Assembly: GCA_014762625.1 (NCBI GenBank)
Contig: JABURQ010000140.1
Span: 1-64,000 of the forward strand
Source: Planctomycetaceae bacterium
Lineage (GTDB): Bacteria; Planctomycetota; Planctomycetia; Planctomycetales; Planctomycetaceae
Reading direction: 5' to 3'
DNA: 64,000 nucleotides
A model generated the notes under the pieces. The model was not told the DNA's origin. It did no database searches and saw nothing but the letters and a program-made list of their open reading frames with translations. Below are positions 1 through 64,000 of the stretch, piece by piece. Position numbers and translations under genes: made by a program. Each line of letters starts with the position of its first letter. The stretch's first letter is position 1.

Positions 1-1037
1 TGCAGTTTGTATTGCTTGCCGAGTGTTCCATCCCGGCAGAAAAGGTAGGCGATATTGAACAGTTCTCCTTCCTCCACCGCGAAGTGAGACCCGCCGATGA
101 CGTTAACGTCATACTTGACGGCCATCTCCGTGAAGAAGTCGAGGTATTGCGGAGTGAATTCGGAAAGTTGACGAGCGGCCTGTCCCGGTCGAGAGGACGG
201 CACGCAGGAAAGGAGTTGGGTCGTGAAAAGTTCCGGAAAGAGAACGAAGTCGCATTTGTAATCGGAGGCGACGTCGATAAAAAATTCACACTGCTGTGCC
301 ATTTCCTGGAAGCTGTCGATGGCCCGCATCTGATACTGGACGGAGCAGATACGAATCGGTTCGACCGGGTGATGATACCGTCTTTTCGCTCCCTTTTGAT
401 AATCGAGATTCTTCCATTCCAGAAACGTCGCGTACCCGAGCGAATCCGTGTCGCTGGGAAAATAATCGGGAATCAACCCCTGCAACGAAAACCCGTTCGA
501 AAGTTGAGCCGTCAAGACGGGATCGAACAGCGTTTTGTCGACGACCGCTTCCACATACTCACGCGCCGACAGTTCCTCAGCATGTAAGTGGTATCCGGGG
601 ATTCGCCCTCCCACAATCATTCGGGTCAGATTTTTTTGACGGCAGATTTCCTTGCGTGCATCGTAAATTCGACGCGAGATTTTGAGCCCGCGAAATTCCG
701 GATCGACCATAATCTCGATGCCGTAGAGCATGTCTCCTTTCGGATTGTGATTGCGGATATACCCGCCGTCCGCCACCTTCTTCCAGTCGTGCCACGCCAT
801 GTCCGATTGATAATCGAGGATCAGACTGCTGGAAGAGGCGGCGAGCTTGCCGTCAATCTCGACGCAGATTTGACCTTGAGGAAACGTATCGACCTGGCTT
901 TGAATCTGGTCGCGTTGCCACGGTTGCATGCCTGGAAAACACCGTTCCTGCATCGCGATGAGGTCATCGAAGTCGTCCATCGTGAGCTGACGGACATTGA
1001 TTTTCCATTCGTATTCTTTGAGATCGATGGGATCCAT
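1..1037 (-). CDS. GNAT acetyltransferase / carbon-nitrogen hydrolase fusion (C-terminus beyond window)
   Basis: Partial gene that runs off the left edge. Reading the minus strand from the ATG at 1037 gives an open frame of 345 codons with no stop. The first ~200 residues look like a GNAT acetyltransferase domain: a typical beta-strand stretch ([14 protein letters not shown]) is followed by RRIYDARKE. From about residue 225 ([11 protein letters not shown]) a nitrilase-type amidohydrolase starts. The catalytic Glu is visible in FPELF (E269), and the edge residues KQYKL are where the family places its catalytic Lys. This two-domain architecture is known in many bacteria (YhcX-like) but its substrate is not established. 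The gene is divergent from the MFS transporter at 1150. The ribosome binding site is weak (AAAGAAA upstream), so the start is probable rather than certain. Confidence 0.85.
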
Positions 1038-1149
1038 AAATGTTTCTTTGTGCGGTGAGAAAGAAATCCATACGCATTATTGTATCCCCGGTATCGGTCG
1101 TTCAAAAGGGACTCCGCCAAATGCCGCGATTCTGATATCCTGAGTCACC

Positions 1150-2370
1150 ATGACTCCGGCTCTACGACGAAAATTACTCTTCGCGGCTTTGTACTTCAGC
1201 GAGGGCGCGCCCATTGGTTTTTTGTGGTGGGCTCTACCGACTCGTCTGGCGTCAGCCGGGGTCGAAACCGCCGACATTACCGCGCTGACGGCGGCTCTGG
1301 TATTGCCGTGGACCTTCAAATTTCTCTGGGCTCCCACGATCGATGCGTTGCAGTTTCCGCGCTGGACGCTCCGGCATTGGATCACACTGTGTCAAATCCT
1401 GATGGGCCTCGCGCTCGTTCCGTTGATGTTTCTCAATCTTGCCGATGACTTTGGGCTGATTCGGTTCTTTCTGATCGCTCACGCCGTGTTCGCCGCGACT
1501 CAGGACGTGGCCATCGATGCCTTCTGTATCTCGATGACCGAACCGGAAGAACGTGGTGCTTACAACGGCTGGATGCAGGCCGGCATGCTGGTTGGTCGGT
1601 CGATTCTCGGAGGAGGCGCGTTGATTCTGTTTTCACATTTCGGGCAGACGACAGTTCTCAGTATGCTGCTGTTGGCGATCTTCAGTTCGGGAATCCTCCT
1701 GTGGACGCTGCCCCTTGGACGACCGATTCCTGTGAAGCATCGCCACTCAACACTGGCGGGGACTTTCCGGGAAGTATTTCTCTCCCTCAAACTGGCTTTT
1801 GAGGAACGTGCGACGTGGTGGGCGGTCCTGTTTGCCCTGACCGCGGCGGCCGCTTTTGAAGCTCTCGGTGCCGTTCAAGGGCCTTTCCTGCGACAGCATC
1901 AGATGAGCGAAGCCACCATCGGCTGGCTGATGGCGGTTCCGTATGTAATCGCGCTGGCGGTCGGATCGCTACTCGGCGGTTATCTGGCGGATCGGATCGG
2001 TCATCGGAAACTGGTCGCCGGTTCGCTGATCGGTTTCGTCGTCTGCGTCAGTGTGGCGGGAGGATTGATGATCTCGAATCCCCCCGATGTGCAAAGCCTG
2101 TCGATCCTGATCGTCGCGAACGGCTTCTGCATCGGAATTTTCACCGCCTCCACGTACGCCATGTTCATGAATCTCTCTCACCCCTCCGTTGCCGGGACCC
2201 AATTCAGTGCGTTGATGGGAGCCACGAATGGCTGCGAGGCGTGGAGTGCCTGGAGCATTGGAGCGATCTCGCTTCAAATGCCGATCGGGCAGGGACTCTG
2301 GTGTCTGGCCGTCGTTTCGATCCTCAGCCTGATCTTTCTGAGACAGCTTCCGGGAACTCGATCAGCATGA
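1150..2370 (+). CDS. MFS transporter, AmpG-like (PAT family)
   Basis: Inner-membrane transporter of 406 residues with about 12 hydrophobic segments, the normal size for an MFS permease. The N-terminal stretch LYFSEGAPIGFLWWALP matches the pattern of the PAT/AmpG subfamily, and MTEPEERGAYNGWMQAG follows the loop between helices 4 and 5. AmpG proteins import anhydro-muropeptides during cell wall recycling. Related PAT members carry acetyl-CoA or siderophores, so the substrate is an inference only. The ATG at 1150 is the first in frame. The gene converges with the UvrA-like gene, leaving only 24 bp between the two stops. Confidence 0.8.
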   Translation: MTPALRRKLLFAALYFSEGAPIGFLWWALPTRLASAGVETADITALTAALVLPWTFKFLWAPTIDALQFPRWTLRHWITLCQILMGLALVPLMFLNLADDFGLIRFFLIAHAVFAATQDVAIDAFCISMTEPEERGAYNGWMQAGMLVGRSILGGGALILFSHFGQTTVLSMLLLAIFSSGILLWTLPLGRPIPVKHRHSTLAGTFREVFLSLKLAFEERATWWAVLFALTAAAAFEALGAVQGPFLRQHQMSEATIGWLMAVPYVIALAVGSLLGGYLADRIGHRKLVAGSLIGFVVCVSVAGGLMISNPPDVQSLSILIVANGFCIGIFTASTYAMFMNLSHPSVAGTQFSALMGATNGCEAWSAWSIGAISLQMPIGQGLWCLAVVSILSLIFLRQLPGTRSA

Positions 2371-2394
2371 ATCGGAGGCAGCCGACAAAAAGGA

Positions 2395-5016
2395 TCAGGC
2401 GTTGTCATCGGACGACATCAAATTCCTGAGCGCCCGTCCCGTCAGGCTCTTCGAATTTTCCGCCAGTTGCTGCGGACTCCCGACGGCGACAATCTCTCCA
2501 CCATGCACGCCGGCTCCCGGCCCCAGATCGATCAGCCAGTCGGCAGCCGCCAGCATCTGCAATTCGTGCTCGATCACCAGCACCGTATGCCCCTCCTCCA
2601 CCAGGCGTTGGAACAAGCCGATCAGGCGTTTCACATCGTCAGCGTGAAGTCCCGAGGTCGGCTCATCGAGCAGAAAGAGCGTCGGTCCCGACTTCAGTTT
2701 GCCCAACTCGGTCGCCAGCTTGATCCTTTGGGCTTCTCCTCCCGAGAGAGTCGGCGCCGGTTGCCCTAACTGCAAGTAACCAAGTCCCATCTCGCACAAC
2801 ACTTGCAGTCGTTCCGCGACCACTGGAAAGCTTACGAAGAATGCGGCGGCTTCCAGTAAACTCATCTCCAGAACGTCGGCGACATTCCTTCCTTTATAAA
2901 GAATCGACAAGGTTTGCTCATTGAATCGTCTGCCTCGACACGAGGGACAGACTGTTTTTACATCCGGCAACATGGCTTGCCGATACCGCAATTCTCCTCG
3001 TCCCTTACATCGACCGCAACGTCCGGCGGAAGATTGAAAGCTGAAGCGCGAGGCGTTGAAGCCGCGCAGTTTGGCTTCTTTCGTGCCGGAAAAAATGCGA
3101 CGGACTTCATTCCAGATCCCGGTCGCAGTGGCCGGATTGGAGCGTCCGTTTTGTCCCAGTGGCGACTGATCGACAACCCGCAACGCATGAATGGCATCGG
3201 CTCCTTCAATGGTCTCACAACGGACGCATGGCTGGTCGTCTCTGTTGAGAATCTTTCGGCGCGTCGGTTGGCACACATCGTGAACCAGCGTGCTTTTTCC
3301 GCTGCCGCTCACGCCCGACAATGCCACAAATGCCCCCAATGGGATCTCGACATCGATGCCGCTGAGATTGTGACATCGCACGCCGGTCAGACGGAGTGTC
3401 TGGTCAACAGGTCGCTCAAGCGAGGATTGTGCGTAAGAATCTCCGCTCAGCAAACGACTTGTGGGAGTCTCGGCGAGTTGCCGTAGTTCGTCGGGTGTTC
3501 CCTGAGCAATGATTTCGCCTCCGGCACGTCCGGCTCCCGGTCCGAGTTCGATCAGATGATCGGCTCCTGCGATGAGGAGCGGATCGTGCTCGACGACGAT
3601 CACGCTGTTCCCCCGATCCCGCAAACGCTGCAACGACTTCAATAAACGAGCCGCATCGGCGGCGTGTAATCCGCTGGTCGGTTCATCGAGCAGATAGGCC
3701 ACATGGGTTAGCCCTCCCGCAAGCACCGCCGACAGACGCGCTCGCTGATATTCTCCTCCCGAAAGTGTGACAGCACGCCGATCGAGCGTGAGATATCCTA
3801 AGCCCACCTCTTTCAAAACCTGCAAGCGCTGAACAATCTGAGGCTGTAAACGCTGGAAGATTTCCGTCCGAACCGGGTCCGTCTCATCGGCAAGCGGAGA
3901 GACGGATTGCCAAAAGATCAACGCATCGTCCACCGATCCTGAGAGACATTCCGGAAACGTCATGTCCTGATAGCGAACGTTTCGACTGAACGCATTCAGA
4001 CAGGTTCCTCGACATTCGGGACAGATTTCATTCTCCTCCCCCACGACTCCCTTCCCGTCGCACTCCGCGCAAGCTCCGTAGGGACTGAACGGACTGAAGC
4101 TCCGCGACTCCAGCGGGGCAAATGCCAGATCGCAATCGACACACGCATAACGGGAGGAATAAAGACGATCTTCCCAACCGTCGTCGGTCTGCATGCTGAT
4201 CAGACAGGTTTCATTCCCTTCCCGTAACGCCAGCCGCACCGATTCGGTCAATCGGTCTTCGATTCCCTCTTTGACAATAATACGATCGATCACCACTTCG
4301 ACGTCATGTTTTTGTCGCGGGGCCAGCCCGTTCGCGTCCGCGAATTCCACCAGTTCCCCATCGATGCGCGCTCGAACGAATCCGCGCGACGCCAACGAAG
4401 CCAGCAGTTCTTTCTGAGCACCCGTTTTCCCTCTCACGACGGGAGCCAGAATCATCACCTTCCGTCGGTCCTCGAGACGCATAATCCGCTCGACGATCTC
4501 CTCCACCGTCTGACGAACGACTTCCTGACCGCATTGGGGACAATGAGCGGTTCCCATCCGCGCAAACCAGAGTTGCAGATGCCGTGAGAGATCGGCCAGG
4601 GTCAGCAGCGTCGCCCGAACGCTTTGATGTCCGCGATGCTGAGCCAGCGTCAACACGGGAGGTAATCCTGTAATCTGGTCAACATTCGGCGGTTGAGGTA
4701 GTCGAACCTGACGGCGGGAGGAGTTAGGGACCGTTTCCAGAAATCTTAACCGTCCCGCGGCAAAAAGCGTGTCGTAGAGGAGGCTGCTTTTCCCACTCCC
4801 CGACAATCCGGTGATCACGACGAGTCGTTTCGCGGGAATGTCGAGGGAAATGTTCTTCAAATTATGTTCGCGCGCTCCCCGGACGGAAATCGTCCCCGCC
4901 GAGGAGGACAAAGAGGTCTGTGGAGAATCGATTTTCACCGGCAAGTCCAAGCTTCTCCATCTATCGAGGTGTGCGATACAGGCTTTGATGATAGAATGAA
5001 TCCCTCTGAAAGTCAC
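2395..5016 (-). CDS. uvrA: UvrA-like excinuclease ABC subunit A
   Basis: DNA-damage recognition ATPase with two fused ABC modules. Module one has Walker A GLSGSGKSS (residues 70-78), a CPQC zinc pair near residue 155, a UvrB-binding-like region (~165-270) and the signature LSGGE near 418. Module two has GVSGSGKST near 569, a CGRC...CPSC zinc module near 668-700 and LSGGEAQ near 753, followed by the Walker B and His-loop strings LLDEPTSGLH and VIEHE. At 873 residues it is shorter than the usual ~940, with a trimmed insertion domain in module one. It may therefore be a UvrA paralogue rather than the housekeeping copy. The start is uncertain: GTG at 5016, an internal GTG at 4941, and a TTG preceded by GGAG are all possible. 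Confidence 0.88.
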   Translation of the reverse strand: MTFRGIHSIIKACIAHLDRWRSLDLPVKIDSPQTSLSSSAGTISVRGAREHNLKNISLDIPAKRLVVITGLSGSGKSSLLYDTLFAAGRLRFLETVPNSSRRQVRLPQPPNVDQITGLPPVLTLAQHRGHQSVRATLLTLADLSRHLQLWFARMGTAHCPQCGQEVVRQTVEEIVERIMRLEDRRKVMILAPVVRGKTGAQKELLASLASRGFVRARIDGELVEFADANGLAPRQKHDVEVVIDRIIVKEGIEDRLTESVRLALREGNETCLISMQTDDGWEDRLYSSRYACVDCDLAFAPLESRSFSPFSPYGACAECDGKGVVGEENEICPECRGTCLNAFSRNVRYQDMTFPECLSGSVDDALIFWQSVSPLADETDPVRTEIFQRLQPQIVQRLQVLKEVGLGYLTLDRRAVTLSGGEYQRARLSAVLAGGLTHVAYLLDEPTSGLHAADAARLLKSLQRLRDRGNSVIVVEHDPLLIAGADHLIELGPGAGRAGGEIIAQGTPDELRQLAETPTSRLLSGDSYAQSSLERPVDQTLRLTGVRCHNLSGIDVEIPLGAFVALSGVSGSGKSTLVHDVCQPTRRKILNRDDQPCVRCETIEGADAIHALRVVDQSPLGQNGRSNPATATGIWNEVRRIFSGTKEAKLRGFNASRFSFQSSAGRCGRCKGRGELRYRQAMLPDVKTVCPSCRGRRFNEQTLSILYKGRNVADVLEMSLLEAAAFFVSFPVVAERLQVLCEMGLGYLQLGQPAPTLSGGEAQRIKLATELGKLKSGPTLFLLDEPTSGLHADDVKRLIGLFQRLVEEGHTVLVIEHELQMLAAADWLIDLGPGAGVHGGEIVAVGSPQQLAENSKSLTGRALRNLMSSDDNA

Positions 5017-5060
5017 TTAACCCACATTTCAACTTCTTCATTCTCTCCTCCGAGCGTCCC

Positions 5061-5714
5061 ATGTCGCTGATTCCGAATGCATTCCTGTTCGAGTCGCAAC
5101 AGACGATTCAAAAACTTCCCAAAAAGCCGGCCCGTCGAAATTCTCTCAAGCCGCTTTCTGGGAAATATGCACTCGATACACTCCAGACTCTCGATGACTT
5201 CACTCCGTTTGCGAGACTCTCTCTCGGCTGGCACCCCGAAGGATTGCAGATCGATTGTCGGGTGGAAGGCAAACAAGGCGCCCTGAAGTGTGACCCCGAT
5301 CAACCGACGACGTCGGACGGTTTGCATCTGTGGATCGATACCCGGAACACCCCCGGCGTCCATCGGGCTAACCGGTTCTGTCATCAGATTTCTGTCTGGC
5401 CTTCGGGGGGTGGAAAAAACAAACAGGAACCGATCGTGCAACAGGTCGAGATCGCCCGCTGCCGGGAGAAATCGCCTCTCGCCGATCCCGAGCTTTTCTG
5501 GGCTAAGTCCACGATTGAGAAGACCGGTTACGAACTTTCTGTCTGGATCCCGGCGGACGCCCTCAATGGTTACGATCCCGAGGAGAGTCCCGTCTGCGGA
5601 TTCTTTTACGCTGTCCGCGATCGGGAACTGGGATTGCAGACTCCCAGCGTCGGCGAAGAATTTCCCTTCGCAAGCGATCCAAGCTTATGGCACAGTATCG
5701 AGTTGACCGATTGA
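5061..5714 (+). CDS. CBM9-like / DOMON-like domain protein
   Basis: Protein of 217 residues without a signal peptide. The beta-rich core resembles the carbohydrate-binding-module-9-like fold often seen in planctomycetes: GLQIDCRVEG, then a SDGLHLWIDTR strand-turn, then GYELSVWIPADAL near the C-terminus. In that family the DGLHLWIDTR segment lines the ligand face. The ligand and role are unknown, and no catalytic residues stand out. It is divergent from the UvrA-like gene (45 bp apart) and only 40 bp ahead of the zinc-ribbon membrane protein, so it may be co-transcribed with the latter. Confidence 0.65.
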   Translation: MSLIPNAFLFESQQTIQKLPKKPARRNSLKPLSGKYALDTLQTLDDFTPFARLSLGWHPEGLQIDCRVEGKQGALKCDPDQPTTSDGLHLWIDTRNTPGVHRANRFCHQISVWPSGGGKNKQEPIVQQVEIARCREKSPLADPELFWAKSTIEKTGYELSVWIPADALNGYDPEESPVCGFFYAVRDRELGLQTPSVGEEFPFASDPSLWHSIELTD

Positions 5715-5754
5715 ATCTGAACGTGCAGAAACTGCCAGCGGGAGTGAGGAATCA

Positions 5755-6825
5755 ATGATTGAGTTTAATTGCCCATCATGTCAGGCATTGATTCGCGTCG
5801 GAGAGAAAGCGAGCGGCAAAAAAGGGACTTGTCCCTCGTGTCGGAAAAAGATTGTGGTTCCCGAAAAGTCTGTAACCCAGTCGCCTCCGGCGATCGACAC
5901 TCCGCCGATCCCCTCGAATCCTCCGGAGCAATCACAATCCGACAACCCACCGACATTCGATCCAGCCAACGTTCCGACGGATCCTCCCGCTGCATCAGCA
6001 GAGCCCGTGATCCAGATCAAACCGCAAACGAGCCCCACTCGGCGGAGACGAAAAGGTCGCCGACGATCCTCGAAAGGGGGGCTCTGGGTCCCGGTGCTGT
6101 GTGCGGGAATTCTCTTCGGGTTTATTGGTTGGTACTTTTTCCAAATCAATGCGGGACTCTCTCCCGAAGTCACCGGAACGGTTGTCGAATCACCGGAAAT
6201 TCCTCCCGGTTTGATTGCACGTGGTGACGTCACTGTGGATGGCCAACTGTACGAAAAAGTCCGCGAATCACTCGAATCGGAACAACTGAAACTTGTGGGA
6301 AGTGCCCAATTGGCCGACGTGACTCTCACGGCACAACAATCGGGGATCGTGACGACAGTCAAACCCGCCCCCGGCGCGATGTGTGTGCGTGTTTCTTTGA
6401 ACGACACCGATGTCGCCGACTACGTCTCCGAGCACGCCAAGGAACTCAATCAATATCGCATGCAGAACATTCAGGAAACCGCCGACGAGTTCATAACCGC
6501 CTGGGCCGCCGCGCTGGAAACCGGTGAGAAAACGGTTCCCAACCTGAGTAGGGTTCGCAATCAAATGGCCCTCGCGTCGGTCGTCAGCGGATTTGGATAC
6601 CACGTAGTTGCCTGGGACGGCAAGATCGCGTCGCCCTGTATCGGCGTCGGGAACTCGGGAGAATTGTATTTCGTCCTCAAGCCGGGAACCAAGTCGTTTA
6701 TCATTCGGGGACGCGATGTGGGTAGCGAAAGCGCCGGCTTTCCGGGGGAAATTGTGGTGAAGGTGGATCGTCCCGAAGCTTCCACCGCACCTCAACCGGC
6801 TCCACAAGAGCCCGAAGAAATGTAA
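5755..6825 (+). CDS. Zinc-ribbon membrane protein, function unknown
   Basis: Protein of 356 residues that I cannot assign to a functional family. An N-terminal zinc ribbon carries CPSC at residues 6-9 and a second CPSC around 27-30, the design seen at the head of many planctomycete proteins. A Pro/Ser/Thr-rich linker (~40-95) and a strongly basic patch (RRRRKGRRR) precede one transmembrane helix at about residues 108-128. The remaining ~225 residues would lie outside the membrane. A Pro/Gln/Glu-rich tail ends the protein. This is a single-pass topology with a cytosolic metal-binding head. It follows the CBM9-like gene at 40 bp and is followed by a long intergenic stretch. Confidence 0.7.
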   Translation: MIEFNCPSCQALIRVGEKASGKKGTCPSCRKKIVVPEKSVTQSPPAIDTPPIPSNPPEQSQSDNPPTFDPANVPTDPPAASAEPVIQIKPQTSPTRRRRKGRRRSSKGGLWVPVLCAGILFGFIGWYFFQINAGLSPEVTGTVVESPEIPPGLIARGDVTVDGQLYEKVRESLESEQLKLVGSAQLADVTLTAQQSGIVTTVKPAPGAMCVRVSLNDTDVADYVSEHAKELNQYRMQNIQETADEFITAWAAALETGEKTVPNLSRVRNQMALASVVSGFGYHVVAWDGKIASPCIGVGNSGELYFVLKPGTKSFIIRGRDVGSESAGFPGEIVVKVDRPEASTAPQPAPQEPEEM

Positions 6826-7103
6826 TCAACCACGCCTGGAGAGCGTCGATCCTGTTCGGTACGAACTCTGCGCATCGTTTCTATCTGGCTGGTGAAATCA
6901 TCAGGTCTTGTGGAGTTTGTTCTGGGTGCTTTGTACTTGGTTCTTGGCAGTCTGGACTCCAAAACCGAAGGACAAAAAACAAAGCACGAAATACGAATAA
7001 TCAAATTGCCAAAGATCGCGATGTGGATTACCGGGTTCCAAAATCGAATCACCCCGCACGCTAACTCTCGTAGGAGTTCGTTTACGAGACTAATCTTGGG
7101 TGG

Positions 7104-7127
7104 CACTGTGCGGCTTGCCCGCCAGTG
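7104..7127. repeat. Imperfect hairpin, GC-rich
   Basis: CACTG at 7104-7108 pairs with CAGTG at 7123-7127, with an inner CGG/CCG pairing around CTTG. From memory, similar CACTG...CGGCTTGC...CAGTG elements recur between genes in planctomycete genomes, so this may be a dispersed intergenic repeat. I cannot verify copy number here. Confidence 0.4.
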
Positions 7128-7236
7128 TTTGAGAGGGGCAGAACAAATGGAACGCCGATGACGCCGATCCAACGGATTGTCACAGGTTGGAAAAGAGAAC
7201 TCGCACAGCGGCGCGGCGACGCCGCGAACAAAGAAA

Positions 7237-7303
7237 GAACACTCATCTTCGCTAATCAACACTCGTCAGGAAAGTTGATCCAGATTAGCGATGATCAGTG
7301 TTT
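7237..7303. repeat. Inverted repeat, 21-nt arms
   Basis: The arm at 7237-7257 is the reverse complement of 7283-7303 with three mismatches, around a 25-nt loop. The core words are GATTAGCGA and AGTGTT. A partial third copy of the word (TTAGTGTTC, 7305-7313) follows. It could form a large hairpin in RNA or be a remnant of a dispersed repeat. Confidence 0.55.
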
Positions 7304-7501
7304 ATTAGTGTTCCTGCTTTCTTTGAGTCAGTAAGCCAGGAATCTGAAATCTCAACACTTCACACGGAAAACTGTTTTCCACCACCCAGCCGATTTCATT
7401 TTTGTCTCGATCCGGGGCTGCGGTCCGTTTAATCTGAAGGTCATGCTCGCCTCCACACGCTGCTCACTGACGTTGATTCAAGATCAGATTCAGGACCTGA
7501 G

Positions 7502-8866
7502 ATGAAATTACGATTCCCCCTTGTCTGCTTTAGTTTATTCTTGCTCTCGGGACTCCAGATCGCTTCCGCGGAAGAAGCTGTCTGGAAGGCGGGATCGGCG
7601 TTCGTTCGCATCACTCCCGACAAACCGATGTACATGGCCGGGTATGCCGCTCGTAACAAACCGTCCGAAGGCGTGGCCTCCGAACTGTATGCGAAGGCTC
7701 TCTATCTGGAAGATGCTGAGGGACACCGGGCGGCGATCGTGACGTTCGACCTGATCAGTGTGTTGAAAGAACTGCGTGACGGCGTCGCCAAAACAGTCGA
7801 AGCTCGATACAAGATCCCCGCTGCCGCGGTAATGCTGAACTGTTCCCACACTCATTGCGGGCCGGTGGTTCGCTCGCCGTCCAAGGCGATCCAGGATCTC
7901 GATTCTGAAAAAGTGAAGCAGGCGGTCGAGTATTCGCAGTGGCTCGAAAAGACGTTAATCGAACTCGTGGGAGCGGCGGTCGAAAACGCCGAGCCTTCGA
8001 CGGTCACCTATCATCGTTCCCGAGCCGCGTTCGCCATGAATCGACGCTTGCCGACCGATGCCGGGTTTCGGAATTCCCCGAATCCGGACGGGCCCGTCGA
8101 TCACGATGTGCCGGTGCTGAAAGTGGTGAACGCCGCGGGAGAACTGAAAACCATTCTCTTCGGGTATGCCTGCCATAACACCACGCTCTCGTTTTACGAA
8201 TTTTGCGGAGACTACGCCGGTTTCGCGCAAGCGGACATCGAACGCAATCATCCGGGAGTGGTGGCGATGTTCGTGATGGGTTGCGGCGGCGATCAGAATC
8301 CGTATCCGCGACGCACGCTCGATCTCGCGATCACGCATGGAAAAACTCTCGCAACCGCCGTGGAAGCGGCTTTGGAGACGCCGGCGATTCCGGTCAGCGG
8401 TCCGTTGACGGCTCAACTGGAAGAGGTCGAAGTGACGTACGCTCCGCCGCCCACGAAGGAAGAACTCGAAGCGCGTCTGGAAACGGGGAACAAATACGTC
8501 GTCCGACACGCGCAGCGACTGCTCACACAACTGGAAACCGAAGGCAAGCTCCGCGATAGCTATACTACGTTGGTGCAGACGTTTCAGTTCGGCGACGATT
8601 TGACCCTTATCGCCTTGCCGGGGGAGACGGTCGTCGACTTTTCCCTGCGACTCAAACGGGAACTCGCCGATCGACGGGTGTGGGTGGCCGGGTACAGTAA
8701 CGATGTGTTTGCCTACGTTCCCAGCAAGCGTGTGCTGCAGGAAGGGGGATACGAAGGAGGTGGCGCGTTAATTTACTTCACCGCCATTCTGCATCCCGGA
8801 CCGTTCGCCGACGATATCGAAGAACGGATCATCGATTCCGTTCACCGACAGTTGCAGCCGGAGTGA
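7502..8866 (+). CDS. Neutral/alkaline ceramidase-like secreted protein
   Basis: Exported protein of 454 residues. The signal peptide spans about residues 1-23 (hydrophobic LVCFSLFLLSG, cleavage near ASAEE). The fold starts with GSAFVRITP, the usual opening of the neutral/alkaline non-lysosomal ceramidase N-terminal domain. The metal-site motif SHTHCGP lies at 115-121. Characterised family members hydrolyse the amide bond of ceramide, but most planctomycete copies lack the C-terminal domain, as here, and may act on other lipids or amides. A second family member with 468 residues lies at 54176. The gene stands alone on its strand and is followed by the tetR-hlyD insert. Confidence 0.78.
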   Translation: MKLRFPLVCFSLFLLSGLQIASAEEAVWKAGSAFVRITPDKPMYMAGYAARNKPSEGVASELYAKALYLEDAEGHRAAIVTFDLISVLKELRDGVAKTVEARYKIPAAAVMLNCSHTHCGPVVRSPSKAIQDLDSEKVKQAVEYSQWLEKTLIELVGAAVENAEPSTVTYHRSRAAFAMNRRLPTDAGFRNSPNPDGPVDHDVPVLKVVNAAGELKTILFGYACHNTTLSFYEFCGDYAGFAQADIERNHPGVVAMFVMGCGGDQNPYPRRTLDLAITHGKTLATAVEAALETPAIPVSGPLTAQLEEVEVTYAPPPTKEELEARLETGNKYVVRHAQRLLTQLETEGKLRDSYTTLVQTFQFGDDLTLIALPGETVVDFSLRLKRELADRRVWVAGYSNDVFAYVPSKRVLQEGGYEGGGALIYFTAILHPGPFADDIEERIIDSVHRQLQPE

Positions 8867-8923
8867 TGGTGAGCCAAGGAGATTTCAGACGAGCTGTTGA
8901 GTAGGCAAGGCAATGTCTTTGAC

Positions 8924-8972
8924 TACTCCTCCCGGTCCGCGATCTTCAATTTGATCTCGTCGGAGTTCGCTC
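8924..8972. repeat. 49-bp direct repeat, left copy (duplicated macroglobulin gene end)
   Basis: 48 of 49 bases match 10987-11035; the single difference is A at 8949 versus G at 11012. The right copy is the natural 3' end of the alpha-2-macroglobulin gene. The left copy therefore looks like duplicated target DNA at the far side of an inserted tetR-hlyD segment. The last eight codons and the stop of tetR lie inside this copy, read in a different frame. Confidence 0.9.
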
Positions 8973-9605
8973 CGCTGACATTCCTGACAATAGAGTTTCC
9001 AATACAATCCGAGCGAGTTGTTCGGGGTTTCGATGAGCCACGATCTCGGTGTCGTCAAAATGACCGTCGAGAACGAGCATGGCGGCACCATGCAGTAACG
9101 ACCATCCAGCAAGCGTATGACGTTCCACGGCATTTCCTTTGAGCAAACCAGCATCTTCGCCCACCTTCAGTTCTGCGATCAAGAAGTCATAGGTGGCATC
9201 CTGTGCTGTTTCGAGTGCTTCGGTTCGATTGGCCATCACATCCCGAGAGAACATCACGCGGTAGTAACCAGTCTGCGTCACTGCAAACTCCATATACGCC
9301 GTCCCCAAGGCCAGAATACGCTTTTCGGGCGAGCGTTTGGGGATCGTCTGCACTTTCAACTGTTTCAAAAGGAGCTGTTGGCCTTCGATGGCCAATTTCA
9401 CCAACAGATCGGCTCTGCTGGAAAAATGACGATACGGGGCGTTGTGAGAAACTTGGGCGACCCGTGCCGCTTCGCGTAACGTGAAGCCTTCCAAGCCTTT
9501 GGACTCTACGATCTTCAACGCTGCCTGGAGAAGACTTTGACGAAGGTTGCCGTGGTGATAACTCTCGGAAGTTCCACGACTCGAATTTGTTGAATGATCA
9601 CCCAT
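8946..9605 (-). CDS. TetR-family transcriptional repressor
   Basis: Regulator of 219 residues from the ATG at 9605 (MGDHSTNSS). A longer frame to 9761 would run through the operators, so I prefer the shorter start. The N-terminal helix-turn-helix is typical: HGNLRQSLLQAAL, then GFTLREAARVAQVS and APYRHFSSRADLL (about residues 17-70). The C-terminal half should bind a small ligand and dimerise. It is divergent from the hlyD-like gene. Twin operator-like palindromes between them suggest it represses both promoters. Oddity: its C-terminal residues ERTPTRSN are encoded by the left 49-bp repeat, so the original end of the protein was probably replaced when the segment was inserted. Confidence 0.88.
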   Translation of the reverse strand: MGDHSTNSSRGTSESYHHGNLRQSLLQAALKIVESKGLEGFTLREAARVAQVSHNAPYRHFSSRADLLVKLAIEGQQLLLKQLKVQTIPKRSPEKRILALGTAYMEFAVTQTGYYRVMFSRDVMANRTEALETAQDATYDFLIAELKVGEDAGLLKGNAVERHTLAGWSLLHGAAMLVLDGHFDDTEIVAHRNPEQLARIVLETLLSGMSAERTPTRSN

Positions 9606-9625
9606 CGGAAGATTCTCGACATTTT

Positions 9626-9642
9626 TGTTGACAGTGTCAACA
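9626..9642. promoter_or_regulatory. Operator 1, perfect palindrome
   Basis: TGTTGACAGTGTCAACA is a perfect inverted repeat with 7-bp arms and a 3-bp centre. It covers the -35 box of the hlyD-side promoter and lies 21 bp upstream of the tetR start. It is the most likely binding site of the adjacent TetR protein. Confidence 0.75.
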
Positions 9643-9656
9643 TGAGAGCTTATGTT
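9628..9656 (+). promoter_or_regulatory. Sigma-70-like promoter for the hlyD-like gene
   Basis: TTGACA at 9628-9633, a 17-bp spacer and TATGTT at 9651-9656. Both boxes overlap the operator palindromes, which fits tight repression. Confidence 0.6.
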
Positions 9657-9667
9657 GCTGTCGTCAA
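9639..9667 (-). promoter_or_regulatory. Mirror-image promoter for tetR
   Basis: On the minus strand TTGACG (9667-9662), a 17-bp spacer and CATGTT (9644-9639). The -10 box is poor. The layout mirrors the hlyD promoter, so the two promoters overlap almost completely. Confidence 0.45.
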
Positions 9668-9669
9668 CA
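9653..9669. promoter_or_regulatory. Operator 2, imperfect palindrome
   Basis: TGTTGCTGTCGTCAACA matches operator 1 in both outer arms with two changes in the left arm. The centre-to-centre distance to operator 1 is 27 bp. It overlaps the -10 box of the hlyD-side promoter and the -35 box of the tetR-side promoter. Confidence 0.68.
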
Positions 9670-9748
9670 TTGTTTGCCCGCGGAAAATTTCGAGGAATCG
9701 CGTTTTCTTCGGGATGTGGTACAGCCAGCAACAATGGAAAGGTTCGAG

Positions 9749-10972
9749 ATGAAAGCTGCACACAACAGAGTTGGTAAAATTTCTCTCAGTACGAGATTCG
9801 TCCTTAGCCGTCTGCTATTGGCGGTCTTGACATTGCTCATTAGTTCGCCGTTGCCGGCTCAGACGTCGGAAACCTCTGCGGTTCAGGCAACGGGTGTTCT
9901 GGAAAGCTCGGAAGTCGAGCTTTTACAGGCATCTGTACTCGACGGGACACGCATCGTGAAAGTGATTCCTCATGGAAGCAGAGTTACCCAAGAAACTCCT
10001 CTTCTGGAATTTGAACATCGGCAGTCCCCAGTTGAAAAAGCCAGGCGACAACTCCTCAAAGCTGAGCTCGAATTGCGATCCACACTAAAAGAACTTGAGG
10101 TCCTGGAACATTTCACCAGGCCACGAACGCTTGCTGAATTACAGGAACGTGAAAAGGAAGCAAGCAGAAATGTGGAGAGAACGAAACTATCGGGTGAAGC
10201 ACAACTCGCGATGAAAAAAGCCCAAGTCGCCACTCTTACGAATGAATACCACATTGTTCTTTCCCGATACGAAAAATTGAAAGAGCTCGAAGAAATCAGA
10301 CGGGACGAATTACTGCTGGAAGAATATGCGATTCGTTCGGTTCATTTAGAGGCGAAGCTGAAAACCGCGCTCAAGGAAGTTGAACAACAATGCGTGCAGA
10401 ATGAGCGCCAACTGGCTGAAGCAAATTTCGAGACGAAACTCGCAAAGCTCGATCTCATACAGTACCAAGAGGGTGACTATATAGCACAAAAAGAAGCTCT
10501 TGAAACTCAAATAGAAGCAGCGAAAGATAAGCTCTCACGACAACGTGAGAAGTATGAAAAGATAATTCAAGCGGTCCGGCAGAAGCAAATATTGGCTCCC
10601 GTTGACGGCATCGTCTTCCACCATGATTCTCGTATAGCTCACAGTAAGCCGTTTAGTTTGGAACCGGGGTCTCGCGTAAAACAAGGACAGGTACTGCTCA
10701 AGTTCGCCAGCCTCGAGTCGAGACAGGTCCGGGTTCCCGTCTGCGAATCAAACATCCTGCGAATAAATGAAGGTCAATCTGCAACCGTCCACTTCACGGC
10801 TCTTCCGACTCAAGAGTTTTCCGCAACGGTGATATCCATTTCGGAAGTTCCTCGATTCGAAAAGCTAACTTCGGATGGGTGCGTGAACTATGATGTCATT
10901 CTCGACATGACTGATCTTCCCGCTGAGTTAAAGCTGGGAATGACATGCGAAGTCAAATTCTTGTCGGATTGA
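9749..10972 (+). CDS. HlyD-type periplasmic adaptor (membrane fusion) protein
   Basis: Adaptor subunit of 407 residues from the ATG at 9749, preceded by GGAAAGG; upstream in-frame starts (TTG 9674, ATG 9734) are less likely. An N-terminal signal or anchor (LLLAVLTLLIS) comes first. A short lipoyl-like half follows, then a long alpha-helical hairpin (about residues 90-290, rich in Glu/Lys/Leu). The second lipoyl half opens with KQILAPVDGIVFHHDS, and a beta-barrel domain with EGQSATVHFTALP ends the protein. Adaptors of this kind bridge an inner-membrane pump and an outer-membrane channel. No permease, ATPase or TolC-like gene is next to it, so its partner must be encoded elsewhere, if it has one. 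The gene looks more AT-rich than its neighbours. It ends 14 bp before the right 49-bp repeat. Confidence 0.85.
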   Translation: MKAAHNRVGKISLSTRFVLSRLLLAVLTLLISSPLPAQTSETSAVQATGVLESSEVELLQASVLDGTRIVKVIPHGSRVTQETPLLEFEHRQSPVEKARRQLLKAELELRSTLKELEVLEHFTRPRTLAELQEREKEASRNVERTKLSGEAQLAMKKAQVATLTNEYHIVLSRYEKLKELEEIRRDELLLEEYAIRSVHLEAKLKTALKEVEQQCVQNERQLAEANFETKLAKLDLIQYQEGDYIAQKEALETQIEAAKDKLSRQREKYEKIIQAVRQKQILAPVDGIVFHHDSRIAHSKPFSLEPGSRVKQGQVLLKFASLESRQVRVPVCESNILRINEGQSATVHFTALPTQEFSATVISISEVPRFEKLTSDGCVNYDVILDMTDLPAELKLGMTCEVKFLSD

Positions 10973-10985
10973 GCCTTCAGGTTCG

Positions 10986-13900
10986 TTACTCCTCCCGGTC
11001 CGCGATCTTCAGTTTGATCTCGTCGGAGTTCGCTCGCAATTCCGGAGCATACATCGCTTCCGCCACGGTCGGCAGGGCGCTGAACTTACCCGGAATTTCG
11101 GCTCGCATCCGGTAGCTGGTCGAGTGCCTGCCGCGCGGCAAAGCCCGCACGAAGATCGCCACTTTCTCATCGCGGAATTCGCGATAAGATCCGATCCGGT
11201 CCCCCGAGTAGCCGCTGGTGAGTGTGACTGGTTCGAAGCCCGCCGCTTTGTGATCTTCGAAGACGAGGTATTCGTAGTCGTTTTTCGATTCGATAATCAG
11301 CTCGACTTCGACCAGATCGCCCGACTCCAACTCGGCGAGATTGACGAGTTCTTCCTTGCGGTAACGTTCTTCCTGCTGGGAGACGGCTTGTCCGCGCGAG
11401 CCGGCGACTTTGCCGTCCCGGTCGTCGCGAGTCAATTTGTAGTATTTCCGCTCGACTTTGATTTCGAGTCCCGCTTTGGTGATGAAGTCTTCGAGAGTGA
11501 AGTTGGTCAGGTAGGCGTTGAAATAAAGCGGTCCTTCTCCTTTGCGTTTCAGTTCCAACGTATGCTTTCCGGATTCAACGTCCGCGCCGGTGAGAACGAA
11601 CTTGTTGTCGAACGTGAAGAGGTCTTCGCCGGTGACTTTGACTTCCTTCCGTTTCTTTCCGTCCAGCCAGACTTCGATCGTCATATCCGGTTTGTCTTCG
11701 TCGCTGGCAACCAGATATTCGGCCAGGGCTTCGATCGCGTAGGCCGTGTCGCGGGTGCTGTTCCAATAGGTGGAATGCTTGCGATTATTGAGCAGATACT
11801 TGACCAGCCGAGAGGCTTTGACTCCTTGTGGATCGGTTTTCGAAAGCAGCTTGAGATAGAAGGCGTTGGCTTCAATCGCGCTGCCGTACCAGTACCACCA
11901 TCCGGACGCTTCGTCGTTGAGATAAGCGGTTTCGTTTTCTTCATCCTGGACGAGGAACTGATCGATGTTGCGAACGATCATTTCCAGTCGTTCCGCCGAG
12001 TTCTGTTTGTGCAGAGCCAGACCGTAGAGCGCTTTGGAATAGAGGGCGAGCGACACGCGATCGCGGTAGAGGTAATCGTCCATCCGATCGTCGACGATGT
12101 CGGCGTCCACGAGCACCATATAGATTAAGGCATCGAGATTGTCGGCTTTGAGTTTATAGCGTTTCCCTTTGCGTTCTTCGGGATCGAGTTCGCCGACTTT
12201 CAACAGTTCGATCTGCTGGTCCTGATAGTTCTTCAGCCATTGCACGCCTTTTTGCAGCGTTCCCGGCACGACGGCCACGCCGTTCTGCTGGGCAATTTGC
12301 AGACCATGGACGACGGTCGCCGTTGTGTGCGGCCAGGAATGTTCGCCCCAGCCGGAGAACCAGCCCCAACCGCCATCGGTGAGCTGCATCTGCGTGAGAC
12401 GTTGAACGCCGTCATCGACCATTTTGGAAACCTCGCCTTCATCGAAGACTGGATTGCGATCCCAGCGTTTCCATTGTTTGGCACGTTCGGGATCGTCGCC
12501 GATTTCCTGGGCGTTCAGGTTGGTTCGTTTTTCCTGAATCGCTTTCAGGTCGAGGTCCATTCGTTTGAGAATATTCTGCGTGATGACGGTCGGCAGGAAA
12601 CGATTGAGCGTCTGTTCGGTGCAGCCGTACGGGTAATCGACCAGATACGGCAACGCATCGACCATCGCTCCCGCGAGCGTCGGAGAGTAACGGACTTCGA
12701 GTCGCGACTGCTCGGGACGACGGTCGTCCGGAACTGTCATGACGACTTGAGCGGAGTCCTGATTATGTCGGATGACGCCGGTGTACGAATCGGTTTTCAG
12801 GATGCCGTGGACGTAGACCGGGAAGGACATTTCGACGGCATCCGATTCGACGTCGGTGAGTCCTTTCACGCGGATCGTCACTTCCCCTTCCTCGACCGCT
12901 TTGACGCGCCAATCGACGCGTGTTTCTCCATCGGCGGCGACGTTCACCGTTCGCACCACGTCGTCCATTGGTTGTAACTGTCCGCCTTCCAATTCCAGTT
13001 GGACCTCCACATCCTTGGCCGCATCCAGGTAGTTATGCACGTTTGCCGAAAGAATGACTTCGTCCTTCTGCGTGAAGAAACGAGGAGCTTGTAAGCGGAC
13101 GAGCAGATTTTTCGTGGTGATGAATTCGGCCGAACCCTCGCCGACTTCAGCGTCCGCTCCCATCGTCCAGGTGCGGACTTTCCACGTCGTTAAACTGTCG
13201 GGGAGCGGAAATTCGATCTCGGCAGTGCCGTCCGCATCGGTGGTGACGTTCGTCGTCCAGTACGCCGTATCGGCGAAGTTCTTCCGGATCGTCGGTTGGA
13301 CCTGTGGTGCGGACTGGGTTCCTCCTCCACCAGGGGCACCACCACCGAATCCGGCGACATCTCCGACTTCCGCTGCCATTTCGGACATGGGGGCCGCGCT
13401 TTTGGCCATTGCCGATCCTCGCAACATCTGCTTGCCTTCAGCGCCCCAGCGATCCCCGAGATACAATCTGACCACCCCGTCGTTTTCCGAATGATTCATC
13501 GTGACCAATCGATCGATGATGTTGCCGAAGACGCCGAGTTGCTGCATCCGTTCTTCTTGGTTTTTATAAATCGGAGCTGTCCCCGTATTCAGCGAGGATG
13601 CCAGATTTCGAGAGTAGTGACGCCGCCATTTCCAGAAGAAGTCGCGGATGTCGGCGATGTTGGACCCGCCGGAAATGTACTCGATGCTTTTGTCGTAGAC
13701 GGTGAGAATGGTCGAACCGAGGAACGGCTCTCCCTCTTCGTCGGTCAGTTTCACTTTCAGTTTGGATTCTTTGCCGGGGAGGTATTCCGGTTGTTCCGAG
13801 GCGACTTCGACATTCACAATTTTTCCGGACGGCGGAACGATGATTTCCCGCGCGACGTTATGCACGCGACCGTTAAAAATGGTAACCGCTTCGACGAAGA

Positions 13901-16900
13901 AGTTCGGGCGATCTTTCTCGCCGATGTCGAGCGTGTGGACGGTACTTTTCCCGGACATTTTCAGCACGACCGGTCGGGAGGCGACGCCGTTTTCAGAACG
14001 CTCGAATAACAAAACCGTTGCGCCGACGCGGTTAGTGTTGATCAGGAGTTCGACCTTTTCTCCCGGTTGATATTCTTTCCGGTCGGTGATCAGTTCGAGG
14101 TCGTTGAAACGGAAGTCGGCGGCGTCGAAATTATCGCCTCGAACCAGGAAGACATACGCCCCTTCGATTTCGTTTCCTTTGGAATCGGTCACCGTGTGCG
14201 AAAGTCGATATTGTCCGGCGGAGTTCAGTTTGACTTTCAGAACCGCTTCTCCCTGGGCGTCGGTATCGAGTTCCCATTCTTCGACGGCGGTTTCTGTGGG
14301 CTTTCCGTCTGCGTCGTATTGAATTCGATATAGCTTCGCCACGCCGTCACCCGAGACCGGTTTCTGGTCGAGCGTTTGTGCTTTGAAGCGGAACTCGGCG
14401 GTTTCGCCTTCCTGAAAGTAGCCGCGATTCGGCCAGACGAAAACTTTGAACGGCTCGCGGGAGACCAGGACATTCCCCTGTCCGACAATCGTGCGACGGG
14501 ATTGATCGACGACCTCGGCGGTGATGGAGTATTGGTGATCCTGATCGCCGTGAACGGCTTTGGCGAGCGAGGTATCGATTTCGATTTCGACTGTGCCGTC
14601 GGGACCGATCTCGACTTCGTCCTCCATCACGATTTCGGGTGGATCCTGCCTCCAGCCCCACCAGCTTTGGATCGGCGCCATACAACCCCAACGATGCCAG
14701 CCGGGATACCAGTTGTAATCGTACGCAAACCACCAATAGCCGGGCTCGTAAAACCAATCCCACGGCTGTTGCGGGAACCAGCGTGCGTCGTGTTGCGAGC
14801 GAGTGACTTTGTAGTGGACCTTCGCATTGGTGACCGGCGCTCCGAAGAAATAGCGGGCTTCGATTTTCGCCGGGATCACCTCACCCAACTTGACCGGTTC
14901 GGACGGGGCTTCGACGGTGACTTCGTATTCCGGTTTTTTGTATTCCTCGACGCGGAACGATCCGCTTCCCTGGAACCGATGCGGTTTGCGCAGAATCACC
15001 TGATACTGCCCGAGCATTGCTTCGTCTTCGAGTTTCAGTTCGTCCGCGTAACCGCCGAACTCATCCAGTTGGATTTCCTTTTCGACGATCTTCTCGCCGC
15101 GCGGATTCTGGATATCGAGCATCATCGTCTCGTTCTTCCAGGGATCCTGGAAATTGGGATCGTAGGTCGGCGTGCGAACCCAAACCTTGAATTGCGCGGT
15201 ATCGCCGGGCCGATAGATGGGACGATCGGAGACGACGTAAACTTTGGGGTTGGTCGGATGACTCGACGAACGGGAGCCGTCGTAAAAGTGGTCGAAGCCG
15301 TAGAATGCGAAGCGGTCCCCCTTGCGAGCGATCAGAACCCAGTTGAAATTGCGTTCGACCTGCTCGTTGGAGGTGACGATCAAGCCATTCTCGTCGGTGA
15401 AGCGAGCAAACTGCTTGAATGTTGTGTTCCAGATGGCATCATTTCGATCCGTGTGATATCCGAAGAATTCAACGTTTACTTTTTCGATTTCTTTCCCGTT
15501 GGTGGAATCGGAGACGTAGACAATTTCGCCGTTCTCGATTCGTTTTTTGACAATGGCCAGATCGCTGACCCAGACCACCATCCGGACTTCGTTGCCGTCC
15601 GTCATCTTCCCGGTCACGAGATAAGCGCCCGCATTTTCCAGCGGAGCGGTGACGTTGACTAAGTCGTCGCGATGCCCCGCCGGGGGATCGAGTTCGACGG
15701 TCCACGAGGCGACGGTTTCGCGGAGGTATTTCTTCTGATCCTGTTGAACGACCCGTTCGCCGATGTTGTGGAGATAAAGACGTCGCGCGTCGGGGCGGGT
15801 AATGCCGCGCGTCACCCGTTTGATGTAATCTTTGACATCTTCAACAAGTTGGGCGGCGTCCAGTTTTTGTGCGGTGAATTTGACTTCGTTTCCGTTTCGG
15901 TAGCGGAGGGGGATTTCGACCGGCTGCCCGGCGGCGACAACGCCCATTCCTTCAAACTGGCACCAGTTGTCGACGATCTGATCGAGCGCTTTCTGGCGGT
16001 ACGGATTATTGGCAGTGCCGGGGCCGAACTTTTCAATCGCTTCCTTCCACATCTCGGCGGCGCGCGGATATTGGCGACGATTGGTAAAGATTCGAGCCAG
16101 GGTGTCCATCGCCGAGCTTTGGTAAGAATTCTCCTCCTCCGCCAGCGATTGGTAGATCGCGATGAAATTGAACTCTTCCGGCAGCGTCCAGCGTTTGATG
16201 CCGGTGGCGAGTTGGGCCGACGTTTCGGTGTCTTTCAAGGTGTGAACGGCGTACGGTCCGGAAACCTCTTCGCTCTCCTCTTCCTCGCCTTCCTCCGCCT
16301 TCAAGGGGATTACCGAACCGCGACCGCTCATGGTCTGAACGCCGAATTGTCCGTAGAGAAAACCGGCCCAGGTTTGCATCGTTTCCCATTTGGCAGCGGG
16401 CGTGACGCGGGCGATTTCCGCAAGGCACCAGCGATAGCGTTCGCCATCGTTGAGAGAATCTTCAAAAGAGTCCGGCACCTGATAGTAGACGGGGTTTCCG
16501 TCTTCATCGACCGGCGCGCCGAGTGGGACATTGCGAGCCCCGTAATAGACCGTTTGATCTTCGTAGTCGGGAAGCGTTTCCAGGTCAGTCAGCACTTGCA
16601 GCTTCCAGGCGTCGCGACCGTACCGGTTCCGCATGAGGCCGGAAGAGAACTTTCGATACAGATCGACCACTTCACCCGGCGCATTTTTTTCCTCTTCCGG
16701 AGAGATCAATCGCCGCGCATCGTTCAGCCACATCATGGCCTGAGTGCGATCCCGTTTTTCGGAGGAAACCCAAGTCCCTCCGCCTCGCTGATTCCCCCGT
16801 TGGAATTCCTGTGCGATGATGGAGCCGTAATGCGGAACGGACAGAATCGCTTTCGAGGCAGAGGTCAGCGCGCGCCAGTTTTCGTCGTGCAGTTCGACAA

Positions 16901-17174
16901 ACTCCTTCAAATACCCGTCAATTTCCGCAGCGCGATTGAGTCGCTGGAGGCACTGAATTCCTCTCTCAAGGTCTGAACCGACCTGCTTCGGGTCGGTCTC
17001 CTCATCGAGCGAGAGTTCCCGAAAGATTTCATATGCATCGCGAAAGTTTCCATCCTTTTGATGCTTTTGAGCGGTGGTGCGACGAGACTCCGCGGAAGGT
17101 TCTTGCGCCGTGAGGTACCACGTGAAGAGGAGCGACAGACTGAACACGACGACAGAAATGAGCTTGCGTGACAT
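10986..17174 (-). CDS. Bacterial alpha-2-macroglobulin-family protein
   Basis: Very large exported protein of about 2062 residues. The ATG at 17174 is preferred over a TTG two codons upstream. A signal sequence (VVFSLSLLFTWYLTA) is followed by a tetratricopeptide-like helical region, then a series of macroglobulin beta-sandwich domains. YVVSDRPIYRPGDTAQFKVW (~residues 645-665) is the family's MG-domain signature. A Trp/Tyr-rich insertion (around 14640-14770) and a Gly-rich bait-like linker (GFGGGAPGGGG) precede the C-terminal part. The thioester motif CTEQ is intact (Cys about residue 1518, Gln three later) in the sequence YPYGCTEQT. Such proteins are thought to trap foreign proteases in the periplasm. 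No penicillin-binding-protein 1C partner is adjacent. Its 3' end was duplicated by the neighbouring insertion. Confidence 0.9.
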   Translation of the reverse strand: MSRKLISVVVFSLSLLFTWYLTAQEPSAESRRTTAQKHQKDGNFRDAYEIFRELSLDEETDPKQVGSDLERGIQCLQRLNRAAEIDGYLKEFVELHDENWRALTSASKAILSVPHYGSIIAQEFQRGNQRGGGTWVSSEKRDRTQAMMWLNDARRLISPEEEKNAPGEVVDLYRKFSSGLMRNRYGRDAWKLQVLTDLETLPDYEDQTVYYGARNVPLGAPVDEDGNPVYYQVPDSFEDSLNDGERYRWCLAEIARVTPAAKWETMQTWAGFLYGQFGVQTMSGRGSVIPLKAEEGEEEESEEVSGPYAVHTLKDTETSAQLATGIKRWTLPEEFNFIAIYQSLAEEENSYQSSAMDTLARIFTNRRQYPRAAEMWKEAIEKFGPGTANNPYRQKALDQIVDNWCQFEGMGVVAAGQPVEIPLRYRNGNEVKFTAQKLDAAQLVEDVKDYIKRVTRGITRPDARRLYLHNIGERVVQQDQKKYLRETVASWTVELDPPAGHRDDLVNVTAPLENAGAYLVTGKMTDGNEVRMVVWVSDLAIVKKRIENGEIVYVSDSTNGKEIEKVNVEFFGYHTDRNDAIWNTTFKQFARFTDENGLIVTSNEQVERNFNWVLIARKGDRFAFYGFDHFYDGSRSSSHPTNPKVYVVSDRPIYRPGDTAQFKVWVRTPTYDPNFQDPWKNETMMLDIQNPRGEKIVEKEIQLDEFGGYADELKLEDEAMLGQYQVILRKPHRFQGSGSFRVEEYKKPEYEVTVEAPSEPVKLGEVIPAKIEARYFFGAPVTNAKVHYKVTRSQHDARWFPQQPWDWFYEPGYWWFAYDYNWYPGWHRWGCMAPIQSWWGWRQDPPEIVMEDEVEIGPDGTVEIEIDTSLAKAVHGDQDHQYSITAEVVDQSRRTIVGQGNVLVSREPFKVFVWPNRGYFQEGETAEFRFKAQTLDQKPVSGDGVAKLYRIQYDADGKPTETAVEEWELDTDAQGEAVLKVKLNSAGQYRLSHTVTDSKGNEIEGAYVFLVRGDNFDAADFRFNDLELITDRKEYQPGEKVELLINTNRVGATVLLFERSENGVASRPVVLKMSGKSTVHTLDIGEKDRPNFFVEAVTIFNGRVHNVAREIIVPPSGKIVNVEVASEQPEYLPGKESKLKVKLTDEEGEPFLGSTILTVYDKSIEYISGGSNIADIRDFFWKWRRHYSRNLASSLNTGTAPIYKNQEERMQQLGVFGNIIDRLVTMNHSENDGVVRLYLGDRWGAEGKQMLRGSAMAKSAAPMSEMAAEVGDVAGFGGGAPGGGGTQSAPQVQPTIRKNFADTAYWTTNVTTDADGTAEIEFPLPDSLTTWKVRTWTMGADAEVGEGSAEFITTKNLLVRLQAPRFFTQKDEVILSANVHNYLDAAKDVEVQLELEGGQLQPMDDVVRTVNVAADGETRVDWRVKAVEEGEVTIRVKGLTDVESDAVEMSFPVYVHGILKTDSYTGVIRHNQDSAQVVMTVPDDRRPEQSRLEVRYSPTLAGAMVDALPYLVDYPYGCTEQTLNRFLPTVITQNILKRMDLDLKAIQEKRTNLNAQEIGDDPERAKQWKRWDRNPVFDEGEVSKMVDDGVQRLTQMQLTDGGWGWFSGWGEHSWPHTTATVVHGLQIAQQNGVAVVPGTLQKGVQWLKNYQDQQIELLKVGELDPEERKGKRYKLKADNLDALIYMVLVDADIVDDRMDDYLYRDRVSLALYSKALYGLALHKQNSAERLEMIVRNIDQFLVQDEENETAYLNDEASGWWYWYGSAIEANAFYLKLLSKTDPQGVKASRLVKYLLNNRKHSTYWNSTRDTAYAIEALAEYLVASDEDKPDMTIEVWLDGKKRKEVKVTGEDLFTFDNKFVLTGADVESGKHTLELKRKGEGPLYFNAYLTNFTLEDFITKAGLEIKVERKYYKLTRDDRDGKVAGSRGQAVSQQEERYRKEELVNLAELESGDLVEVELIIESKNDYEYLVFEDHKAAGFEPVTLTSGYSGDRIGSYREFRDEKVAIFVRALPRGRHSTSYRMRAEIPGKFSALPTVAEAMYAPELRANSDEIKLKIADREE
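10987..11035. repeat. 49-bp direct repeat, right copy (native macroglobulin gene end)
   Basis: This copy is part of the alpha-2-macroglobulin coding sequence and includes two bases of its stop codon. See the left copy at 8924-8972. The interval between the copies is about 2.0 kb and contains exactly two genes. Confidence 0.9.
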
Positions 17175-17440
17175 GGCCAAAGGCTTTCGGAATAGCGGCG
17201 TTCGACGGGATGTGTGGATGTGACTGATTATGGCCGTCGGCGATTGATCGCACCAGACCGGCTTGCTTCTTGAGAAGTTCTCGTCTCGCGAAAAGTTCCT
17301 GAAAAATGGTGACGTCTGTTGTTTTTTCAGAAAACCAGGCTGAATTCGTGAGCGTTATGAAGGGAATGAGGTCTCGCTCCGCCCGGTGACAGTGTTACAC
17401 TGACCGCTACCACACACTTTGCCACCGGGATACGTTGATC

Positions 17441-18874
17441 ATGACATTTGAATGGGGACTTTACATCACCGCGCTGGGGTATCTGGCGACTCTGGTGTTA
17501 ATTCCCATCGTGCTCCTCACTCCAAAACGCCATTCGGTTTCTTCCGTCGCGTGGATTCTCACCATCGTCACGCTTCCGATTTTCGGCGGACTGCTGTTTC
17601 TCGTCTTCGGACTGACGCGACTCTCGCGACACGCGGAACGAAAACGCCGCGCCACCGCCCAACTCCATCGGCTCCTCCCCGAATTGCAGGCTTCCTCGCA
17701 TCGTGTGTCGGAGCAGGATCCGCCGATCTATCGTCGGTTGATGAAACTCGCCAATCGACTCACCAAACAACGTCCGCTCCACGGCAATCGCGTTGAAGTT
17801 CTCAACGATACCAATCGCACCTTCGGGCAGATCCAGGAGGCGATCCGCGACGCGGACGAAACCATCCATCTGGAGTATTACATCTGGCAACCGGACCAAA
17901 CCGGAATTCAGTTACGCGACTTATTGATCAAAAAGGCGCAAGAAGGAGTTCGCGTCCGGTTTCTATACGACACTGTGGGGTCGTTATGGCTGGGAAAGAA
18001 ATTCCTGAAGCCGATGACCGAAGCCGGGATCCAGGTCGCCGAGTTTCTGCCCGGATCGAGTTTTCGGGAACGCTGGTCTCTTAACCTGCGCAACCATCGC
18101 AAGATTGTCGTGGTGGATGGAAAGATCGGATTCACCGGCGGGATGAATATCGGCGATGAATATCTGGGACGCGATCCGCGGGTCGGTTACTGGAGAGATA
18201 CCCACCTACGGATCGAAGGGGCCTGCGTCCTGCAGTTGCAGTCGATCTTTTCGGAAGACTGGTTCTACGCCACCGGCGAAGAACTCACTCACACCACACT
18301 CTTCCCGAAACCGGAAACCTCCGGGAACACCTTGGCGCAAGTCCTGGCGGGAGAACCTCGCGGCACCCAGGATGTCTTTTATACTTTACTCTTCGCCGCC
18401 ATTACCGATGCCGCGGAGAGCGTTACCGTCACTACGTCATACTTTGTTCCGCCGGTCGCGTTGGCGGTGGCTTTGGAAACTGCCGCTTTGTCGGGAGTGA
18501 AGGTGAGGCTCTTGCTGCCCCGGCGTTCGGCTCATCAATGGACCGTCTGGGCGGCTCGGTCGTACTACCATTCGCTGCTTGAAGCGGGAGTGCGGATCTT
18601 TGAATATACTCGAGGGCAGTTGCATCCGAAAACGGTCGTCGTGGACGGTATCTGGTCGCTGGTCGGCACTCCGAATTTCGATACCCGTTCTCTGGAACTG
18701 AACTTTGAAGTGGCTGTGGCGGCGTACGATCAACGCATCGCCGATGTCCTCGAACATCAGTTCGAGCAGGATATGGAATGGGCGGTGGAAATTCTGTTAC
18801 CCGAATGGGATCGACGCTCCCAAAGTCAGCGTCTGTTACAGAATTTCTGTCGGCTGTTTGCCCCGGTGATGTAG
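17441..18874 (+). CDS. cls: Cardiolipin synthase (phospholipase D superfamily)
   Basis: Membrane enzyme of about 477 residues that makes cardiolipin from phosphatidylglycerol. Two N-terminal transmembrane helices (about 5-25 and 35-57) are followed by two PLD domains. The first HKD motif reads NHRKIVVVDGKIGFTGGMN. The second reads LHPKTVVVDGIWSLVGTPN followed by FDTRSLELNFE. Both carry the catalytic His, Lys and downstream Asp/Asn. Length and architecture fit the ClsA type. The ATG at 17441 is preferred over a TTG six bases earlier. It is divergent from the macroglobulin gene and convergent with the formylglycine-generating enzyme gene (5 bp between the stops). Confidence 0.92.
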   Translation: MTFEWGLYITALGYLATLVLIPIVLLTPKRHSVSSVAWILTIVTLPIFGGLLFLVFGLTRLSRHAERKRRATAQLHRLLPELQASSHRVSEQDPPIYRRLMKLANRLTKQRPLHGNRVEVLNDTNRTFGQIQEAIRDADETIHLEYYIWQPDQTGIQLRDLLIKKAQEGVRVRFLYDTVGSLWLGKKFLKPMTEAGIQVAEFLPGSSFRERWSLNLRNHRKIVVVDGKIGFTGGMNIGDEYLGRDPRVGYWRDTHLRIEGACVLQLQSIFSEDWFYATGEELTHTTLFPKPETSGNTLAQVLAGEPRGTQDVFYTLLFAAITDAAESVTVTTSYFVPPVALAVALETAALSGVKVRLLLPRRSAHQWTVWAARSYYHSLLEAGVRIFEYTRGQLHPKTVVVDGIWSLVGTPNFDTRSLELNFEVAVAAYDQRIADVLEHQFEQDMEWAVEILLPEWDRRSQSQRLLQNFCRLFAPVM

Positions 18875-18879
18875 AGTCT

Positions 18880-20073
18880 TTAGTTCGCAGACGCGGTTTT
18901 GGCAGATTCTTTGGCCAGTTGTTGCCGGGGAGCGTTCCGGTAGGTTTCCAGTTCGTCAAACCCGATGGCGCAACGGAACCCGCAGTGGAACGAACCGCTG
19001 ATCTCGTCCCCTTTCATGCGAGCCGACACCCGATAACCAGTGCAGTAATTATCGTTACACATAAACGAACCGCCGCGCTGGACTCGTTTGACGTATTGCG
19101 GTTCGAGGGGATCGTAACTGTCGGCGGGGCCTTGGGGGTTCCGCTTGGGGCTGAACTTGTAATAGTCGGGGCGATAATAATCACCCACCCATTCCCAGAC
19201 ATTGCCCGACATATCGTAGAGGCCGTAACCGTTGGGAGGGAAGCTGGCGACGGGGGAGGAATGTTTGTAGCCGTCTTCCACCCGTCTTTCGACCGGGAAG
19301 GTTCCCTGCCACATGTTGAAGAGCCATTTGCCGTCCGGGTTGCGTTCGTTTCCCCACGGATAAGACTGTCCTTTTAATCCTCCGCGGGCCGCGTATTCCC
19401 ATTCAGCTTCAGTCGGAAGACGTTTTCCGGCCCATTCGCAGTACGCCATGATATCGTTGTAGTTCACATGGACGACAGGATGTTGTTCCAACCCTTTGAT
19501 ACTCGAATCGGGTCCGTGGGGATGACGCCAGTCGGCTCCCTGCACCAGCTTCCAGACATGATACGGCCAGAGCGGATCATTGAGATCGATTTCCGACGCA
19601 TCGAAATCGGGATTGAAGCAGATCGATCCCGGCTCGAGATTTTCCGGGGGGATCACCGAAACGTCGGGCACTTGCCCTTCGTACTCTTCCCGCGTGTGTT
19701 CTTTCTCGGCGTACGTGACGTAACCGGTCGCCTCGACGAAGCGAGCAAATTCCTCGTTTGTCACTTCGGTAGCATCCATGTAAAAGCCGTCGAGTTCGAC
19801 TTCATGAACCGGGTTTTCGTCCGGTTTGATTTTGGCTAGTTCATCCTGGCCTCCCATCATGAAGGAGCCGCCCGGAATCCAAACCATTCCTTTCGGAGCT
19901 TCTGCGGGAGCTTCTTTCACCGGAGGGGGAAAATCGACGCTCTTCCGTTTTGGGGTTTCGCCGGCGGTGGGCGGTTCGGAAGAAGTCTTTGGGGGAGAGA
20001 TTGTTGCCATGACAACAAGCGTCCCCATGATGGCAGAAGCCAGAACGAGCGCGATAATGGGACCACGGTTCAT
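18880..20073 (-). CDS. Formylglycine-generating enzyme (sulfatase maturase)
   Basis: Enzyme of 397 residues that would oxidise the active-site Cys of sulfatases to formylglycine. An N-terminal membrane anchor or signal (IIALVLASAIMGTLVVMA) and a Pro-rich linker precede the FGE-sulfatase domain, which opens at MVWIPGGSFMMGG. The string RGGSFMCNDNYC keeps both catalytic cysteines (C339 and C344), and SGNVWEWVGD is the family's usual core. Many planctomycete members of this family have lost these cysteines; this one has not, so true maturase activity is plausible. A sulfatase with an intact CTPSR site is encoded at 52.6 kb. A membrane-anchored maturase would act outside the cytoplasm. Confidence 0.9.
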   Translation of the reverse strand: MNRGPIIALVLASAIMGTLVVMATISPPKTSSEPPTAGETPKRKSVDFPPPVKEAPAEAPKGMVWIPGGSFMMGGQDELAKIKPDENPVHEVELDGFYMDATEVTNEEFARFVEATGYVTYAEKEHTREEYEGQVPDVSVIPPENLEPGSICFNPDFDASEIDLNDPLWPYHVWKLVQGADWRHPHGPDSSIKGLEQHPVVHVNYNDIMAYCEWAGKRLPTEAEWEYAARGGLKGQSYPWGNERNPDGKWLFNMWQGTFPVERRVEDGYKHSSPVASFPPNGYGLYDMSGNVWEWVGDYYRPDYYKFSPKRNPQGPADSYDPLEPQYVKRVQRGGSFMCNDNYCTGYRVSARMKGDEISGSFHCGFRCAIGFDELETYRNAPRQQLAKESAKTASAN

Positions 20074-20257
20074 GGGATTAAAATCTCAATACAGAATGGA
20101 TGGACAGAGTAATCAGCCCGTTGAAAAACTGAATTCTATCTCAAAACCGTTTCTCAACATGCTGTCAGGCGGGATTACATCTATCCTACGCGTTGGATTG
20201 GACGGGATCAAACGGCGTTTTCCCCGACGTGCCGAACATTCCGATAAAGTCTGCTGA

Positions 20258-21751
20258 TTACTTGAGTTGTAAGACCGTTTCGACCAGCGTTTTGACCATC
20301 ACACCCGACGCGCCCCCTTCCTGGTGGGGTTTGGAGCTCTCGGCATAGGCGGGACCGGCGATATCGAGATGCACCCAGGCAGTCTCATTCACAAAGTTTT
20401 CCAGGAACTTCGCCGCCGTAATCGCCCCTCCCCAGCGACCTCCAATATTCTTGACGTCGGCCAGATCGCTTTTGAGCAGTTCGTTGTATTCGTCGAACAT
20501 CGGCATCGGCCAGATCGACTCGCCGCACGATTTCGCCGCGGCGAGAACCTTGTTCGACCAGTCGTCGTTGTTACTGAAGAGACCGACGACATCCATCCCC
20601 AGCGCGACGACGCAGGCTCCCGTCAGAGTGGCGAGATCGATGATGTAATCGACTTCTCGATCGGCGGCGTAGGACAGGACATCCGCCAAGACCAAACGCC
20701 CTTCGGCGTCGGTATTGTGGACCTCGATCGTTTTTCCGTTGCGGGCCGTCAGGACGTCACCCAGCTTATAAGCCTTTCCGCTGACGAGATTTTCGACCAT
20801 TCCCATCATGCCGATGACGTTCACCTTCAATCCCATTTCGGCAATGGCGGAGAGCGCTCCCAGGACCGTAGCGGCTCCCGCCATATCGCACTTCATGGTG
20901 ATCATGCCTTGCGACGGTTTGATCGAATAGCCGCCGCTGTCGAAGGTGACTCCTTTCCCCACCAGCGCAATGGTGGGAGCGTCGGGACCGCCGTTGAGAT
21001 ATTCCATGATCACGAGTCGCGGTTCGCGATCGCTGCCGCGCGCGACCGCCAGCATCGAGCCCATCTTTTCATCTTCCAGACGTTTCTGATCCCAGATTTC
21101 GCACTTGAGGTTTTCATATTCGTCGGCGACCTGTCTGGCGCGAGCCGCGAACGATTCGGGATACATTTCATCGGGAGTGCGATTGACGAGTTCGCGTGTC
21201 AGATTGATGGCGTCACCCAGCATCCGTCCCCGCGCGACTGATTCCTTCACCTCCGGCTCCACCGACGCCGATTCGATGACGAACGTCACATCTTTCAGGG
21301 AGAACCGGTCTTTCTCGGCTTTATGCAGCCCCTGACCAAAGCCTCCGACGACAATCGATTTCGCCCAGATTTCCGATTGCGTCAGGAGATTGACATCGTG
21401 CGTCGCGGAGGAATTCAGAACGACTCCCGCCGATCGATATTCTTTCTCCGTGATACTGCGGATCGCCGTCATGGCGGCTTTGTCGAAGGCGGTGCGTTCC
21501 AGTTTCGCGGGATCGCCCAGTCCAATCACCAACAAGCGAGACGCGGCGATTCCTTCCGCATCCAGAATCTTGACGACCGATCCCGATTTACCGGTCAGGT
21601 CGCCGTTTTCTTTCAGGCGAGTGAGCTGGCCGTTGAGGGCATCGTCGATTTTTTGTAGCTGCGGATGAAAGTTGTCCTCTTCGGCGATCGTGACGATCAA
21701 CCAGTTCACGTCGAGTTCTACGGGAGAGATCGGATCCACTTGAAAAGTCAT
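20258..21751 (-). CDS. pepA: Leucyl aminopeptidase, M17 family
   Basis: Cytosolic two-metal aminopeptidase of 497 residues, the usual size. The metal and catalytic set is complete: K266 and D271 in VGKGVTFDSGG, K278, D289 in CDMAG, and the signature NTDAEGRL at 346-353 including the bicarbonate Arg. The N-terminal macro-like domain (1-170) is present. It removes N-terminal residues from peptides; some homologues also bind DNA at recombination sites, which cannot be judged here. It stands alone, with queF 110 bp upstream on the same strand. Confidence 0.95.
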   Translation of the reverse strand: MTFQVDPISPVELDVNWLIVTIAEEDNFHPQLQKIDDALNGQLTRLKENGDLTGKSGSVVKILDAEGIAASRLLVIGLGDPAKLERTAFDKAAMTAIRSITEKEYRSAGVVLNSSATHDVNLLTQSEIWAKSIVVGGFGQGLHKAEKDRFSLKDVTFVIESASVEPEVKESVARGRMLGDAINLTRELVNRTPDEMYPESFAARARQVADEYENLKCEIWDQKRLEDEKMGSMLAVARGSDREPRLVIMEYLNGGPDAPTIALVGKGVTFDSGGYSIKPSQGMITMKCDMAGAATVLGALSAIAEMGLKVNVIGMMGMVENLVSGKAYKLGDVLTARNGKTIEVHNTDAEGRLVLADVLSYAADREVDYIIDLATLTGACVVALGMDVVGLFSNNDDWSNKVLAAAKSCGESIWPMPMFDEYNELLKSDLADVKNIGGRWGGAITAAKFLENFVNETAWVHLDIAGPAYAESSKPHQEGGASGVMVKTLVETVLQLK

Positions 21752-21862
21752 CGCAGTTACTTTCTCTAGAAACAGAGTGAGAGCGTCTAAATCGACTGCT
21801 TTCGATCATCAGCAGTCAAACGCGGGTTGTCAATTCGCAATTCGAAAGACCGGCGTCGGGAA

Positions 21863-22267
21863 TCAGGCCTCGATCGCCTGTTCGATCTCGTCATCATTCC
21901 AATCGGTTTTGTAATACTCGGTGGTGATGTTGGTACGAATTCCACCGCGGGGCGTGAAACAGGCTTCGATCTGCATCCAGCGCGGCTGGACTACCGAAAC
22001 CAGGTCGTCGAGGATGCAGTTCGTGACGTGTTCGTAAAACGCGCCGTGATTGCGGTATTGCTGCAAATACAGCTTCAGCGATTTCAATTCGTAACAGACC
22101 TCGTCGGCGACGTAGGTGATGGTGATTTCGCCGAAATCGGGTTGTCCCGTCTTCGGACACATGCTGGTAAACTCGGGACAGATCGTTTCGTTGACGTAAT
22201 CTTTGTCCGGATGAGGATTCGGGAACGTTTCGAGTACCTCTTTGAAATGGGCGGGATGGTCGGACAT
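21863..22267 (-). CDS. queF: NADPH-dependent 7-cyano-7-deazaguanine reductase
   Basis: Queuosine-pathway enzyme that reduces preQ0 to preQ1. At 134 residues it is the short unimodular type. The catalytic Cys is C37 in CPKTGQPDF, with the general acid Asp at D44. The NADPH-binding signature ELKSLKLY starts at residue 60, followed by [11 protein letters not shown] clear GGAGAG precedes the ATG at 22267. No other queuosine genes are in the window. It is divergent from the CocE-type hydrolase gene. Confidence 0.95.
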
Positions 22268-22461
22268 GCTCTCTCCGGTTGGTGTGGGACGCTGAACGAT
22301 GATACCGATATTCTAGAAATCGGCTCGTTAATGGGTAGTCCGATCGGCAAGATTTCAGAAAACCGTCGACGACCGGAATCGGCTGGGGAAAATGTGGCAA
22401 TCCCGGTCGGACGAGAGTAGAACGGGAGTCTGCATCCTTTCTTACTTCAGCGAGAGATCAC

Positions 22462-24129
22462 ATGTCCCGGTCATTGAAGATTCTGGTCTGCCTGTTTGGA
22501 TTTTATGTGGGAATTCCGTCGGTCCTCTGTGCGCAGCAGGAACCCGATTTCGGCGAGGTCCGCGAAGAACATGTCATGATTCCCATGCGGGACGGCAAAC
22601 ACCTCTCCGCTTATTTGTACTTTCCGCCCGGAGAGGGGCCATGGTCGGCCATCTTTGAGCAACGCTACGGCAGTTTGCGGGGCAAGAGTACGCGAGAAGC
22701 CGCGGCGCGTATGGCCGACCACGGATTTGTCGTCGCACTGATCAACTACCGGGGCACCCATCTTTCCGAAGGGAAGTGGGTCGGCTATCGGGCCATGCAA
22801 TGGGGGGAACTTCGCGACGGCTACGACAGTTGCGAGTGGCTGGCGAAGCAGCCCTGGTGTACGGGACGAATCGGGACCTTCGGCAGTTCCCAGGGCGGGT
22901 ATGCGCAGAACTATCTGGCGGTGACTCAGCCGCCGAGTCTGAAGTGTCAGTATATGACCGACACGGGACTGAGCCTGTTTCACGAAGGTTATCGTTTGGG
23001 AGGAACGACGCGTCCCGAACGATTCAAGTCGATGGAAGCGGTCTGTCGCAACCCCGAGGATCAGCGGGAGTTATTGCGAGAGTGGTTCGAGCATCCGCAT
23101 TACGACGATTACTGGAAAGCGGAAGACTGCACGCTCCATTTCGACAAAATGAACGTTCCGTGTTTCACGGTCGGGAGTTGGTACGATTTTATGAATCAGG
23201 GGTCGATCGCCAGCTTCCAGGGACGAAACACCCAGGGAGGACCGAATTCGCGCGGTCAGCAATATCTTCTCATCGGACCGTGGCTGCACGGACGGTTGAA
23301 TAAAGGGAATCGCGTCGGGGAACTCGTCTACCCCGAACAGGCCGCGTTCGACATCGAAAGCCATATGGCCCGCTGGTTCTCACAATACTTGAACGGCGAA
23401 GATCGGGGCTTCGAGGACGAACCCAAAGTTCGCTATTACGTGATGGGAGCGGTCGGCGAACCGGACGCGCCCGGTCATGTCTGGCGGACGGCGGAAAACT
23501 TTCCTCCCGAAGCGAGTTCGACACCCTACTATTTTCGAACCGATGGCCAGCTTCAGCTCACCAAATCGAACCAAGCGAAAGAATCCACTTCTTATGAGAG
23601 TGACCCGTTTCATCCGATGAAGATCCCCGGAACGTCGTTTCCGGGCGCGCGAGACGCTCGGCCTTTCGAGGAGCAAGCGGAGGTATTGACCTTCACATCG
23701 GAAGTGTTAACCGAACCGGTGGAATGGACGGGGCGGGTGTTGGCAGACATCTATCTCTCGTCCACAGCACGCGACACCGATTTAATCGTGCGGGTCAGCG
23801 ATGTTTATCCCGACGGACGATCTATTCTGATCGTCGATTATCCGTGGAGGGTCCGTTATCGGGACGGGTTCGATCACGAAGTGTTGATGAAACCGGGAGA
23901 AGTCTACAACGTGAAGTTTCCGGTCGGCTGGATGAGCCAGATCTTCAACACAGGGCACCGGATTCGCGTCACGGTGGCGAGCACTGGAGCCCCGCTTTAC
24001 GAACCGAACCCGCAAACCGGAAAACCGCTGACGATCGAGTTTCCCCAGGACGCCGTCAAAGCGACCAACACGATCCACCACTCCTCAAAATATCCCTCTC
24101 AAATTATCGCGCCCGTCAGAAACGAGTGA
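22462..24129 (+). CDS. CocE/NonD-type serine hydrolase (X-Pro dipeptidyl-peptidase family)
   Basis: Exported alpha/beta hydrolase of 555 residues. A signal peptide (ILVCLFGFYVGIPSVLC) ends in AQQ. MIPMRDGKHLSAYLYFP is the S15 opening and GTFGSSQGGY carries the nucleophile Ser143. After the hydrolase core, the C-terminal jelly-roll domain typical of CocE/PepX proteins begins around residue 415 (SEVLTEPVEWTGRV). Family members cleave acyl esters or X-Pro peptides; the substrate is unknown. A shared bidirectional terminator separates it from the DUF1559 gene. Confidence 0.85.
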   Translation: MSRSLKILVCLFGFYVGIPSVLCAQQEPDFGEVREEHVMIPMRDGKHLSAYLYFPPGEGPWSAIFEQRYGSLRGKSTREAAARMADHGFVVALINYRGTHLSEGKWVGYRAMQWGELRDGYDSCEWLAKQPWCTGRIGTFGSSQGGYAQNYLAVTQPPSLKCQYMTDTGLSLFHEGYRLGGTTRPERFKSMEAVCRNPEDQRELLREWFEHPHYDDYWKAEDCTLHFDKMNVPCFTVGSWYDFMNQGSIASFQGRNTQGGPNSRGQQYLLIGPWLHGRLNKGNRVGELVYPEQAAFDIESHMARWFSQYLNGEDRGFEDEPKVRYYVMGAVGEPDAPGHVWRTAENFPPEASSTPYYFRTDGQLQLTKSNQAKESTSYESDPFHPMKIPGTSFPGARDARPFEEQAEVLTFTSEVLTEPVEWTGRVLADIYLSSTARDTDLIVRVSDVYPDGRSILIVDYPWRVRYRDGFDHEVLMKPGEVYNVKFPVGWMSQIFNTGHRIRVTVASTGAPLYEPNPQTGKPLTIEFPQDAVKATNTIHHSSKYPSQIIAPVRNE

Positions 24130-24139
24130 GCGCATGAGA

Positions 24140-24171
24140 AAACCACGAGGAGATTGAACACCTCGTGGTTT
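24140..24171. terminator. Bidirectional hairpin terminator
   Basis: AAACCACGAGG (24140-24150) pairs perfectly with CCTCGTGGTTT (24161-24171) around a 10-nt loop. It sits between two convergent genes. A/T pairs at the stem base serve as the tracts in both directions. Confidence 0.8.
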
Positions 24172-24199
24172 CCAGTGACGTCTTTCAATATTCGAGCGA

Positions 24200-25123
24200 T
24201 CAGAAATCGCCGATCGGTTGGCCGTCGGCCATCGAACCGAGGTACTGCCAGGTTTGCTGGTCCATATATTCATTGACGAATCGGACCGATCCATCCGCCA
24301 GCAGTACGTGGGTTCCTCCGACGTGGAAGCTGCTCGGAGTGAACCAACGCGATGTGAGGCTGAATTGATTGATCGAGAAACCGGTCGTCGTCAGGATCGA
24401 AAACGTTTGCCCCTGGCCGGCCAAAATGCTGGTGGGAGTCGCGGCACTGGTCGGTTGATATCCGAAAGTTTCCGCCACGGCAATTGTGTTGGAGGTCCCG
24501 TCGGTAACGTGGGCCATCGTCGTTTTGGAGTTGTGATAGAACATTCCCCGTTTGTCGCGGAACGTCGATGAACCGGCGGCCCAGGGGATCGTTTCCAGAT
24601 TAAACGGAGTCGGAAAGAACGAATTGACGGCGGAGCCGGTCATCGCCGAGTAGTGGACGATATGTCCGCCCGTGGGGAAGACATGATCGGAAATCGGATT
24701 CGAGGGACAGATCATCGTGTCGATCTTGCGATCGAAGTGCGGCTTGTTGACTGGCCTCGTAAACCCGACGTTGAAATCGATCTGGTTGTAAGTCGGAGCC
24801 TCATCCATGTATGGCATGGCTAAAGTGACCCAATTACCGCTCACGTTCGGCCAGTCGAAAGGGAGAGGCGAGCAGCTCGGGAAAGGAGTGCTGAGGTGGC
24901 AACCGTGAACGACTTCCAAGGGTGGAAAAGTACGATGAACGTCGTGGTAGTTGTGCAGCGCCAATCCAATTTGCTTCAGATTGTTCTTGCAGGCTGACCG
25001 TCGGGCGGCTTCGCGGGCTTTTTGCACGGCCGGTAGCAAGAGCGCCACCAGAACCGCGATGATGGCAATCACCACCAAAAGTTCAATGAGAGTAAATCCT
25101 CGTTTGCCGGTCGGATGTTTCAT
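24200..25123 (-). CDS. DUF1559 pseudopilin-like protein
   Basis: Protein of 307 residues with a class III prepilin-type start. A short basic leader KRG precedes the cleavage motif GFTLIEL (residues 9-15), and a hydrophobic helix [19 protein letters not shown] continues into [14 protein letters not shown]. The C-terminal domain (DUF1559) ends with the usual [12 protein letters not shown] string. Dozens of such genes occur per planctomycete genome; they are presumably processed by a prepilin peptidase and located at the cell surface, but their role is unknown. A lipoprotein gene lies 94 bp upstream, a common pairing. Confidence 0.92.
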
Positions 25124-25217
25124 GATGGAACCTGTTCCATGTGGATGGCGATGGGAGATGAAACCCCATTCGCTCTTTAAGTTTGATGGAGATGAATGCT
25201 CATTTCAAAACTGCGGG

Positions 25218-25724
25218 TTATCGCATCGATCGACCCATTCTGCTGTATTGATTTTGTCCCAGATCGAAGGCGTATTCATTTGGTTTTTCGGGCTCAACGA
25301 TAACTTTTAACGGTGTGGAATTGGGGGTTTCATAGACCAAGGGAATGAGCGAGCTTTTTTTGAATTCGGATCGATTAACCTTGCGCTCTTGAGCGGCTTT
25401 CATCAAATCGGCGGAAGAGACGGCAGGACGATTGATGACCACATGGTAGGTTCCGGGGATGGCCCCTTCGACACCGTTCGGACCGCGAACGGAAAAAGTG
25501 CCATTTTTCTGTAGTTCTCCCACGAAGGAGGGGCCCCGCGTTCCTTGTGTGCTATCGGGGACAAAGGTGACCTGTCCTTCGGGGACAGGTTGTCCTTCCA
25601 CAGTCACCACTCCCTTCACCGGAGACAGATCGGGAGTTTGAGAACCCATTCCACAGCCGGTAATTAAGGTGACGGACAGTAACATCACAATGAATGAGAG
25701 GGATTTTCGGCAGCTTGCGTTCAT
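25218..25724 (-). CDS. Small lipoprotein paired with DUF1559 gene
   Basis: Lipoprotein of 168 residues. The lipobox is LITGC after a hydrophobic segment (FIVMLLSVT). The mature part begins with a beta-sandwich stretch (VKGVVTVEGQPVPEGQVTFVP) like the carboxypeptidase regulatory-like fold. It is the type commonly found just upstream of DUF1559 genes in planctomycetes. The two likely form an operon. The function is not known. Confidence 0.82.
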   Translation of the reverse strand: MNASCRKSLSFIVMLLSVTLITGCGMGSQTPDLSPVKGVVTVEGQPVPEGQVTFVPDSTQGTRGPSFVGELQKNGTFSVRGPNGVEGAIPGTYHVVINRPAVSSADLMKAAQERKVNRSEFKKSSLIPLVYETPNSTPLKVIVEPEKPNEYAFDLGQNQYSRMGRSMR

Positions 25725-25972
25725 TTGATAGATGCTGTGTTAGTTATGTCTGAGAAAGTAATAAGTAGAGCCTCTTGACAGCTCATAGACTCCTCAAACT
25801 CTAGATCGCTTTCCGGTCGTGAGGCATTTTTTCCGGATTTAAGCAATACACGTGGGGAAATCCCCGACAAGTTGGAGGGTTGTAACGATTATGCCGAGCT
25901 TGCCGATTACAGCGAATGTGCGACTGAATGAGCCGCCCAAACGTTGTCCAACCCTCCCTGGAAGCCATTGCA

Positions 25973-26455
25973 TCATGCGGACTGAAAAACGCGGGCAGGT
26001 TTGTTAAAGGGATCGGTTTCCAGGAAATATCGGGATACCTTCTTGAGGTATTGATAGAGCCCATAAAAACTAGGTTTTTTATGGGGCCCAAACGCGATGT
26101 TCTCATGTGAGATCTGGAATTCGAGCGTTTGTTCCCACGTAATGGAATCATCGATGGTGTGGTAGTTGGACCAGTTCTTTCGCGTCTGATCGGAAATCAC
26201 GGCGATACCGGCTAATTCCAGTTGTGAGTTGATGGAAATCGCCCAGAAGGTGCCGGCGTTGGGAGGGTCGCTGTTCCACATCTCCCAGAGACAACTTGCC
26301 ACCTCGTACAGTGAGCGATGAATCGGCAATTGGCTAAGTTGTTTCAAACCCGCCTGAAACCTGTCACTCGGCGAATAAGCTTGAAACAATTCGGGACATT
26401 GGAGCGTCTCTTCAAGAAAATTCGGGTGAGCAAAATTTTTGTGAGTCATAACCAT
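25973..26455 (-). CDS. Hypothetical protein, unrecognised
   Basis: Open frame of 160 codons with a soluble-looking product that I do not recognise. No signal peptide or membrane segment. The middle part has regularly spaced aromatic residues (SLYEVASCLWEMW, YHTIDDSITWEQ), which argues for a real protein, but nothing else confirms it. An alternative ATG lies two codons downstream. It stands alone in an otherwise gene-poor 1.1-kb stretch. Confidence 0.45.
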   Translation of the reverse strand: MVMTHKNFAHPNFLEETLQCPELFQAYSPSDRFQAGLKQLSQLPIHRSLYEVASCLWEMWNSDPPNAGTFWAISINSQLELAGIAVISDQTRKNWSNYHTIDDSITWEQTLEFQISHENIAFGPHKKPSFYGLYQYLKKVSRYFLETDPFNKPARVFQSA

Positions 26456-26844
26456 TTTGGTTCACTCCTCATTTTATTAGTGGTGACCGACATGCATTCC
26501 TCTAGTCAGCCATCCGTTCCAGCTAGCAAGTTCCTTCTCTACAGGTTTAACGTTTCCACCTTTCGGTAATTCCCCACGATTGGGCCTGATGGTAACCCTT
26601 AGGGGAGAGAGTGAGTCAGGCACTAGGAGTTTAAGTTGAATAGAATAGGGGGCTTAGGGAGTCTTGCGCAAAGTTGTGAAATTCCTGGAATTATTCCAGG
26701 ATTTGATTCGACGGAAATGATCCGGTCCCTGAAAATCGAGGAAAATCCGGCATTTTCCGTGGAGTGGAAAGTTCGAGTTGGTAATTTAAGTCTGGAGCCC
26801 GCGCCTGGGTCGGCTCTCTCACCACACACACCGAGGATGCCCCA
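26456..26844. other. 389-bp intergenic leader upstream of the CxxCH gene
   Basis: I see no convincing gene. The stretch contains a 19-bp palindrome (26683-26701) and a second short inverted repeat, GGAAAAT/ATTTTCC, at 26740-26758. Both lie within 165 bp of the start of the CxxCH megaprotein gene and could be regulatory. Confidence 0.5.
26683..26701. promoter_or_regulatory. Perfect 19-bp palindrome
   Basis: TCCTGGAATTATTCCAGGA has 9-bp arms around a single central base, 143 bp upstream of the ATG at 26845. This form suits a dimeric regulator or a small RNA hairpin. No regulator gene is nearby. Confidence 0.5.
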
Positions 26845-29800
26845 ATGAGTTTTCTGTCCCGCCAGTTGTTGTATGCCCTGCTCCTCTTCAGCACGTCAAT
26901 CTCATTCGCCGAAGAGCATGTGATCCATCAGTTCGACCGTCAGGAGCTGACCGACGTCTATTATTCGGAAGGCATCAACCACGGCGATCTCAATGGGGAC
27001 GGTCACCAGGATATCGTTCACGGGCCTTATTGGTTTGCGGGCCCGGACTTCAAAACCCGTCACGAAATCTACGAGCCGAAACCGCAGGATCGAAACCGCT
27101 ACGCGGACAATTTTTTCAGTTGGGTCCACGACGTAAACGGGGACGGCAAGAACGACATCTTTGTCGTCGGCTTTCCGGGAACGCCCGCCTACGTCTACGA
27201 AAATCCAGGACCGGATAATCTGGACTCGCTCTGGCAGAAGCATCAGGTGTTCGACTGGGTGTCGAACGAATCCCCCTGGTTCACCGATCTGGTGGGAGAC
27301 AATACTCCGGAACTGGTTTGCACGCGCGATGGTCGGTTCGGCTACGCAACTCTCCCCGGAAACAATTCCTTCGACACCTGGACGTTCCACCCGATTTCCA
27401 AAGACTTCGCCGCCAAACGCTTCGGGCACGGACTCGGCGTCGGCGACATCAACGGCGACGGCCGACAGGACATCATTTACAAAGACGGCTGGTTCGAGCA
27501 GCCGGAAGATCTGAGCGGCGATCCTGAATGGAAGCAACATCTTTACACCTTCACCAGAGCGGGTGGAGCAGAGATGTACGCTTACGACGTGGATGGTGAC
27601 GGCGATAACGATGTCATCAGTTCCCTCGCCGCGCATTCGTTCGGCCTGGCCTGGTTCGAGCAAATTCAAAAAGAAGGACACATCACCTTCGAGCCGCACG
27701 TGATCATGGGAGACAAGCCGGAACAAAACCCGTACGGCGTTCTGTTCAGCGAATTGCATTCCGTCAATCTGGCCGATATGGACGGTGACGGACTCAAAGA
27801 CATCGTTACCGGTAAGACCTATTGGTCGCATCATACGCAAGCGCCGATGTGGGACGCTGGTGCGGTGGTGTACTGGTTCAAGTTGAAACGCGGTCCCGAC
27901 GGCGTGGAATGGGTTCCCTACAAAGCGGACGGAGAAGCGGGCATCGGACGACAGGTGATTGTCGGCGACCTGAACCAGGACGGCTTACCCGAAATCCTGG
28001 CGGGGGGAATGAAGGGAGCCAACGTTCTGCATCATACCTCGAAAAAAGTCAATGCGACTGTCTGGAAGTCTTTCCAGCCGAAAGCACCCCTTCCCCTGGC
28101 CGACGGCCTCACTCCCGAAGAAGCCGCCGAACGCATGACGGTTCCGGAAGGTTTCACCGTTCAGCTCGCGGCGGGAGAACCCCAGGTTCATCAGCCGATC
28201 GCAATGGCGTTCGATCATAAAGGACGCTTGTGGGTGGCCGAAGCGCATACCTACCCCCGGCGAGCTCCCGAGGGGGAAGGGAAAGACAAGATCATCATCC
28301 TCGAAGATACCGATCTCGACGGAACGCTCGATTCCCGGAAAGTTTTCATCGACGGTTTGAATCTTGTGAGCGGAATGGAAGTCGGGTTCGGTGGCGTGTG
28401 GGTCGGGGCGGCCCCTTACTTCATGTTCATTCCCGATAAAGATGGTGACGACAAACCGGATTCCGAACCGCAAATCCTGCTGGATGGATTCGGCTACCAG
28501 GATACTCACGAAACGTTGAACGCCTTCATTTGGGGGCCGGACGGTTGGCTGTATGGCTGTCACGGCGTCTTCACGCATTCCAAAGTGGGCAAGCCGGGGA
28601 CACCCGAAGAAGACCGCATTCCGATGAACTGCGCCGTCTGGCGGTATCATCCGGTGCGTCACGAGTTCGACGTCTTTGCGCGGGGGACGAGTAATCCGTG
28701 GGGGGTCGATTTTAACGATCGCGGTCATGCCTTTATCACCGCCTGCGTGATTCCGCATCTGTGGCACATCATTCCGGGTGCCCGGTATCACCGACAGGGA
28801 GGCCGACACTTCAATCCGTACCTGTTCGACGATATCAAGACGATCGCCGACCACGCGCACTACGTCGGCAATATTCGCGATCACGCCTGGTGGGGACACG
28901 AACCGCAAGCGGCTCACGATACACTGGCCAAGGGAGGCGGCCACGCCCACTGCGGAGCGATGATCTATCTGGGAGATAACTGGCCCGACGAATATCGGAA
29001 TCAAATCTTTTTCAACAACATCCACGGCAACCGCGTCAACAACGACCTCCTCGAACAGAAGGGGTCCGGCTACGTCGGACATCACGGATCCGATACGATC
29101 ATCGCCAACGACCGCTGGTATCGTGGGATCAACCTGCGTTACGGGCCGGATGGTACAGTCTATGTGATCGACTGGTACGACAAAAACGCCTGCCACCGGA
29201 CCAATCCAGAAATCTGGGACCGTACGAACGGGCGCGTCTTCAACGTCTACTACGGAGAACCGGAACGCAAGCAGGTCGATCTTGCCAAAATGGATGATGA
29301 CCAACTTGTCCAGTTGTTGTCACACAAAAACGAGTGGTACGTCCGGATGGCGCGGAAGATTCTGCAGGAACGAGCCGCGGCAGACAAGCTGTTGTGGTCG
29401 ACGCCGGGGCAGCTCATTCATCTGGTCAACACGGAGCCTTTGCTGACCGACCGTCTGAAAGCATTATGGACGTTGCACGCCATTGGGGAATTGAAGGAAT
29501 CGCTCACTTCAGAACTCCTGAAAGATCCGGAAGAGGATATCCGCTGTTGGGCGATTCAACTCGAACTGGAAGATCGTCAATGTTCGCCGGAATTCGTGCA
29601 AACTCTCACGCGACTTGCGAGCGAGGACGCTTCGCCGCAAGTCCGGTTGTATCTGGCCTCGGCACTGCAACGTCTTCCTTTGAACAACGATCGTTTGAGT
29701 CTGGCGAAAAATCTGCTCAGCCACGGTGAAGACGCCGACGATCATAACCTGCCTTTGATGTACTGGTACGGCATCGAGCCGCTCTTTTCCAAAGAGCCGA

Positions 29801-31494
29801 TGGCGGCGTTAAGTCTGGCGTCCGCGTCGGAGATTCCATTGGTGAAGCGGTACATTTATCGGCGTGCCGCGGTGGAAAATGACAAATTGGGCGAACTGAT
29901 GACGATCCTGCTCCAGGAGCAGAATCCTAATGATCGGAAACTGATTCTCGAAGAGATGCTGGCGGCGTTTGAAGGTCGCGTCAACATCCCGATGCCTAAG
30001 ACGTGGATCCCCGCCTACGCCGCGCTCTCGAAAAGTGACGATGAGACGATCCGCGATCGAGCCGATCAGGTGGCGATTCTGTTGGGCGACGAGCGGATTT
30101 TCCCCCGCATGCGGGCGCAACTCGTCAACAAGAAACTTCCCCTGGCGAAACGGCGGGACGCGTTGAATATTCTGGTAAGGGGCCGCGATCCCGAAGCGGT
30201 GGAGAGTTATCTGGAAGTCGTCCGGGAACCGTCTCCATTACGAGGAGCTGCCATCCGGGCGCTGGCACAATCCCGAGACGAACGCGTTCCCGAAGTCCTG
30301 CTCTCTCTGTATTCGGAACTCGACGCCGAGACCAAACGTGACGTCATCAACACGCTCACCGTGCGACCGCTTTACGCACTCCCGTTATTCGCGGCCTTGG
30401 AAGCGGGCCAGGTTCCTCGAACCGATCTGCACGCTTACAACATTCGACAACTCACGAGCTTCGATGACAAAGCCCTCAATCAGAAAATAAAAAGCGTCTG
30501 GGGCGAAGTACGCGAGTCGTCCGCCGACAAGCAGGCGGAAATCGAGAAGTACAAGCAGCAGCTTCAGCCTGATGTTCTAAAACAGGCCGATCTCAGCCAC
30601 GGACGGTTCCTCTTCAATAAAACGTGTGCGTCGTGTCATACGCTATTCGGGGAAGGGGGCAAAGTGGGGCCCGATATCACCGGCTCGAACCGCGCGAATC
30701 TCGACTACATCCTTTCCAATGTGGTCGATCCGTCGGCGGTGCTGGCGAAAGATTATCGGATGTCGACGATTGTGCTGGATGACGGTCGCGTGGTGAACGG
30801 TTTGATTCAGAAAGAAACCGACAGCGCATTGACCGTGCGGACAATCAACGACACGGTCGTTGTTGCCAAAGACGAAATTGAAATTCAGAAGCTTTCCGAA
30901 CTCTCGATGATGCCCGAAAATCAACTCAAAGAGTTCAAACCGAACGAAGTTCGCGACTTGGTCGCCTATCTCGGGAGTCCGGGACAGGTGGCGCTCAAAG
31001 GACCGAGCGCTCCCATCGATCCGAAAACCGGAAAGGTTCCCGGAGCCATCGAAGGTGAGTCGATGAAGATCGTCGGCAAGACGGGTGGCACGGCCAAAAG
31101 CCAGCCGATGGGGAATTTCAAAGCCGATCGCTGGAGTGGAAACGATCATCTCTGGTGGACCGGGGCGAAGCCGGGACAGCAGCTCGATGTCGAATTTGAT
31201 GTCGACGGTGCGGGGGCTTTCGCCGTCGAACTCGTCTTAACGAAGGCCAAAGACTACGGCGTCGTGAACGTCAAACTGGACGGCCAGTCTCTCGGTCCGG
31301 CGATCGATCTCTACGACCCGCAAGTCATCACCACCGGCGTTCTGACCTACGGTCCTCGGGAGTTGGCGAAAGGGTCCCATAAACTGACCTTTGAAATCGT
31401 CGGGGCGAATCCGAAGGCAGTGAAGTCGTTCATGGTGGGGCTGGATTATTTGCGACTGGTTCCCGCGACGAGCGAGACGAGTACTTCCAAATAG
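26845..31494 (+). CDS. PVC-type CxxCH haem protein with dehydrogenase-like propeller
   Basis: Giant exported protein of 1549 residues. After a signal peptide (LLYALLLFSTSISFA) come VCBS/FG-GAP-type repeats with Asp-rich calcium loops (DLNGDGHQD, DVNGDGKND, DINGDGRQD, DVDGDGDND) up to about residue 400. A membrane-bound-dehydrogenase-like propeller follows, starting at MTVPEGFTVQLAAGEPQVHQP (~430-800), then HEAT-like helices (~850-1200). A single cytochrome c motif CASCH (first Cys about residue 1260) sits in a domain ending GPDITGSNR. The last ~130 residues look like a carbohydrate-binding sandwich. Such proteins are thought to oxidise sugars or alcohols and pass electrons to haem c, but no substrate is proven. 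It is followed by an esterase 27 bp downstream. Confidence 0.88.
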   Translation: MSFLSRQLLYALLLFSTSISFAEEHVIHQFDRQELTDVYYSEGINHGDLNGDGHQDIVHGPYWFAGPDFKTRHEIYEPKPQDRNRYADNFFSWVHDVNGDGKNDIFVVGFPGTPAYVYENPGPDNLDSLWQKHQVFDWVSNESPWFTDLVGDNTPELVCTRDGRFGYATLPGNNSFDTWTFHPISKDFAAKRFGHGLGVGDINGDGRQDIIYKDGWFEQPEDLSGDPEWKQHLYTFTRAGGAEMYAYDVDGDGDNDVISSLAAHSFGLAWFEQIQKEGHITFEPHVIMGDKPEQNPYGVLFSELHSVNLADMDGDGLKDIVTGKTYWSHHTQAPMWDAGAVVYWFKLKRGPDGVEWVPYKADGEAGIGRQVIVGDLNQDGLPEILAGGMKGANVLHHTSKKVNATVWKSFQPKAPLPLADGLTPEEAAERMTVPEGFTVQLAAGEPQVHQPIAMAFDHKGRLWVAEAHTYPRRAPEGEGKDKIIILEDTDLDGTLDSRKVFIDGLNLVSGMEVGFGGVWVGAAPYFMFIPDKDGDDKPDSEPQILLDGFGYQDTHETLNAFIWGPDGWLYGCHGVFTHSKVGKPGTPEEDRIPMNCAVWRYHPVRHEFDVFARGTSNPWGVDFNDRGHAFITACVIPHLWHIIPGARYHRQGGRHFNPYLFDDIKTIADHAHYVGNIRDHAWWGHEPQAAHDTLAKGGGHAHCGAMIYLGDNWPDEYRNQIFFNNIHGNRVNNDLLEQKGSGYVGHHGSDTIIANDRWYRGINLRYGPDGTVYVIDWYDKNACHRTNPEIWDRTNGRVFNVYYGEPERKQVDLAKMDDDQLVQLLSHKNEWYVRMARKILQERAAADKLLWSTPGQLIHLVNTEPLLTDRLKALWTLHAIGELKESLTSELLKDPEEDIRCWAIQLELEDRQCSPEFVQTLTRLASEDASPQVRLYLASALQRLPLNNDRLSLAKNLLSHGEDADDHNLPLMYWYGIEPLFSKEPMAALSLASASEIPLVKRYIYRRAAVENDKLGELMTILLQEQNPNDRKLILEEMLAAFEGRVNIPMPKTWIPAYAALSKSDDETIRDRADQVAILLGDERIFPRMRAQLVNKKLPLAKRRDALNILVRGRDPEAVESYLEVVREPSPLRGAAIRALAQSRDERVPEVLLSLYSELDAETKRDVINTLTVRPLYALPLFAALEAGQVPRTDLHAYNIRQLTSFDDKALNQKIKSVWGEVRESSADKQAEIEKYKQQLQPDVLKQADLSHGRFLFNKTCASCHTLFGEGGKVGPDITGSNRANLDYILSNVVDPSAVLAKDYRMSTIVLDDGRVVNGLIQKETDSALTVRTINDTVVVAKDEIEIQKLSELSMMPENQLKEFKPNEVRDLVAYLGSPGQVALKGPSAPIDPKTGKVPGAIEGESMKIVGKTGGTAKSQPMGNFKADRWSGNDHLWWTGAKPGQQLDVEFDVDGAGAFAVELVLTKAKDYGVVNVKLDGQSLGPAIDLYDPQVITTGVLTYGPRELAKGSHKLTFEIVGANPKAVKSFMVGLDYLRLVPATSETSTSK

Positions 31495-31521
31495 ACCTCT
31501 CTGTTGAGAAAGTGTTCCGCG

Positions 31522-32421
31522 ATGAAAATACGCTCGATCTCTGTTGGTCTTCTCCTGGCTTTCAGTCTCTCGGTCTCCGAAGCGCGCGAACCCGATACGA
31601 CCGTCGATCTCTGGCCGAGTCTTCCCGCCGGTGAAACCGAAAAAAATACGGGCGAAGCTTTACCCCGCCGACCGAATGAAAATCCTCCCGCCACGCGCGT
31701 CAAAGACATCACCTTCCCGCGCTTGTTTGTTTACCAACCTCCGAAAGAAAATCGGAACGGCACTGCCGTCATCGTGTTTCCCGGAGGCGGCTACAATTAC
31801 GTCGTGATGGATAAGGAAGGGTCGGAAGTGGCCGACTGGCTGAACCCGCTGGGCGTGACGGTCTTCGTCGCCCATTATCGCACCAAGCGGGAGAGGAATG
31901 AACCCGATCCCTGGGTCCGACCGCTGGAAGACGGGCAGCGTGCAGTCAGCCTGATCCGGTCTCAGGCGAAAGACTGGGATGTGGATCCCGGGCGGATCGG
32001 TGTGATCGGATTTTCCGCTGGAGGCCAGTGTGCGGCCCTGGTGACGACCCGATTCGGAGAGCGTCAATACGAACCGGTCGACGCTGTGGACAAAGTCTCC
32101 TGCCGGCCCGATTTCAGTCTGTTGTTGTATCCTGCGTATCTCGTTGACAACGAAGGCCATCTGGGCGAATCCGTCACGATCACTAAAGAGACGCCGCCGA
32201 CGTTTCTGGTACACACCCACGACGATCCAATCACCTCTCTCAGCAGCATCGAATTTTATCGGCAACTGAAACGGCATCAAATTCCCGCCGCGTTGCACAT
32301 CTATAGTAACGGCGGTCACGGTTACGGCATGCGTCCCGTGGAGGGTTCGAATGTTGATACCTGGCCCGAGCGGGCGACGGAATGGCTGAGATTGCGGGGA
32401 TTGCTGGATATGTCGAAGTAA
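31522..32421 (+). CDS. Secreted alpha/beta hydrolase, acetyl-esterase-like
   Basis: Exported esterase of 299 residues from the ATG at 31522. Signal peptide SVGLLLAFSLSVSEA. The oxyanion-hole motif PGGGY is at 87-91, the nucleophile Ser165 is in GFSAGG, and the Asp and His come in HDDPITS and GGHGYG. This is the BD-FAE/acetyl-xylan-esterase-like arrangement, often linked to deacetylating plant or algal polysaccharides. Its position 27 bp after the CxxCH propeller gene suggests co-transcription and a shared polysaccharide-related substrate (inference). Confidence 0.85.
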   Translation: MKIRSISVGLLLAFSLSVSEAREPDTTVDLWPSLPAGETEKNTGEALPRRPNENPPATRVKDITFPRLFVYQPPKENRNGTAVIVFPGGGYNYVVMDKEGSEVADWLNPLGVTVFVAHYRTKRERNEPDPWVRPLEDGQRAVSLIRSQAKDWDVDPGRIGVIGFSAGGQCAALVTTRFGERQYEPVDAVDKVSCRPDFSLLLYPAYLVDNEGHLGESVTITKETPPTFLVHTHDDPITSLSSIEFYRQLKRHQIPAALHIYSNGGHGYGMRPVEGSNVDTWPERATEWLRLRGLLDMSK

Positions 32422-32644
32422 ACGACTCGTGCATCAAGACTTGCGCAAACTGTCATATTCGCGTTTGAGGTTGTCGTTTCAGCCTTGAAAACATGGATTT
32501 TTTTGAAATTTCCTCGGTCGGGAGATATACTGCAAGAACAGCGAAGAGCCCTCTTGTGGATATCGCATCCCGCATCATCGCTGCCCGCCTCATCAATCCC
32601 ACCTGCGAACTTTCAACTGCATTCCCGTTGAATTGAGAAGAATC

Positions 32645-35600
32645 ATGTATTGCCTGCGCTTCATCATGTTGTCGAGTCTGTTTGTCTTGACGCCGATCCT
32701 GAGTTCCTTCGGCGAGGATAAAGTACGCTTCGATCGCGACATCAAACCGCTGCTGTCGGATCGATGTTACCACTGCCACGGTCCCGATCATCAACATCGC
32801 GAAGCCGATCTGCGGTTCGATCAAAAAGAGGCCGCGTTTGCCGATCGCGACGGTCATCCCGCTCTGGTTCCCGGCAGTCTGGAAAAGAGTGCGGTCTGGG
32901 AACGCATCACCAGCGACGATGAATTCGTCAAGATGCCTCCCCCCGACTCCAACAAGAAGCTGACTGCCACAGAAATTGAGTTGATAAAACGCTGGATCGA
33001 ACAGGGAGCCGAGTGGAGCGATCACTGGTCGTTCGTGACGCCCGTCAAACCGGAGCCGCCCCAGGTCTCCGCCGACTTCGCGGTCCATAATCCGATCGAT
33101 CAATTTGTCCTGCGGAAGCTTCAGGAACACGGCTTGAAGCCCTCTCCGGAAGCGGACCGACGAACCCTGATCCGTCGTCTCTCATTCGACCTCACCGGCT
33201 TACCGCCGACGCCTGCGGAAGTGAAAGCCTTTGTCGACGATCCGTCGCCGAATGCTTACGAGCGGCTGGTCGATCGTTTGCTCTCTTCGCCCCACTTCGG
33301 GGAGCGGATGGCGGTGATGTGGCTCGATGCAGCCCGTTACGGAGACACGAGCGTGTTTCACGCCGACGGTCCGCGCGACATGTGGGCGTGGCGCGATCGC
33401 GTCGTTCAGGCTTACAACGAGAACATGCCGTTCGATCAGTTTTCCATCCTGCAGCTTGCCGGTGATCTCGTTCCCGAGGCGAGCGTGCACGACAAGATTC
33501 TGGCGGGTTTCAATCGCAACAACGGCACCACGGATGAGGGAGGAGCGATTGCCGAGGAGTATCGCGTTGAATATGTGGTCGATCGCGTGAAGACCACCTC
33601 GACGGTCTGGCTTGGTTTAAGCATGGAATGCGGACAGTGTCACGATCACAAATACGATCCTATCTCCCAGGAAGATTACTATAAGTTCTACGCCTTCTTT
33701 AACGTCAGCGCCGATGCCGGAATGCAGACGCGTCGCGGAAACGCCACTCCGGTTCTGGAAATCCCCGATCCCGAAAAGCAGGAACGTCTGCCCCAGGTCG
33801 AACAGCAACTTGCCGAACTCAATCAACGCATCGACCAGCATCGCGAAACCGCCCGACAAGCGTACGCCGCATGGCTCACCGCGAAAGAGAAAGAAGTCGC
33901 CGATAACCCGAACGGTTCCACTCCGACAGGAATGACGGTTCATTTACCGTTTGAGGACGGCGAAGGAAAAACGGTTGCGAATGCGGCTACTGCGGACAAG
34001 CCGGGAACGATCCAGGGGAACGCCCAATGGGTTGAGGGACGTTATGGAACAGCGCTCCAACTGGATGGATCGAGTTATATCGATCTGGGCGATCAGGGAC
34101 GTTTCGAACGGACCGATTCTGTCTCGTACGGCGGTTGGGTCAAACTTCCCAAGAACGGGTCGGGAGCACTCATCGCCCGCATGGATGACGCCAATTCCTA
34201 TCGCGGTTTCGATTGTCTGATTCAGGGAGGGAAAATCGCCCCGCACATCATCAATACGTGGCCGTCGAATGCAATTAAAGTCCAAACCAAGAAAGCGATC
34301 GCGTTCGAAGAATGGCAACATGTGATGGTGACGTACGACGGTTCCTCCAAAGCCCAGGGAGTCAAAATTTACGTCAACGGTGAAGAATGGGATTGGGACG
34401 TCCAGCAGGACAGTCTGAAAGACACCATCATCACCGAGAAAACCTTGTTGGTCGGCAGCCGTCATCCAAGCAGCCGACTGAAAGGCGAAGTGGACGACAT
34501 TCGTTTCTATCCTCGCCAACTTTCGGAAACCGAAGTTAAGCAACTCGCGGGAGCCGATCCGATTCTGCCAATCTTGCAACTCGCCGCCGAGGAGCGGACC
34601 GACGAACAGCAGAAAACGCTTTACGACTATTACCTCAATAACGTCGATGCGGAATTTCAGAAATTGACCGCTCAGCAAGACAAACTTAAAACACAAATCA
34701 CGGAACTGAAAAAACCGCTGACGACCGTGATGATCATGACCGATCAGCCGAAACCGCGGGACACATTCGTCTTGATGCGGGGACAATATAACACCCCGAC
34801 CGATCAGAAAGTCGAACCGGGCACTCCGGCGATGTTACCTCCGATGCCCGAGGACTATCCCCAAAATCGACTGGGGATGGCGAAGTGGCTGTTTGCTCCC
34901 GAGCATCCGTTGACCTCGCGGGTCGCCGTCAATCGATACTGGCAAATGCTGTTTGGAACAGGTCTCGTCGTCACTCCAGAAGATTTCGGCTCGCAGGGGG
35001 AATACCCCACGCATCCCGAACTACTCGACTGGCTGGCGGTCGATTTTCGAGAAAACGGCTGGGACATTCAGCGGATGCTCAAACAGATCGTGATGTCTCA
35101 TACCTATCGACAAACCTCACAAGTCACTCCCGAACGACTCGAAAAAGATCCCGAAAATCGGTGGCTTTCGAGATCGCCCCGTTTCCGGTTGCAATCGGAA
35201 TTTCTGCGGGACAACGCGCTGGCTGTCAGCGGATTGCTCAACGACAAAATGGGCGGACCCGGCGTGAAGCCGTATCAACCGCCGGGGCTCTGGGCGGAAG
35301 TGGGCCTCAGCGGACGACCGATCTTCAAACGAGACGACGGCCAGAAGCTTTATCGCCGCAGCCTGTATACTTACTGGAAGCGTTCGGCACCTCCTCCCAA
35401 CATGCAGATCTTCGACGCGCCGACGCGCGAGAAATGTACGGTGAATCGGCCGCGCACCAACACGCCGTTGCAGGCGCTCGTGATGCTCAATGACGTTCAA
35501 TTTGTGGAAGCCTCCCGGCAGATGGCAGCCCGCATGATTCAGGAGGGAGGACTCCTTCCCGATGAACGTTTGGAATACGGTTTCCTGTTGACGGTGGCGC

Positions 35601-35809
35601 GACCTCCCAACGTTCAGGAGAAAAGTGTCTTTTCTCAGCTCTATCAACAAGCCGTCCAGCATTATCGCGAGAACCCCGACGCCGCTCAGCAACTTCTGAG
35701 TCAGGGGGAATCGAACGTCCCGGACGGACTCGATCCGACCGAGCACGCCGCCTGGACGATTATTGCTTCCACCTTATTGAATATGGATGAAACACTGACT
35801 CGAAACTGA
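32645..35809 (+). CDS. PSCyt1 / DUF1549 / LamG / DUF1553 protein (first copy)
   Basis: Exported protein of about 1054 residues. The signal (FIMLSSLFVLTPILSSFG) is followed by a planctomycete cytochrome c domain with CYHCH, then DUF1549, which itself contains a second CxxCH (CGQCHDHKYDP). A coiled-coil stretch (~375-430) leads to a LamG-like concanavalin domain (~440-640: GKTVANAAT to EVDDIRFYPRQLS). DUF1553 forms the C-terminus (VAVNRYWQMLFGTGLV). A DUF1501 gene follows 114 bp downstream, the standard partner in this phylum. The function is unknown; secreted redox or binding roles on polysaccharide are assumed in the literature but not proven. Confidence 0.9.
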   Translation: MYCLRFIMLSSLFVLTPILSSFGEDKVRFDRDIKPLLSDRCYHCHGPDHQHREADLRFDQKEAAFADRDGHPALVPGSLEKSAVWERITSDDEFVKMPPPDSNKKLTATEIELIKRWIEQGAEWSDHWSFVTPVKPEPPQVSADFAVHNPIDQFVLRKLQEHGLKPSPEADRRTLIRRLSFDLTGLPPTPAEVKAFVDDPSPNAYERLVDRLLSSPHFGERMAVMWLDAARYGDTSVFHADGPRDMWAWRDRVVQAYNENMPFDQFSILQLAGDLVPEASVHDKILAGFNRNNGTTDEGGAIAEEYRVEYVVDRVKTTSTVWLGLSMECGQCHDHKYDPISQEDYYKFYAFFNVSADAGMQTRRGNATPVLEIPDPEKQERLPQVEQQLAELNQRIDQHRETARQAYAAWLTAKEKEVADNPNGSTPTGMTVHLPFEDGEGKTVANAATADKPGTIQGNAQWVEGRYGTALQLDGSSYIDLGDQGRFERTDSVSYGGWVKLPKNGSGALIARMDDANSYRGFDCLIQGGKIAPHIINTWPSNAIKVQTKKAIAFEEWQHVMVTYDGSSKAQGVKIYVNGEEWDWDVQQDSLKDTIITEKTLLVGSRHPSSRLKGEVDDIRFYPRQLSETEVKQLAGADPILPILQLAAEERTDEQQKTLYDYYLNNVDAEFQKLTAQQDKLKTQITELKKPLTTVMIMTDQPKPRDTFVLMRGQYNTPTDQKVEPGTPAMLPPMPEDYPQNRLGMAKWLFAPEHPLTSRVAVNRYWQMLFGTGLVVTPEDFGSQGEYPTHPELLDWLAVDFRENGWDIQRMLKQIVMSHTYRQTSQVTPERLEKDPENRWLSRSPRFRLQSEFLRDNALAVSGLLNDKMGGPGVKPYQPPGLWAEVGLSGRPIFKRDDGQKLYRRSLYTYWKRSAPPPNMQIFDAPTREKCTVNRPRTNTPLQALVMLNDVQFVEASRQMAARMIQEGGLLPDERLEYGFLLTVARPPNVQEKSVFSQLYQQAVQHYRENPDAAQQLLSQGESNVPDGLDPTEHAAWTIIASTLLNMDETLTRN

Positions 35810-35923
35810 TTGTGATGGAATGTCGCGTAGGCCGATGGGAATTGTCGGCCTGCGATTTCACCCACCTGATTTCCCATGCAGAATACAATCTGCTCGACAG
35901 TCACTGATGCAGGAAACAGAACC

Positions 35924-37384
35924 ATGGACCCGCAACTCGAATTCAATCGTCAAATGACGCGACGTCAACTCCTCTCGCACGGTCGTAGCGGACTCGGAGC
36001 GGCTGCGTTGGCGACGTTACTGGACGCCGATCTCGGACAGGCTTCCGCCGCGGAAAAAAGCACACAGGGGTTGCCCGATCTGCCGCATTTTCCACCCACC
36101 GCGAAACGAGTGATCTATCTGTTTATGGCGGGCGGTCCGAGCCATATCGATATGTTCGATTACAAGCCCGCCATGCGTAAGATCCACGGGACCGAACTAC
36201 CCGAATCCATCCGCCAGGGCCAGCGATTGACCGGCATGACCAGCGGCCAGAAATCATTCCCCTGCGTCGCGCCGATGTTCAACTTCACGCAAGAGGGCGA
36301 ACGCGGAACGTGGATCAACGCCGAACTGCTTCCGCATACCGCGAAGATTGCCGATGACATCGCCATCATCCGCACGATGAATACGGAAGCCATTAACCAT
36401 GACCCGGCGATTACCTACATAAATACGGGAACGCAACAACTGGGACGACCGAGTTTTGGTTCCTGGCTCAGTTATGGGTTAGGATCGCCTAATCAGGATT
36501 TACCCGCCTACGTCACCATGATTTCCGTCGGGGCGAAACCGGGACAGGCTTTGTACTCCAGGATCTGGGGGAGCGGTTTTCTCCCTTCCAAGCACCAGGG
36601 AGTTCAATTCCGAAGCGGTGCGGATCCGGTGCTCTATCTCTCGAATCCGCCGGGCGTCAGCAGCGACCTGCGTCGCAAGATGCTCGACAGCCTCGCGCAG
36701 GTCAACGAACAGAATTACAACAAGTTCGGCGATCCCGAAATCCAGGCCCGCATCTCGCAGTACGAAATGGCGTATCGGATGCAGACCTCGGTCCCCGAAC
36801 TGATGGAGATCAACGACGAACCGGAATCGACCTTCGATCTCTACGGTCCCGACTCCAAAAAGCCGGGAACGTTTGCCGCGAACTGCGTCCTCGCCCGGCG
36901 GCTCGCCGAACGGGGAGTTCCGTTTGTGCAACTCTTCCATCGTGGTTGGGACCAGCACGGCAACCTGCCGAATGAGATTCGCAAGAACGCGCTCGGCACC
37001 GATCAGCCCGCTGCGGCGCTGATCAAAGATCTGAAGCAACGCGGGATGCTGGAGGATACGGTCGTGATCTTCGGCGGCGAATTCGGACGTACGATTTACA
37101 GCCAGGGTAAACTATCGAAAGACAACCACGGTCGCGATCACCACGGTCGCTGCTTCTCGACCTGGGTGGCCGGGGGCGGTTTCAAGCCGGGCATCGATTA
37201 CGGTTTAACCGATGATTACTCATACAATATTCTGGAAAACCCGGTGCATATCAACGACCTCAACGCTACGGTGTTGCGAACACTCGGAATCGACCACAAC
37301 CGATTCACGGTCAAATATCAGGGACTCGATTGGAAGCTGACCGGCGTCGAAGGTGCGAAAGTGATTGACGGCCTGTTGGCCTGA
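35924..37384 (+). CDS. DUF1501 protein with Tat-type signal (first copy)
   Basis: Protein of 486 residues from the ATG at 35924; an earlier in-frame ATG at 35876 is possible. It has a twin-arginine signal ([23 protein letters not shown]) and belongs to DUF1501, a branch of the alkaline-phosphatase-like fold. Metal-binding-like strings are present: [13 protein letters not shown] at the start, [11 protein letters not shown] in the middle and [10 protein letters not shown] near the end. It is paired with the upstream cytochrome-type DUF1549/1553 protein and followed 23 bp later by the second such pair. Tat export implies it folds, probably with metal, in the cytoplasm. Confidence 0.9.
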
Positions 37385-37407
37385 CTGGAAACAGAAAGCT
37401 GAGATCC

Positions 37408-40400
37408 ATGACGCATGGTGTCACCGACGAGTTGATTCGACGGATCAGCGCACACGTTCTCCTGACTCTGCTCTTGGCGGCTTGGCCCTCTTCGGCACTC
37501 GCGAAGGAGACGGTCGATTATACCCGCGATGTTAAACCGATCTTCGCGCGAAAATGCTATGCCTGCCACGGCGCTTTGAAGCAGGAATCTTCCCTGCGAC
37601 TCGATACGGTCCCTTTGATGAAACGCGGGGGCGACAGCGGCCCCGCTTTGAAAAGCAACTCTCTGGACGAAAGCCTGCTCTGGCAACGCGTCAGTTCGCG
37701 GGAAGAGTATGAACGCATGCCACCCGAAGGAGAGCCGCTTTCCGATCGGGAACAGCAACTCGTCAAACAGTGGATTCTGGCAGGAGCCAACTCCCCCGCC
37801 GACGAACAGCCGCAAACCGATCCCACTCAGCATTGGTCCTTTCAGCCTTTGCAAACGATCGAACCTCCCGCCGGCGACGGGCATCCCCTCGATCGCTTCA
37901 TTACCCGAAAACTGGAATCGACGGGGCTCAAGCTTTCTCCGCCGACCGACAATACGACTTTAGTTCGGCGTTTGTACCTCGATCTTCACGGTCTGCCTCC
38001 CTCTCCCGAGGATCTCGAACTCTGGTCGAAAAAAGTCGAGACTCCCGCAGGACGCCGCGAACTGATCGATCATCTTCTGGACAGCCCCCGCTACGGCGAA
38101 CGTATCGCCCAGTTCTGGCTCGATCTCGTCCGTTACGCCGATACGCACGGCTTTGAAGTCAACACCCCCCGTCCGAACGCCTGGCCTTATCGCGACTATG
38201 TGATCCAGGCCTTCAACGACGACAAGCCCTACAATCAGTTCATTAAAGAGCAACTTGCCGGAGACCGGTTCGACGCGGATGAGGCGACCGGGTTTCTTGT
38301 GGCGGCGGCCGTGCTGCTGCCGGGACAAATCGGTAAAGACGACGCTTCCAAACGCCTCGCCCGACAGGACGCCCTCGATGAAATGATCGTCGGGACGGGG
38401 GCTTCCTTTCTGGGACTGACCATTGGTTGCGCTCGTTGTCACGACCATAAATTCGATCCCGTCGATCAGGAGGATTACTACGCGTTACAGGCCTTCTTTG
38501 CCGGTGTCGAATATGGGGACCGTCCCATCAAAGACGAAAATTATCGGCAGAAGCTCGCCGAGGCGGAATCGCTCTCTCCGCGAATCGAGGAGTTGGAAAC
38601 GCGTCTCGTTTCTGCCCAGCCTCGGGCCTTCGCAGGCGAAACTCTGATCATCGATGACGAGGATCTCGAACGTGTCACGATTCTCAAACCAAAAAATGGA
38701 CACGGGACGAATCCGGACGGGACGCAACGCGGCTACAAGAATGATCCCGGCGACCTCGACCGCATGCCCAACCTGAGTGAGGGGCGTTATACCTGGTGGG
38801 ACAACAATCCCGGCGAAGACGTTTTCACTTGGAATCCCAGTACGAAAGGTCGTTTTCGCGTCTGGATCTCCTGGGGCGTTCACGGCAGCGGCGTTCATAC
38901 GCGCGACGCTCGCTACGTTCTCGATCGGGATGGCAACCTGGAGACAAAAGACGATCAAACCGAAATTGCCCGGGCCGACCAGTATTACTTCAAGGGCCAA
39001 ACCGAAGGAGAGTCCGAACAGAAACCGCGTTGGAGCGGCTTGCTCGATGCGGGAGTTCATGAGTTCGAGGAAGATTCCAGACTGATCCTGCGCGGCGGCG
39101 ACACGGGAACCGGTATCACTGCCGATGTGCTCGTGATGCAGGAGGAACTGACCACGTCTCAACCTGTCGGTCAACTTCCGAAACTAAGAACCCCGGTTCA
39201 GTTCGATCGGAATACCGAATCCTTTCCTCCCACCGAAGCCCGATTCGTCAGATTCACGACGTTTGAAACCACGAACAATAATCGCTACGAACCCTGTCTC
39301 GACGAACTGGAAGTCTTCACCAGCGGACCGAAACCGATCAACGTCGCACTCGCCGATAACGGTACGGTTCCGACCTCCTCCGGCAACTATTCCAACACCG
39401 GCCGTCATCAACTGAAACACATCAACGACGGCAACTACGGCAATGAGAAAAGTTGGATTTCGAGTGAGAAGGGTGGCGGCTGGGTGCAGTTGGAATTCCC
39501 CGCAACAGAGACCATCGATCGGATTGTCTGGGGACGGGATCGAAACGGAAAATACCAGGATCGCTTACCTGTCAACTATGCGATCGACGTTTCCGTCAAT
39601 GGAAAAACCTGGACCACCGTTGCCAGGTCTGAGGACCGGCTTCCTCCAGGCACGCCCTACAGTGAAACCAACCTGGCGGTCTGGAATGCTCCCGCAGAAG
39701 AGCGTGATAAACTCCGCGACACGATCGAAACAGTCAAACAGCTCCGGCAACGGCAGGAAACTCTTCGCCAGCCAAAACTGGTTTACGCGGGGCAATTCCG
39801 GGAACCCGACGACACCCATCTCTTGAATCGTGGCGATCCCGAACAACCGCTGGAGCCAGTCAATCCGCACGTCCCGCAGGTGCTCTCAGAAGTGTCATTG
39901 TCGGCGGATGCGGAAGAGTCCGAACGCCGACTCGCATTGGCGAACTGGATCGCGTCTCCTGAAAATCCTCTCACGGCAAGAGTGATGGTGAATCGCCTCT
40001 GGCAGATGCACTTCGGTCGCGGGATCGTCGAAACTCCCAGTGACTTCGGAATGAACGGAGCCCGACCGACTCACCCGGAACTGTTGGATTGGTTGGCGAA
40101 CAGGTTTATTGAAAGCGGCTGGTCGGTCAAGGAAATGCACCGTCTGATTTTGACGTCCCGGACCTATCAACAATCGTCACGCATTCAAGAACACGCCCAG
40201 AAAATCGACGCGGATTCCAGGCTGTTGTGGCGATTTCCCACGCGTCGCCTCGAAGCCGAAGCGATTCGAGACAGCATGCTCGCCGTCAGTGGGGAACTGA
40301 ATCTGAAAATGGGAGGTCCCGGCTTTGACTTTTTCAAAACACGGGGCGGACTCTCCGGTTTTCCGCCGGTCGAAGAATTCGGTCCCGATAAACTCCGTCG

Positions 40401-40755
40401 CATGATCTACGCACATAAAATCCGCATGGAATCAGTCCCGGTCTTCGGTGCGTTCGATTGTCCCGACGCGGGACAGCCGACTCCCGAACGGTCTCAATCG
40501 ACTACCGCCATCCAGGCGCTCAACCTGTTCAATAGCGAGTTCGTTTACGATCGCGCAAAGGCCGTAGCCGATCGCATCCGGACAGATTGGGGTGACGACG
40601 TCGATCGGCAAGTGACCGAGACGTTTCGCCTGCTGCTGGGCCGCGAGCCGAGCGAGGTTGAGTTTGAGTCGTCGAAAGCGGCGGTCGCGAAATCCGATCT
40701 CGCAACTCTGGCCCGCGTATTGTTTAATAGTAATGAATTCCTGTTTCTTCCGTGA
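37408..40755 (+). CDS. PSCyt1 / DUF1549 / discoidin-like / DUF1553 protein (second copy)
   Basis: Second large exported member of the family, 1115 residues. Signal peptide [16 protein letters not shown], cytochrome c motif CYACH, then DUF1549 with [11 protein letters not shown]. The central insert differs from the first copy: instead of LamG there is a beta-sandwich region (~430-570) and an F5/8-type-C (discoidin-like) domain, seen as [25 protein letters not shown] and then [12 protein letters not shown]1553 closes the protein ([19 protein letters not shown]). Its stop overlaps the next gene's start by 4 bp, so the pair is translationally coupled. Confidence 0.9.
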
Positions 40756-42227
40756 TCGCCATGCACAACTCGCACGACAATATGACGCCCCTGGGACGTT
40801 CGTTTCTGGATCGTCGCGATTTTTTGGGCCAGACCCTGACCGGGTTGTCGTCGGTGGCGTTGACTTCGTTACTCGATCAGGATCGGCTGCTGGCGGAGGG
40901 GCCGAAAATCGACCCCCGACATCCGCACGCACCCCGAGAGGGACACTACGACGCCCAGGCGAAAAACGTTCTCGTCATCTTTTGTGCGGGAGCCTGCAGT
41001 CAGCTCGAAACCTACGACTACAAACCGGCTCTCATCAAGCACGATGGCCAGCCCTTTGAAGGAGGACCGCCGGTCACCTTTCAGGGGCCGGCCGGAAATC
41101 TCGCCCGCCCGCAATATGAATTCCGTCCGCGGGGTGAAACCGGCAAGATGGTCTCCGACATGATTCCCCATCTGGGGGACATCGTCGATGACATCTCCTT
41201 CATTCACACGCTGACCAGCAAATCCAATACGCACGGCCCCGCGGAAAACTTTCTCTCGACCGGATTCATTCTCGACGGTTTTCCCAGTATGGGAGCCTGG
41301 ACCACTTACGCTCTCGGAACGGAAAACCAGAATCTTCCCGCGTTCGTTGCCATTCCCGATCCCCGCGGCGTTCCGCAGGCCAGCGTCAACAACTGGGGAC
41401 CCGGGTTTCTGCCGGCCGTGTTTCAGGGAACGCCGTTCAGTACGACCGAGCCGATCCGCAATCTCCAGCCCCCCACGTCGGTATCCGACCAACAGGATCA
41501 AACAGCCCGCGACCTGCTCAAGCTGATCAATCGGGAGCATCTCAAACGGAATCCGGGCGACAGCGACCTAGCGGCCCGCATCGCCAGTTACGAGCTCGCC
41601 GCCCGCATGCAGCTTTCGGTCCCCGAGATCAGCGACCTCTCAACCGAAACGAAAGAAACGCTGAAGCTCTACGGAGCCGATTCCAACAACGAAAACAAAG
41701 CCGCCTTTGCGCGGAACTGCATTCTGGCGAGGCGACTCATCGAATCGGGAGTCCGCTTCGTGCAACTCTTCAACGGTGCCTACGCAAGCGGTGGGGCGCT
41801 CAACTGGGACGGCCATCAGAAACTCAAGGAACAGTACGACGTTCACGCCGAGATTATGGATCAACCGGCAGCCGCACTCTTCAAAGACATGAAGCAGCGC
41901 GGTTTACTGGACGACACGCTGGTCGTTTGGTGTACCGAATTCGGTCGCATGCCGATGTTCCAGAAAGGGGCCAAAGGTCGCGACCACAACCCGCAAGGCT
42001 TTACCGCCTGGCTCGGCGGCGCGGGCATCCAACCGGGTGTTTCGTACGGCCAGACCGACGAACTCGGCTTCAAAGCGGTCGAGGATGTTTCCAGCGTTCA
42101 CGATCTGCACGCCACCATGTTGCACCTTCTCGGTCTCGACCACACGCGGCTCACCTACCGTCATAACGGTCTCGACCGACGTCTGACCGACGTCCACGGC
42201 CACGTCGTCAAAGAGATCCTGAGTTGA
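40752..42227 (+). CDS. DUF1501 protein with Tat-type signal (second copy)
   Basis: Partner of the preceding gene, overlapping it by 4 bp (GTGA); an ATG nine bases later is an alternative start. 491 residues with a twin-arginine signal ([20 protein letters not shown]). The DUF1501 landmarks mirror the first copy: [15 protein letters not shown] at the start, [16 protein letters not shown] in the middle and [11 protein letters not shown] with GRDHNPQGF near the end. It converges with the 2-hydroxyacid dehydrogenase gene, with 19 bp between stops. Confidence 0.9.
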
Positions 42228-42246
42228 TTCGTTTCCCGGTCCGGAT

Positions 42247-43383
42247 TCACGCCAGACCGTTGGTCAGATCCTCGCCCCGTTTCCCGTCAAGATATTCGCC
42301 GATATTTTCCAACGTGGTCTCGGCAATGTTGGCCAGCGCTTCGCGAGTGAGAAACGCCTGATGCGAGGTAACGACGACGTTACTGAAACTCATCAACCGA
42401 GCCAGGACGTCGTCATCCATGATGCGGCTGGAATAGTCGTGGAAGAAGATGCCCGCTTCCTCTTCGTAGACGTCAAGTCCCGCCGAACCGATCTTCTTCG
42501 ACTTCAGGCCTTCGATTAACTCTCGCGTATCGACCAGTCCCCCGCGACTGGTGTTGATGAGCATCACTCCATCCTTCATCGACTCGATCGTCTCCTTATT
42601 GATCATGTGATGCGTTTCGTCGGTGAGAGGAACGTGCAGGGTAATCATATCCGACTCGGTTAATACTTGCTCGAGTTCGACATATTTCGCGTTCGGGTTC
42701 TGTTCCACCTCTTCGTGCGGGTACTTATCGTTCGCCAGCACCCGACAACCAAATCCACAGAGAATCTCAATCACGCAACGACCGATCTTCCCCGTCCCGA
42801 TGACTCCCGCCGTCTTGCCATGCATATCGAAGCCGGTAAGACCGTCCAACACAAACGACCCGGCTCTGTTTCTCAGATAGGCCCGATGCAGATGACGATT
42901 GAGCATCAGCATCAACCCCAGCGTATGCTCGGCGACCGCGTGCGGCGAATAGGCGGGAACGCGCACGACGGAGATGTTGTGTTCCTTGCAGGCATCCAGA
43001 TCGACGTTGTTGAAACCGGCGCACCGTAACGCAATCAACTCGACGCCATGCTTCGAGAGAAGTTTCACGACTTCCGCATCGACCGTGTCATTCACGAACA
43101 CACAAACGACCTTGAATCCGTCCGCGGAGGACGCCGTGTGGGCGTTCAACGAAAACTCAAAGTTCTCGATGGCGTATCGATCCTGGTTCTTCTGGTCGAA
43201 AGAGTCGATTTCGTACGACCTGGCATCAAAGAAGGCGATTTTCAGTCGTCCGTCTTCATCGAATCCGTCCGGTTCTTCCGCCTGCTCCAACGACTTCATC
43301 AATCGATCGTAAAGCGAGATATCCAACCCGCCAATTTTGTTGAGGGTGTCGTAGAATTTTTGAAGTCGTTCCTGATCGTTCAT
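42247..43383 (-). CDS. 2-hydroxyacid dehydrogenase, D-lactate dehydrogenase type
   Basis: Cytosolic NAD-dependent reductase of 378 residues. The NAD-binding motif GTGKIG lies at 196-201 and the substrate Arg in NTSRGG (R280). A catalytic Glu follows in DVYEEE, and the catalytic His is H341 in TSHQAF. It converts 2-keto acids such as pyruvate to D-2-hydroxy acids. Compared with the usual ~330 residues it has an N-terminal extension of about 46 residues (MNDQERLQKFYDTL...), seemingly helical and of unknown purpose. It stands alone between two blocks of plus-strand genes. Confidence 0.88.
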   Translation of the reverse strand: MNDQERLQKFYDTLNKIGGLDISLYDRLMKSLEQAEEPDGFDEDGRLKIAFFDARSYEIDSFDQKNQDRYAIENFEFSLNAHTASSADGFKVVCVFVNDTVDAEVVKLLSKHGVELIALRCAGFNNVDLDACKEHNISVVRVPAYSPHAVAEHTLGLMLMLNRHLHRAYLRNRAGSFVLDGLTGFDMHGKTAGVIGTGKIGRCVIEILCGFGCRVLANDKYPHEEVEQNPNAKYVELEQVLTESDMITLHVPLTDETHHMINKETIESMKDGVMLINTSRGGLVDTRELIEGLKSKKIGSAGLDVYEEEAGIFFHDYSSRIMDDDVLARLMSFSNVVVTSHQAFLTREALANIAETTLENIGEYLDGKRGEDLTNGLA

Positions 43384-43610
43384 TGATGAATACCCATGGG
43401 TGATAAATCGAGTAGGTCTGCATTTTATCGTAAGGATTTCCTAAACTTTCTCAAATAAGGTCGTCAATGAAACATTGAATCGAGCGATGACGGGTCTCAA
43501 TTCCATTCTGAGAAAGATCTCCGGCGAAGACTTTTTTTTGAAACCGTGTTCCCTTCGAACGAGTACGATAGGCGGTATCGCATTCCACTCTCCATTTCAG
43601 GACGTCGCTC

Positions 43611-45371
43611 ATGTTCGGTACGCGCCTTCTCGTATTCCTCTCTTCAATTCCCCTGATACTGGCATCGACCCAGCTGTCGGCGGTTGAGCGACCGACCGAA
43701 ATTCTGCCGGCGTCGACGGTCATTTATGTAGAAATCGCACAACCGAAGGAAACGATCGAAACGATTCTCAATCATCGGGTCGCCGAAAAGGTCCGCGCAC
43801 ATCCCGCTTATCAGCAGGCAACCCAAACTCCCCAGTACAAGCAGTTTCAAACGGTCCTCAAATTCGTCGAGAGTCAATTGGGGATGAAGTGGCTGGAAGC
43901 GATCGACAAGCTGACGCAGGGGGGAGTCAGTTTTGCGTTCGATGCTCAGACCCAGGGAGTTGCGCTGATCTTTGAAGCGGAATCGGCGGAATCCCTTGAG
44001 GATTTGAGAGAGAAAGTCATGCAGTTTGTGCGGCAGGATGCTGAGAATAAGGGGAACGAAGACCCTTACGAAGAACATGCGTATCGAGAGATTCCCGTTT
44101 ATAAAACCAAACAGGGGCTGCTGACGACGTATCAGAATTGGTTGGTGATGGTCAATAAGCCCGAGCTGGGACGTCAACTGCTGGACGGTTTGCTCGATGG
44201 TGCCCGGAATTCGCTCGCGGAACAGGAGAATTTTCAACGGGCTTCTGCTACTGCCGATAACAAAATCATCTGGGGCTACGCGAATCTGGAAACGATCCGC
44301 GATTCGGGTGTGGCTGAGAAAGCTTTTGCGGGGAAAGCCGACGATCCGGGGGCGGAATTGATTTTCGGCGGTGTCCTGGAGATTCTCCCCCATGCTGCTT
44401 ACGTCACAGCCTCGTTGGATGGTTTGCCCGAACAGCTTCAACTGAGCGTTTCGCTGCCGTTTCAGTCGGATTGGATCTCGGCAGAACGAGAACATTATTT
44501 TGGTCCGGAGGCGAAAGGAGAAGTGACGACGGGCCGCTACTTTGGAGAATCGATTGCTTCGCTGTCGGTCTATCGAAACGTCTCTGAGATGTGGTTGCGG
44601 GCCGGAGATTTATTCAATGAGAAGATCAATGAGCAATTCGCCAAAGCCGATACGACGTTGACCACGCTCTTCTCCGGAAAAGATTTTGGAGAGGATATCC
44701 TGGCGGCGATTTCTCCCGAGATGCAGGTCGTGGTCTCCCGGCAGGAGTTCTCGGCGGACCGGCCAACACCCGAGATCAAACTGCCGGCGTTCGGGTTGGT
44801 CACACGTCTGAAAACGCCCGAACAAACGACGCCCGAGTTCCAGCGGATTTTTATGAGTTTCATCGGTTTCTTGAACGTGGCGGGCGGAGCCGAGGGCCGA
44901 CCCCAACTCGATTTGAATCTCGAATCTCTGGAAGAGGGACGGATTGTGAGCACGCGGTTTGTCCCTCTGGCGAGTCAGGAACTCGAGGAGCAAAACAGTA
45001 TCGCTTACAACTTTTCTCCCACCCTGGCTTTCCAGAACGATTTATTCATTCTCTCCTCAACCACCGAGCTGGCGCGGGGATTACTCGCTTCCAAAGAAAT
45101 ACCGATCGAACTCGGTTCAGAAGTCGATCCGGCAGCGCGGATCAACACCGCTCTCAATTTGAATGCCGAGGGAATTCGTCGTGCCTTAGAGGACAACCGC
45201 GAACACTTGATTTCCAAAAACATACTGGAAAAAGGCCATTCCCGTGAAGAAGCGGAGGGAGAAATTGGAGTGCTGTTCGAAATTCTGAGGATCTTTCAGT
45301 CCGCCGGACTTCAGGTGCTGACCACCGATCAGACTTTCCAGGCGAGATTGAATTTCACGTTCGCGGAATAA
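43611..45371 (+). CDS. Secreted protein of unknown function in DUF1800/DUF1501 operon
   Basis: Exported protein of 586 residues that I do not recognise beyond its style. It has a signal peptide (LLVFLSSIPLILASTQLSA) and a mature start EILPASTVIYVEIAQP. That opening, plus repeated statements of the type FAKADTTLTTLFSGKDFGEDIL, resembles a family of large planctomycete secreted proteins without assigned role (DUF3352-like in style). No cysteines for haem, no transmembrane helix. It is only 22 bp upstream of the DUF1800 gene and has an AGGA ribosome binding site, so it heads a three-gene operon. Confidence 0.72.
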   Translation: MFGTRLLVFLSSIPLILASTQLSAVERPTEILPASTVIYVEIAQPKETIETILNHRVAEKVRAHPAYQQATQTPQYKQFQTVLKFVESQLGMKWLEAIDKLTQGGVSFAFDAQTQGVALIFEAESAESLEDLREKVMQFVRQDAENKGNEDPYEEHAYREIPVYKTKQGLLTTYQNWLVMVNKPELGRQLLDGLLDGARNSLAEQENFQRASATADNKIIWGYANLETIRDSGVAEKAFAGKADDPGAELIFGGVLEILPHAAYVTASLDGLPEQLQLSVSLPFQSDWISAEREHYFGPEAKGEVTTGRYFGESIASLSVYRNVSEMWLRAGDLFNEKINEQFAKADTTLTTLFSGKDFGEDILAAISPEMQVVVSRQEFSADRPTPEIKLPAFGLVTRLKTPEQTTPEFQRIFMSFIGFLNVAGGAEGRPQLDLNLESLEEGRIVSTRFVPLASQELEEQNSIAYNFSPTLAFQNDLFILSSTTELARGLLASKEIPIELGSEVDPAARINTALNLNAEGIRRALEDNREHLISKNILEKGHSREEAEGEIGVLFEILRIFQSAGLQVLTTDQTFQARLNFTFAE

Positions 45372-45393
45372 AACCGGTCGAGGAGCCGAGATC

Positions 45394-46743
45394 ATGACGA
45401 TTCACGCACAGATCGATCCCCAATGGGCCTGGAGTCCCGTTCAACCCGACGAATGGACTCTCCGTAAAGCCGCTCATCTCTATCGACGCGGCGGATTTTC
45501 CGCATCCGCCGAGCAACTCTCCCAAGCAACCAGGCTCACACCTCATGAGGCCGTGCGGGGACTCATTGAGGCGACCGAAGAATCCACCACTCAATACGAG
45601 ACTCTCGCGAATAGTGTGCTGGCGACCGGAAACGCCGACAACCTGACGGCCTGGTGGATGTATCGACTGCTGCATACGGCGGCTCCTTTGCGGGAAAAGC
45701 TGACGCTCTTCTGGCACGGACATTTCGCCACCAGTGCCGAAAAAGTGACCGATTCTCAACTGATGTATCAGCAGAATGTGCTTCTGCGAGAACATGCCCT
45801 CGGAAATTTCGGGGCGTTATTGCACGAGATTTCGCGCGATCCGGCGATGTTGCTGTATCTCGATTCCGCCTCGAATCGGAAAGCGCACCCGAATGAGAAT
45901 TACGCTCGAGAAATTATGGAGTTGTTCTGTCTGGGGGAAGGCAATTACACCGAACAGGATATCCGCGAACTGGCCCGCTGTTTTACCGGTTGGGAAGTCC
46001 GTGCGAAGCGATTCCGTTTCAATCGATACCAGCACGATAACGGCGAGAAAACCATTTTCGGTCAGACGGGGGACTTCAGCGGAGACGACGGTATCGATCT
46101 CGTATTAGCCCAACCGTCGGGACCGGAGTTCCTCTGTACCAAGCTCGTGAAATTTTTTGTGGCGGATGAGCCGTCTCCTTCCACCGAACTGATCGCCCCA
46201 TTGGCGCAGGAGTTTCGCGACAGCGGCTTGCAGATTCGTTCGGTGATCGACCGTATCCTGAACAGCAACTATTTTTTCTCGGAACAGGTAATCGGTCGCA
46301 AAGTACGTTCGCCGGTCGAGTACGCGGTCGGTTTGTTGCGAACGCTCGAAGGATCGACCAATTTCTACGACCTAGCCGCTCGTCTCGATGACCTCGGACA
46401 GAAACTGTTCTTTCCTCCGAATGTGAAAGGTTGGGAAGGCGGTCGTACCTGGATCAACTCATCCACGCTGTTGGCGCGTGCGAATCTCGTTCGCGATCTG
46501 CTCGACCGCGAAGAGACTCGCTTTGCCGGCGGGGGTATGGTCGATCTGTGTGATAAGCACGAATTAAAAAGTCCTGCCGAAGTTGTGGACTGGCTGCAAG
46601 CGAACTTGCTCGCCGTCGAACTGTCTCCCGACGTCCGCTCCGGACTGGTCCGAAAACTGGAGTCGGGGACCGAGCCGCGTGAACGACGTCTGCGACAGGT
46701 CGTCTACCTGATCTGTACCATGCCGGAGTTCCAACTCAGTTGA
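45394..46743 (+). CDS. DUF1800 protein
   Basis: Protein of 449 residues with the DUF1800 landmarks: TLRKAAHLYRRGGFSAS near the N-terminus, REKLTLFWHGHFATS, NENYAREIMELFCLGEGNY, and LARCFTGWEV, continuing to PPNVKGWEGGRTWI. No signal peptide is obvious, which is common for this family when the partner DUF1501 protein carries the Tat signal; a complex exported together is possible (inference). A good AGGAG precedes the ATG. It overlaps the next reading frame by four bases if a TTG start is used there. The biochemical function is unknown. Confidence 0.9.
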   Translation: MTIHAQIDPQWAWSPVQPDEWTLRKAAHLYRRGGFSASAEQLSQATRLTPHEAVRGLIEATEESTTQYETLANSVLATGNADNLTAWWMYRLLHTAAPLREKLTLFWHGHFATSAEKVTDSQLMYQQNVLLREHALGNFGALLHEISRDPAMLLYLDSASNRKAHPNENYAREIMELFCLGEGNYTEQDIRELARCFTGWEVRAKRFRFNRYQHDNGEKTIFGQTGDFSGDDGIDLVLAQPSGPEFLCTKLVKFFVADEPSPSTELIAPLAQEFRDSGLQIRSVIDRILNSNYFFSEQVIGRKVRSPVEYAVGLLRTLEGSTNFYDLAARLDDLGQKLFFPPNVKGWEGGRTWINSSTLLARANLVRDLLDREETRFAGGGMVDLCDKHELKSPAEVVDWLQANLLAVELSPDVRSGLVRKLESGTEPRERRLRQVVYLICTMPEFQLS

Positions 46744-46757
46744 ACGGGAGATTCACG

Positions 46758-47978
46758 ATGCAATTCACTCGACGCGATTTTCTGGGCCTGACGGTCACCG
46801 GTTCGGCCATTTATGGTCTGGGATCGACGGCTCCACGCTTCCTGGCCCACGCCGCCGAACGGGCAGGTGAACAGGACCGCGTGCTGGTGGTCATCCAGTT
46901 GAGCGGTGGAAACGACGGACTCAATACCGTGATTCCATTCCGGCATGACGTGTATCGAAAAAGTCGGCCGCAATTGGCCCTCGCTGCGGATCGCGTGTTG
47001 AAAATTGACGACGAACTCGGATTTCACCCGGAACTGACGGGATTGGCCCGGCTATTGGAAGCCGGGGAACTGGCGATCGTGCAGGGAGTCGGCTATCCGA
47101 ACCCCAATCGATCTCACTTCGAGTCGATGGATATCTGGCATACCTGTCAACGTAAGACCGACCAGCGTCTGGACGGCTGGTTGGGACGCGCGATCGATCG
47201 ATTGCAGCACGAACCGTCGAGCGACGCGATTGCTCTGCATCTGGGCGAGAAAAAACAACCCTTCGCGTTGACGTCACAACACTGGCGAGTACCGTCAGTT
47301 CGCTCATTGGAACAGTTTCGACTTCAGGGCAACCAAGAGACACAAGCTCAAACGATCAAGCAACTCGTGGAGTCGAAACGATCCAACTCGAGCGATCTGC
47401 TCGATTTCGTTCAATCGAGTACGGCGACCGCCGTCGATGTCTCTCAACGCTTCGATCAGATCGGTAAATCGTACCAACCGAAGGCCGAATATCCGGAATC
47501 GGCATTGGGTCAAAAACTGAAAACAGTGGCTCAGCTGATCGATGCCGGACTGTCAACCCGCATCTACTACGTGGAGGTGGACGGCTTCGATACGCACGCC
47601 CAACAGGCTCCCGCCCACGAATCGTTATTGCGCGAGGTGGGAAATGCGTTAGCAGCCTTTACGACCGATATGGGGGGACAAGGGCAAGGAGATCGCGTGC
47701 TGTCGGTCTGTTTCAGTGAGTTCGGACGCCGCGTCCAGGAAAATGCGAGCTCGGGAACGGACCACGGGACGGCGGGTCCGATGATCCTGGCGGGTGCGAA
47801 AGTCAAAGCGGGACTCATTGGCGAACATCCCAGCCTGACGGATCTCGAACAGGGCGATCTCAAGTTCCATACCGACTTCCGCCAGGTGTACGCCGGAATT
47901 CTGGAACAGTGGCTGGAGTGCGAGAGTCCTTCCATTTTGGGAGGCGAATTCGAGCCGGTTTCCCTCATCGACGGCTGA
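46758..47978 (+). CDS. DUF1501 protein, DUF1800 partner
   Basis: Protein of 406 residues from the ATG at 46758, 14 bp after the DUF1800 stop. A twin-arginine-like start (FTRRDFLGLTVTGSAIYGLGS) indicates Tat export. This is the subtype found with DUF1800: QLSGGNDGLNTVIPF opens the domain, then NPNRSHFESMDIWH and FSEFGRRVQENASSGTDHGT. It differs from the two DUF1501 proteins paired with cytochromes and is shorter. A tRNA-Arg gene follows on the opposite strand just 11 bp after the stop. Confidence 0.9.
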   Translation: MQFTRRDFLGLTVTGSAIYGLGSTAPRFLAHAAERAGEQDRVLVVIQLSGGNDGLNTVIPFRHDVYRKSRPQLALAADRVLKIDDELGFHPELTGLARLLEAGELAIVQGVGYPNPNRSHFESMDIWHTCQRKTDQRLDGWLGRAIDRLQHEPSSDAIALHLGEKKQPFALTSQHWRVPSVRSLEQFRLQGNQETQAQTIKQLVESKRSNSSDLLDFVQSSTATAVDVSQRFDQIGKSYQPKAEYPESALGQKLKTVAQLIDAGLSTRIYYVEVDGFDTHAQQAPAHESLLREVGNALAAFTTDMGGQGQGDRVLSVCFSEFGRRVQENASSGTDHGTAGPMILAGAKVKAGLIGEHPSLTDLEQGDLKFHTDFRQVYAGILEQWLECESPSILGGEFEPVSLIDG

Positions 47979-47988
47979 CGTTGTTCAA

Positions 47989-48059
47989 TGTTTCGCTGAG
48001 GAGTCGAGCCTCATCCTGCAGCTTCGGAGGCTGCCGTGCATCCCTCACACTCGCGAAAC
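47989..48059 (-). tRNA. tRNA-Arg (CCG)
   Basis: 71 nt. Acceptor GTTTCGC/GCGAAAC is perfect, the anticodon arm GCAGC/GCTGC has loop CTCCGAA giving CCG, and the T arm TGAGG/CCTCA is perfect. Oddities: position 8 is G instead of U, and the D loop (GAGGGAT) lacks the usual A14. The 3' CCA is not encoded. Confidence 0.78.
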
Positions 48060-48124
48060 GGGGGGATAGTTTTTAGTTTTAAGTGTTGAGTTTGAAGACC
48101 TTTGACCTTGGACATCGCTGAAAG

Positions 48125-48197
48125 GGTGAACGAAGAGATTCGAACTCTTTCCTCCTGCGTCACAAGCAGGTGTGCTAACCGATCACACCACAGCCAC
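48125..48197 (-). tRNA. tRNA-His (GTG)
   Basis: 73 nt plus a G at position -1 (48198) opposite C73, the tRNA-His hallmark. The anticodon loop TTGTGAC sits on stem CCTGC/GCAGG; the T arm is AAGAG/CTCTT. The acceptor stem GTGGCTG/CGTTCAC has a C-U mismatch at pair 5-68, and position 14 is G. Confidence 0.82.
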
Positions 48198-48289
48198 CAT
48201 GTTGGTAGAAATTAGGGATTCATGAACTTGTTCAACGGATCTTTCCTGGGCTAGTTGCTAATTGCCAGTTTCTATTCAGCTTTCTTCAG

Positions 48290-48374
48290 CGGAAGGTATG
48301 AGATTCGAACTCATATCCCCTTTCGAGGCACGCGGTAGCAATGCGTTCCGGCAAACCGTATCCGGCTACCTTCC
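48290..48374 (-). tRNA. tRNA-Ser (GCT)
   Basis: 85 nt with the long variable arm of serine tRNAs (CCTC-GAAA-GGGG). Acceptor GGAAGGT/ACCTTCC is perfect, discriminator G, anticodon loop TTGCTAC. T arm ATGAG/CTCAT is perfect. One A-C mismatch closes the anticodon stem. It looks the most canonical of the cluster. Confidence 0.9.
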
Positions 48375-48765
48375 GAGTTATAGCAACTGAAAACTAGATA
48401 CTCATGCTAATTTCTAGTTACCAGTTTCTAGTTGCTAAAGTGGACCGGGTGATGTCTCAAATCGTTTTCTGCTTGAACCTCTTTTCAGTTCGCTTGTCCG
48501 ATGCGTGTTGGCTTCACGACTTCTTCTCACACAGTGCTCTTGGGGCTTTCTCATGTATCCCGAACCTCACGTTCCCGCTGCTCGGACCGATCGAACCATT
48601 CCCGATGACGAAGAACCTTTCTTATCCTGGCGGGGAAAGGTTCTGCTGGCGTTGTTGTGTTGTCTGGTCGCTTCCTCCTGTGGTTACCTGTTGAAATCTG
48701 CTTCCTCGGCTCCCGAGCAACTGCACGCTCAGCAGACTCCACTTTCCATTGATGAGTGATCAAAA
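48375..48765. other. Spacer between tRNA-Ser and tRNA-Pro
   Basis: 391 bp inside the tRNA cluster. The first ~60 bp are AT-rich with imperfect repeats of TAGTT and TTTCTAGTT; a similar TTGCTAATTGCCAGTTTCTA word lies before tRNA-Ser at 48256. The rest may hold one small plus-strand gene (48553-48759). I see no further tRNA-like fold. Confidence 0.5.
48553..48759 (+). CDS. Possible small single-pass membrane protein
   Basis: 68 codons from the ATG at 48553, with GGGG eight bases upstream. The product has an acidic N-terminus (TIPDDEEPFLSW), one hydrophobic helix (VLLALLCCLVASSCGYLL) and a polar tail. The helix ends in SSCG, which could be read as a lipobox far from the N-terminus. It lies opposite in direction to the surrounding tRNA genes. 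I do not recognise it; it may be real because its hydropathy is coherent. Confidence 0.42.
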   Translation: MYPEPHVPAARTDRTIPDDEEPFLSWRGKVLLALLCCLVASSCGYLLKSASSAPEQLHAQQTPLSIDE

Positions 48766-48838
48766 TCGGGATGACTGGATTCGAACCAGCGATCTCGTGT
48801 TTCCAAAACACGCGGGATGACCTCTTCCCTACACCCCT
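48766..48838 (-). tRNA. tRNA-Pro (TGG)
   Basis: 73 nt. The anticodon loop TTTGGAA sits on CGTGT/ACACG, D stem GGGA/TCCC, T arm GCTGG/CCAGT, acceptor AGGGGTG/CATCCCG. The first pair is an A-G mismatch where most bacterial tRNA-Pro have C1-G72. Confidence 0.82.
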
Positions 48839-48856
48839 GTGATAATTATCTTCCAG

Positions 48857-48927
48857 TACCTCGCGCGGGAGTCGAACCCCGTCTTGCGGTTTCGTAGACC
48901 GCCGTGCATCCCTCACACTCGCAAGAT
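48857..48927 (-). tRNA. tRNA-Arg (ACG), irregular
   Basis: 71 nt. The anticodon loop CTACGAA sits on a perfect GCGGT/ACCGC stem. The acceptor ATCTTGC/GCGAGGT pairs fully with two G-U wobbles. The T stem CGGGG/CCCGC has two mismatches at its base (C-C, G-G). The whole D-arm region is identical to that of tRNA-Arg(CCG), including G8, so the two Arg genes are related duplicates in their 5' halves. Confidence 0.65.
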
Positions 48928-49136
48928 GTTTTCGTTCTTTGAGCCGCATACACCCAAACATTCGACATCGCTCATACCGACACGCGTAAACGCAGTCCGC
49001 CGAGCAAAAAGCGAGGAAGAAGGACAAGTGCGCGAGAGGAAGCATCTCCTTCATGTCGGCCTACATTGACGCGGAATGTTGATTGATGTCCCTGCCGGCT
49101 CGCGCTGGCGGCTTACAATTGACTCAAATCTTCAAG

Positions 49137-49209
49137 TGGGTTGAGAGGTGCTCGAATCCTCGTCTTCCGGTCTTCAGCCGGACGCTTGAACCATCTCAGC
49201 TACCAACCC
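49137..49209 (-). tRNA. tRNA-Phe (GAA), irregular
   Basis: 73 nt. The anticodon loop CTGAAGA sits on TCCGG/CCGGA; acceptor GGGTTGG/TCAACCC. In the T arm the near-universal G53-C61 pair is replaced by A-A (GAGGA/ACCTC). This suggests a relaxed or decaying copy. Confidence 0.75.
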
Positions 49210-49558
49210 ATCGTTCGCCAACAAGATTTACACACACGAAAAAAGGCCCGATGTCGCGTGTGACACCGGGCCTTGTGAAAGGTCAAAGGTTAATCCCGTG
49301 TCACGTGCGCAGACTCCCCGCCAACAACTGACTTTGACTGAGCAAAATCGGTCGCCACACCAGGGGGCAGCTATGGGAATGTCGAAGTTTCGATAAGGAT
49401 TTCATGTTTCGACTCGTGAAAAACTTTCTGTGTCTCGAATGAGATAAACCAGATGCACTGGGACAGACGCCAAAGGGATCAAAATGGTTCACGACTTTCT
49501 GAAAGAATTCGAAGGATTTCGGAAAGTGGCTTCCCATTCTCATCGGCTACCTTCCGTC
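49210..49558. other. Intergenic stretch between tRNA-Phe and mgtE
   Basis: 349 bp. It contains a strong minus-strand terminator at 49239-49274. The remaining ~285 bp up to the mgtE stop show no gene that I can support. Confidence 0.5.
49239..49274 (-). terminator. Rho-independent terminator
   Basis: AAGGCCCG (49243-49250) pairs with CGGGCCTT (49267-49274). Inside, TGTC/GACA pairs after one mismatch, around a 6-nt loop. On the minus strand the hairpin is followed by six T. It would end transcripts coming from mgtE, 285 bp beyond its stop, or an unannotated RNA, and so isolates the tRNA cluster. Confidence 0.82.
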
Positions 49559-50887
49559 CTACGATTCCACCAGCATCGGCAGAAAGAGGACCGCGAATCC
49601 GAGGAACGAAGCGAAACCAACAATATCTGTCACCGTGGTCAGAAAAATAGACGATGATTGAGCCGGATCCCGACCCATCGACCGTAACACAATTGGAATA
49701 ACGGCCCCGGCCAACGCGGCTGCGCCCATATTGATGATCATCGCAAGGAAAATGACGAGTGCGAGTCCCGAGGCTCGGGTCCCGCCGGAACCTTCCCCCA
49801 GAAACTGCCAACCGAAAACCGCAACGGCGGTCGCGATCGCCACAAGGACGCCGTTAATGACTCCCGCGAATAATTCCTTGCGAATGACTTTTCTTTCCAG
49901 CCCCGAAATGATTTCGCGGAGAGCGAGTCCCCGAATAACGACAGCCAGAGATTGAGCGCCGGTATTGCCGCCTTGGCCAGCAACCACCGGCATTAAGACA
50001 GCCAGCGCCGCGACTTTCGTAATCGTTTCTTCAAATAATCCCACGACGGCGGCGGCGAGAAAGGCGGTTCCCAGATTGATCATCAGCCAGGGTAAGCGGC
50101 TTTTCACGACCTGGGAGACGGGTGATAAAGCGCGTTCATCGGCGCTGGCTCCAGAGAGCTTCTGCAAGTCTTCAAAAGCGGCACGTTGTCCAGCTTCGAG
50201 CGCTTCGGATTCAGTCACAATCCCGACCAACCGCCCCTCGTAATCGACTACCGGTAACGCCAGATAATGATGATCACGCATCAGGTTGATTACTTCCTGA
50301 CTGCCCATGGTATCGGGAACGCTGATGACATTTTTTCGCACCAATTCAGCGATCGGCGTCTCGGGATTGGCGACCAGCAAATCCCGCATCGTGAGCACAC
50401 CGACCAATTGTCCCGTCCTGTCTGTGACATATAAGTAATGTAACACCTGACGAGGGGTGCGACGGATCGCCGCGATGGCCTGTTCCGCGCGGAGATCAAT
50501 TGACAGGGAAGCGACGCGAGGGTCCATCATCCCGCCGGCCGTCTCCTCCGCGTAATGAGTCAGTTCGCGAAGAGGTTTCGCCGATTCCCTGGGGAGTTTT
50601 TCCAGGAGCGCTTCGCGTTGGATGGGGTCAAATTGTCGCAAAATGGTGGATGCGGCTCTGGGAGGCATCTCGGCCAACAATTCCGCGATACGAGGATTCT
50701 CCAACCCCGCCAGTAAGGGAGTTCCGATGTGAGGACTGAGCCGCGATAACAACGAGACCACGACGCCCGCCGGAAGTGTCTGAAACAGTCGCTGAGCTTC
50801 GGAGGAATCGAGTTCTTCGAACGAGCGTGCCGCTTCCTCCGGATGCAGCTCGATAAAACTTTGCAGCATCGCTTCCAAAGGTTTCAT
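49559..50887 (-). CDS. mgtE: Magnesium transporter MgtE
   Basis: Inner-membrane Mg2+ channel of 442 residues, normal length. The MgtE N-domain covers about residues 1-125 (LPAGVVVSLLSRLSP, AELLAEMPPRAAS). Two CBS domains follow at ~130-250 (LHYLYVTDRTGQLVGVLT, ALPVVDYEGRLVGIVT). Five transmembrane helices occupy 275-442 with the signature VAGQGGNTGAQSLAV. The N and CBS domains sense cytosolic Mg2+ and close the pore. The gene is divergent from the cyclase-like gene at 51025, 137 bp away. Confidence 0.95.
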   Translation of the reverse strand: MKPLEAMLQSFIELHPEEAARSFEELDSSEAQRLFQTLPAGVVVSLLSRLSPHIGTPLLAGLENPRIAELLAEMPPRAASTILRQFDPIQREALLEKLPRESAKPLRELTHYAEETAGGMMDPRVASLSIDLRAEQAIAAIRRTPRQVLHYLYVTDRTGQLVGVLTMRDLLVANPETPIAELVRKNVISVPDTMGSQEVINLMRDHHYLALPVVDYEGRLVGIVTESEALEAGQRAAFEDLQKLSGASADERALSPVSQVVKSRLPWLMINLGTAFLAAAVVGLFEETITKVAALAVLMPVVAGQGGNTGAQSLAVVIRGLALREIISGLERKVIRKELFAGVINGVLVAIATAVAVFGWQFLGEGSGGTRASGLALVIFLAMIINMGAAALAGAVIPIVLRSMGRDPAQSSSIFLTTVTDIVGFASFLGFAVLFLPMLVES

Positions 50888-51024
50888 AGTTCAGTGCCTG
50901 TCTTCCCTTTCAGGGGCTTTGAATTGACGCAACTTGATCTATCCGAAATCAGCGGAATCTGTTACCAGTTTGCGGACTCTCTTCACTGGAAACGCCTACC
51001 TGTCGTTGATGAACGCGTCAAATC

Positions 51025-52431
51025 ATGTCAGCCAATCGTCATGAACGCTATCCCTATCATCTGGCGAAACTGGTGTTTCGCGGCCTTCGGGATTATACCG
51101 CGACTCCTCCGTCCGAGAAGATCCTTTTAAAGCTGTTTGAAACGTTATATTTCACCAGCCTCAAGACGGACGAATTACGATCGAGTCGCTGCACCCTCAA
51201 TTATCTCGATCCCCAGGACGCGCACGCTTTCCTTTCCTCTCGGGAGAATCGATCGGGCTGGTCGGTAAGTCCTCTCGCCGAACCGATCCCTTGTAACGTT
51301 CATTCCCTGTTGAAGATCAGTGAAGCGGTTGATCCGACCGTCTCTTCTCTCGCCGTCACGAGTGATCAGGAAGGAAACCTTTTCATCTGGGCTCTGGTCG
51401 ATCAGGAACTGCGTTACGGCAATCACCTCGCTTTGGACGCTTTGGCGGATCCCGTTCGCCCTGGATTATTTCAATCCACCATCACGGGAGTGGGATCGAT
51501 TTCGGTCTCCAAAAATTTCAAGCTTTTGGGTTGTCTCGAACAGAATCATCTGATTACCAGTTACCACGACGTTCTCTGGACCGGACCGATCCATCGAAAA
51601 ATTCAGGCACTTCTGGACACGTATCTCGGAAATTTGTTGAAATCACGCGCCGGATTGATCGACGCCAATCTGATGGCCGCCTTCCGGGACGAGCTCTTCG
51701 TGCGCTGGCAGAATTCGTTATGTCGAATTCTCTACAACATCCAGCAATATCGACATGGGGGAGGTCTCCTGATTGTCCCGGAATGTCCGGTTCCTGATGT
51801 GAACATCAAATATGGACTGAATTATTCGAGATTACCCGAATCGTTAATTCGTCTCTGCACGCAGCAGATCGCCAAACGAGAAACCATGCAAGCGATCTCG
51901 CTGGAATGCCTGACGACGAACGGAATGTTGAAATACGACCAATACGTCGAATCCATCCAACGACAGGATGACCTCGATCGGCTGAAAACCGAGGTTCTGG
52001 GATGTAATCGATTCGTGGCGTCGCTCTCGAATGTCGATGGCTTCGTTCTGCTCGATCGCAGTCTGTCAGTCCGCGGATTCGGAGTCGAAGCCCGCACCGA
52101 CGACCCAATTACGAGCGTCGCCGTTGCGGGCGATGCGGAAGCCTCTCGACAAAATCTCCAGAAGACGCCCATCGATCACTACGGCACGCGCCACCGCGCG
52201 ATGATCCGATATTGCAATCGCCATGCGGAGTCACTCGGTTTTGTTGTCTCGCAGGACGGCGATATTCGTGCCATCACTCGACGTGGTGACGATGTGATCC
52301 TGTGGGAAAATATCAACGTGCAACTCTCTTATCGATCCGAACTCCGTCGTATCGACGGTTCACACGAAACACCTCTCTCCGACAAACTGCACGAATGGTT
52401 CTTCTCCAGCCATCAACGGCGCTCGGCATAA
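51025..52431 (+). CDS. DisA/CdaA-like (DAC domain) nucleotide cyclase-like protein with N-terminal sensor
   Basis: Protein of 468 residues. The C-terminal ~130 residues carry the landmarks of diadenylate cyclase domains, which make c-di-AMP from two ATP. D338-G339-F340 in VDGFVLLDR matches the DGA motif with Ala replaced by Phe. G387-T388-R389-H390-R391 matches the GTRHR motif exactly, followed by LGFVVSQDGDIRAI. The N-terminal ~300 residues would be the sensor region, probably the type catalogued as DACNV in planctomycetes and other bacteria. There is no membrane segment, unlike CdaA, and no helix-hairpin-helix region, unlike DisA. With the Asp and RHR intact, cyclase activity is possible; the Phe may alter it. 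Neighbour mgtE is an ion transporter, a class often controlled by c-di-AMP. Confidence 0.72.
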   Translation: MSANRHERYPYHLAKLVFRGLRDYTATPPSEKILLKLFETLYFTSLKTDELRSSRCTLNYLDPQDAHAFLSSRENRSGWSVSPLAEPIPCNVHSLLKISEAVDPTVSSLAVTSDQEGNLFIWALVDQELRYGNHLALDALADPVRPGLFQSTITGVGSISVSKNFKLLGCLEQNHLITSYHDVLWTGPIHRKIQALLDTYLGNLLKSRAGLIDANLMAAFRDELFVRWQNSLCRILYNIQQYRHGGGLLIVPECPVPDVNIKYGLNYSRLPESLIRLCTQQIAKRETMQAISLECLTTNGMLKYDQYVESIQRQDDLDRLKTEVLGCNRFVASLSNVDGFVLLDRSLSVRGFGVEARTDDPITSVAVAGDAEASRQNLQKTPIDHYGTRHRAMIRYCNRHAESLGFVVSQDGDIRAITRRGDDVILWENINVQLSYRSELRRIDGSHETPLSDKLHEWFFSSHQRRSA

Positions 52432-52489
52432 GCAACGCCTTGCGGGTCATGGATTGTGGTTAATGAGAGTGCTTCAGTCGCGGCAATCT

Positions 52490-52508
52490 CCCGGTTTTGT
52501 AAACCGGG
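52490..52508. terminator. Hairpin after the cyclase-like gene
   Basis: CCCGGTTT (52490-52497) pairs perfectly with AAACCGGG (52501-52508) around a 3-nt loop. It lies 58 bp after the cyclase-like gene. It lacks a T-run, so termination is uncertain; it could equally be part of the sulfatase leader. Confidence 0.4.
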
Positions 52509-52535
52509 CGGGAAATGGAATCCCGATCTCGGTAA

Positions 52536-52578
52536 CATGAAGAGGTCCTCGGCACTGTCGGAAAAAGACCTCTTCATG
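52536..52578 (+). promoter_or_regulatory. Inverted repeat covering the sulfatase start codon
   Basis: CATGAAGAGGTC (52536-52547) pairs perfectly with GACCTCTTCATG (52567-52578), with a 19-nt loop. The right arm contains the ATG at 52576 that starts the sulfatase signal peptide. The left arm contains an in-frame ATG at 52537. In mRNA the stem would bury the start codon. Confidence 0.6.
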
Positions 52579-54153
52579 AAACGGTTTCTCTCTCGAATAC
52601 TGGTGTTCTGCTCGCTGGTGGTTGTTACCAGCCCTGCGCTGCCGGCTCAAGAACTCCCCAATATTCTCCTCATCCTCGCCGATGATCTCGGCTACGGCGA
52701 CGTCGGATGCTACAACCCGGAATCGCTGATTCCAACGCCGCATCTCGATCGACTCGCCAGCGAAGGAATGCGTTTTACGGATGCGCATAGTCCGTCCACG
52801 GTCTGCACTCCTTCGCGATACAGTTTGATGACGGGTCGAATGTGTTTCCGGACGGGGTATCGCGGCGTCTTCTCCGGAGTGGGCGGCCCCGCTCTGATTG
52901 AAGAAGAAACGCTGACGTTGCCTCAAATGCTGAAAGAGCACGGCTACCAGACAGCCTGCATCGGTAAGTGGCACATTGGGATGACCTTCACGACAAAAGA
53001 GGGTCAACCCGCTTATGACGCACCGGTTCAGGCCACTCAACCCCGCGACTGGCGCGACGGGGGAGCCGCACTGGAACGCGTGAAGTTAGTCGATTTTTCC
53101 CAACCGATTCCCGACGGCCCCGTCCATCGCGGTTTCGATGATTTTTTCGGGACCGCCTGTTGCCCGACGACGGATTGGCTCTATGCCTTCATCGAAAACG
53201 ATCGAATTGCCGTTCCTCCCACGCGTCAACTCTCACACCAGTACCTCCCCAATCATCCCTATTCTTACGACAATCGGCGCGGCATGATCGCGCCCGATTA
53301 CGATCTGCAAAACGTCGATCTGGAGTTCCTCCAGCGGAGTCAATCGTGGTTGAGAAACCACGTCAACAGCGCTCCCGAGAAACCTTTTTTCCTGTTTCAC
53401 TCGATGCAGGCGGTTCACCTGCCATCGTTTCCCGCGAATCGATTCAAAGGTTCGACGAACGCCGGGCCTCACGGCGACTTCATCCACGAGATGGACTATG
53501 TTGTCGGAGAATTATTGGAGACTCTGGCGGCACTCGAACTGGTACGAAACACCCTGGTCATTTTCAGCAGCGATAACGGCCCTGAAGTGACCTCCGTCGT
53601 CAACATGCGCCAAGATCATCATCACGACGGTGCCCGCCCCTGGCGGGGCATGAAACGGGACGGTTGGGAAGGCGGACATCGGGTACCGCTCATCGTTCGC
53701 TGGCCGGGAGTCGTGCCGGCGGGATCGGTCAGTAATGAACTCACGAGTCTGACCGATATCCTGGCGACGTGCGGAGCGATCGTCGGCGAAGAACATCCCG
53801 GCGAACTCGCGGAAGACAGTTACAACCTGTTACCGGTCTGGAAAGGCGAAAAACTGAAGAAGCCGGTTCGACCTTTTCTGTTGCAACATACTGCATCGCT
53901 CGCCATGTCGATTCGAGTTGGGGACTGGAAGTATCTCGATCATCGCGGTTCGGGCGGCAACAACTACGAGCGACGCGCCGACCTGAAACCATATCGTCTT
54001 CCCGAGACCGCCCCCCAGGCTCCCGGTCAATTGTACAATCTCAAATCCGATCCCGGCGAAACCACCAATGTTTACAATCAATATCCCGATGTTGTGGCCC
54101 GACTGAAAGCTCAGCTCGACAAACAACTCCAAGGGACTCCCCTCGAAAGATAA
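52576..54153 (+). CDS. Secreted sulfatase (formylglycine type)
   Basis: Arylsulfatase-family enzyme of 525 residues from the ATG at 52576, chosen because it directly starts a signal peptide (ILVFCSLVVVTSPALPA). In-frame starts at 52456 (GTG) and 52537 (ATG) would put a long polar stretch in front. The metal site opens with NILLILADDLGYGD. The modification site is CTPSR (Cys about residue 77), read by formylglycine-generating enzymes. ACIGKWHIG and FSSDNGPE complete the active site. It would desulfate polysaccharides or other sulfate esters; the exact substrate cannot be told. The ceramidase-like gene follows 22 bp later. The maturase at 18.9-20.1 kb could activate it. Confidence 0.92.
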   Translation: MKRFLSRILVFCSLVVVTSPALPAQELPNILLILADDLGYGDVGCYNPESLIPTPHLDRLASEGMRFTDAHSPSTVCTPSRYSLMTGRMCFRTGYRGVFSGVGGPALIEEETLTLPQMLKEHGYQTACIGKWHIGMTFTTKEGQPAYDAPVQATQPRDWRDGGAALERVKLVDFSQPIPDGPVHRGFDDFFGTACCPTTDWLYAFIENDRIAVPPTRQLSHQYLPNHPYSYDNRRGMIAPDYDLQNVDLEFLQRSQSWLRNHVNSAPEKPFFLFHSMQAVHLPSFPANRFKGSTNAGPHGDFIHEMDYVVGELLETLAALELVRNTLVIFSSDNGPEVTSVVNMRQDHHHDGARPWRGMKRDGWEGGHRVPLIVRWPGVVPAGSVSNELTSLTDILATCGAIVGEEHPGELAEDSYNLLPVWKGEKLKKPVRPFLLQHTASLAMSIRVGDWKYLDHRGSGGNNYERRADLKPYRLPETAPQAPGQLYNLKSDPGETTNVYNQYPDVVARLKAQLDKQLQGTPLER

Positions 54154-54175
54154 GCCTTCTGAAGAGCACGCCATC

Positions 54176-55582
54176 ATGAAACACAGCCTCACAGTCATTC
54201 TTCTGGTCGTGAACCTGTCCCTCACTTCCAATCTTTTCGCGGAGGGTCTTCGCGCAGGAGCCGCAAAAGTCGATATCACGCCGCCCGAAGGGGTTTCGCT
54301 CGACGGCTCGATTAGTAAAAACGGACCCGTGACCGGAGTTCACGATCCGCTTCACGCGAGGGCCCTCGTGCTGGCGGATGACGAGACACGCATCGCCATT
54401 GTGATCGTCGATGCCTGTATGGTCGAGGAGGAAGTTTTCGACGACGCCAAAAAACTCGTCCATCAGGAGTCCGGCTTCCCCACCGATCACATGCTCATGG
54501 CGGCCACCCACACTCACGCCGCCCCGCGCCTGATTCACATCGGCACGGAGCCAATCGACGACCAGTATCATCGCGACGCGGCGCAGAAGATCGCTCAGGC
54601 CGTCCTCGAGGCCGAGAAACATCTGGTCTCCGCGCAACTGGGGCACGGTTCTTTCCGGTTGGAGGGACTGATCGCCTGCCGCCGATTTCTTTGCGAACCG
54701 GGGACGGTCGCCGTCAACCCGTTCGGCGAAAGCGGAGAACGGATCAAATCGGTCGCCGGGAAATCGACGGGCGTGATCGAACCCGCGGGACCGGTCGATC
54801 CCGAGTTCTCGGTGATCTCCGTCCAGGATCGCGACGGACACCAGATCGCCGCGCTGGGAAATTTCAGCGTCCATTATTGCGGCGGTTACCGACGCGGGAT
54901 GGTGAGTGCGGATTACTTCGGACAATTTTCGGAACAGATGGAAGCGAAATTATCCGCCCGAGGGGAGCGGCCCGCAATTGGTTTGATGTCGAATGGAACC
55001 AGCGGGAATACCGGCGCGTTCCAGAACCGGGGACGCAAGTTCCAGCCGTTCGAGGGGATGGAATATTACGGACGTATGATGGCGGAGAGGTCGGCGGAAC
55101 TGATTTCCAAACTGGAACATAAGTCCGACCTGGATATCGAGATGCAGCAAACCGATTTAACGCTCAACGTTCGCAAACCGAGTGCGGAACGAATCGCCTG
55201 GGCGAAAGAGATCGTGGCTCATCCCGACAAACCGACGCCGCATCGCTGGTCGAAAATTTACGCCGACGAAACCCTCCACCTGAGTCGATTCCCCGAGCAA
55301 AAAACGATCAAAATCCAGGCGATCAAAGTCGGCGACCTGGCGATCGCTTCCGCGCCGTGCGAAGTGTTCGCGGAAACGGGGCTCGCGCTGAAGAAACGGA
55401 GCCCGCACCCGAAAACGATTCACATCGAACTCGCCAACGGCTACGCCGGTTACTTGCCTCCGAAAGAGCAGCACGAACTCGGCGGTTACGAGACCTGGCC
55501 CGCACGGTCCAGTTTTCTGGAAGTGGACGCCGCCCGAAAGATTCTCGAAACGCAGCTTCAACTGCTCGAAGGCCTCAAGTAA
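54176..55582 (+). CDS. Neutral/alkaline ceramidase-like secreted protein (second copy)
   Basis: Exported protein of 468 residues. Signal peptide TVILLVVNLSLTSNLFA. The ceramidase-type N-terminal domain opens with AGAAKVDITPP, and the zinc motif THTHAAP is at 111-117. Further family strings are LGNFSVHYCGG and LMSNGTSGN. It shares fold and motifs with the protein at 7502-8866 but is clearly diverged, so this is not a recent duplicate. Being 22 bp behind the sulfatase it probably shares its transcript, hinting at a sulfated glycolipid or polysaccharide substrate (inference). Its stop abuts the stop of the convergent gene with no gap. Confidence 0.82.
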   Translation: MKHSLTVILLVVNLSLTSNLFAEGLRAGAAKVDITPPEGVSLDGSISKNGPVTGVHDPLHARALVLADDETRIAIVIVDACMVEEEVFDDAKKLVHQESGFPTDHMLMAATHTHAAPRLIHIGTEPIDDQYHRDAAQKIAQAVLEAEKHLVSAQLGHGSFRLEGLIACRRFLCEPGTVAVNPFGESGERIKSVAGKSTGVIEPAGPVDPEFSVISVQDRDGHQIAALGNFSVHYCGGYRRGMVSADYFGQFSEQMEAKLSARGERPAIGLMSNGTSGNTGAFQNRGRKFQPFEGMEYYGRMMAERSAELISKLEHKSDLDIEMQQTDLTLNVRKPSAERIAWAKEIVAHPDKPTPHRWSKIYADETLHLSRFPEQKTIKIQAIKVGDLAIASAPCEVFAETGLALKKRSPHPKTIHIELANGYAGYLPPKEQHELGGYETWPARSSFLEVDAARKILETQLQLLEGLK

Positions 55583-56899
55583 TCACTTTCTATAGACGAG
55601 CGTCGTCATCGACCAGGGACGGTCGTGGAACAAAAATGTGATCTCGACGAACATCGCGATATGATCCCCGTTCTCGGGGATTTTGACTTGGGCGTGGAGC
55701 GATTTCAGTTCGTGGTCGAGTTCGGTCGGTTTCCACTCGGCGTCCCGAAAGTCGAGATCGGCAGAGGTCGCCTTCCAGAGAGTGGCTTTCGCGATGGGAG
55801 ATTCGGTTTTGAGATCGAGACTTTGCGAAGGATTGCCCGGCTTCAGGCTCCAGTTCATGTCCGGCATCGGGGTGCCGGACGCGATGTGCTGAAAGAAAAT
55901 GGAGAGCGTATTCAGAGCGTTCTCCCGTCCGCCGTCCAAACCGTGTCCCGCGTTGGGAACCTGCAACACATACTTGGGACCTTTCAGGTCGTCCCAGTAG
56001 AGATTCATGGCGTCAACCACCCAGTACGGATCGTTGGTGCCGACGATCATCAGTTTGGGAAGCGTCAGCTTCGAACGGTACGTGTAGGGATCCATCATGA
56101 CGCGGAGGGCTCGCTCGCGGTCCGATTCTTCGTCGGGTGACGTCTTCACCAATCCTTTGCTGGTGTAATCAATAATCTGTTCGCTGTATTTCCCCCACGT
56201 CGCTTTTTGATTCTGCGTTTGCTTCATGAAATTGAGCACGTCGATCACGATCGGGGCCGTGCCCACGATTCGCTCATCGACGACCGGCGTAAGCCAGCTC
56301 GTCCAACCCCGCTTCGAGGCTCCTGTGATCACGAACTTTTCGACCGATTGATCGAAGTGCTGATCGCTAAACTCCTCCAGGGCATCCATCGCTCTGACGG
56401 CACTTTTTACCATCGGAAACAGTAACGGCCAGGTGTCGTCGCCGGTTTTGAGATACCGTAACCAGGTTTCCGTAATCAAATCGTCCTCCACGCGATCGCC
56501 CAACAACGGCTGATTGGGAACCTGATACAAAAAGGCCACGGCAGCACCGCAGGCGTTCGCCAGCTTCAATCCGGTCACCTGATCGTCTTTCTTGGGGACG
56601 CGACCTGTAGTTCCTCCCGTCACGAACAGCAGCATGTGTTGCGGATGGTCCATTTTTGACGGTTCATACACCATGAGCGTGTGAGACCACACAATCTCAT
56701 GCCAGGTTTGCGAGGTCAGTTTCAACTGATGCACCGTTCCGAGTTCGGTTTTCGTCGAGCGAAGGCGTTCCCAGGCGAACGATCGATCTTCCGCTCGAAC
56801 GTAACGTTCCAACGAATCGGGTATCTGCGTCTCTTCGGCGCAAACGATCGACTGAAACAGAAGACAGGGCAAAAGAGCGGAGAGTTGGAACAGCTTCAT
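55583..56899 (-). CDS. PhoPQ-activated pathogenicity-related family hydrolase
   Basis: Exported protein of 438 residues of the PqaA-like family. A signal peptide (LFQLSALLPCLLFQSIVCA) precedes ERYVRAEDRSFAW, the family's usual start. Alpha/beta-hydrolase features include LLFVTGGTTGR and a nucleophile-elbow-like ITGASKRGW (S195). PKLMIVGTNDPYWVVDA supplies the acid and NAGHGLDGG the His. In Salmonella the relative PqaA is linked to antimicrobial peptide resistance; the reaction is unknown, and planctomycetes have many copies. It is divergent from the oxidase operon, with its start 85 bp from that of the CydA-like gene. Confidence 0.85.
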   Translation of the reverse strand: MKLFQLSALLPCLLFQSIVCAEETQIPDSLERYVRAEDRSFAWERLRSTKTELGTVHQLKLTSQTWHEIVWSHTLMVYEPSKMDHPQHMLLFVTGGTTGRVPKKDDQVTGLKLANACGAAVAFLYQVPNQPLLGDRVEDDLITETWLRYLKTGDDTWPLLFPMVKSAVRAMDALEEFSDQHFDQSVEKFVITGASKRGWTSWLTPVVDERIVGTAPIVIDVLNFMKQTQNQKATWGKYSEQIIDYTSKGLVKTSPDEESDRERALRVMMDPYTYRSKLTLPKLMIVGTNDPYWVVDAMNLYWDDLKGPKYVLQVPNAGHGLDGGRENALNTLSIFFQHIASGTPMPDMNWSLKPGNPSQSLDLKTESPIAKATLWKATSADLDFRDAEWKPTELDHELKSLHAQVKIPENGDHIAMFVEITFLFHDRPWSMTTLVYRK

Positions 56900-56984
56900 A
56901 ATGATTCCTATTGGAAACTGGCGAACGGTCGGTTGTGGAAATTCAGTTTCGTTCTATAAAGGAATAAGATCAAGGAGCAAATGG

Positions 56985-58400
56985 ATGCCTGATGTTTATC
57001 CGATTAACGACTACGGTCCCATCATGCCGGGCCTCGTCATGGGAATGGTGGCGATCGTGCATGTGTTTCTGGCACAATTCGCGGTCGGCGGCGGAATTCT
57101 GCTCTGTTATTTCCAATGGCTGAAAATGACCGGGCGGGATGCAAACGCGGGCCGGTTTGTCGACGGCTATTTCAAAGTGCTCGTGTTGATTAGCTTTGTG
57201 ATGGGGGCGTTGACGGGAGTCGCGATCTGGTTCACCGCCATTCAGATCTCCGCGGGGACGATCGGATCGATGGTGCTCAACTTCCATTGGCTCTGGGCGA
57301 CTGAGTGGACGTTCTTCTGTCTCGAAATCGCCGCCGGATATTCGTTTTATCGCTACCACGCGCGACTCTCCGATCGTACTTCTTTGTGGTTGCTGGCGAT
57401 TTACGCTTTTGCGGCCTGGATGAGTCTCTTTCTGATTAACGGCATTCTCTCCTGGCAATTGACGCCGGGCAACTGGCTGAAAACGGAAAGCGTGGCGGAT
57501 GGATTCTTCAATCCCAGTTTCTGGCCGAGCTTGTTGTTTCGGACGGTCGTCTCGGTCACTCTGGCCGCGCTGGCGGCGTGTGTGGTGATCAATCTGATGA
57601 AGATCGATCGTGAGGCAAAAGCGCGATTGATCCATCGCGCCTCCCTGTTGCTGGTGCCCATGCTGTCGATGCCGCTGCTCGGAGTCTGGTTTCTGGCCGT
57701 CATGCCCGCCGACAGTCGAGGCTGGGTGCTGGGTGAGAGCCCGGCGATGATGCTGTTTCTCAATATTTCAATCGCAGCCTCATTATTGATTGGAGCTTAT
57801 GCCATCGTCGGACTGGTGATCAAAAATCTTTACATCAACGGGGCGACAGCGACTCTATTGCTCCTGCTGGCGTTCGGTGCCACGGCGGGGGGTGAATTCG
57901 TTCGCGAGGGAGCCCGCAAACCGTTCTCGATTCGACAGGTGCTGTACTCCAACTCGATTCGACCGGAGGATGTCGCTCGCTTGCGCGAAGTTGGTTGTCT
58001 GGCCGATGACCCGTATCCCCTGAAAACCGACATCGAATTTCCCAATCTTCAGGTGCGCGACGGGGCGAAAGTTTTTCGTCGCCAGTGTGCGGTCTGTCAC
58101 ACGGTTGAGGGAACGAACGGCGTCACCCATCTGACGAACACCTGGGACGCGGATCAGATGCGAATGAATATCGCCAAGCTCCAGAAAACCAAACCGTTCA
58201 TGCCTCCCTTCGCAGGAACCGCCGATGAACTGGAGTCGCTGGTGCAATTTCTTCGCTGGTCACACGACGACCGACCTGAAGAATGGAAACTCTCCGACGA
58301 TCCGGCCACTCTCGATCGCATTCAAGTCTGGCTCGATGAAGCGGGTACCAAACCGGGGAACTTCAAGCAATATGAAGAACTCGCGGGGGTAGGTGACTAA
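56985..58400 (+). CDS. Cytochrome bd-like oxidase subunit I fused to cytochrome c
   Basis: Membrane protein of 471 residues; AAGGAG at the right distance supports the ATG at 56985. The first ~340 residues form about nine helices and resemble CydA. H26 is placed like the haem b595 ligand, and E107 and E114 in ATEWTFFCLEIAAG are placed like the conserved helix-III acids. A soluble C-terminal domain follows with one haem c site, CAVCH (C368, C371, H372), and a likely Met ligand in MPPFAG. Classical CydA has no haem c. Bd relatives with a C-terminal cytochrome c (the OR-C type) are described, notably in planctomycetes, and may take electrons from a c-type donor. The long quinol loop of CydA seems missing. 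Confidence 0.8.
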   Translation: MPDVYPINDYGPIMPGLVMGMVAIVHVFLAQFAVGGGILLCYFQWLKMTGRDANAGRFVDGYFKVLVLISFVMGALTGVAIWFTAIQISAGTIGSMVLNFHWLWATEWTFFCLEIAAGYSFYRYHARLSDRTSLWLLAIYAFAAWMSLFLINGILSWQLTPGNWLKTESVADGFFNPSFWPSLLFRTVVSVTLAALAACVVINLMKIDREAKARLIHRASLLLVPMLSMPLLGVWFLAVMPADSRGWVLGESPAMMLFLNISIAASLLIGAYAIVGLVIKNLYINGATATLLLLLAFGATAGGEFVREGARKPFSIRQVLYSNSIRPEDVARLREVGCLADDPYPLKTDIEFPNLQVRDGAKVFRRQCAVCHTVEGTNGVTHLTNTWDADQMRMNIAKLQKTKPFMPPFAGTADELESLVQFLRWSHDDRPEEWKLSDDPATLDRIQVWLDEAGTKPGNFKQYEELAGVGD

Positions 58401-59483
58401 ATGGAAACTCTTTTTCCGTTCGGATTCCCGACCCCCACCGCCTTCTATCTGACACTCTACGTCCTCACCTTTGTCCTGCATCAGGCGCTGATGCACTACG
58501 TTCTGGCCGGCTCGGGGTATCTCGCCTGGTGCAATCTCGTTCCGGGAGACGGCGAAACCCCCCGCACGGCACAGCCGCTGGCGAAGATTCTCCGAGACTG
58601 GATGCCGTTTGCTTTGAGCGCCGCGATTACGGCTGGTGTCGCTCCGCTGCTGTTTGTGCAAATCGTCTATCCGACCGAGTTCTACACGGCCAATCTCCTG
58701 CTCTGGTGGCGATGGATGATCGTGATTCCGGTGTTGATCGTTGTATTCTATTTGCTTTATCTGGTCAAAACGCGCCGCTATTCCGAATGGTCGTTCCTCG
58801 CGCGAACTTCCATTGCCGTCTTCGTATCCGCTTGCTTTCTGTTCGTCGGTTTTTGCTGGACCGCCAACCATCTGATCTCGATGCACCCCGATAAATGGCC
58901 CGGCATTTACGAAACCGGTCGGACGGAACTCTCCAACATGGAAGTCCTGTTAAGAATGCTGATCTGGACGGGAGGTGCCTTTCCGACGATGTGTCTGATG
59001 GCGGCGTGGCAACTTCCGCCATCCAGCACAGACTCCCAAATCAGACTGGAAGAATGGCGTCTCGCCCGTGCCGCGCTGGGAGGATTGTTTCTCGCGACTC
59101 TTGCGGGGATCGTGTATCTGGTCCGGTTGGACGATTTGTCCCGCGGTTTGATTCTCGGCTCTCTGGGAGGGCCTTATCTGGGAATCACCATCCTGGGTCT
59201 TCTCGTGCAGGGGGGGCTCTGGTTTCTGATCCTGCAGCGAGGGGGTCGTCCGGTTTATCGCGTGATCCTGAGCGGCGGTTGCACGCTCGCGCTGGTCGGC
59301 GCTTCGGTGTTGCGGGAAACGATTCGCCTCGCGCATCTCGATCTGGAGAAATTAGCCAGTCATCACGAACAGGCCGCGGACATTGGAGGTTGGCTCGTGT
59401 TTCTGGTGATGGCCGTCGTGAACGTTGCCGTCATCGGAGTCTGTGTGGTAATGGTGCGCCGTGGACTCGCGTCGCAGGAATAG
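58401..59483 (+). CDS. Membrane subunit II of the bd-like oxidase
   Basis: Polytopic membrane protein of 360 residues with about nine hydrophobic segments. It begins on the base after the stop of the CydA-like gene (TAA then ATG), so the two are translationally coupled. It does not look closely like CydB by motif, but the position, size and topology fit the second subunit of the same complex. His residues in the first helices (LHQALMHYVLAG) and NHLISMHPDKWPG later could bind haem or face a proton path. If the complex is the OR-C type, this subunit completes the oxygen reductase (inference from context). Confidence 0.68.
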   Translation: METLFPFGFPTPTAFYLTLYVLTFVLHQALMHYVLAGSGYLAWCNLVPGDGETPRTAQPLAKILRDWMPFALSAAITAGVAPLLFVQIVYPTEFYTANLLLWWRWMIVIPVLIVVFYLLYLVKTRRYSEWSFLARTSIAVFVSACFLFVGFCWTANHLISMHPDKWPGIYETGRTELSNMEVLLRMLIWTGGAFPTMCLMAAWQLPPSSTDSQIRLEEWRLARAALGGLFLATLAGIVYLVRLDDLSRGLILGSLGGPYLGITILGLLVQGGLWFLILQRGGRPVYRVILSGGCTLALVGASVLRETIRLAHLDLEKLASHHEQAADIGGWLVFLVMAVVNVAVIGVCVVMVRRGLASQE

Positions 59484-59725
59484 CAGCTCTCCTGGTGCTC
59501 TCATCAAATTCCCTAAGCGGACCGTTCGATCTCTTTTCCTTTGCCGACAGAATGAAAATTCGGTCGCTCCCGCCAGCAGGGAAAACCATCTTTCTCCGAA
59601 ATCATTGAGCTGGACTCTTGGGCGAACTCTACAATGGAAGTTACCGCCAGAATTCGTGGCACCCTCGCAGCAAACGAGTTTTCACTCAAGGGATACCGTT
59701 GTCTCAACGGTCAAGGAGGTGTGTG

Positions 59726-60679
59726 ATGGATACTATTTGCACGGCCAAGGATTTGATGTCACGACAGATCGTGACGCTTTCCCCGCGAATGAATGTGCTG
59801 GAGGCGATGGACGAGTTGCTCAGGCGTAACGCTACCGGGGCTCCCGTAATCGAACGGAACGGGTTGTATCGGGGGGTCTTCTCGGAGAAATGCTGTCTCA
59901 GCATGCTGACGCTGACGGTCGCTCTCGCTTCTCAGGAAGAGTTGCCGACGGAATGTAACCCGACGGTCTCGACGTTCATGAAACGGCGACTCTTCACGCT
60001 CGATCAGAGCGCGGATGTGATGGACGGGATCGGATTGCTGTTGCGACATCGAGTCTCGGGCGCGCCGGTGATCGATAACGACCGCAACTATCTCGGAATC
60101 TTCAGCGAAAAAAGTTGTATGGATATTATGATTGGAGCTTTCTACGACCAGCTCCCGACCTGTCGGGTGCTCGCCTATTTGAACACCGACCCGGATCGCC
60201 TGATCCCCGCCTCGATGAAAATCTGGCCGGCGGCGGGATTGTTCGTGAGCGCACGATTTCGTCGGCTGGTAGTCCTCGAACAAGGCCGCCTGATCGGATT
60301 GGTCGCGCGGCGTGATCTGCTGCAAGCGAGCCGATCCATTTTGAAGATTTTATGGAATCGCGTCCGCGAACTCCGTCGAGAAGTCGCTCCAGAAATGGCG
60401 GACACGACCTTGAATCCCCTCCATTGTGAAACGGAGTCAGTGGCGGGTTTCATGGACGTCAACGCAGGAACCATCGCCGAAGAGACCGATCTGTTAACGA
60501 TGGCTCAGATTTTCCGCGACACCAACTTTCGCCGACTGCCGGTCCTGCGAGACGGCTTCCTGCAAGGGATGGTCGAACGCAAGGATCTCCTGAAGAAAAC
60601 CTATTGTATTCTGGAGAAGCCGTGTGGCGATGCGGAACGGCACGGCCCTTTGCATCTCAGTGCCTTGGAGAGGAACTAA
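59726..60679 (+). CDS. CBS-domain repeat protein
   Basis: Cytosolic protein of 317 residues made almost entirely of CBS motifs. AAGGAGG six bases upstream fixes the ATG at 59726. CBS units: AKDLMSRQIVTLSP with GAPVIERNGLYRGVFSEK (residues ~5-75); VSTFMKRRLFTLDQSADV with GAPVIDNDRNYLGIFSEK (~80-150); a degenerate unit with RRLVVLEQGRLIGLVARRDL (~175-205); and VAGFMDVNAGTIAEE with RRLPVLRDGFLQGMVERKDL (~240-295). Such modules bind adenosine nucleotides. No effector domain is attached. It follows the oxidase operon by about 240 bp and may report energy status (inference). Confidence 0.85.
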   Translation: MDTICTAKDLMSRQIVTLSPRMNVLEAMDELLRRNATGAPVIERNGLYRGVFSEKCCLSMLTLTVALASQEELPTECNPTVSTFMKRRLFTLDQSADVMDGIGLLLRHRVSGAPVIDNDRNYLGIFSEKSCMDIMIGAFYDQLPTCRVLAYLNTDPDRLIPASMKIWPAAGLFVSARFRRLVVLEQGRLIGLVARRDLLQASRSILKILWNRVRELRREVAPEMADTTLNPLHCETESVAGFMDVNAGTIAEETDLLTMAQIFRDTNFRRLPVLRDGFLQGMVERKDLLKKTYCILEKPCGDAERHGPLHLSALERN

Positions 60680-60768
60680 CGGCAAAAAGACGAGTGACTA
60701 GATAGTACGGCAATCCGCTGGCAGGGCCGGTTTTTGGTTGCATCCCGGTGAACGTCTCGCGTAGAGCA

Positions 60769-63612
60769 CTACTTTTGCTCCAAGAGTTTCCCGAATTGCA
60801 AAAAACCCCTTCGTCCAAGGATGTTAACCAGCTCACGTGCCTTCTTTTCAGCCTCATTGCCGGAATTCAATGCAGTTCGCAAAATTGATTCTGCATGCTC
60901 TAGCCACGTTCTGATTCGCCACCCTTCCGTATCACCTCTGATAGCAGTATCAAGAATTGTCACGGCTTTGGGGGGATCACTCTCTGCTGCATTTGCCAGG
61001 GTTTCAAAAACTTGATGATCTGGCTCGATCAAGGGATCGCAATCCACAAACTCCAGAAGATGATTTATTCTCCAATCTATTGGGAGTGAATCAGATAAAA
61101 ACCATCTCCCAAACGTCATGCTGCCTGGCGACTCTTCAGCATCAGCCTTCCCTTTTGATTGCCAATAAAAAGTCCAGAATTCAATAAAACGATTTACCGT
61201 CTCTGGGGAAATTTCAATATCGATGCATAAGCTTTGCCCCGCGAACCCAATTGTCTGTCGCCTGATTTCTGACTTTGCATTTTCCAAAAATCGGTAGAGC
61301 AGTTCACCTTCTTCCAATTCAATGTGGCCCCTCCCGTAATACACAACGAGATGCTTCCCCAAGCTCATCATGGGTTGCCCCCATGTGTCATCAGTCAGTT
61401 CAACATCCGATGACTGATCGACTGCGAATTCGTATTGTGACCGAAACAAGCGCAAATACTCTTTGTGAGGCTTAACCCATGTAAGAAAAGAATTCCATGC
61501 AGCCCAGCCATAAGCTTTCTTTGGAGATAATTCCCATTCCTCCAAATTGAAAATCTGACTCGCATGCTGATTAAGCCACTCTCGATCAATCCAATAAATG
61601 GTTGGTATTCTAGTACCAATTACAGAGAGTACCTCAACATTTCGGTTCTCTGTATCGATATGCCACTCCAGCTGATTTCGAACTTCGGGCATTGCATTAA
61701 AGCCATCAGGCACACAATCACGACCATCAACTATGCCGTTCATGGTATTCCCCACCCAAGACGCGTAAGACAGCATTGCAAGCACTGCCCGCCCACGGGA
61801 TGAATTCATACCATGCTGGAAATAGTCTTTGTTCCGTAAATCATCTTCCGAAATATCATGAACGAAATTTGATTCAAAACGATCTTGATTGAGCGATTCA
61901 ATGAGCCGCCAGATTCGTTCACGAAATTCGTGAACAGAATAGTGATAAGTATTCTCGGCTCCAACTTTGCATACTTCTTCAAGTAAGCCAGATACAGAAT
62001 CTCTGGCCCATTGCCAATGACCACCACGCTCACTGATCCGATTTTTCGATTCGTCCAAAAGCCAATCGCATAGAGCGAGTACTTCCGATAATTCAATCGG
62101 GAGATTCTGTTTTACAGCATTTTCCATATCTCTGATGAATTGGATCACAAAATCGACAGGCTTTCCTATCAACAATTGAGCTCGTTTTGAAAACTCTGTT
62201 GGCGCTGTTTTCAGATATTCAGAAAAAGCTGAAGTTAAACGATCTGAATAGAATTCTTCTCGATGTGATTTGGGCTCCCACTTTGAAACTAGGCCGACAG
62301 CCTGCTCGAAAGAAAGTGATTGTAATTCCTCAACTGAGATTGGGCTTTCTGGATCCTCCCAATTTGAGTTGATGCGGAAGTTCAAGTCGGCCATCTCAGG
62401 CTCGCCATGCTCTTCAAGCATTTGGGTGTAAAACTCCAAGTATTCTCCTTGAAGATATTCTCTTATCCAATGCAGTTTTTCATATCGCCAGTAATCGATT
62501 CTTTCCTTACGATCTTCTTCAGTAGCTTCACGATCCATGTTATCCATGATCGACTGCTCGAAGTCAGCCATATCGGGACCATCGTCAATCCATTCGTACC
62601 ACTGACCCTGCTCATCATCTGTGAGAATCCCAAAACACTTTCCAAGAAGCATTGCGTATTCATGCTTGAACTTGTAACTATCAAATAGCTCTCGATTCAG
62701 GATCGTGTCACGAGCAATGGCCTGATTGTCCTGTGAAAATTCACCGATGAGATGAATGCCGAGTCTTTGGAATATCAGTAAATCGAATTGCCCAAGCAAT
62801 TCCAGAGAATTAGCTAAGGAGTATTCGGTCTGGTGGATAGACACTTCAAATGCTTCACGAACGATTCCTGCAATCACACCCGCGAACTCATAATCACGAT
62901 TCTCGTGATGCTCTTCAATTGCCGGTCGCCACATGACAGACATGTCATCTCCAGACTCAGTCACAACATGCTTCGAATGTTCTACTATTCTCCTAAGCCA
63001 ATGGCAGATTTTCTTAAGAAATCGTTCGGGAACAGACTGCACCAGAGAGGGGGCAACTTTTGACAAACCTTCCTTGTATTGGTATTCGTCCAGACTACGC
63101 GACACCCTCGTATCTCGTCCAAAACGAGGATGAAACAAGGCGTCGGCAAGCTTAATGGCTTCAGCTGTATATTTTTCATCTGCTAGTTTCGCGCAGAATT
63201 CGGTTGCCTCTTTGTAGAAGACCCAAAGATGATTCTTTTTTGCTGCATTAAGAACATTGCTTGCAAGGCGTACCCCAACATCAATTGGTGCATTCAGTGC
63301 TGCTTCCAGCATATCACCAATGATGGAAGCGTTATCAGTTTCCAATGATTCATAAATGGATATCACCAATTCCGGCTCTTGAGTAGCCATTCGAGATAGG
63401 TATCTTGAAGGTGCCCATTGCGGATAGCGAATACTTCCATCGGGTTGTGGGATTGCCGCAGGTGGGTATTTAAAATATTCATGCTCATTAAGCGGTTCAA
63501 TCCAAAGTGGATTGTCCAATCGCGAAAAGAAATACGATTCCTGCTGGGAAGAACTCAATTGGGGAAGAGTTTTTTCCACTAAATCATTGGTTGGCTTGGT
63601 GTAAGATGGCAT
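60769..63612 (-). CDS. Large helical protein, AT-rich island, unrecognised (defence-like)
   Basis: Protein of 947 residues from the ATG at 63612, which overlaps the upstream gene's 3' end by 29 bp; a TTG at 63648 is possible. No signal, membrane helix or obvious nucleotide-binding motif. The sequence is acidic and Trp-rich and looks like an alpha-solenoid. I cannot name the family. Two strings, NSSRGRAVLAMLSYASWV and the C-terminal LVNILGRRGFLQFGKLLEQ, resemble the tail regions of large STAND/NACHT-type ATPases in bacterial defence islands. This is recognition from memory with low certainty. Codon usage and AT content differ sharply from everything to the left, which suggests transfer. Coupling to the upstream truncated gene implies a joint function. 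Confidence 0.7.
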   Translation of the reverse strand: MPSYTKPTNDLVEKTLPQLSSSQQESYFFSRLDNPLWIEPLNEHEYFKYPPAAIPQPDGSIRYPQWAPSRYLSRMATQEPELVISIYESLETDNASIIGDMLEAALNAPIDVGVRLASNVLNAAKKNHLWVFYKEATEFCAKLADEKYTAEAIKLADALFHPRFGRDTRVSRSLDEYQYKEGLSKVAPSLVQSVPERFLKKICHWLRRIVEHSKHVVTESGDDMSVMWRPAIEEHHENRDYEFAGVIAGIVREAFEVSIHQTEYSLANSLELLGQFDLLIFQRLGIHLIGEFSQDNQAIARDTILNRELFDSYKFKHEYAMLLGKCFGILTDDEQGQWYEWIDDGPDMADFEQSIMDNMDREATEEDRKERIDYWRYEKLHWIREYLQGEYLEFYTQMLEEHGEPEMADLNFRINSNWEDPESPISVEELQSLSFEQAVGLVSKWEPKSHREEFYSDRLTSAFSEYLKTAPTEFSKRAQLLIGKPVDFVIQFIRDMENAVKQNLPIELSEVLALCDWLLDESKNRISERGGHWQWARDSVSGLLEEVCKVGAENTYHYSVHEFRERIWRLIESLNQDRFESNFVHDISEDDLRNKDYFQHGMNSSRGRAVLAMLSYASWVGNTMNGIVDGRDCVPDGFNAMPEVRNQLEWHIDTENRNVEVLSVIGTRIPTIYWIDREWLNQHASQIFNLEEWELSPKKAYGWAAWNSFLTWVKPHKEYLRLFRSQYEFAVDQSSDVELTDDTWGQPMMSLGKHLVVYYGRGHIELEEGELLYRFLENAKSEIRRQTIGFAGQSLCIDIEISPETVNRFIEFWTFYWQSKGKADAEESPGSMTFGRWFLSDSLPIDWRINHLLEFVDCDPLIEPDHQVFETLANAAESDPPKAVTILDTAIRGDTEGWRIRTWLEHAESILRTALNSGNEAEKKARELVNILGRRGFLQFGKLLEQK

Positions 63613-64000
63613 CAAGTTCTGCAGTTCTAGTAAAGAATTCTCCAACAAAGCTTAATAGAATATTTTCAAATGTTCTAAACTTGTGTTGCAACTCAGCTTC
63701 GTCTACTGGGGAAAGCATTTTTGCCTGTAGATGGGCTTTCTTCTGAAACCAGTCTATGAGATTCTCAAAATCTTTCACCAAGCGTAGATTTATCGAGATG
63801 TTATCGTTTGCAAGTTGTTTCAATATCTGTAAGAGCAGTTCAGGATTTGAAGGAAGTGATCTTCTCTCTCGGTGTTTGGTGACTAAGGTATCGATCTTTC
63901 TCGCAAGCTCATAATCGATTGAAATATTCTGATTGAGAGAATCTTCATTCCCACCTGTTGCCTCGATGTTTGGCCATTCTTTCTCAAATTTATCAAAATA
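63584..64000 (-). CDS. C-terminal part of an unrecognised protein (start beyond window)
   Basis: Open frame on the minus strand from the right edge to the stop at 63584, about 138 codons, with no start inside the window that must be the true one. The visible part is hydrophilic and predicted helical: a Glu/Asn-rich segment, then IDYELARKIDTLVTKHRERR, NISINLRLVKDFENLIDWF, and LSFVGEFFTRTAELDAIL before the stop. It is AT-rich like the downstream gene and overlaps it by 29 bp, so the two form an operon. The N-terminal and presumably informative domain lies outside the window. Confidence 0.7.
   Translation of the reverse strand, partial: YFDKFEKEWPNIEATGGNEDSLNQNISIDYELARKIDTLVTKHRERRSLPSNPELLLQILKQLANDNISINLRLVKDFENLIDWFQKKAHLQAKMLSPVDEAELQHKFRTFENILLSFVGEFFTRTAELDAILHQANQ

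Follow-up and report, generated by a model that had tools for sequence, protein, structure and literature searches.

The alpha-2-macroglobulin locus and its duplicated gene end

The DNA analyzed here, referred to as the window, is the whole 64-kb stretch of a Planctomycetaceae bacterium. It contains a bacterial alpha-2-macroglobulin gene encoding 2,064 residues, behind which a TetR-type repressor gene and an HlyD-type adaptor gene lie between two copies of the macroglobulin gene end. The window was compared with the genome to which it belongs (G000; 6,230,375 bases in 208 contigs) and with two congeners, G001 and G002. The features of the locus are as follows.

7502-8866, + strand: neutral/alkaline ceramidase gene (ORF and Pfam; the G001 ortholog is on another contig)
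8923-8972, - strand: left repeat copy (8924-8972 plus base 8923), a relict macroglobulin tail with stop codon TAG at 8923-8925 (repeat comparison and frame reading)
8946-9605, - strand: tetR repressor gene, with its last eight codons and stop from the left copy (ORF; PF00440, PF13305; homolog alignment)
8973-10985, no strand: acquired segment (the insert), bounded by the two copies; neither congener gave a tetR or hlyD match
9626-9642, no strand: candidate TetR operator, palindrome TGTTGACAGTGTCAACA (the palindrome TTGAC-N3-GTCAA is also upstream of five of nine tetR homologs examined)
9663-9669, no strand: candidate second operator half-site, GTCAACA (in those five homologs, too, a half-site lies about 27 to 33 nt away, start to start)
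9749-10972, + strand: hlyD-type periplasmic adaptor gene, AT-rich, with no adjoining MacB_PCD gene (ORF; PF16576, PF13437)
10986-17180, - strand: alpha-2-macroglobulin gene, its native tail being the 3' end at 10986-11035 (ORF; Pfam bMG10, MG2, A2M, A2M_BRD, TED; orthologs in both congeners)
10987-11035, - strand: right repeat copy, the functional macroglobulin tail with stop codon TAA at 10986-10988 (repeat comparison and frame reading with the adjacent base)

The direct repeat (8924-8972 and 10987-11035; start-to-start distance, 2,063 nt) is 49 nt long with 48 identical positions, and a search of the entire 6.23-Mb genome found it at these two places only. Pairing by chance is excluded (blastn E value of 4e-20 within 5 kb), and besides this pair a single direct repeat of at least 30 nt was detected in the window with a seed of 16 (47993-48054 and 48861-48922; 62 nt, 81% identity, 868 nt apart). 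When the neighboring base is added, both copies are complete macroglobulin tails with a stop codon, and the two differences in the 48 aligned coding bases are both synonymous. The sole mismatch within the 49 nt (left A and right G on the plus strand) is synonymous in the macroglobulin frame. Its left-copy base is also found in both congeners, and thus it is the right, functional copy that carries a derived or imported base. The sequences outside the copies are unrelated, with 8 of 30 bases identical past the stop codon and 7 of 30 before the start of the common tail. Because the copies are so alike, the case looks young, and both junctions and the chimeric end of TetR can still be read.

An earlier note on this DNA had described the 49-bp repeat with its one mismatch, and most of what it reported for the locus was borne out. 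As judged from the ORF, the Pfam domains, and the congener orthologs, the true 3' end of the macroglobulin gene is the right copy, and exactly two Pfam-supported, divergent genes, tetR (-) and hlyD (+), are bracketed by the copies. The end of TetR was rewritten as proposed: its C terminus reads LLSGMSA followed by ERTPTRSN, and these final eight residues and the stop codon lie inside the left copy. The adaptor gene is AT-rich, with a GC content of 47.6% that corresponds to the 2.6th percentile of 272 ORFs from the same genome. No transposase or integrase was detected in the insert by Pfam scan. Similarly, there was no recombinase-like Pfam match in 13 neighboring ORFs, and no inverted repeat pairing the insert ends was found in a search that covered repeats of at least 20 nt.

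The ceramidase gene and the spacer at 8867-8923 are presumed to be the old downstream flank of the macroglobulin gene. Behind the other macroglobulin genes, ceramidase was not found except for weak matches (23 to 26%) in L081 and L221. Window blocks 2435-6774, 7556-8867, and 10985-18872 are on three separate contigs in G001. In G002, the first and third blocks are on two contigs and the ceramidase block has no match. The macroglobulin gene of G001 is followed by an ORF that resembles an FkbM-type methyltransferase by the look of its translation, and the comparison with G002 is limited to the 484 nt behind the gene.

Two repeats elsewhere in the window were also observed. The region at 6909-7385 belongs to an intergenic repeat family with dozens of matches (about 69 to 95%) across the same genome and shorter matches in both congeners, and this family is probably a self-spreading noncoding element. 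Positions 1-143 are 97% identical to the end of another contig of the genome (C91), so that the window begins in a repeat.

The repressor and adaptor genes of the acquired segment

In six aligned TetR homologs, the protein ends 3 to about 35 residues past an LLxG(I/M/L) motif, and these differing distances suggest that the native end of TetR is variable and probably short. The GC content of tetR is 52.0% (14.7th percentile of the 272 ORFs). TetR matches at an E value of 1e-15 were present in 11 of 170 family genomes, the window's own included, and the best of the others had 57% identity. There was no match in either congener. Matches in 150 of the 72,556 plasmid records searched were all below 60% identity, and no relatives in viral contigs were confirmed with a pattern method that reaches close relatives only.

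The operator check covered nine homologs, with L075, one of the eleven TetR matches, left out. The palindrome and half-site shared by the window and five of these homologs suggest that the repressor arrived with its own candidate operator, which lies between tetR and hlyD. Three of the operator-sharing tetR homologs (L067, L068, and L071) adjoin frames that resemble CDP-alcohol phosphatidyltransferases, as judged by reading the translations and not by a family search, and this tetR family may therefore control different neighbors.

The adaptor gene had matches in 3 of 170 family genomes (E value of 1e-20) and 2 of 392 phylum genomes (E value of 1e-15), with the window's own genome included both times and with at most 10 and 4 candidates, respectively, scored per listed genome. 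There was no match in either congener or in the 72,556 plasmid records, and the pattern method, which reaches close relatives only, found no relatives in viral contigs or genome contigs. Within these searches, hlyD had no close relative. Three of its weak homologs were examined, one of them a paralog from the same genome, and in each the adaptor gene comes after a MacB_PCD gene. The window hlyD has no such gene beside it, which suggests that the window adaptor lacks that partner. It might serve an efflux system encoded at another locus, with its own expression under TetR control. In L161, L162, and L163, which represent three genomes and include the paralog, a lone MacB_PCD-domain gene precedes the HlyD-type adaptor gene, possibly as a split MacB-like system.

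Tail copies behind other macroglobulin genes

Parallel cases were sought in 141 macroglobulin loci, 139 of which had distinct tails (two repeated a tail) and 130 of which had at least 500 nt downstream. Each tail was searched against up to 5 kb of downstream sequence. The loci were drawn from part of the genomes with a macroglobulin match, and the genome-contig matches were the best 80 of 337. Loci L078 and L082, which share their contigs with the G002 and G001 loci, were dropped before the counts, as were the short loci of the first search (L012 to L041), most of which had been refetched at greater length or were already among L079 to L157. L031, L039, L040, and L041 are absent from the final counts; no copy was reported there, and they reach at most 1.5 kb downstream (L039 almost none). 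Six macroglobulins among the best 80 of the 337 matches (L079, L084, L099, L112, L126, and L150) are 63 to 68% identical to that of the window, in records labeled Deltaproteobacteria, Lentisphaerae, Desulfobacterales, or Desulfobacteraceae, two of which (L099 and L150) are titled chromosome. Either wide lateral transfer or mislabeled bins would account for this.

A second, direct copy of the tail within 5 kb downstream, scoring 85 bits or more, was found for 4 of the 139 distinct macroglobulin ends. The four cases, with the upstream limit of the copy counted back from its stop codon, are as follows.

Window: upstream limit, 49 nt; after the stop codon, 8/30 bases alike
L085: copy of 84 nt, 88% identity, with an in-frame stop inside; upstream limit, 88 nt; after the stop codon, 7/30 alike; insert with a HicA-type toxin gene (PF07927), preceded by a small ORF without a Pfam match that is a HicB antitoxin by its look
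L105: copy of 130 and 39 nt, 82 and 87% identity, with deletions; upstream limit, about 235 nt; after the stop codon, 4/30 alike; insert with a 93-residue ORF without a Pfam match
L109: copy of 65 nt, 91% identity; upstream limit, 98 nt; after the stop codon, 9/30 alike; 2.1-kb insert containing a 366-residue ORF that has no Pfam match

Searches of whole genomes with tblastn recovered the same three tail copies in L085, L105, and L109. The remaining downstream matches, one direct and seven inverted, scored at most 31 bits. The four loci are in different lineages and have a common layout, in which the gene and its stop codon are followed by the insert, a partial tail with a stop codon, and then the flank. 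The stop codon is at the same position in both copies at all four loci. At three of them (window, L085, and L105), the copies remain similar as far as the stop codon and diverge within about 3 nt of it. L109 differs: its strong match breaks off 33 nt short of the stop codon, and 17 of the final 36 bases are identical, with both frames open to the same stop. Each of the three copies tested (window, L085, and L109) was closest, within the set, to its own native tail. The feature that recurs in the four sequences is the site, and the cargo differs.

A paralogous macroglobulin gene as the source of the tail was ruled out, because one full-length macroglobulin match per genome was found in the window's genome and in the genomes of L085, L105, and L109. 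One further tail fragment (G038, contig C77) sits at a contig end.

In order to compare macroglobulin tails with those of other genes, downstream copies were counted at 60 bits or more. Copies were found for 4 of 127 macroglobulin tails versus 6 of 720 other tails (one-sided Fisher P = 0.049), or for 3 of 126 versus 6 of 720 without the index case (P = 0.14). When two G001 ORFs opposite a long open frame were dropped, the other tails gave 4 of 718 (P = 0.02; 0.07 without the index case). By a post hoc judgment, neither a tandem paralog (L275) nor an intergenic-type repeat (C194) counts as a tail scar, which leaves two, both in L112. Such exclusions strengthen the enrichment, but they were decided on after the matches had been seen. 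Within 421 kb of the window's own genome, a copy was nearby for 3 of 302 gene tails (that of the window and two on C194) and for 0 of 294 gene heads. The enrichment behind macroglobulin genes over other genes is suggestive only; recurrence is claimed here, and a hot spot is not proven. The two genes in L112 (7734-8762 and 9688-13185) each have their own tail copied downstream, and one of these copies runs past the stop codon into repeated intergenic sequence.

How the segment may have been acquired

The explanation preferred here, to which a probability of just under one half (about 0.48) is given, is that the macroglobulin tail served as the point of entry for a DNA fragment from a relative, on which a macroglobulin 3' end was followed by hlyD and then tetR. 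By homologous pairing within the conserved coding part of the tail, the resident gene would have been joined to the downstream genes of the donor. The other end of this fragment, which lay just within the C terminus of tetR, would have been joined without homology 49 nt before the macroglobulin stop codon, and the old tail of the resident with its old flank, the spacer and ceramidase gene, would have been left behind as the left copy. The fragment might have been circularized by end joining and then have entered by one crossover, or the event might have been a homology-facilitated illegitimate recombination. In either case, the nonhomologous joint would fall at a variable point of the tail and cut the incoming DNA at random, here inside tetR. 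The layout, the boundaries of the copies, the rewritten end of TetR, and the three parallel cases are observations; the donor, the direction of the event, the crossover, and the end joining are inferred.

The boundaries of the copies are consistent with this sequence of events. Pairing between two macroglobulin alleles would end at the stop codon because the flanks of the gene are not conserved even between congeners, and the similarity between the congener macroglobulins likewise stops there. The fusion of the distal insert gene to the tail is as expected of a nonhomologous joint. The layout would fit one junction made by homology and another made without it, in that the common stretch ends at the stop codon, only 7 to 8 of 30 bases are alike beyond its edges, and tetR is fused at the joint; a donor sequence would be needed to decide which of the two junctions was the homologous one. 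In addition, there were fewer nonsynonymous differences between copy and native tail than a duplicate-and-decay simulation predicts (combined P = 0.005 at kappa 1 and 0.04 at kappa 3), a shortage carried mainly by L109, the only one of the four loci significant singly. An earlier, cruder synonymy test with smaller P values was superseded by this simulation.

Comparable products have been obtained experimentally. According to one report (PMC3240628), most clones obtained with linearized DNA that was homologous to the 3' end of lacZ alone had partial duplications of that end (by PCR, 56 of 60 clones; 109 to 950 bp in 14 sequenced clones), ascribed to a recircularized molecule and one crossover, and the other four clones were homology-facilitated illegitimate events with deletion.

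A staggered-cut insertion with a strict long target duplication, in which an unknown enzyme cut the macroglobulin end with a wide stagger, tetR and hlyD entered, and gap filling doubled the 49 bp, would produce the same layout. The layout corresponds to a class known from restriction-modification genes of Helicobacter (PMC1643837 and PMC3031569), and the 98% likeness of the copies, the HicA toxin-type gene in L085, and the closeness of the copies to their own native tails all agree with it. However, such an insertion could end anywhere past the stop codon without damage to the gene, so that an edge at the stop codon in three of four loci, and near it in the fourth, is unexpected. Furthermore, the insert ends inside its own tetR gene, and the ORFs scanned around it gave no recombinase-like match. 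Thus, a strict target duplication seems unlikely, and homology-anchored integration by the conserved coding tail appears to fit these sequences better. The earlier note had proposed an insertion with a long target duplication or recombination of a circular cassette. Acquisition at the macroglobulin 3' end is supported, and long target duplication is a fair description of the result, but once L085, L105, and L109 are taken into account, an event anchored by homology is favored.

It is less probable still that the left copy is filler from a template switch, in which a polymerase repairing a break at the end of tetR used 49 nt of the macroglobulin tail, 2 kb distant, as its template before the ceramidase side was rejoined. 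The common orientation, the nearness of the source, and the exact fusion of tetR at the junction would be accounted for, but it would not be explained why copying halted at the stop codon or close to it in all four loci, or why the intervening genes differ. The failure to find Ku in the window's genome, with a search that was positive in 1 of 14 control genomes, is a further point for template switching, and under homology-anchored integration it means that end joining would have to be Ku-independent. A tandem duplication followed by loss was rejected, since it would need a deletion ending at the stop codon.

Genomic islands inserted at gene ends usually have a copy of the gene end on the distal side and the intact gene on the proximal side, as is the case in the window. 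A site-specific island with the tail as attachment core, its integrase lost or acting in trans, is nevertheless very unlikely. The core would differ in length from 49 to about 235 nt among the cases, the inserts are unrelated to one another, no integrase match was found in the inserts or in the surrounding ORFs scanned, and the plasmid records (no hlyD match, and tetR matches all below 60% identity) and viral contigs (no relative of either gene by the pattern method) give no sign of such an island. A fixed attachment core with an integrase was not found, nor were the marks of a transposon or insertion sequence, namely, inverted repeats of 20 nt or more pairing the insert ends or a transposase in the insert. 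A mobile tetR-hlyD cassette, of the kind for which the earlier note suggested a search, is not supported, because no further site with the pair and its own flanking repeats turned up in the records and contigs searched. No relative was found with tetR-hlyD at this place, and the repeat is not spread over other sites of the genome, either of which would have spoken against the insertion proposed in that note.

An assembly artifact or chimeric contig is highly improbable. The genome is a draft in 208 contigs, but a 49-bp repeat is spanned by ordinary short reads, and the copies in L085 and L105 (82 to 88% identity) are too diverged for assembly duplicates.

Several points weigh against homology-anchored integration. 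Neither a donor nor an empty site was found in the loci and genomes searched. In the sampled set, no tetR or hlyD match (E value of 1e-3) lies within 5 kb behind 137 other macroglobulin ends. The empty site predicted by the earlier note did not appear in the two congeners, which have different DNA behind the macroglobulin gene and either have the ceramidase gene on another contig (G001) or have no ceramidase match (G002), or in two other genomes of the genus of L109; the genus of L085 is represented in the search set by the L085 genome alone. Gene order is fluid between the window and its congeners, and an empty site would therefore not be recognizable there. The stop boundary is sharp in three cases and not in the fourth, L109. 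Because the copies are nearest to their own native tails, the comparison does not demonstrate a foreign allele, and the inner stop of the L085 copy and the deletions of the L105 copy are as decay would give. Moreover, a homology of 49 nt is short for a crossover.

Relation to known insertions and implications

The kind of event seen here has precedents, each of which differs from it in some respect. Insertion with long target duplication is a known class from Helicobacter, credited to Nobusato et al. 2000 in PMC1643837, PMC3031569, and PMC4978471. As there, a gene unit in the window lies between long, variable direct repeats of target sequence without a mobility gene. The window differs from the Helicobacter cases in that its repeat stops at the stop codon or close to it, its inserted genes are not a restriction-modification unit, and no empty allele was found. 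The partial-duplication single-crossover and homology-facilitated products of PMC3240628 are similar in having gene-3'-end homology on one side, a nonhomologous joint on the other, and a partly duplicated gene end. However, those came from a laboratory plasmid in Escherichia coli with 109 to 950 bp, compared to 49 bp at a natural locus with no known donor, and the true homology-facilitated illegitimate events gave deletions, not duplications. In Vibrio T6SS clusters, for which homology-facilitated illegitimate recombination was proposed by the authors (PMC5361080), orphan effector 3' ends and immunity-gene arrays show that genes enter at a shared gene while the displaced 3' end and the old downstream gene remain. 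In those clusters, the part that is exchanged lies downstream of the anchor and the 3' end is altered, whereas the anchor in the window is the conserved tail and the protein stays as it was. Direct repeats at borders of this sort are in themselves not unusual, given that 10 to 18% of small variable segments in three species reportedly have flanking direct repeats, most of them below 30 bp in length (PMC2884548).

In a limited literature search, none of the titles listed dealt with gene insertion behind bacterial macroglobulin genes. The kind of event is known, and its recurrence behind macroglobulin in four parallel cases and the boundary at the stop codon are, as far as could be seen, new. 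It is a tentative and rather doubtful extension of these results that the conserved macroglobulin 3' coding tail is a recurrent, recombinase-free landing site, where genes of other lineages become hooked behind the stop codon via tail homology and the relict tail remains as a datable scar.

The uptake of single genes by bacteria without a mobile element has so far mostly been inferred. A relict gene tail that ends at a stop codon shows where the joint lies and which homology may have directed it, and any genome can be searched for such tails. If general, such scars would allow homology-anchored gene acquisition behind any conserved gene to be counted in single genomes, with no need for an empty relative.
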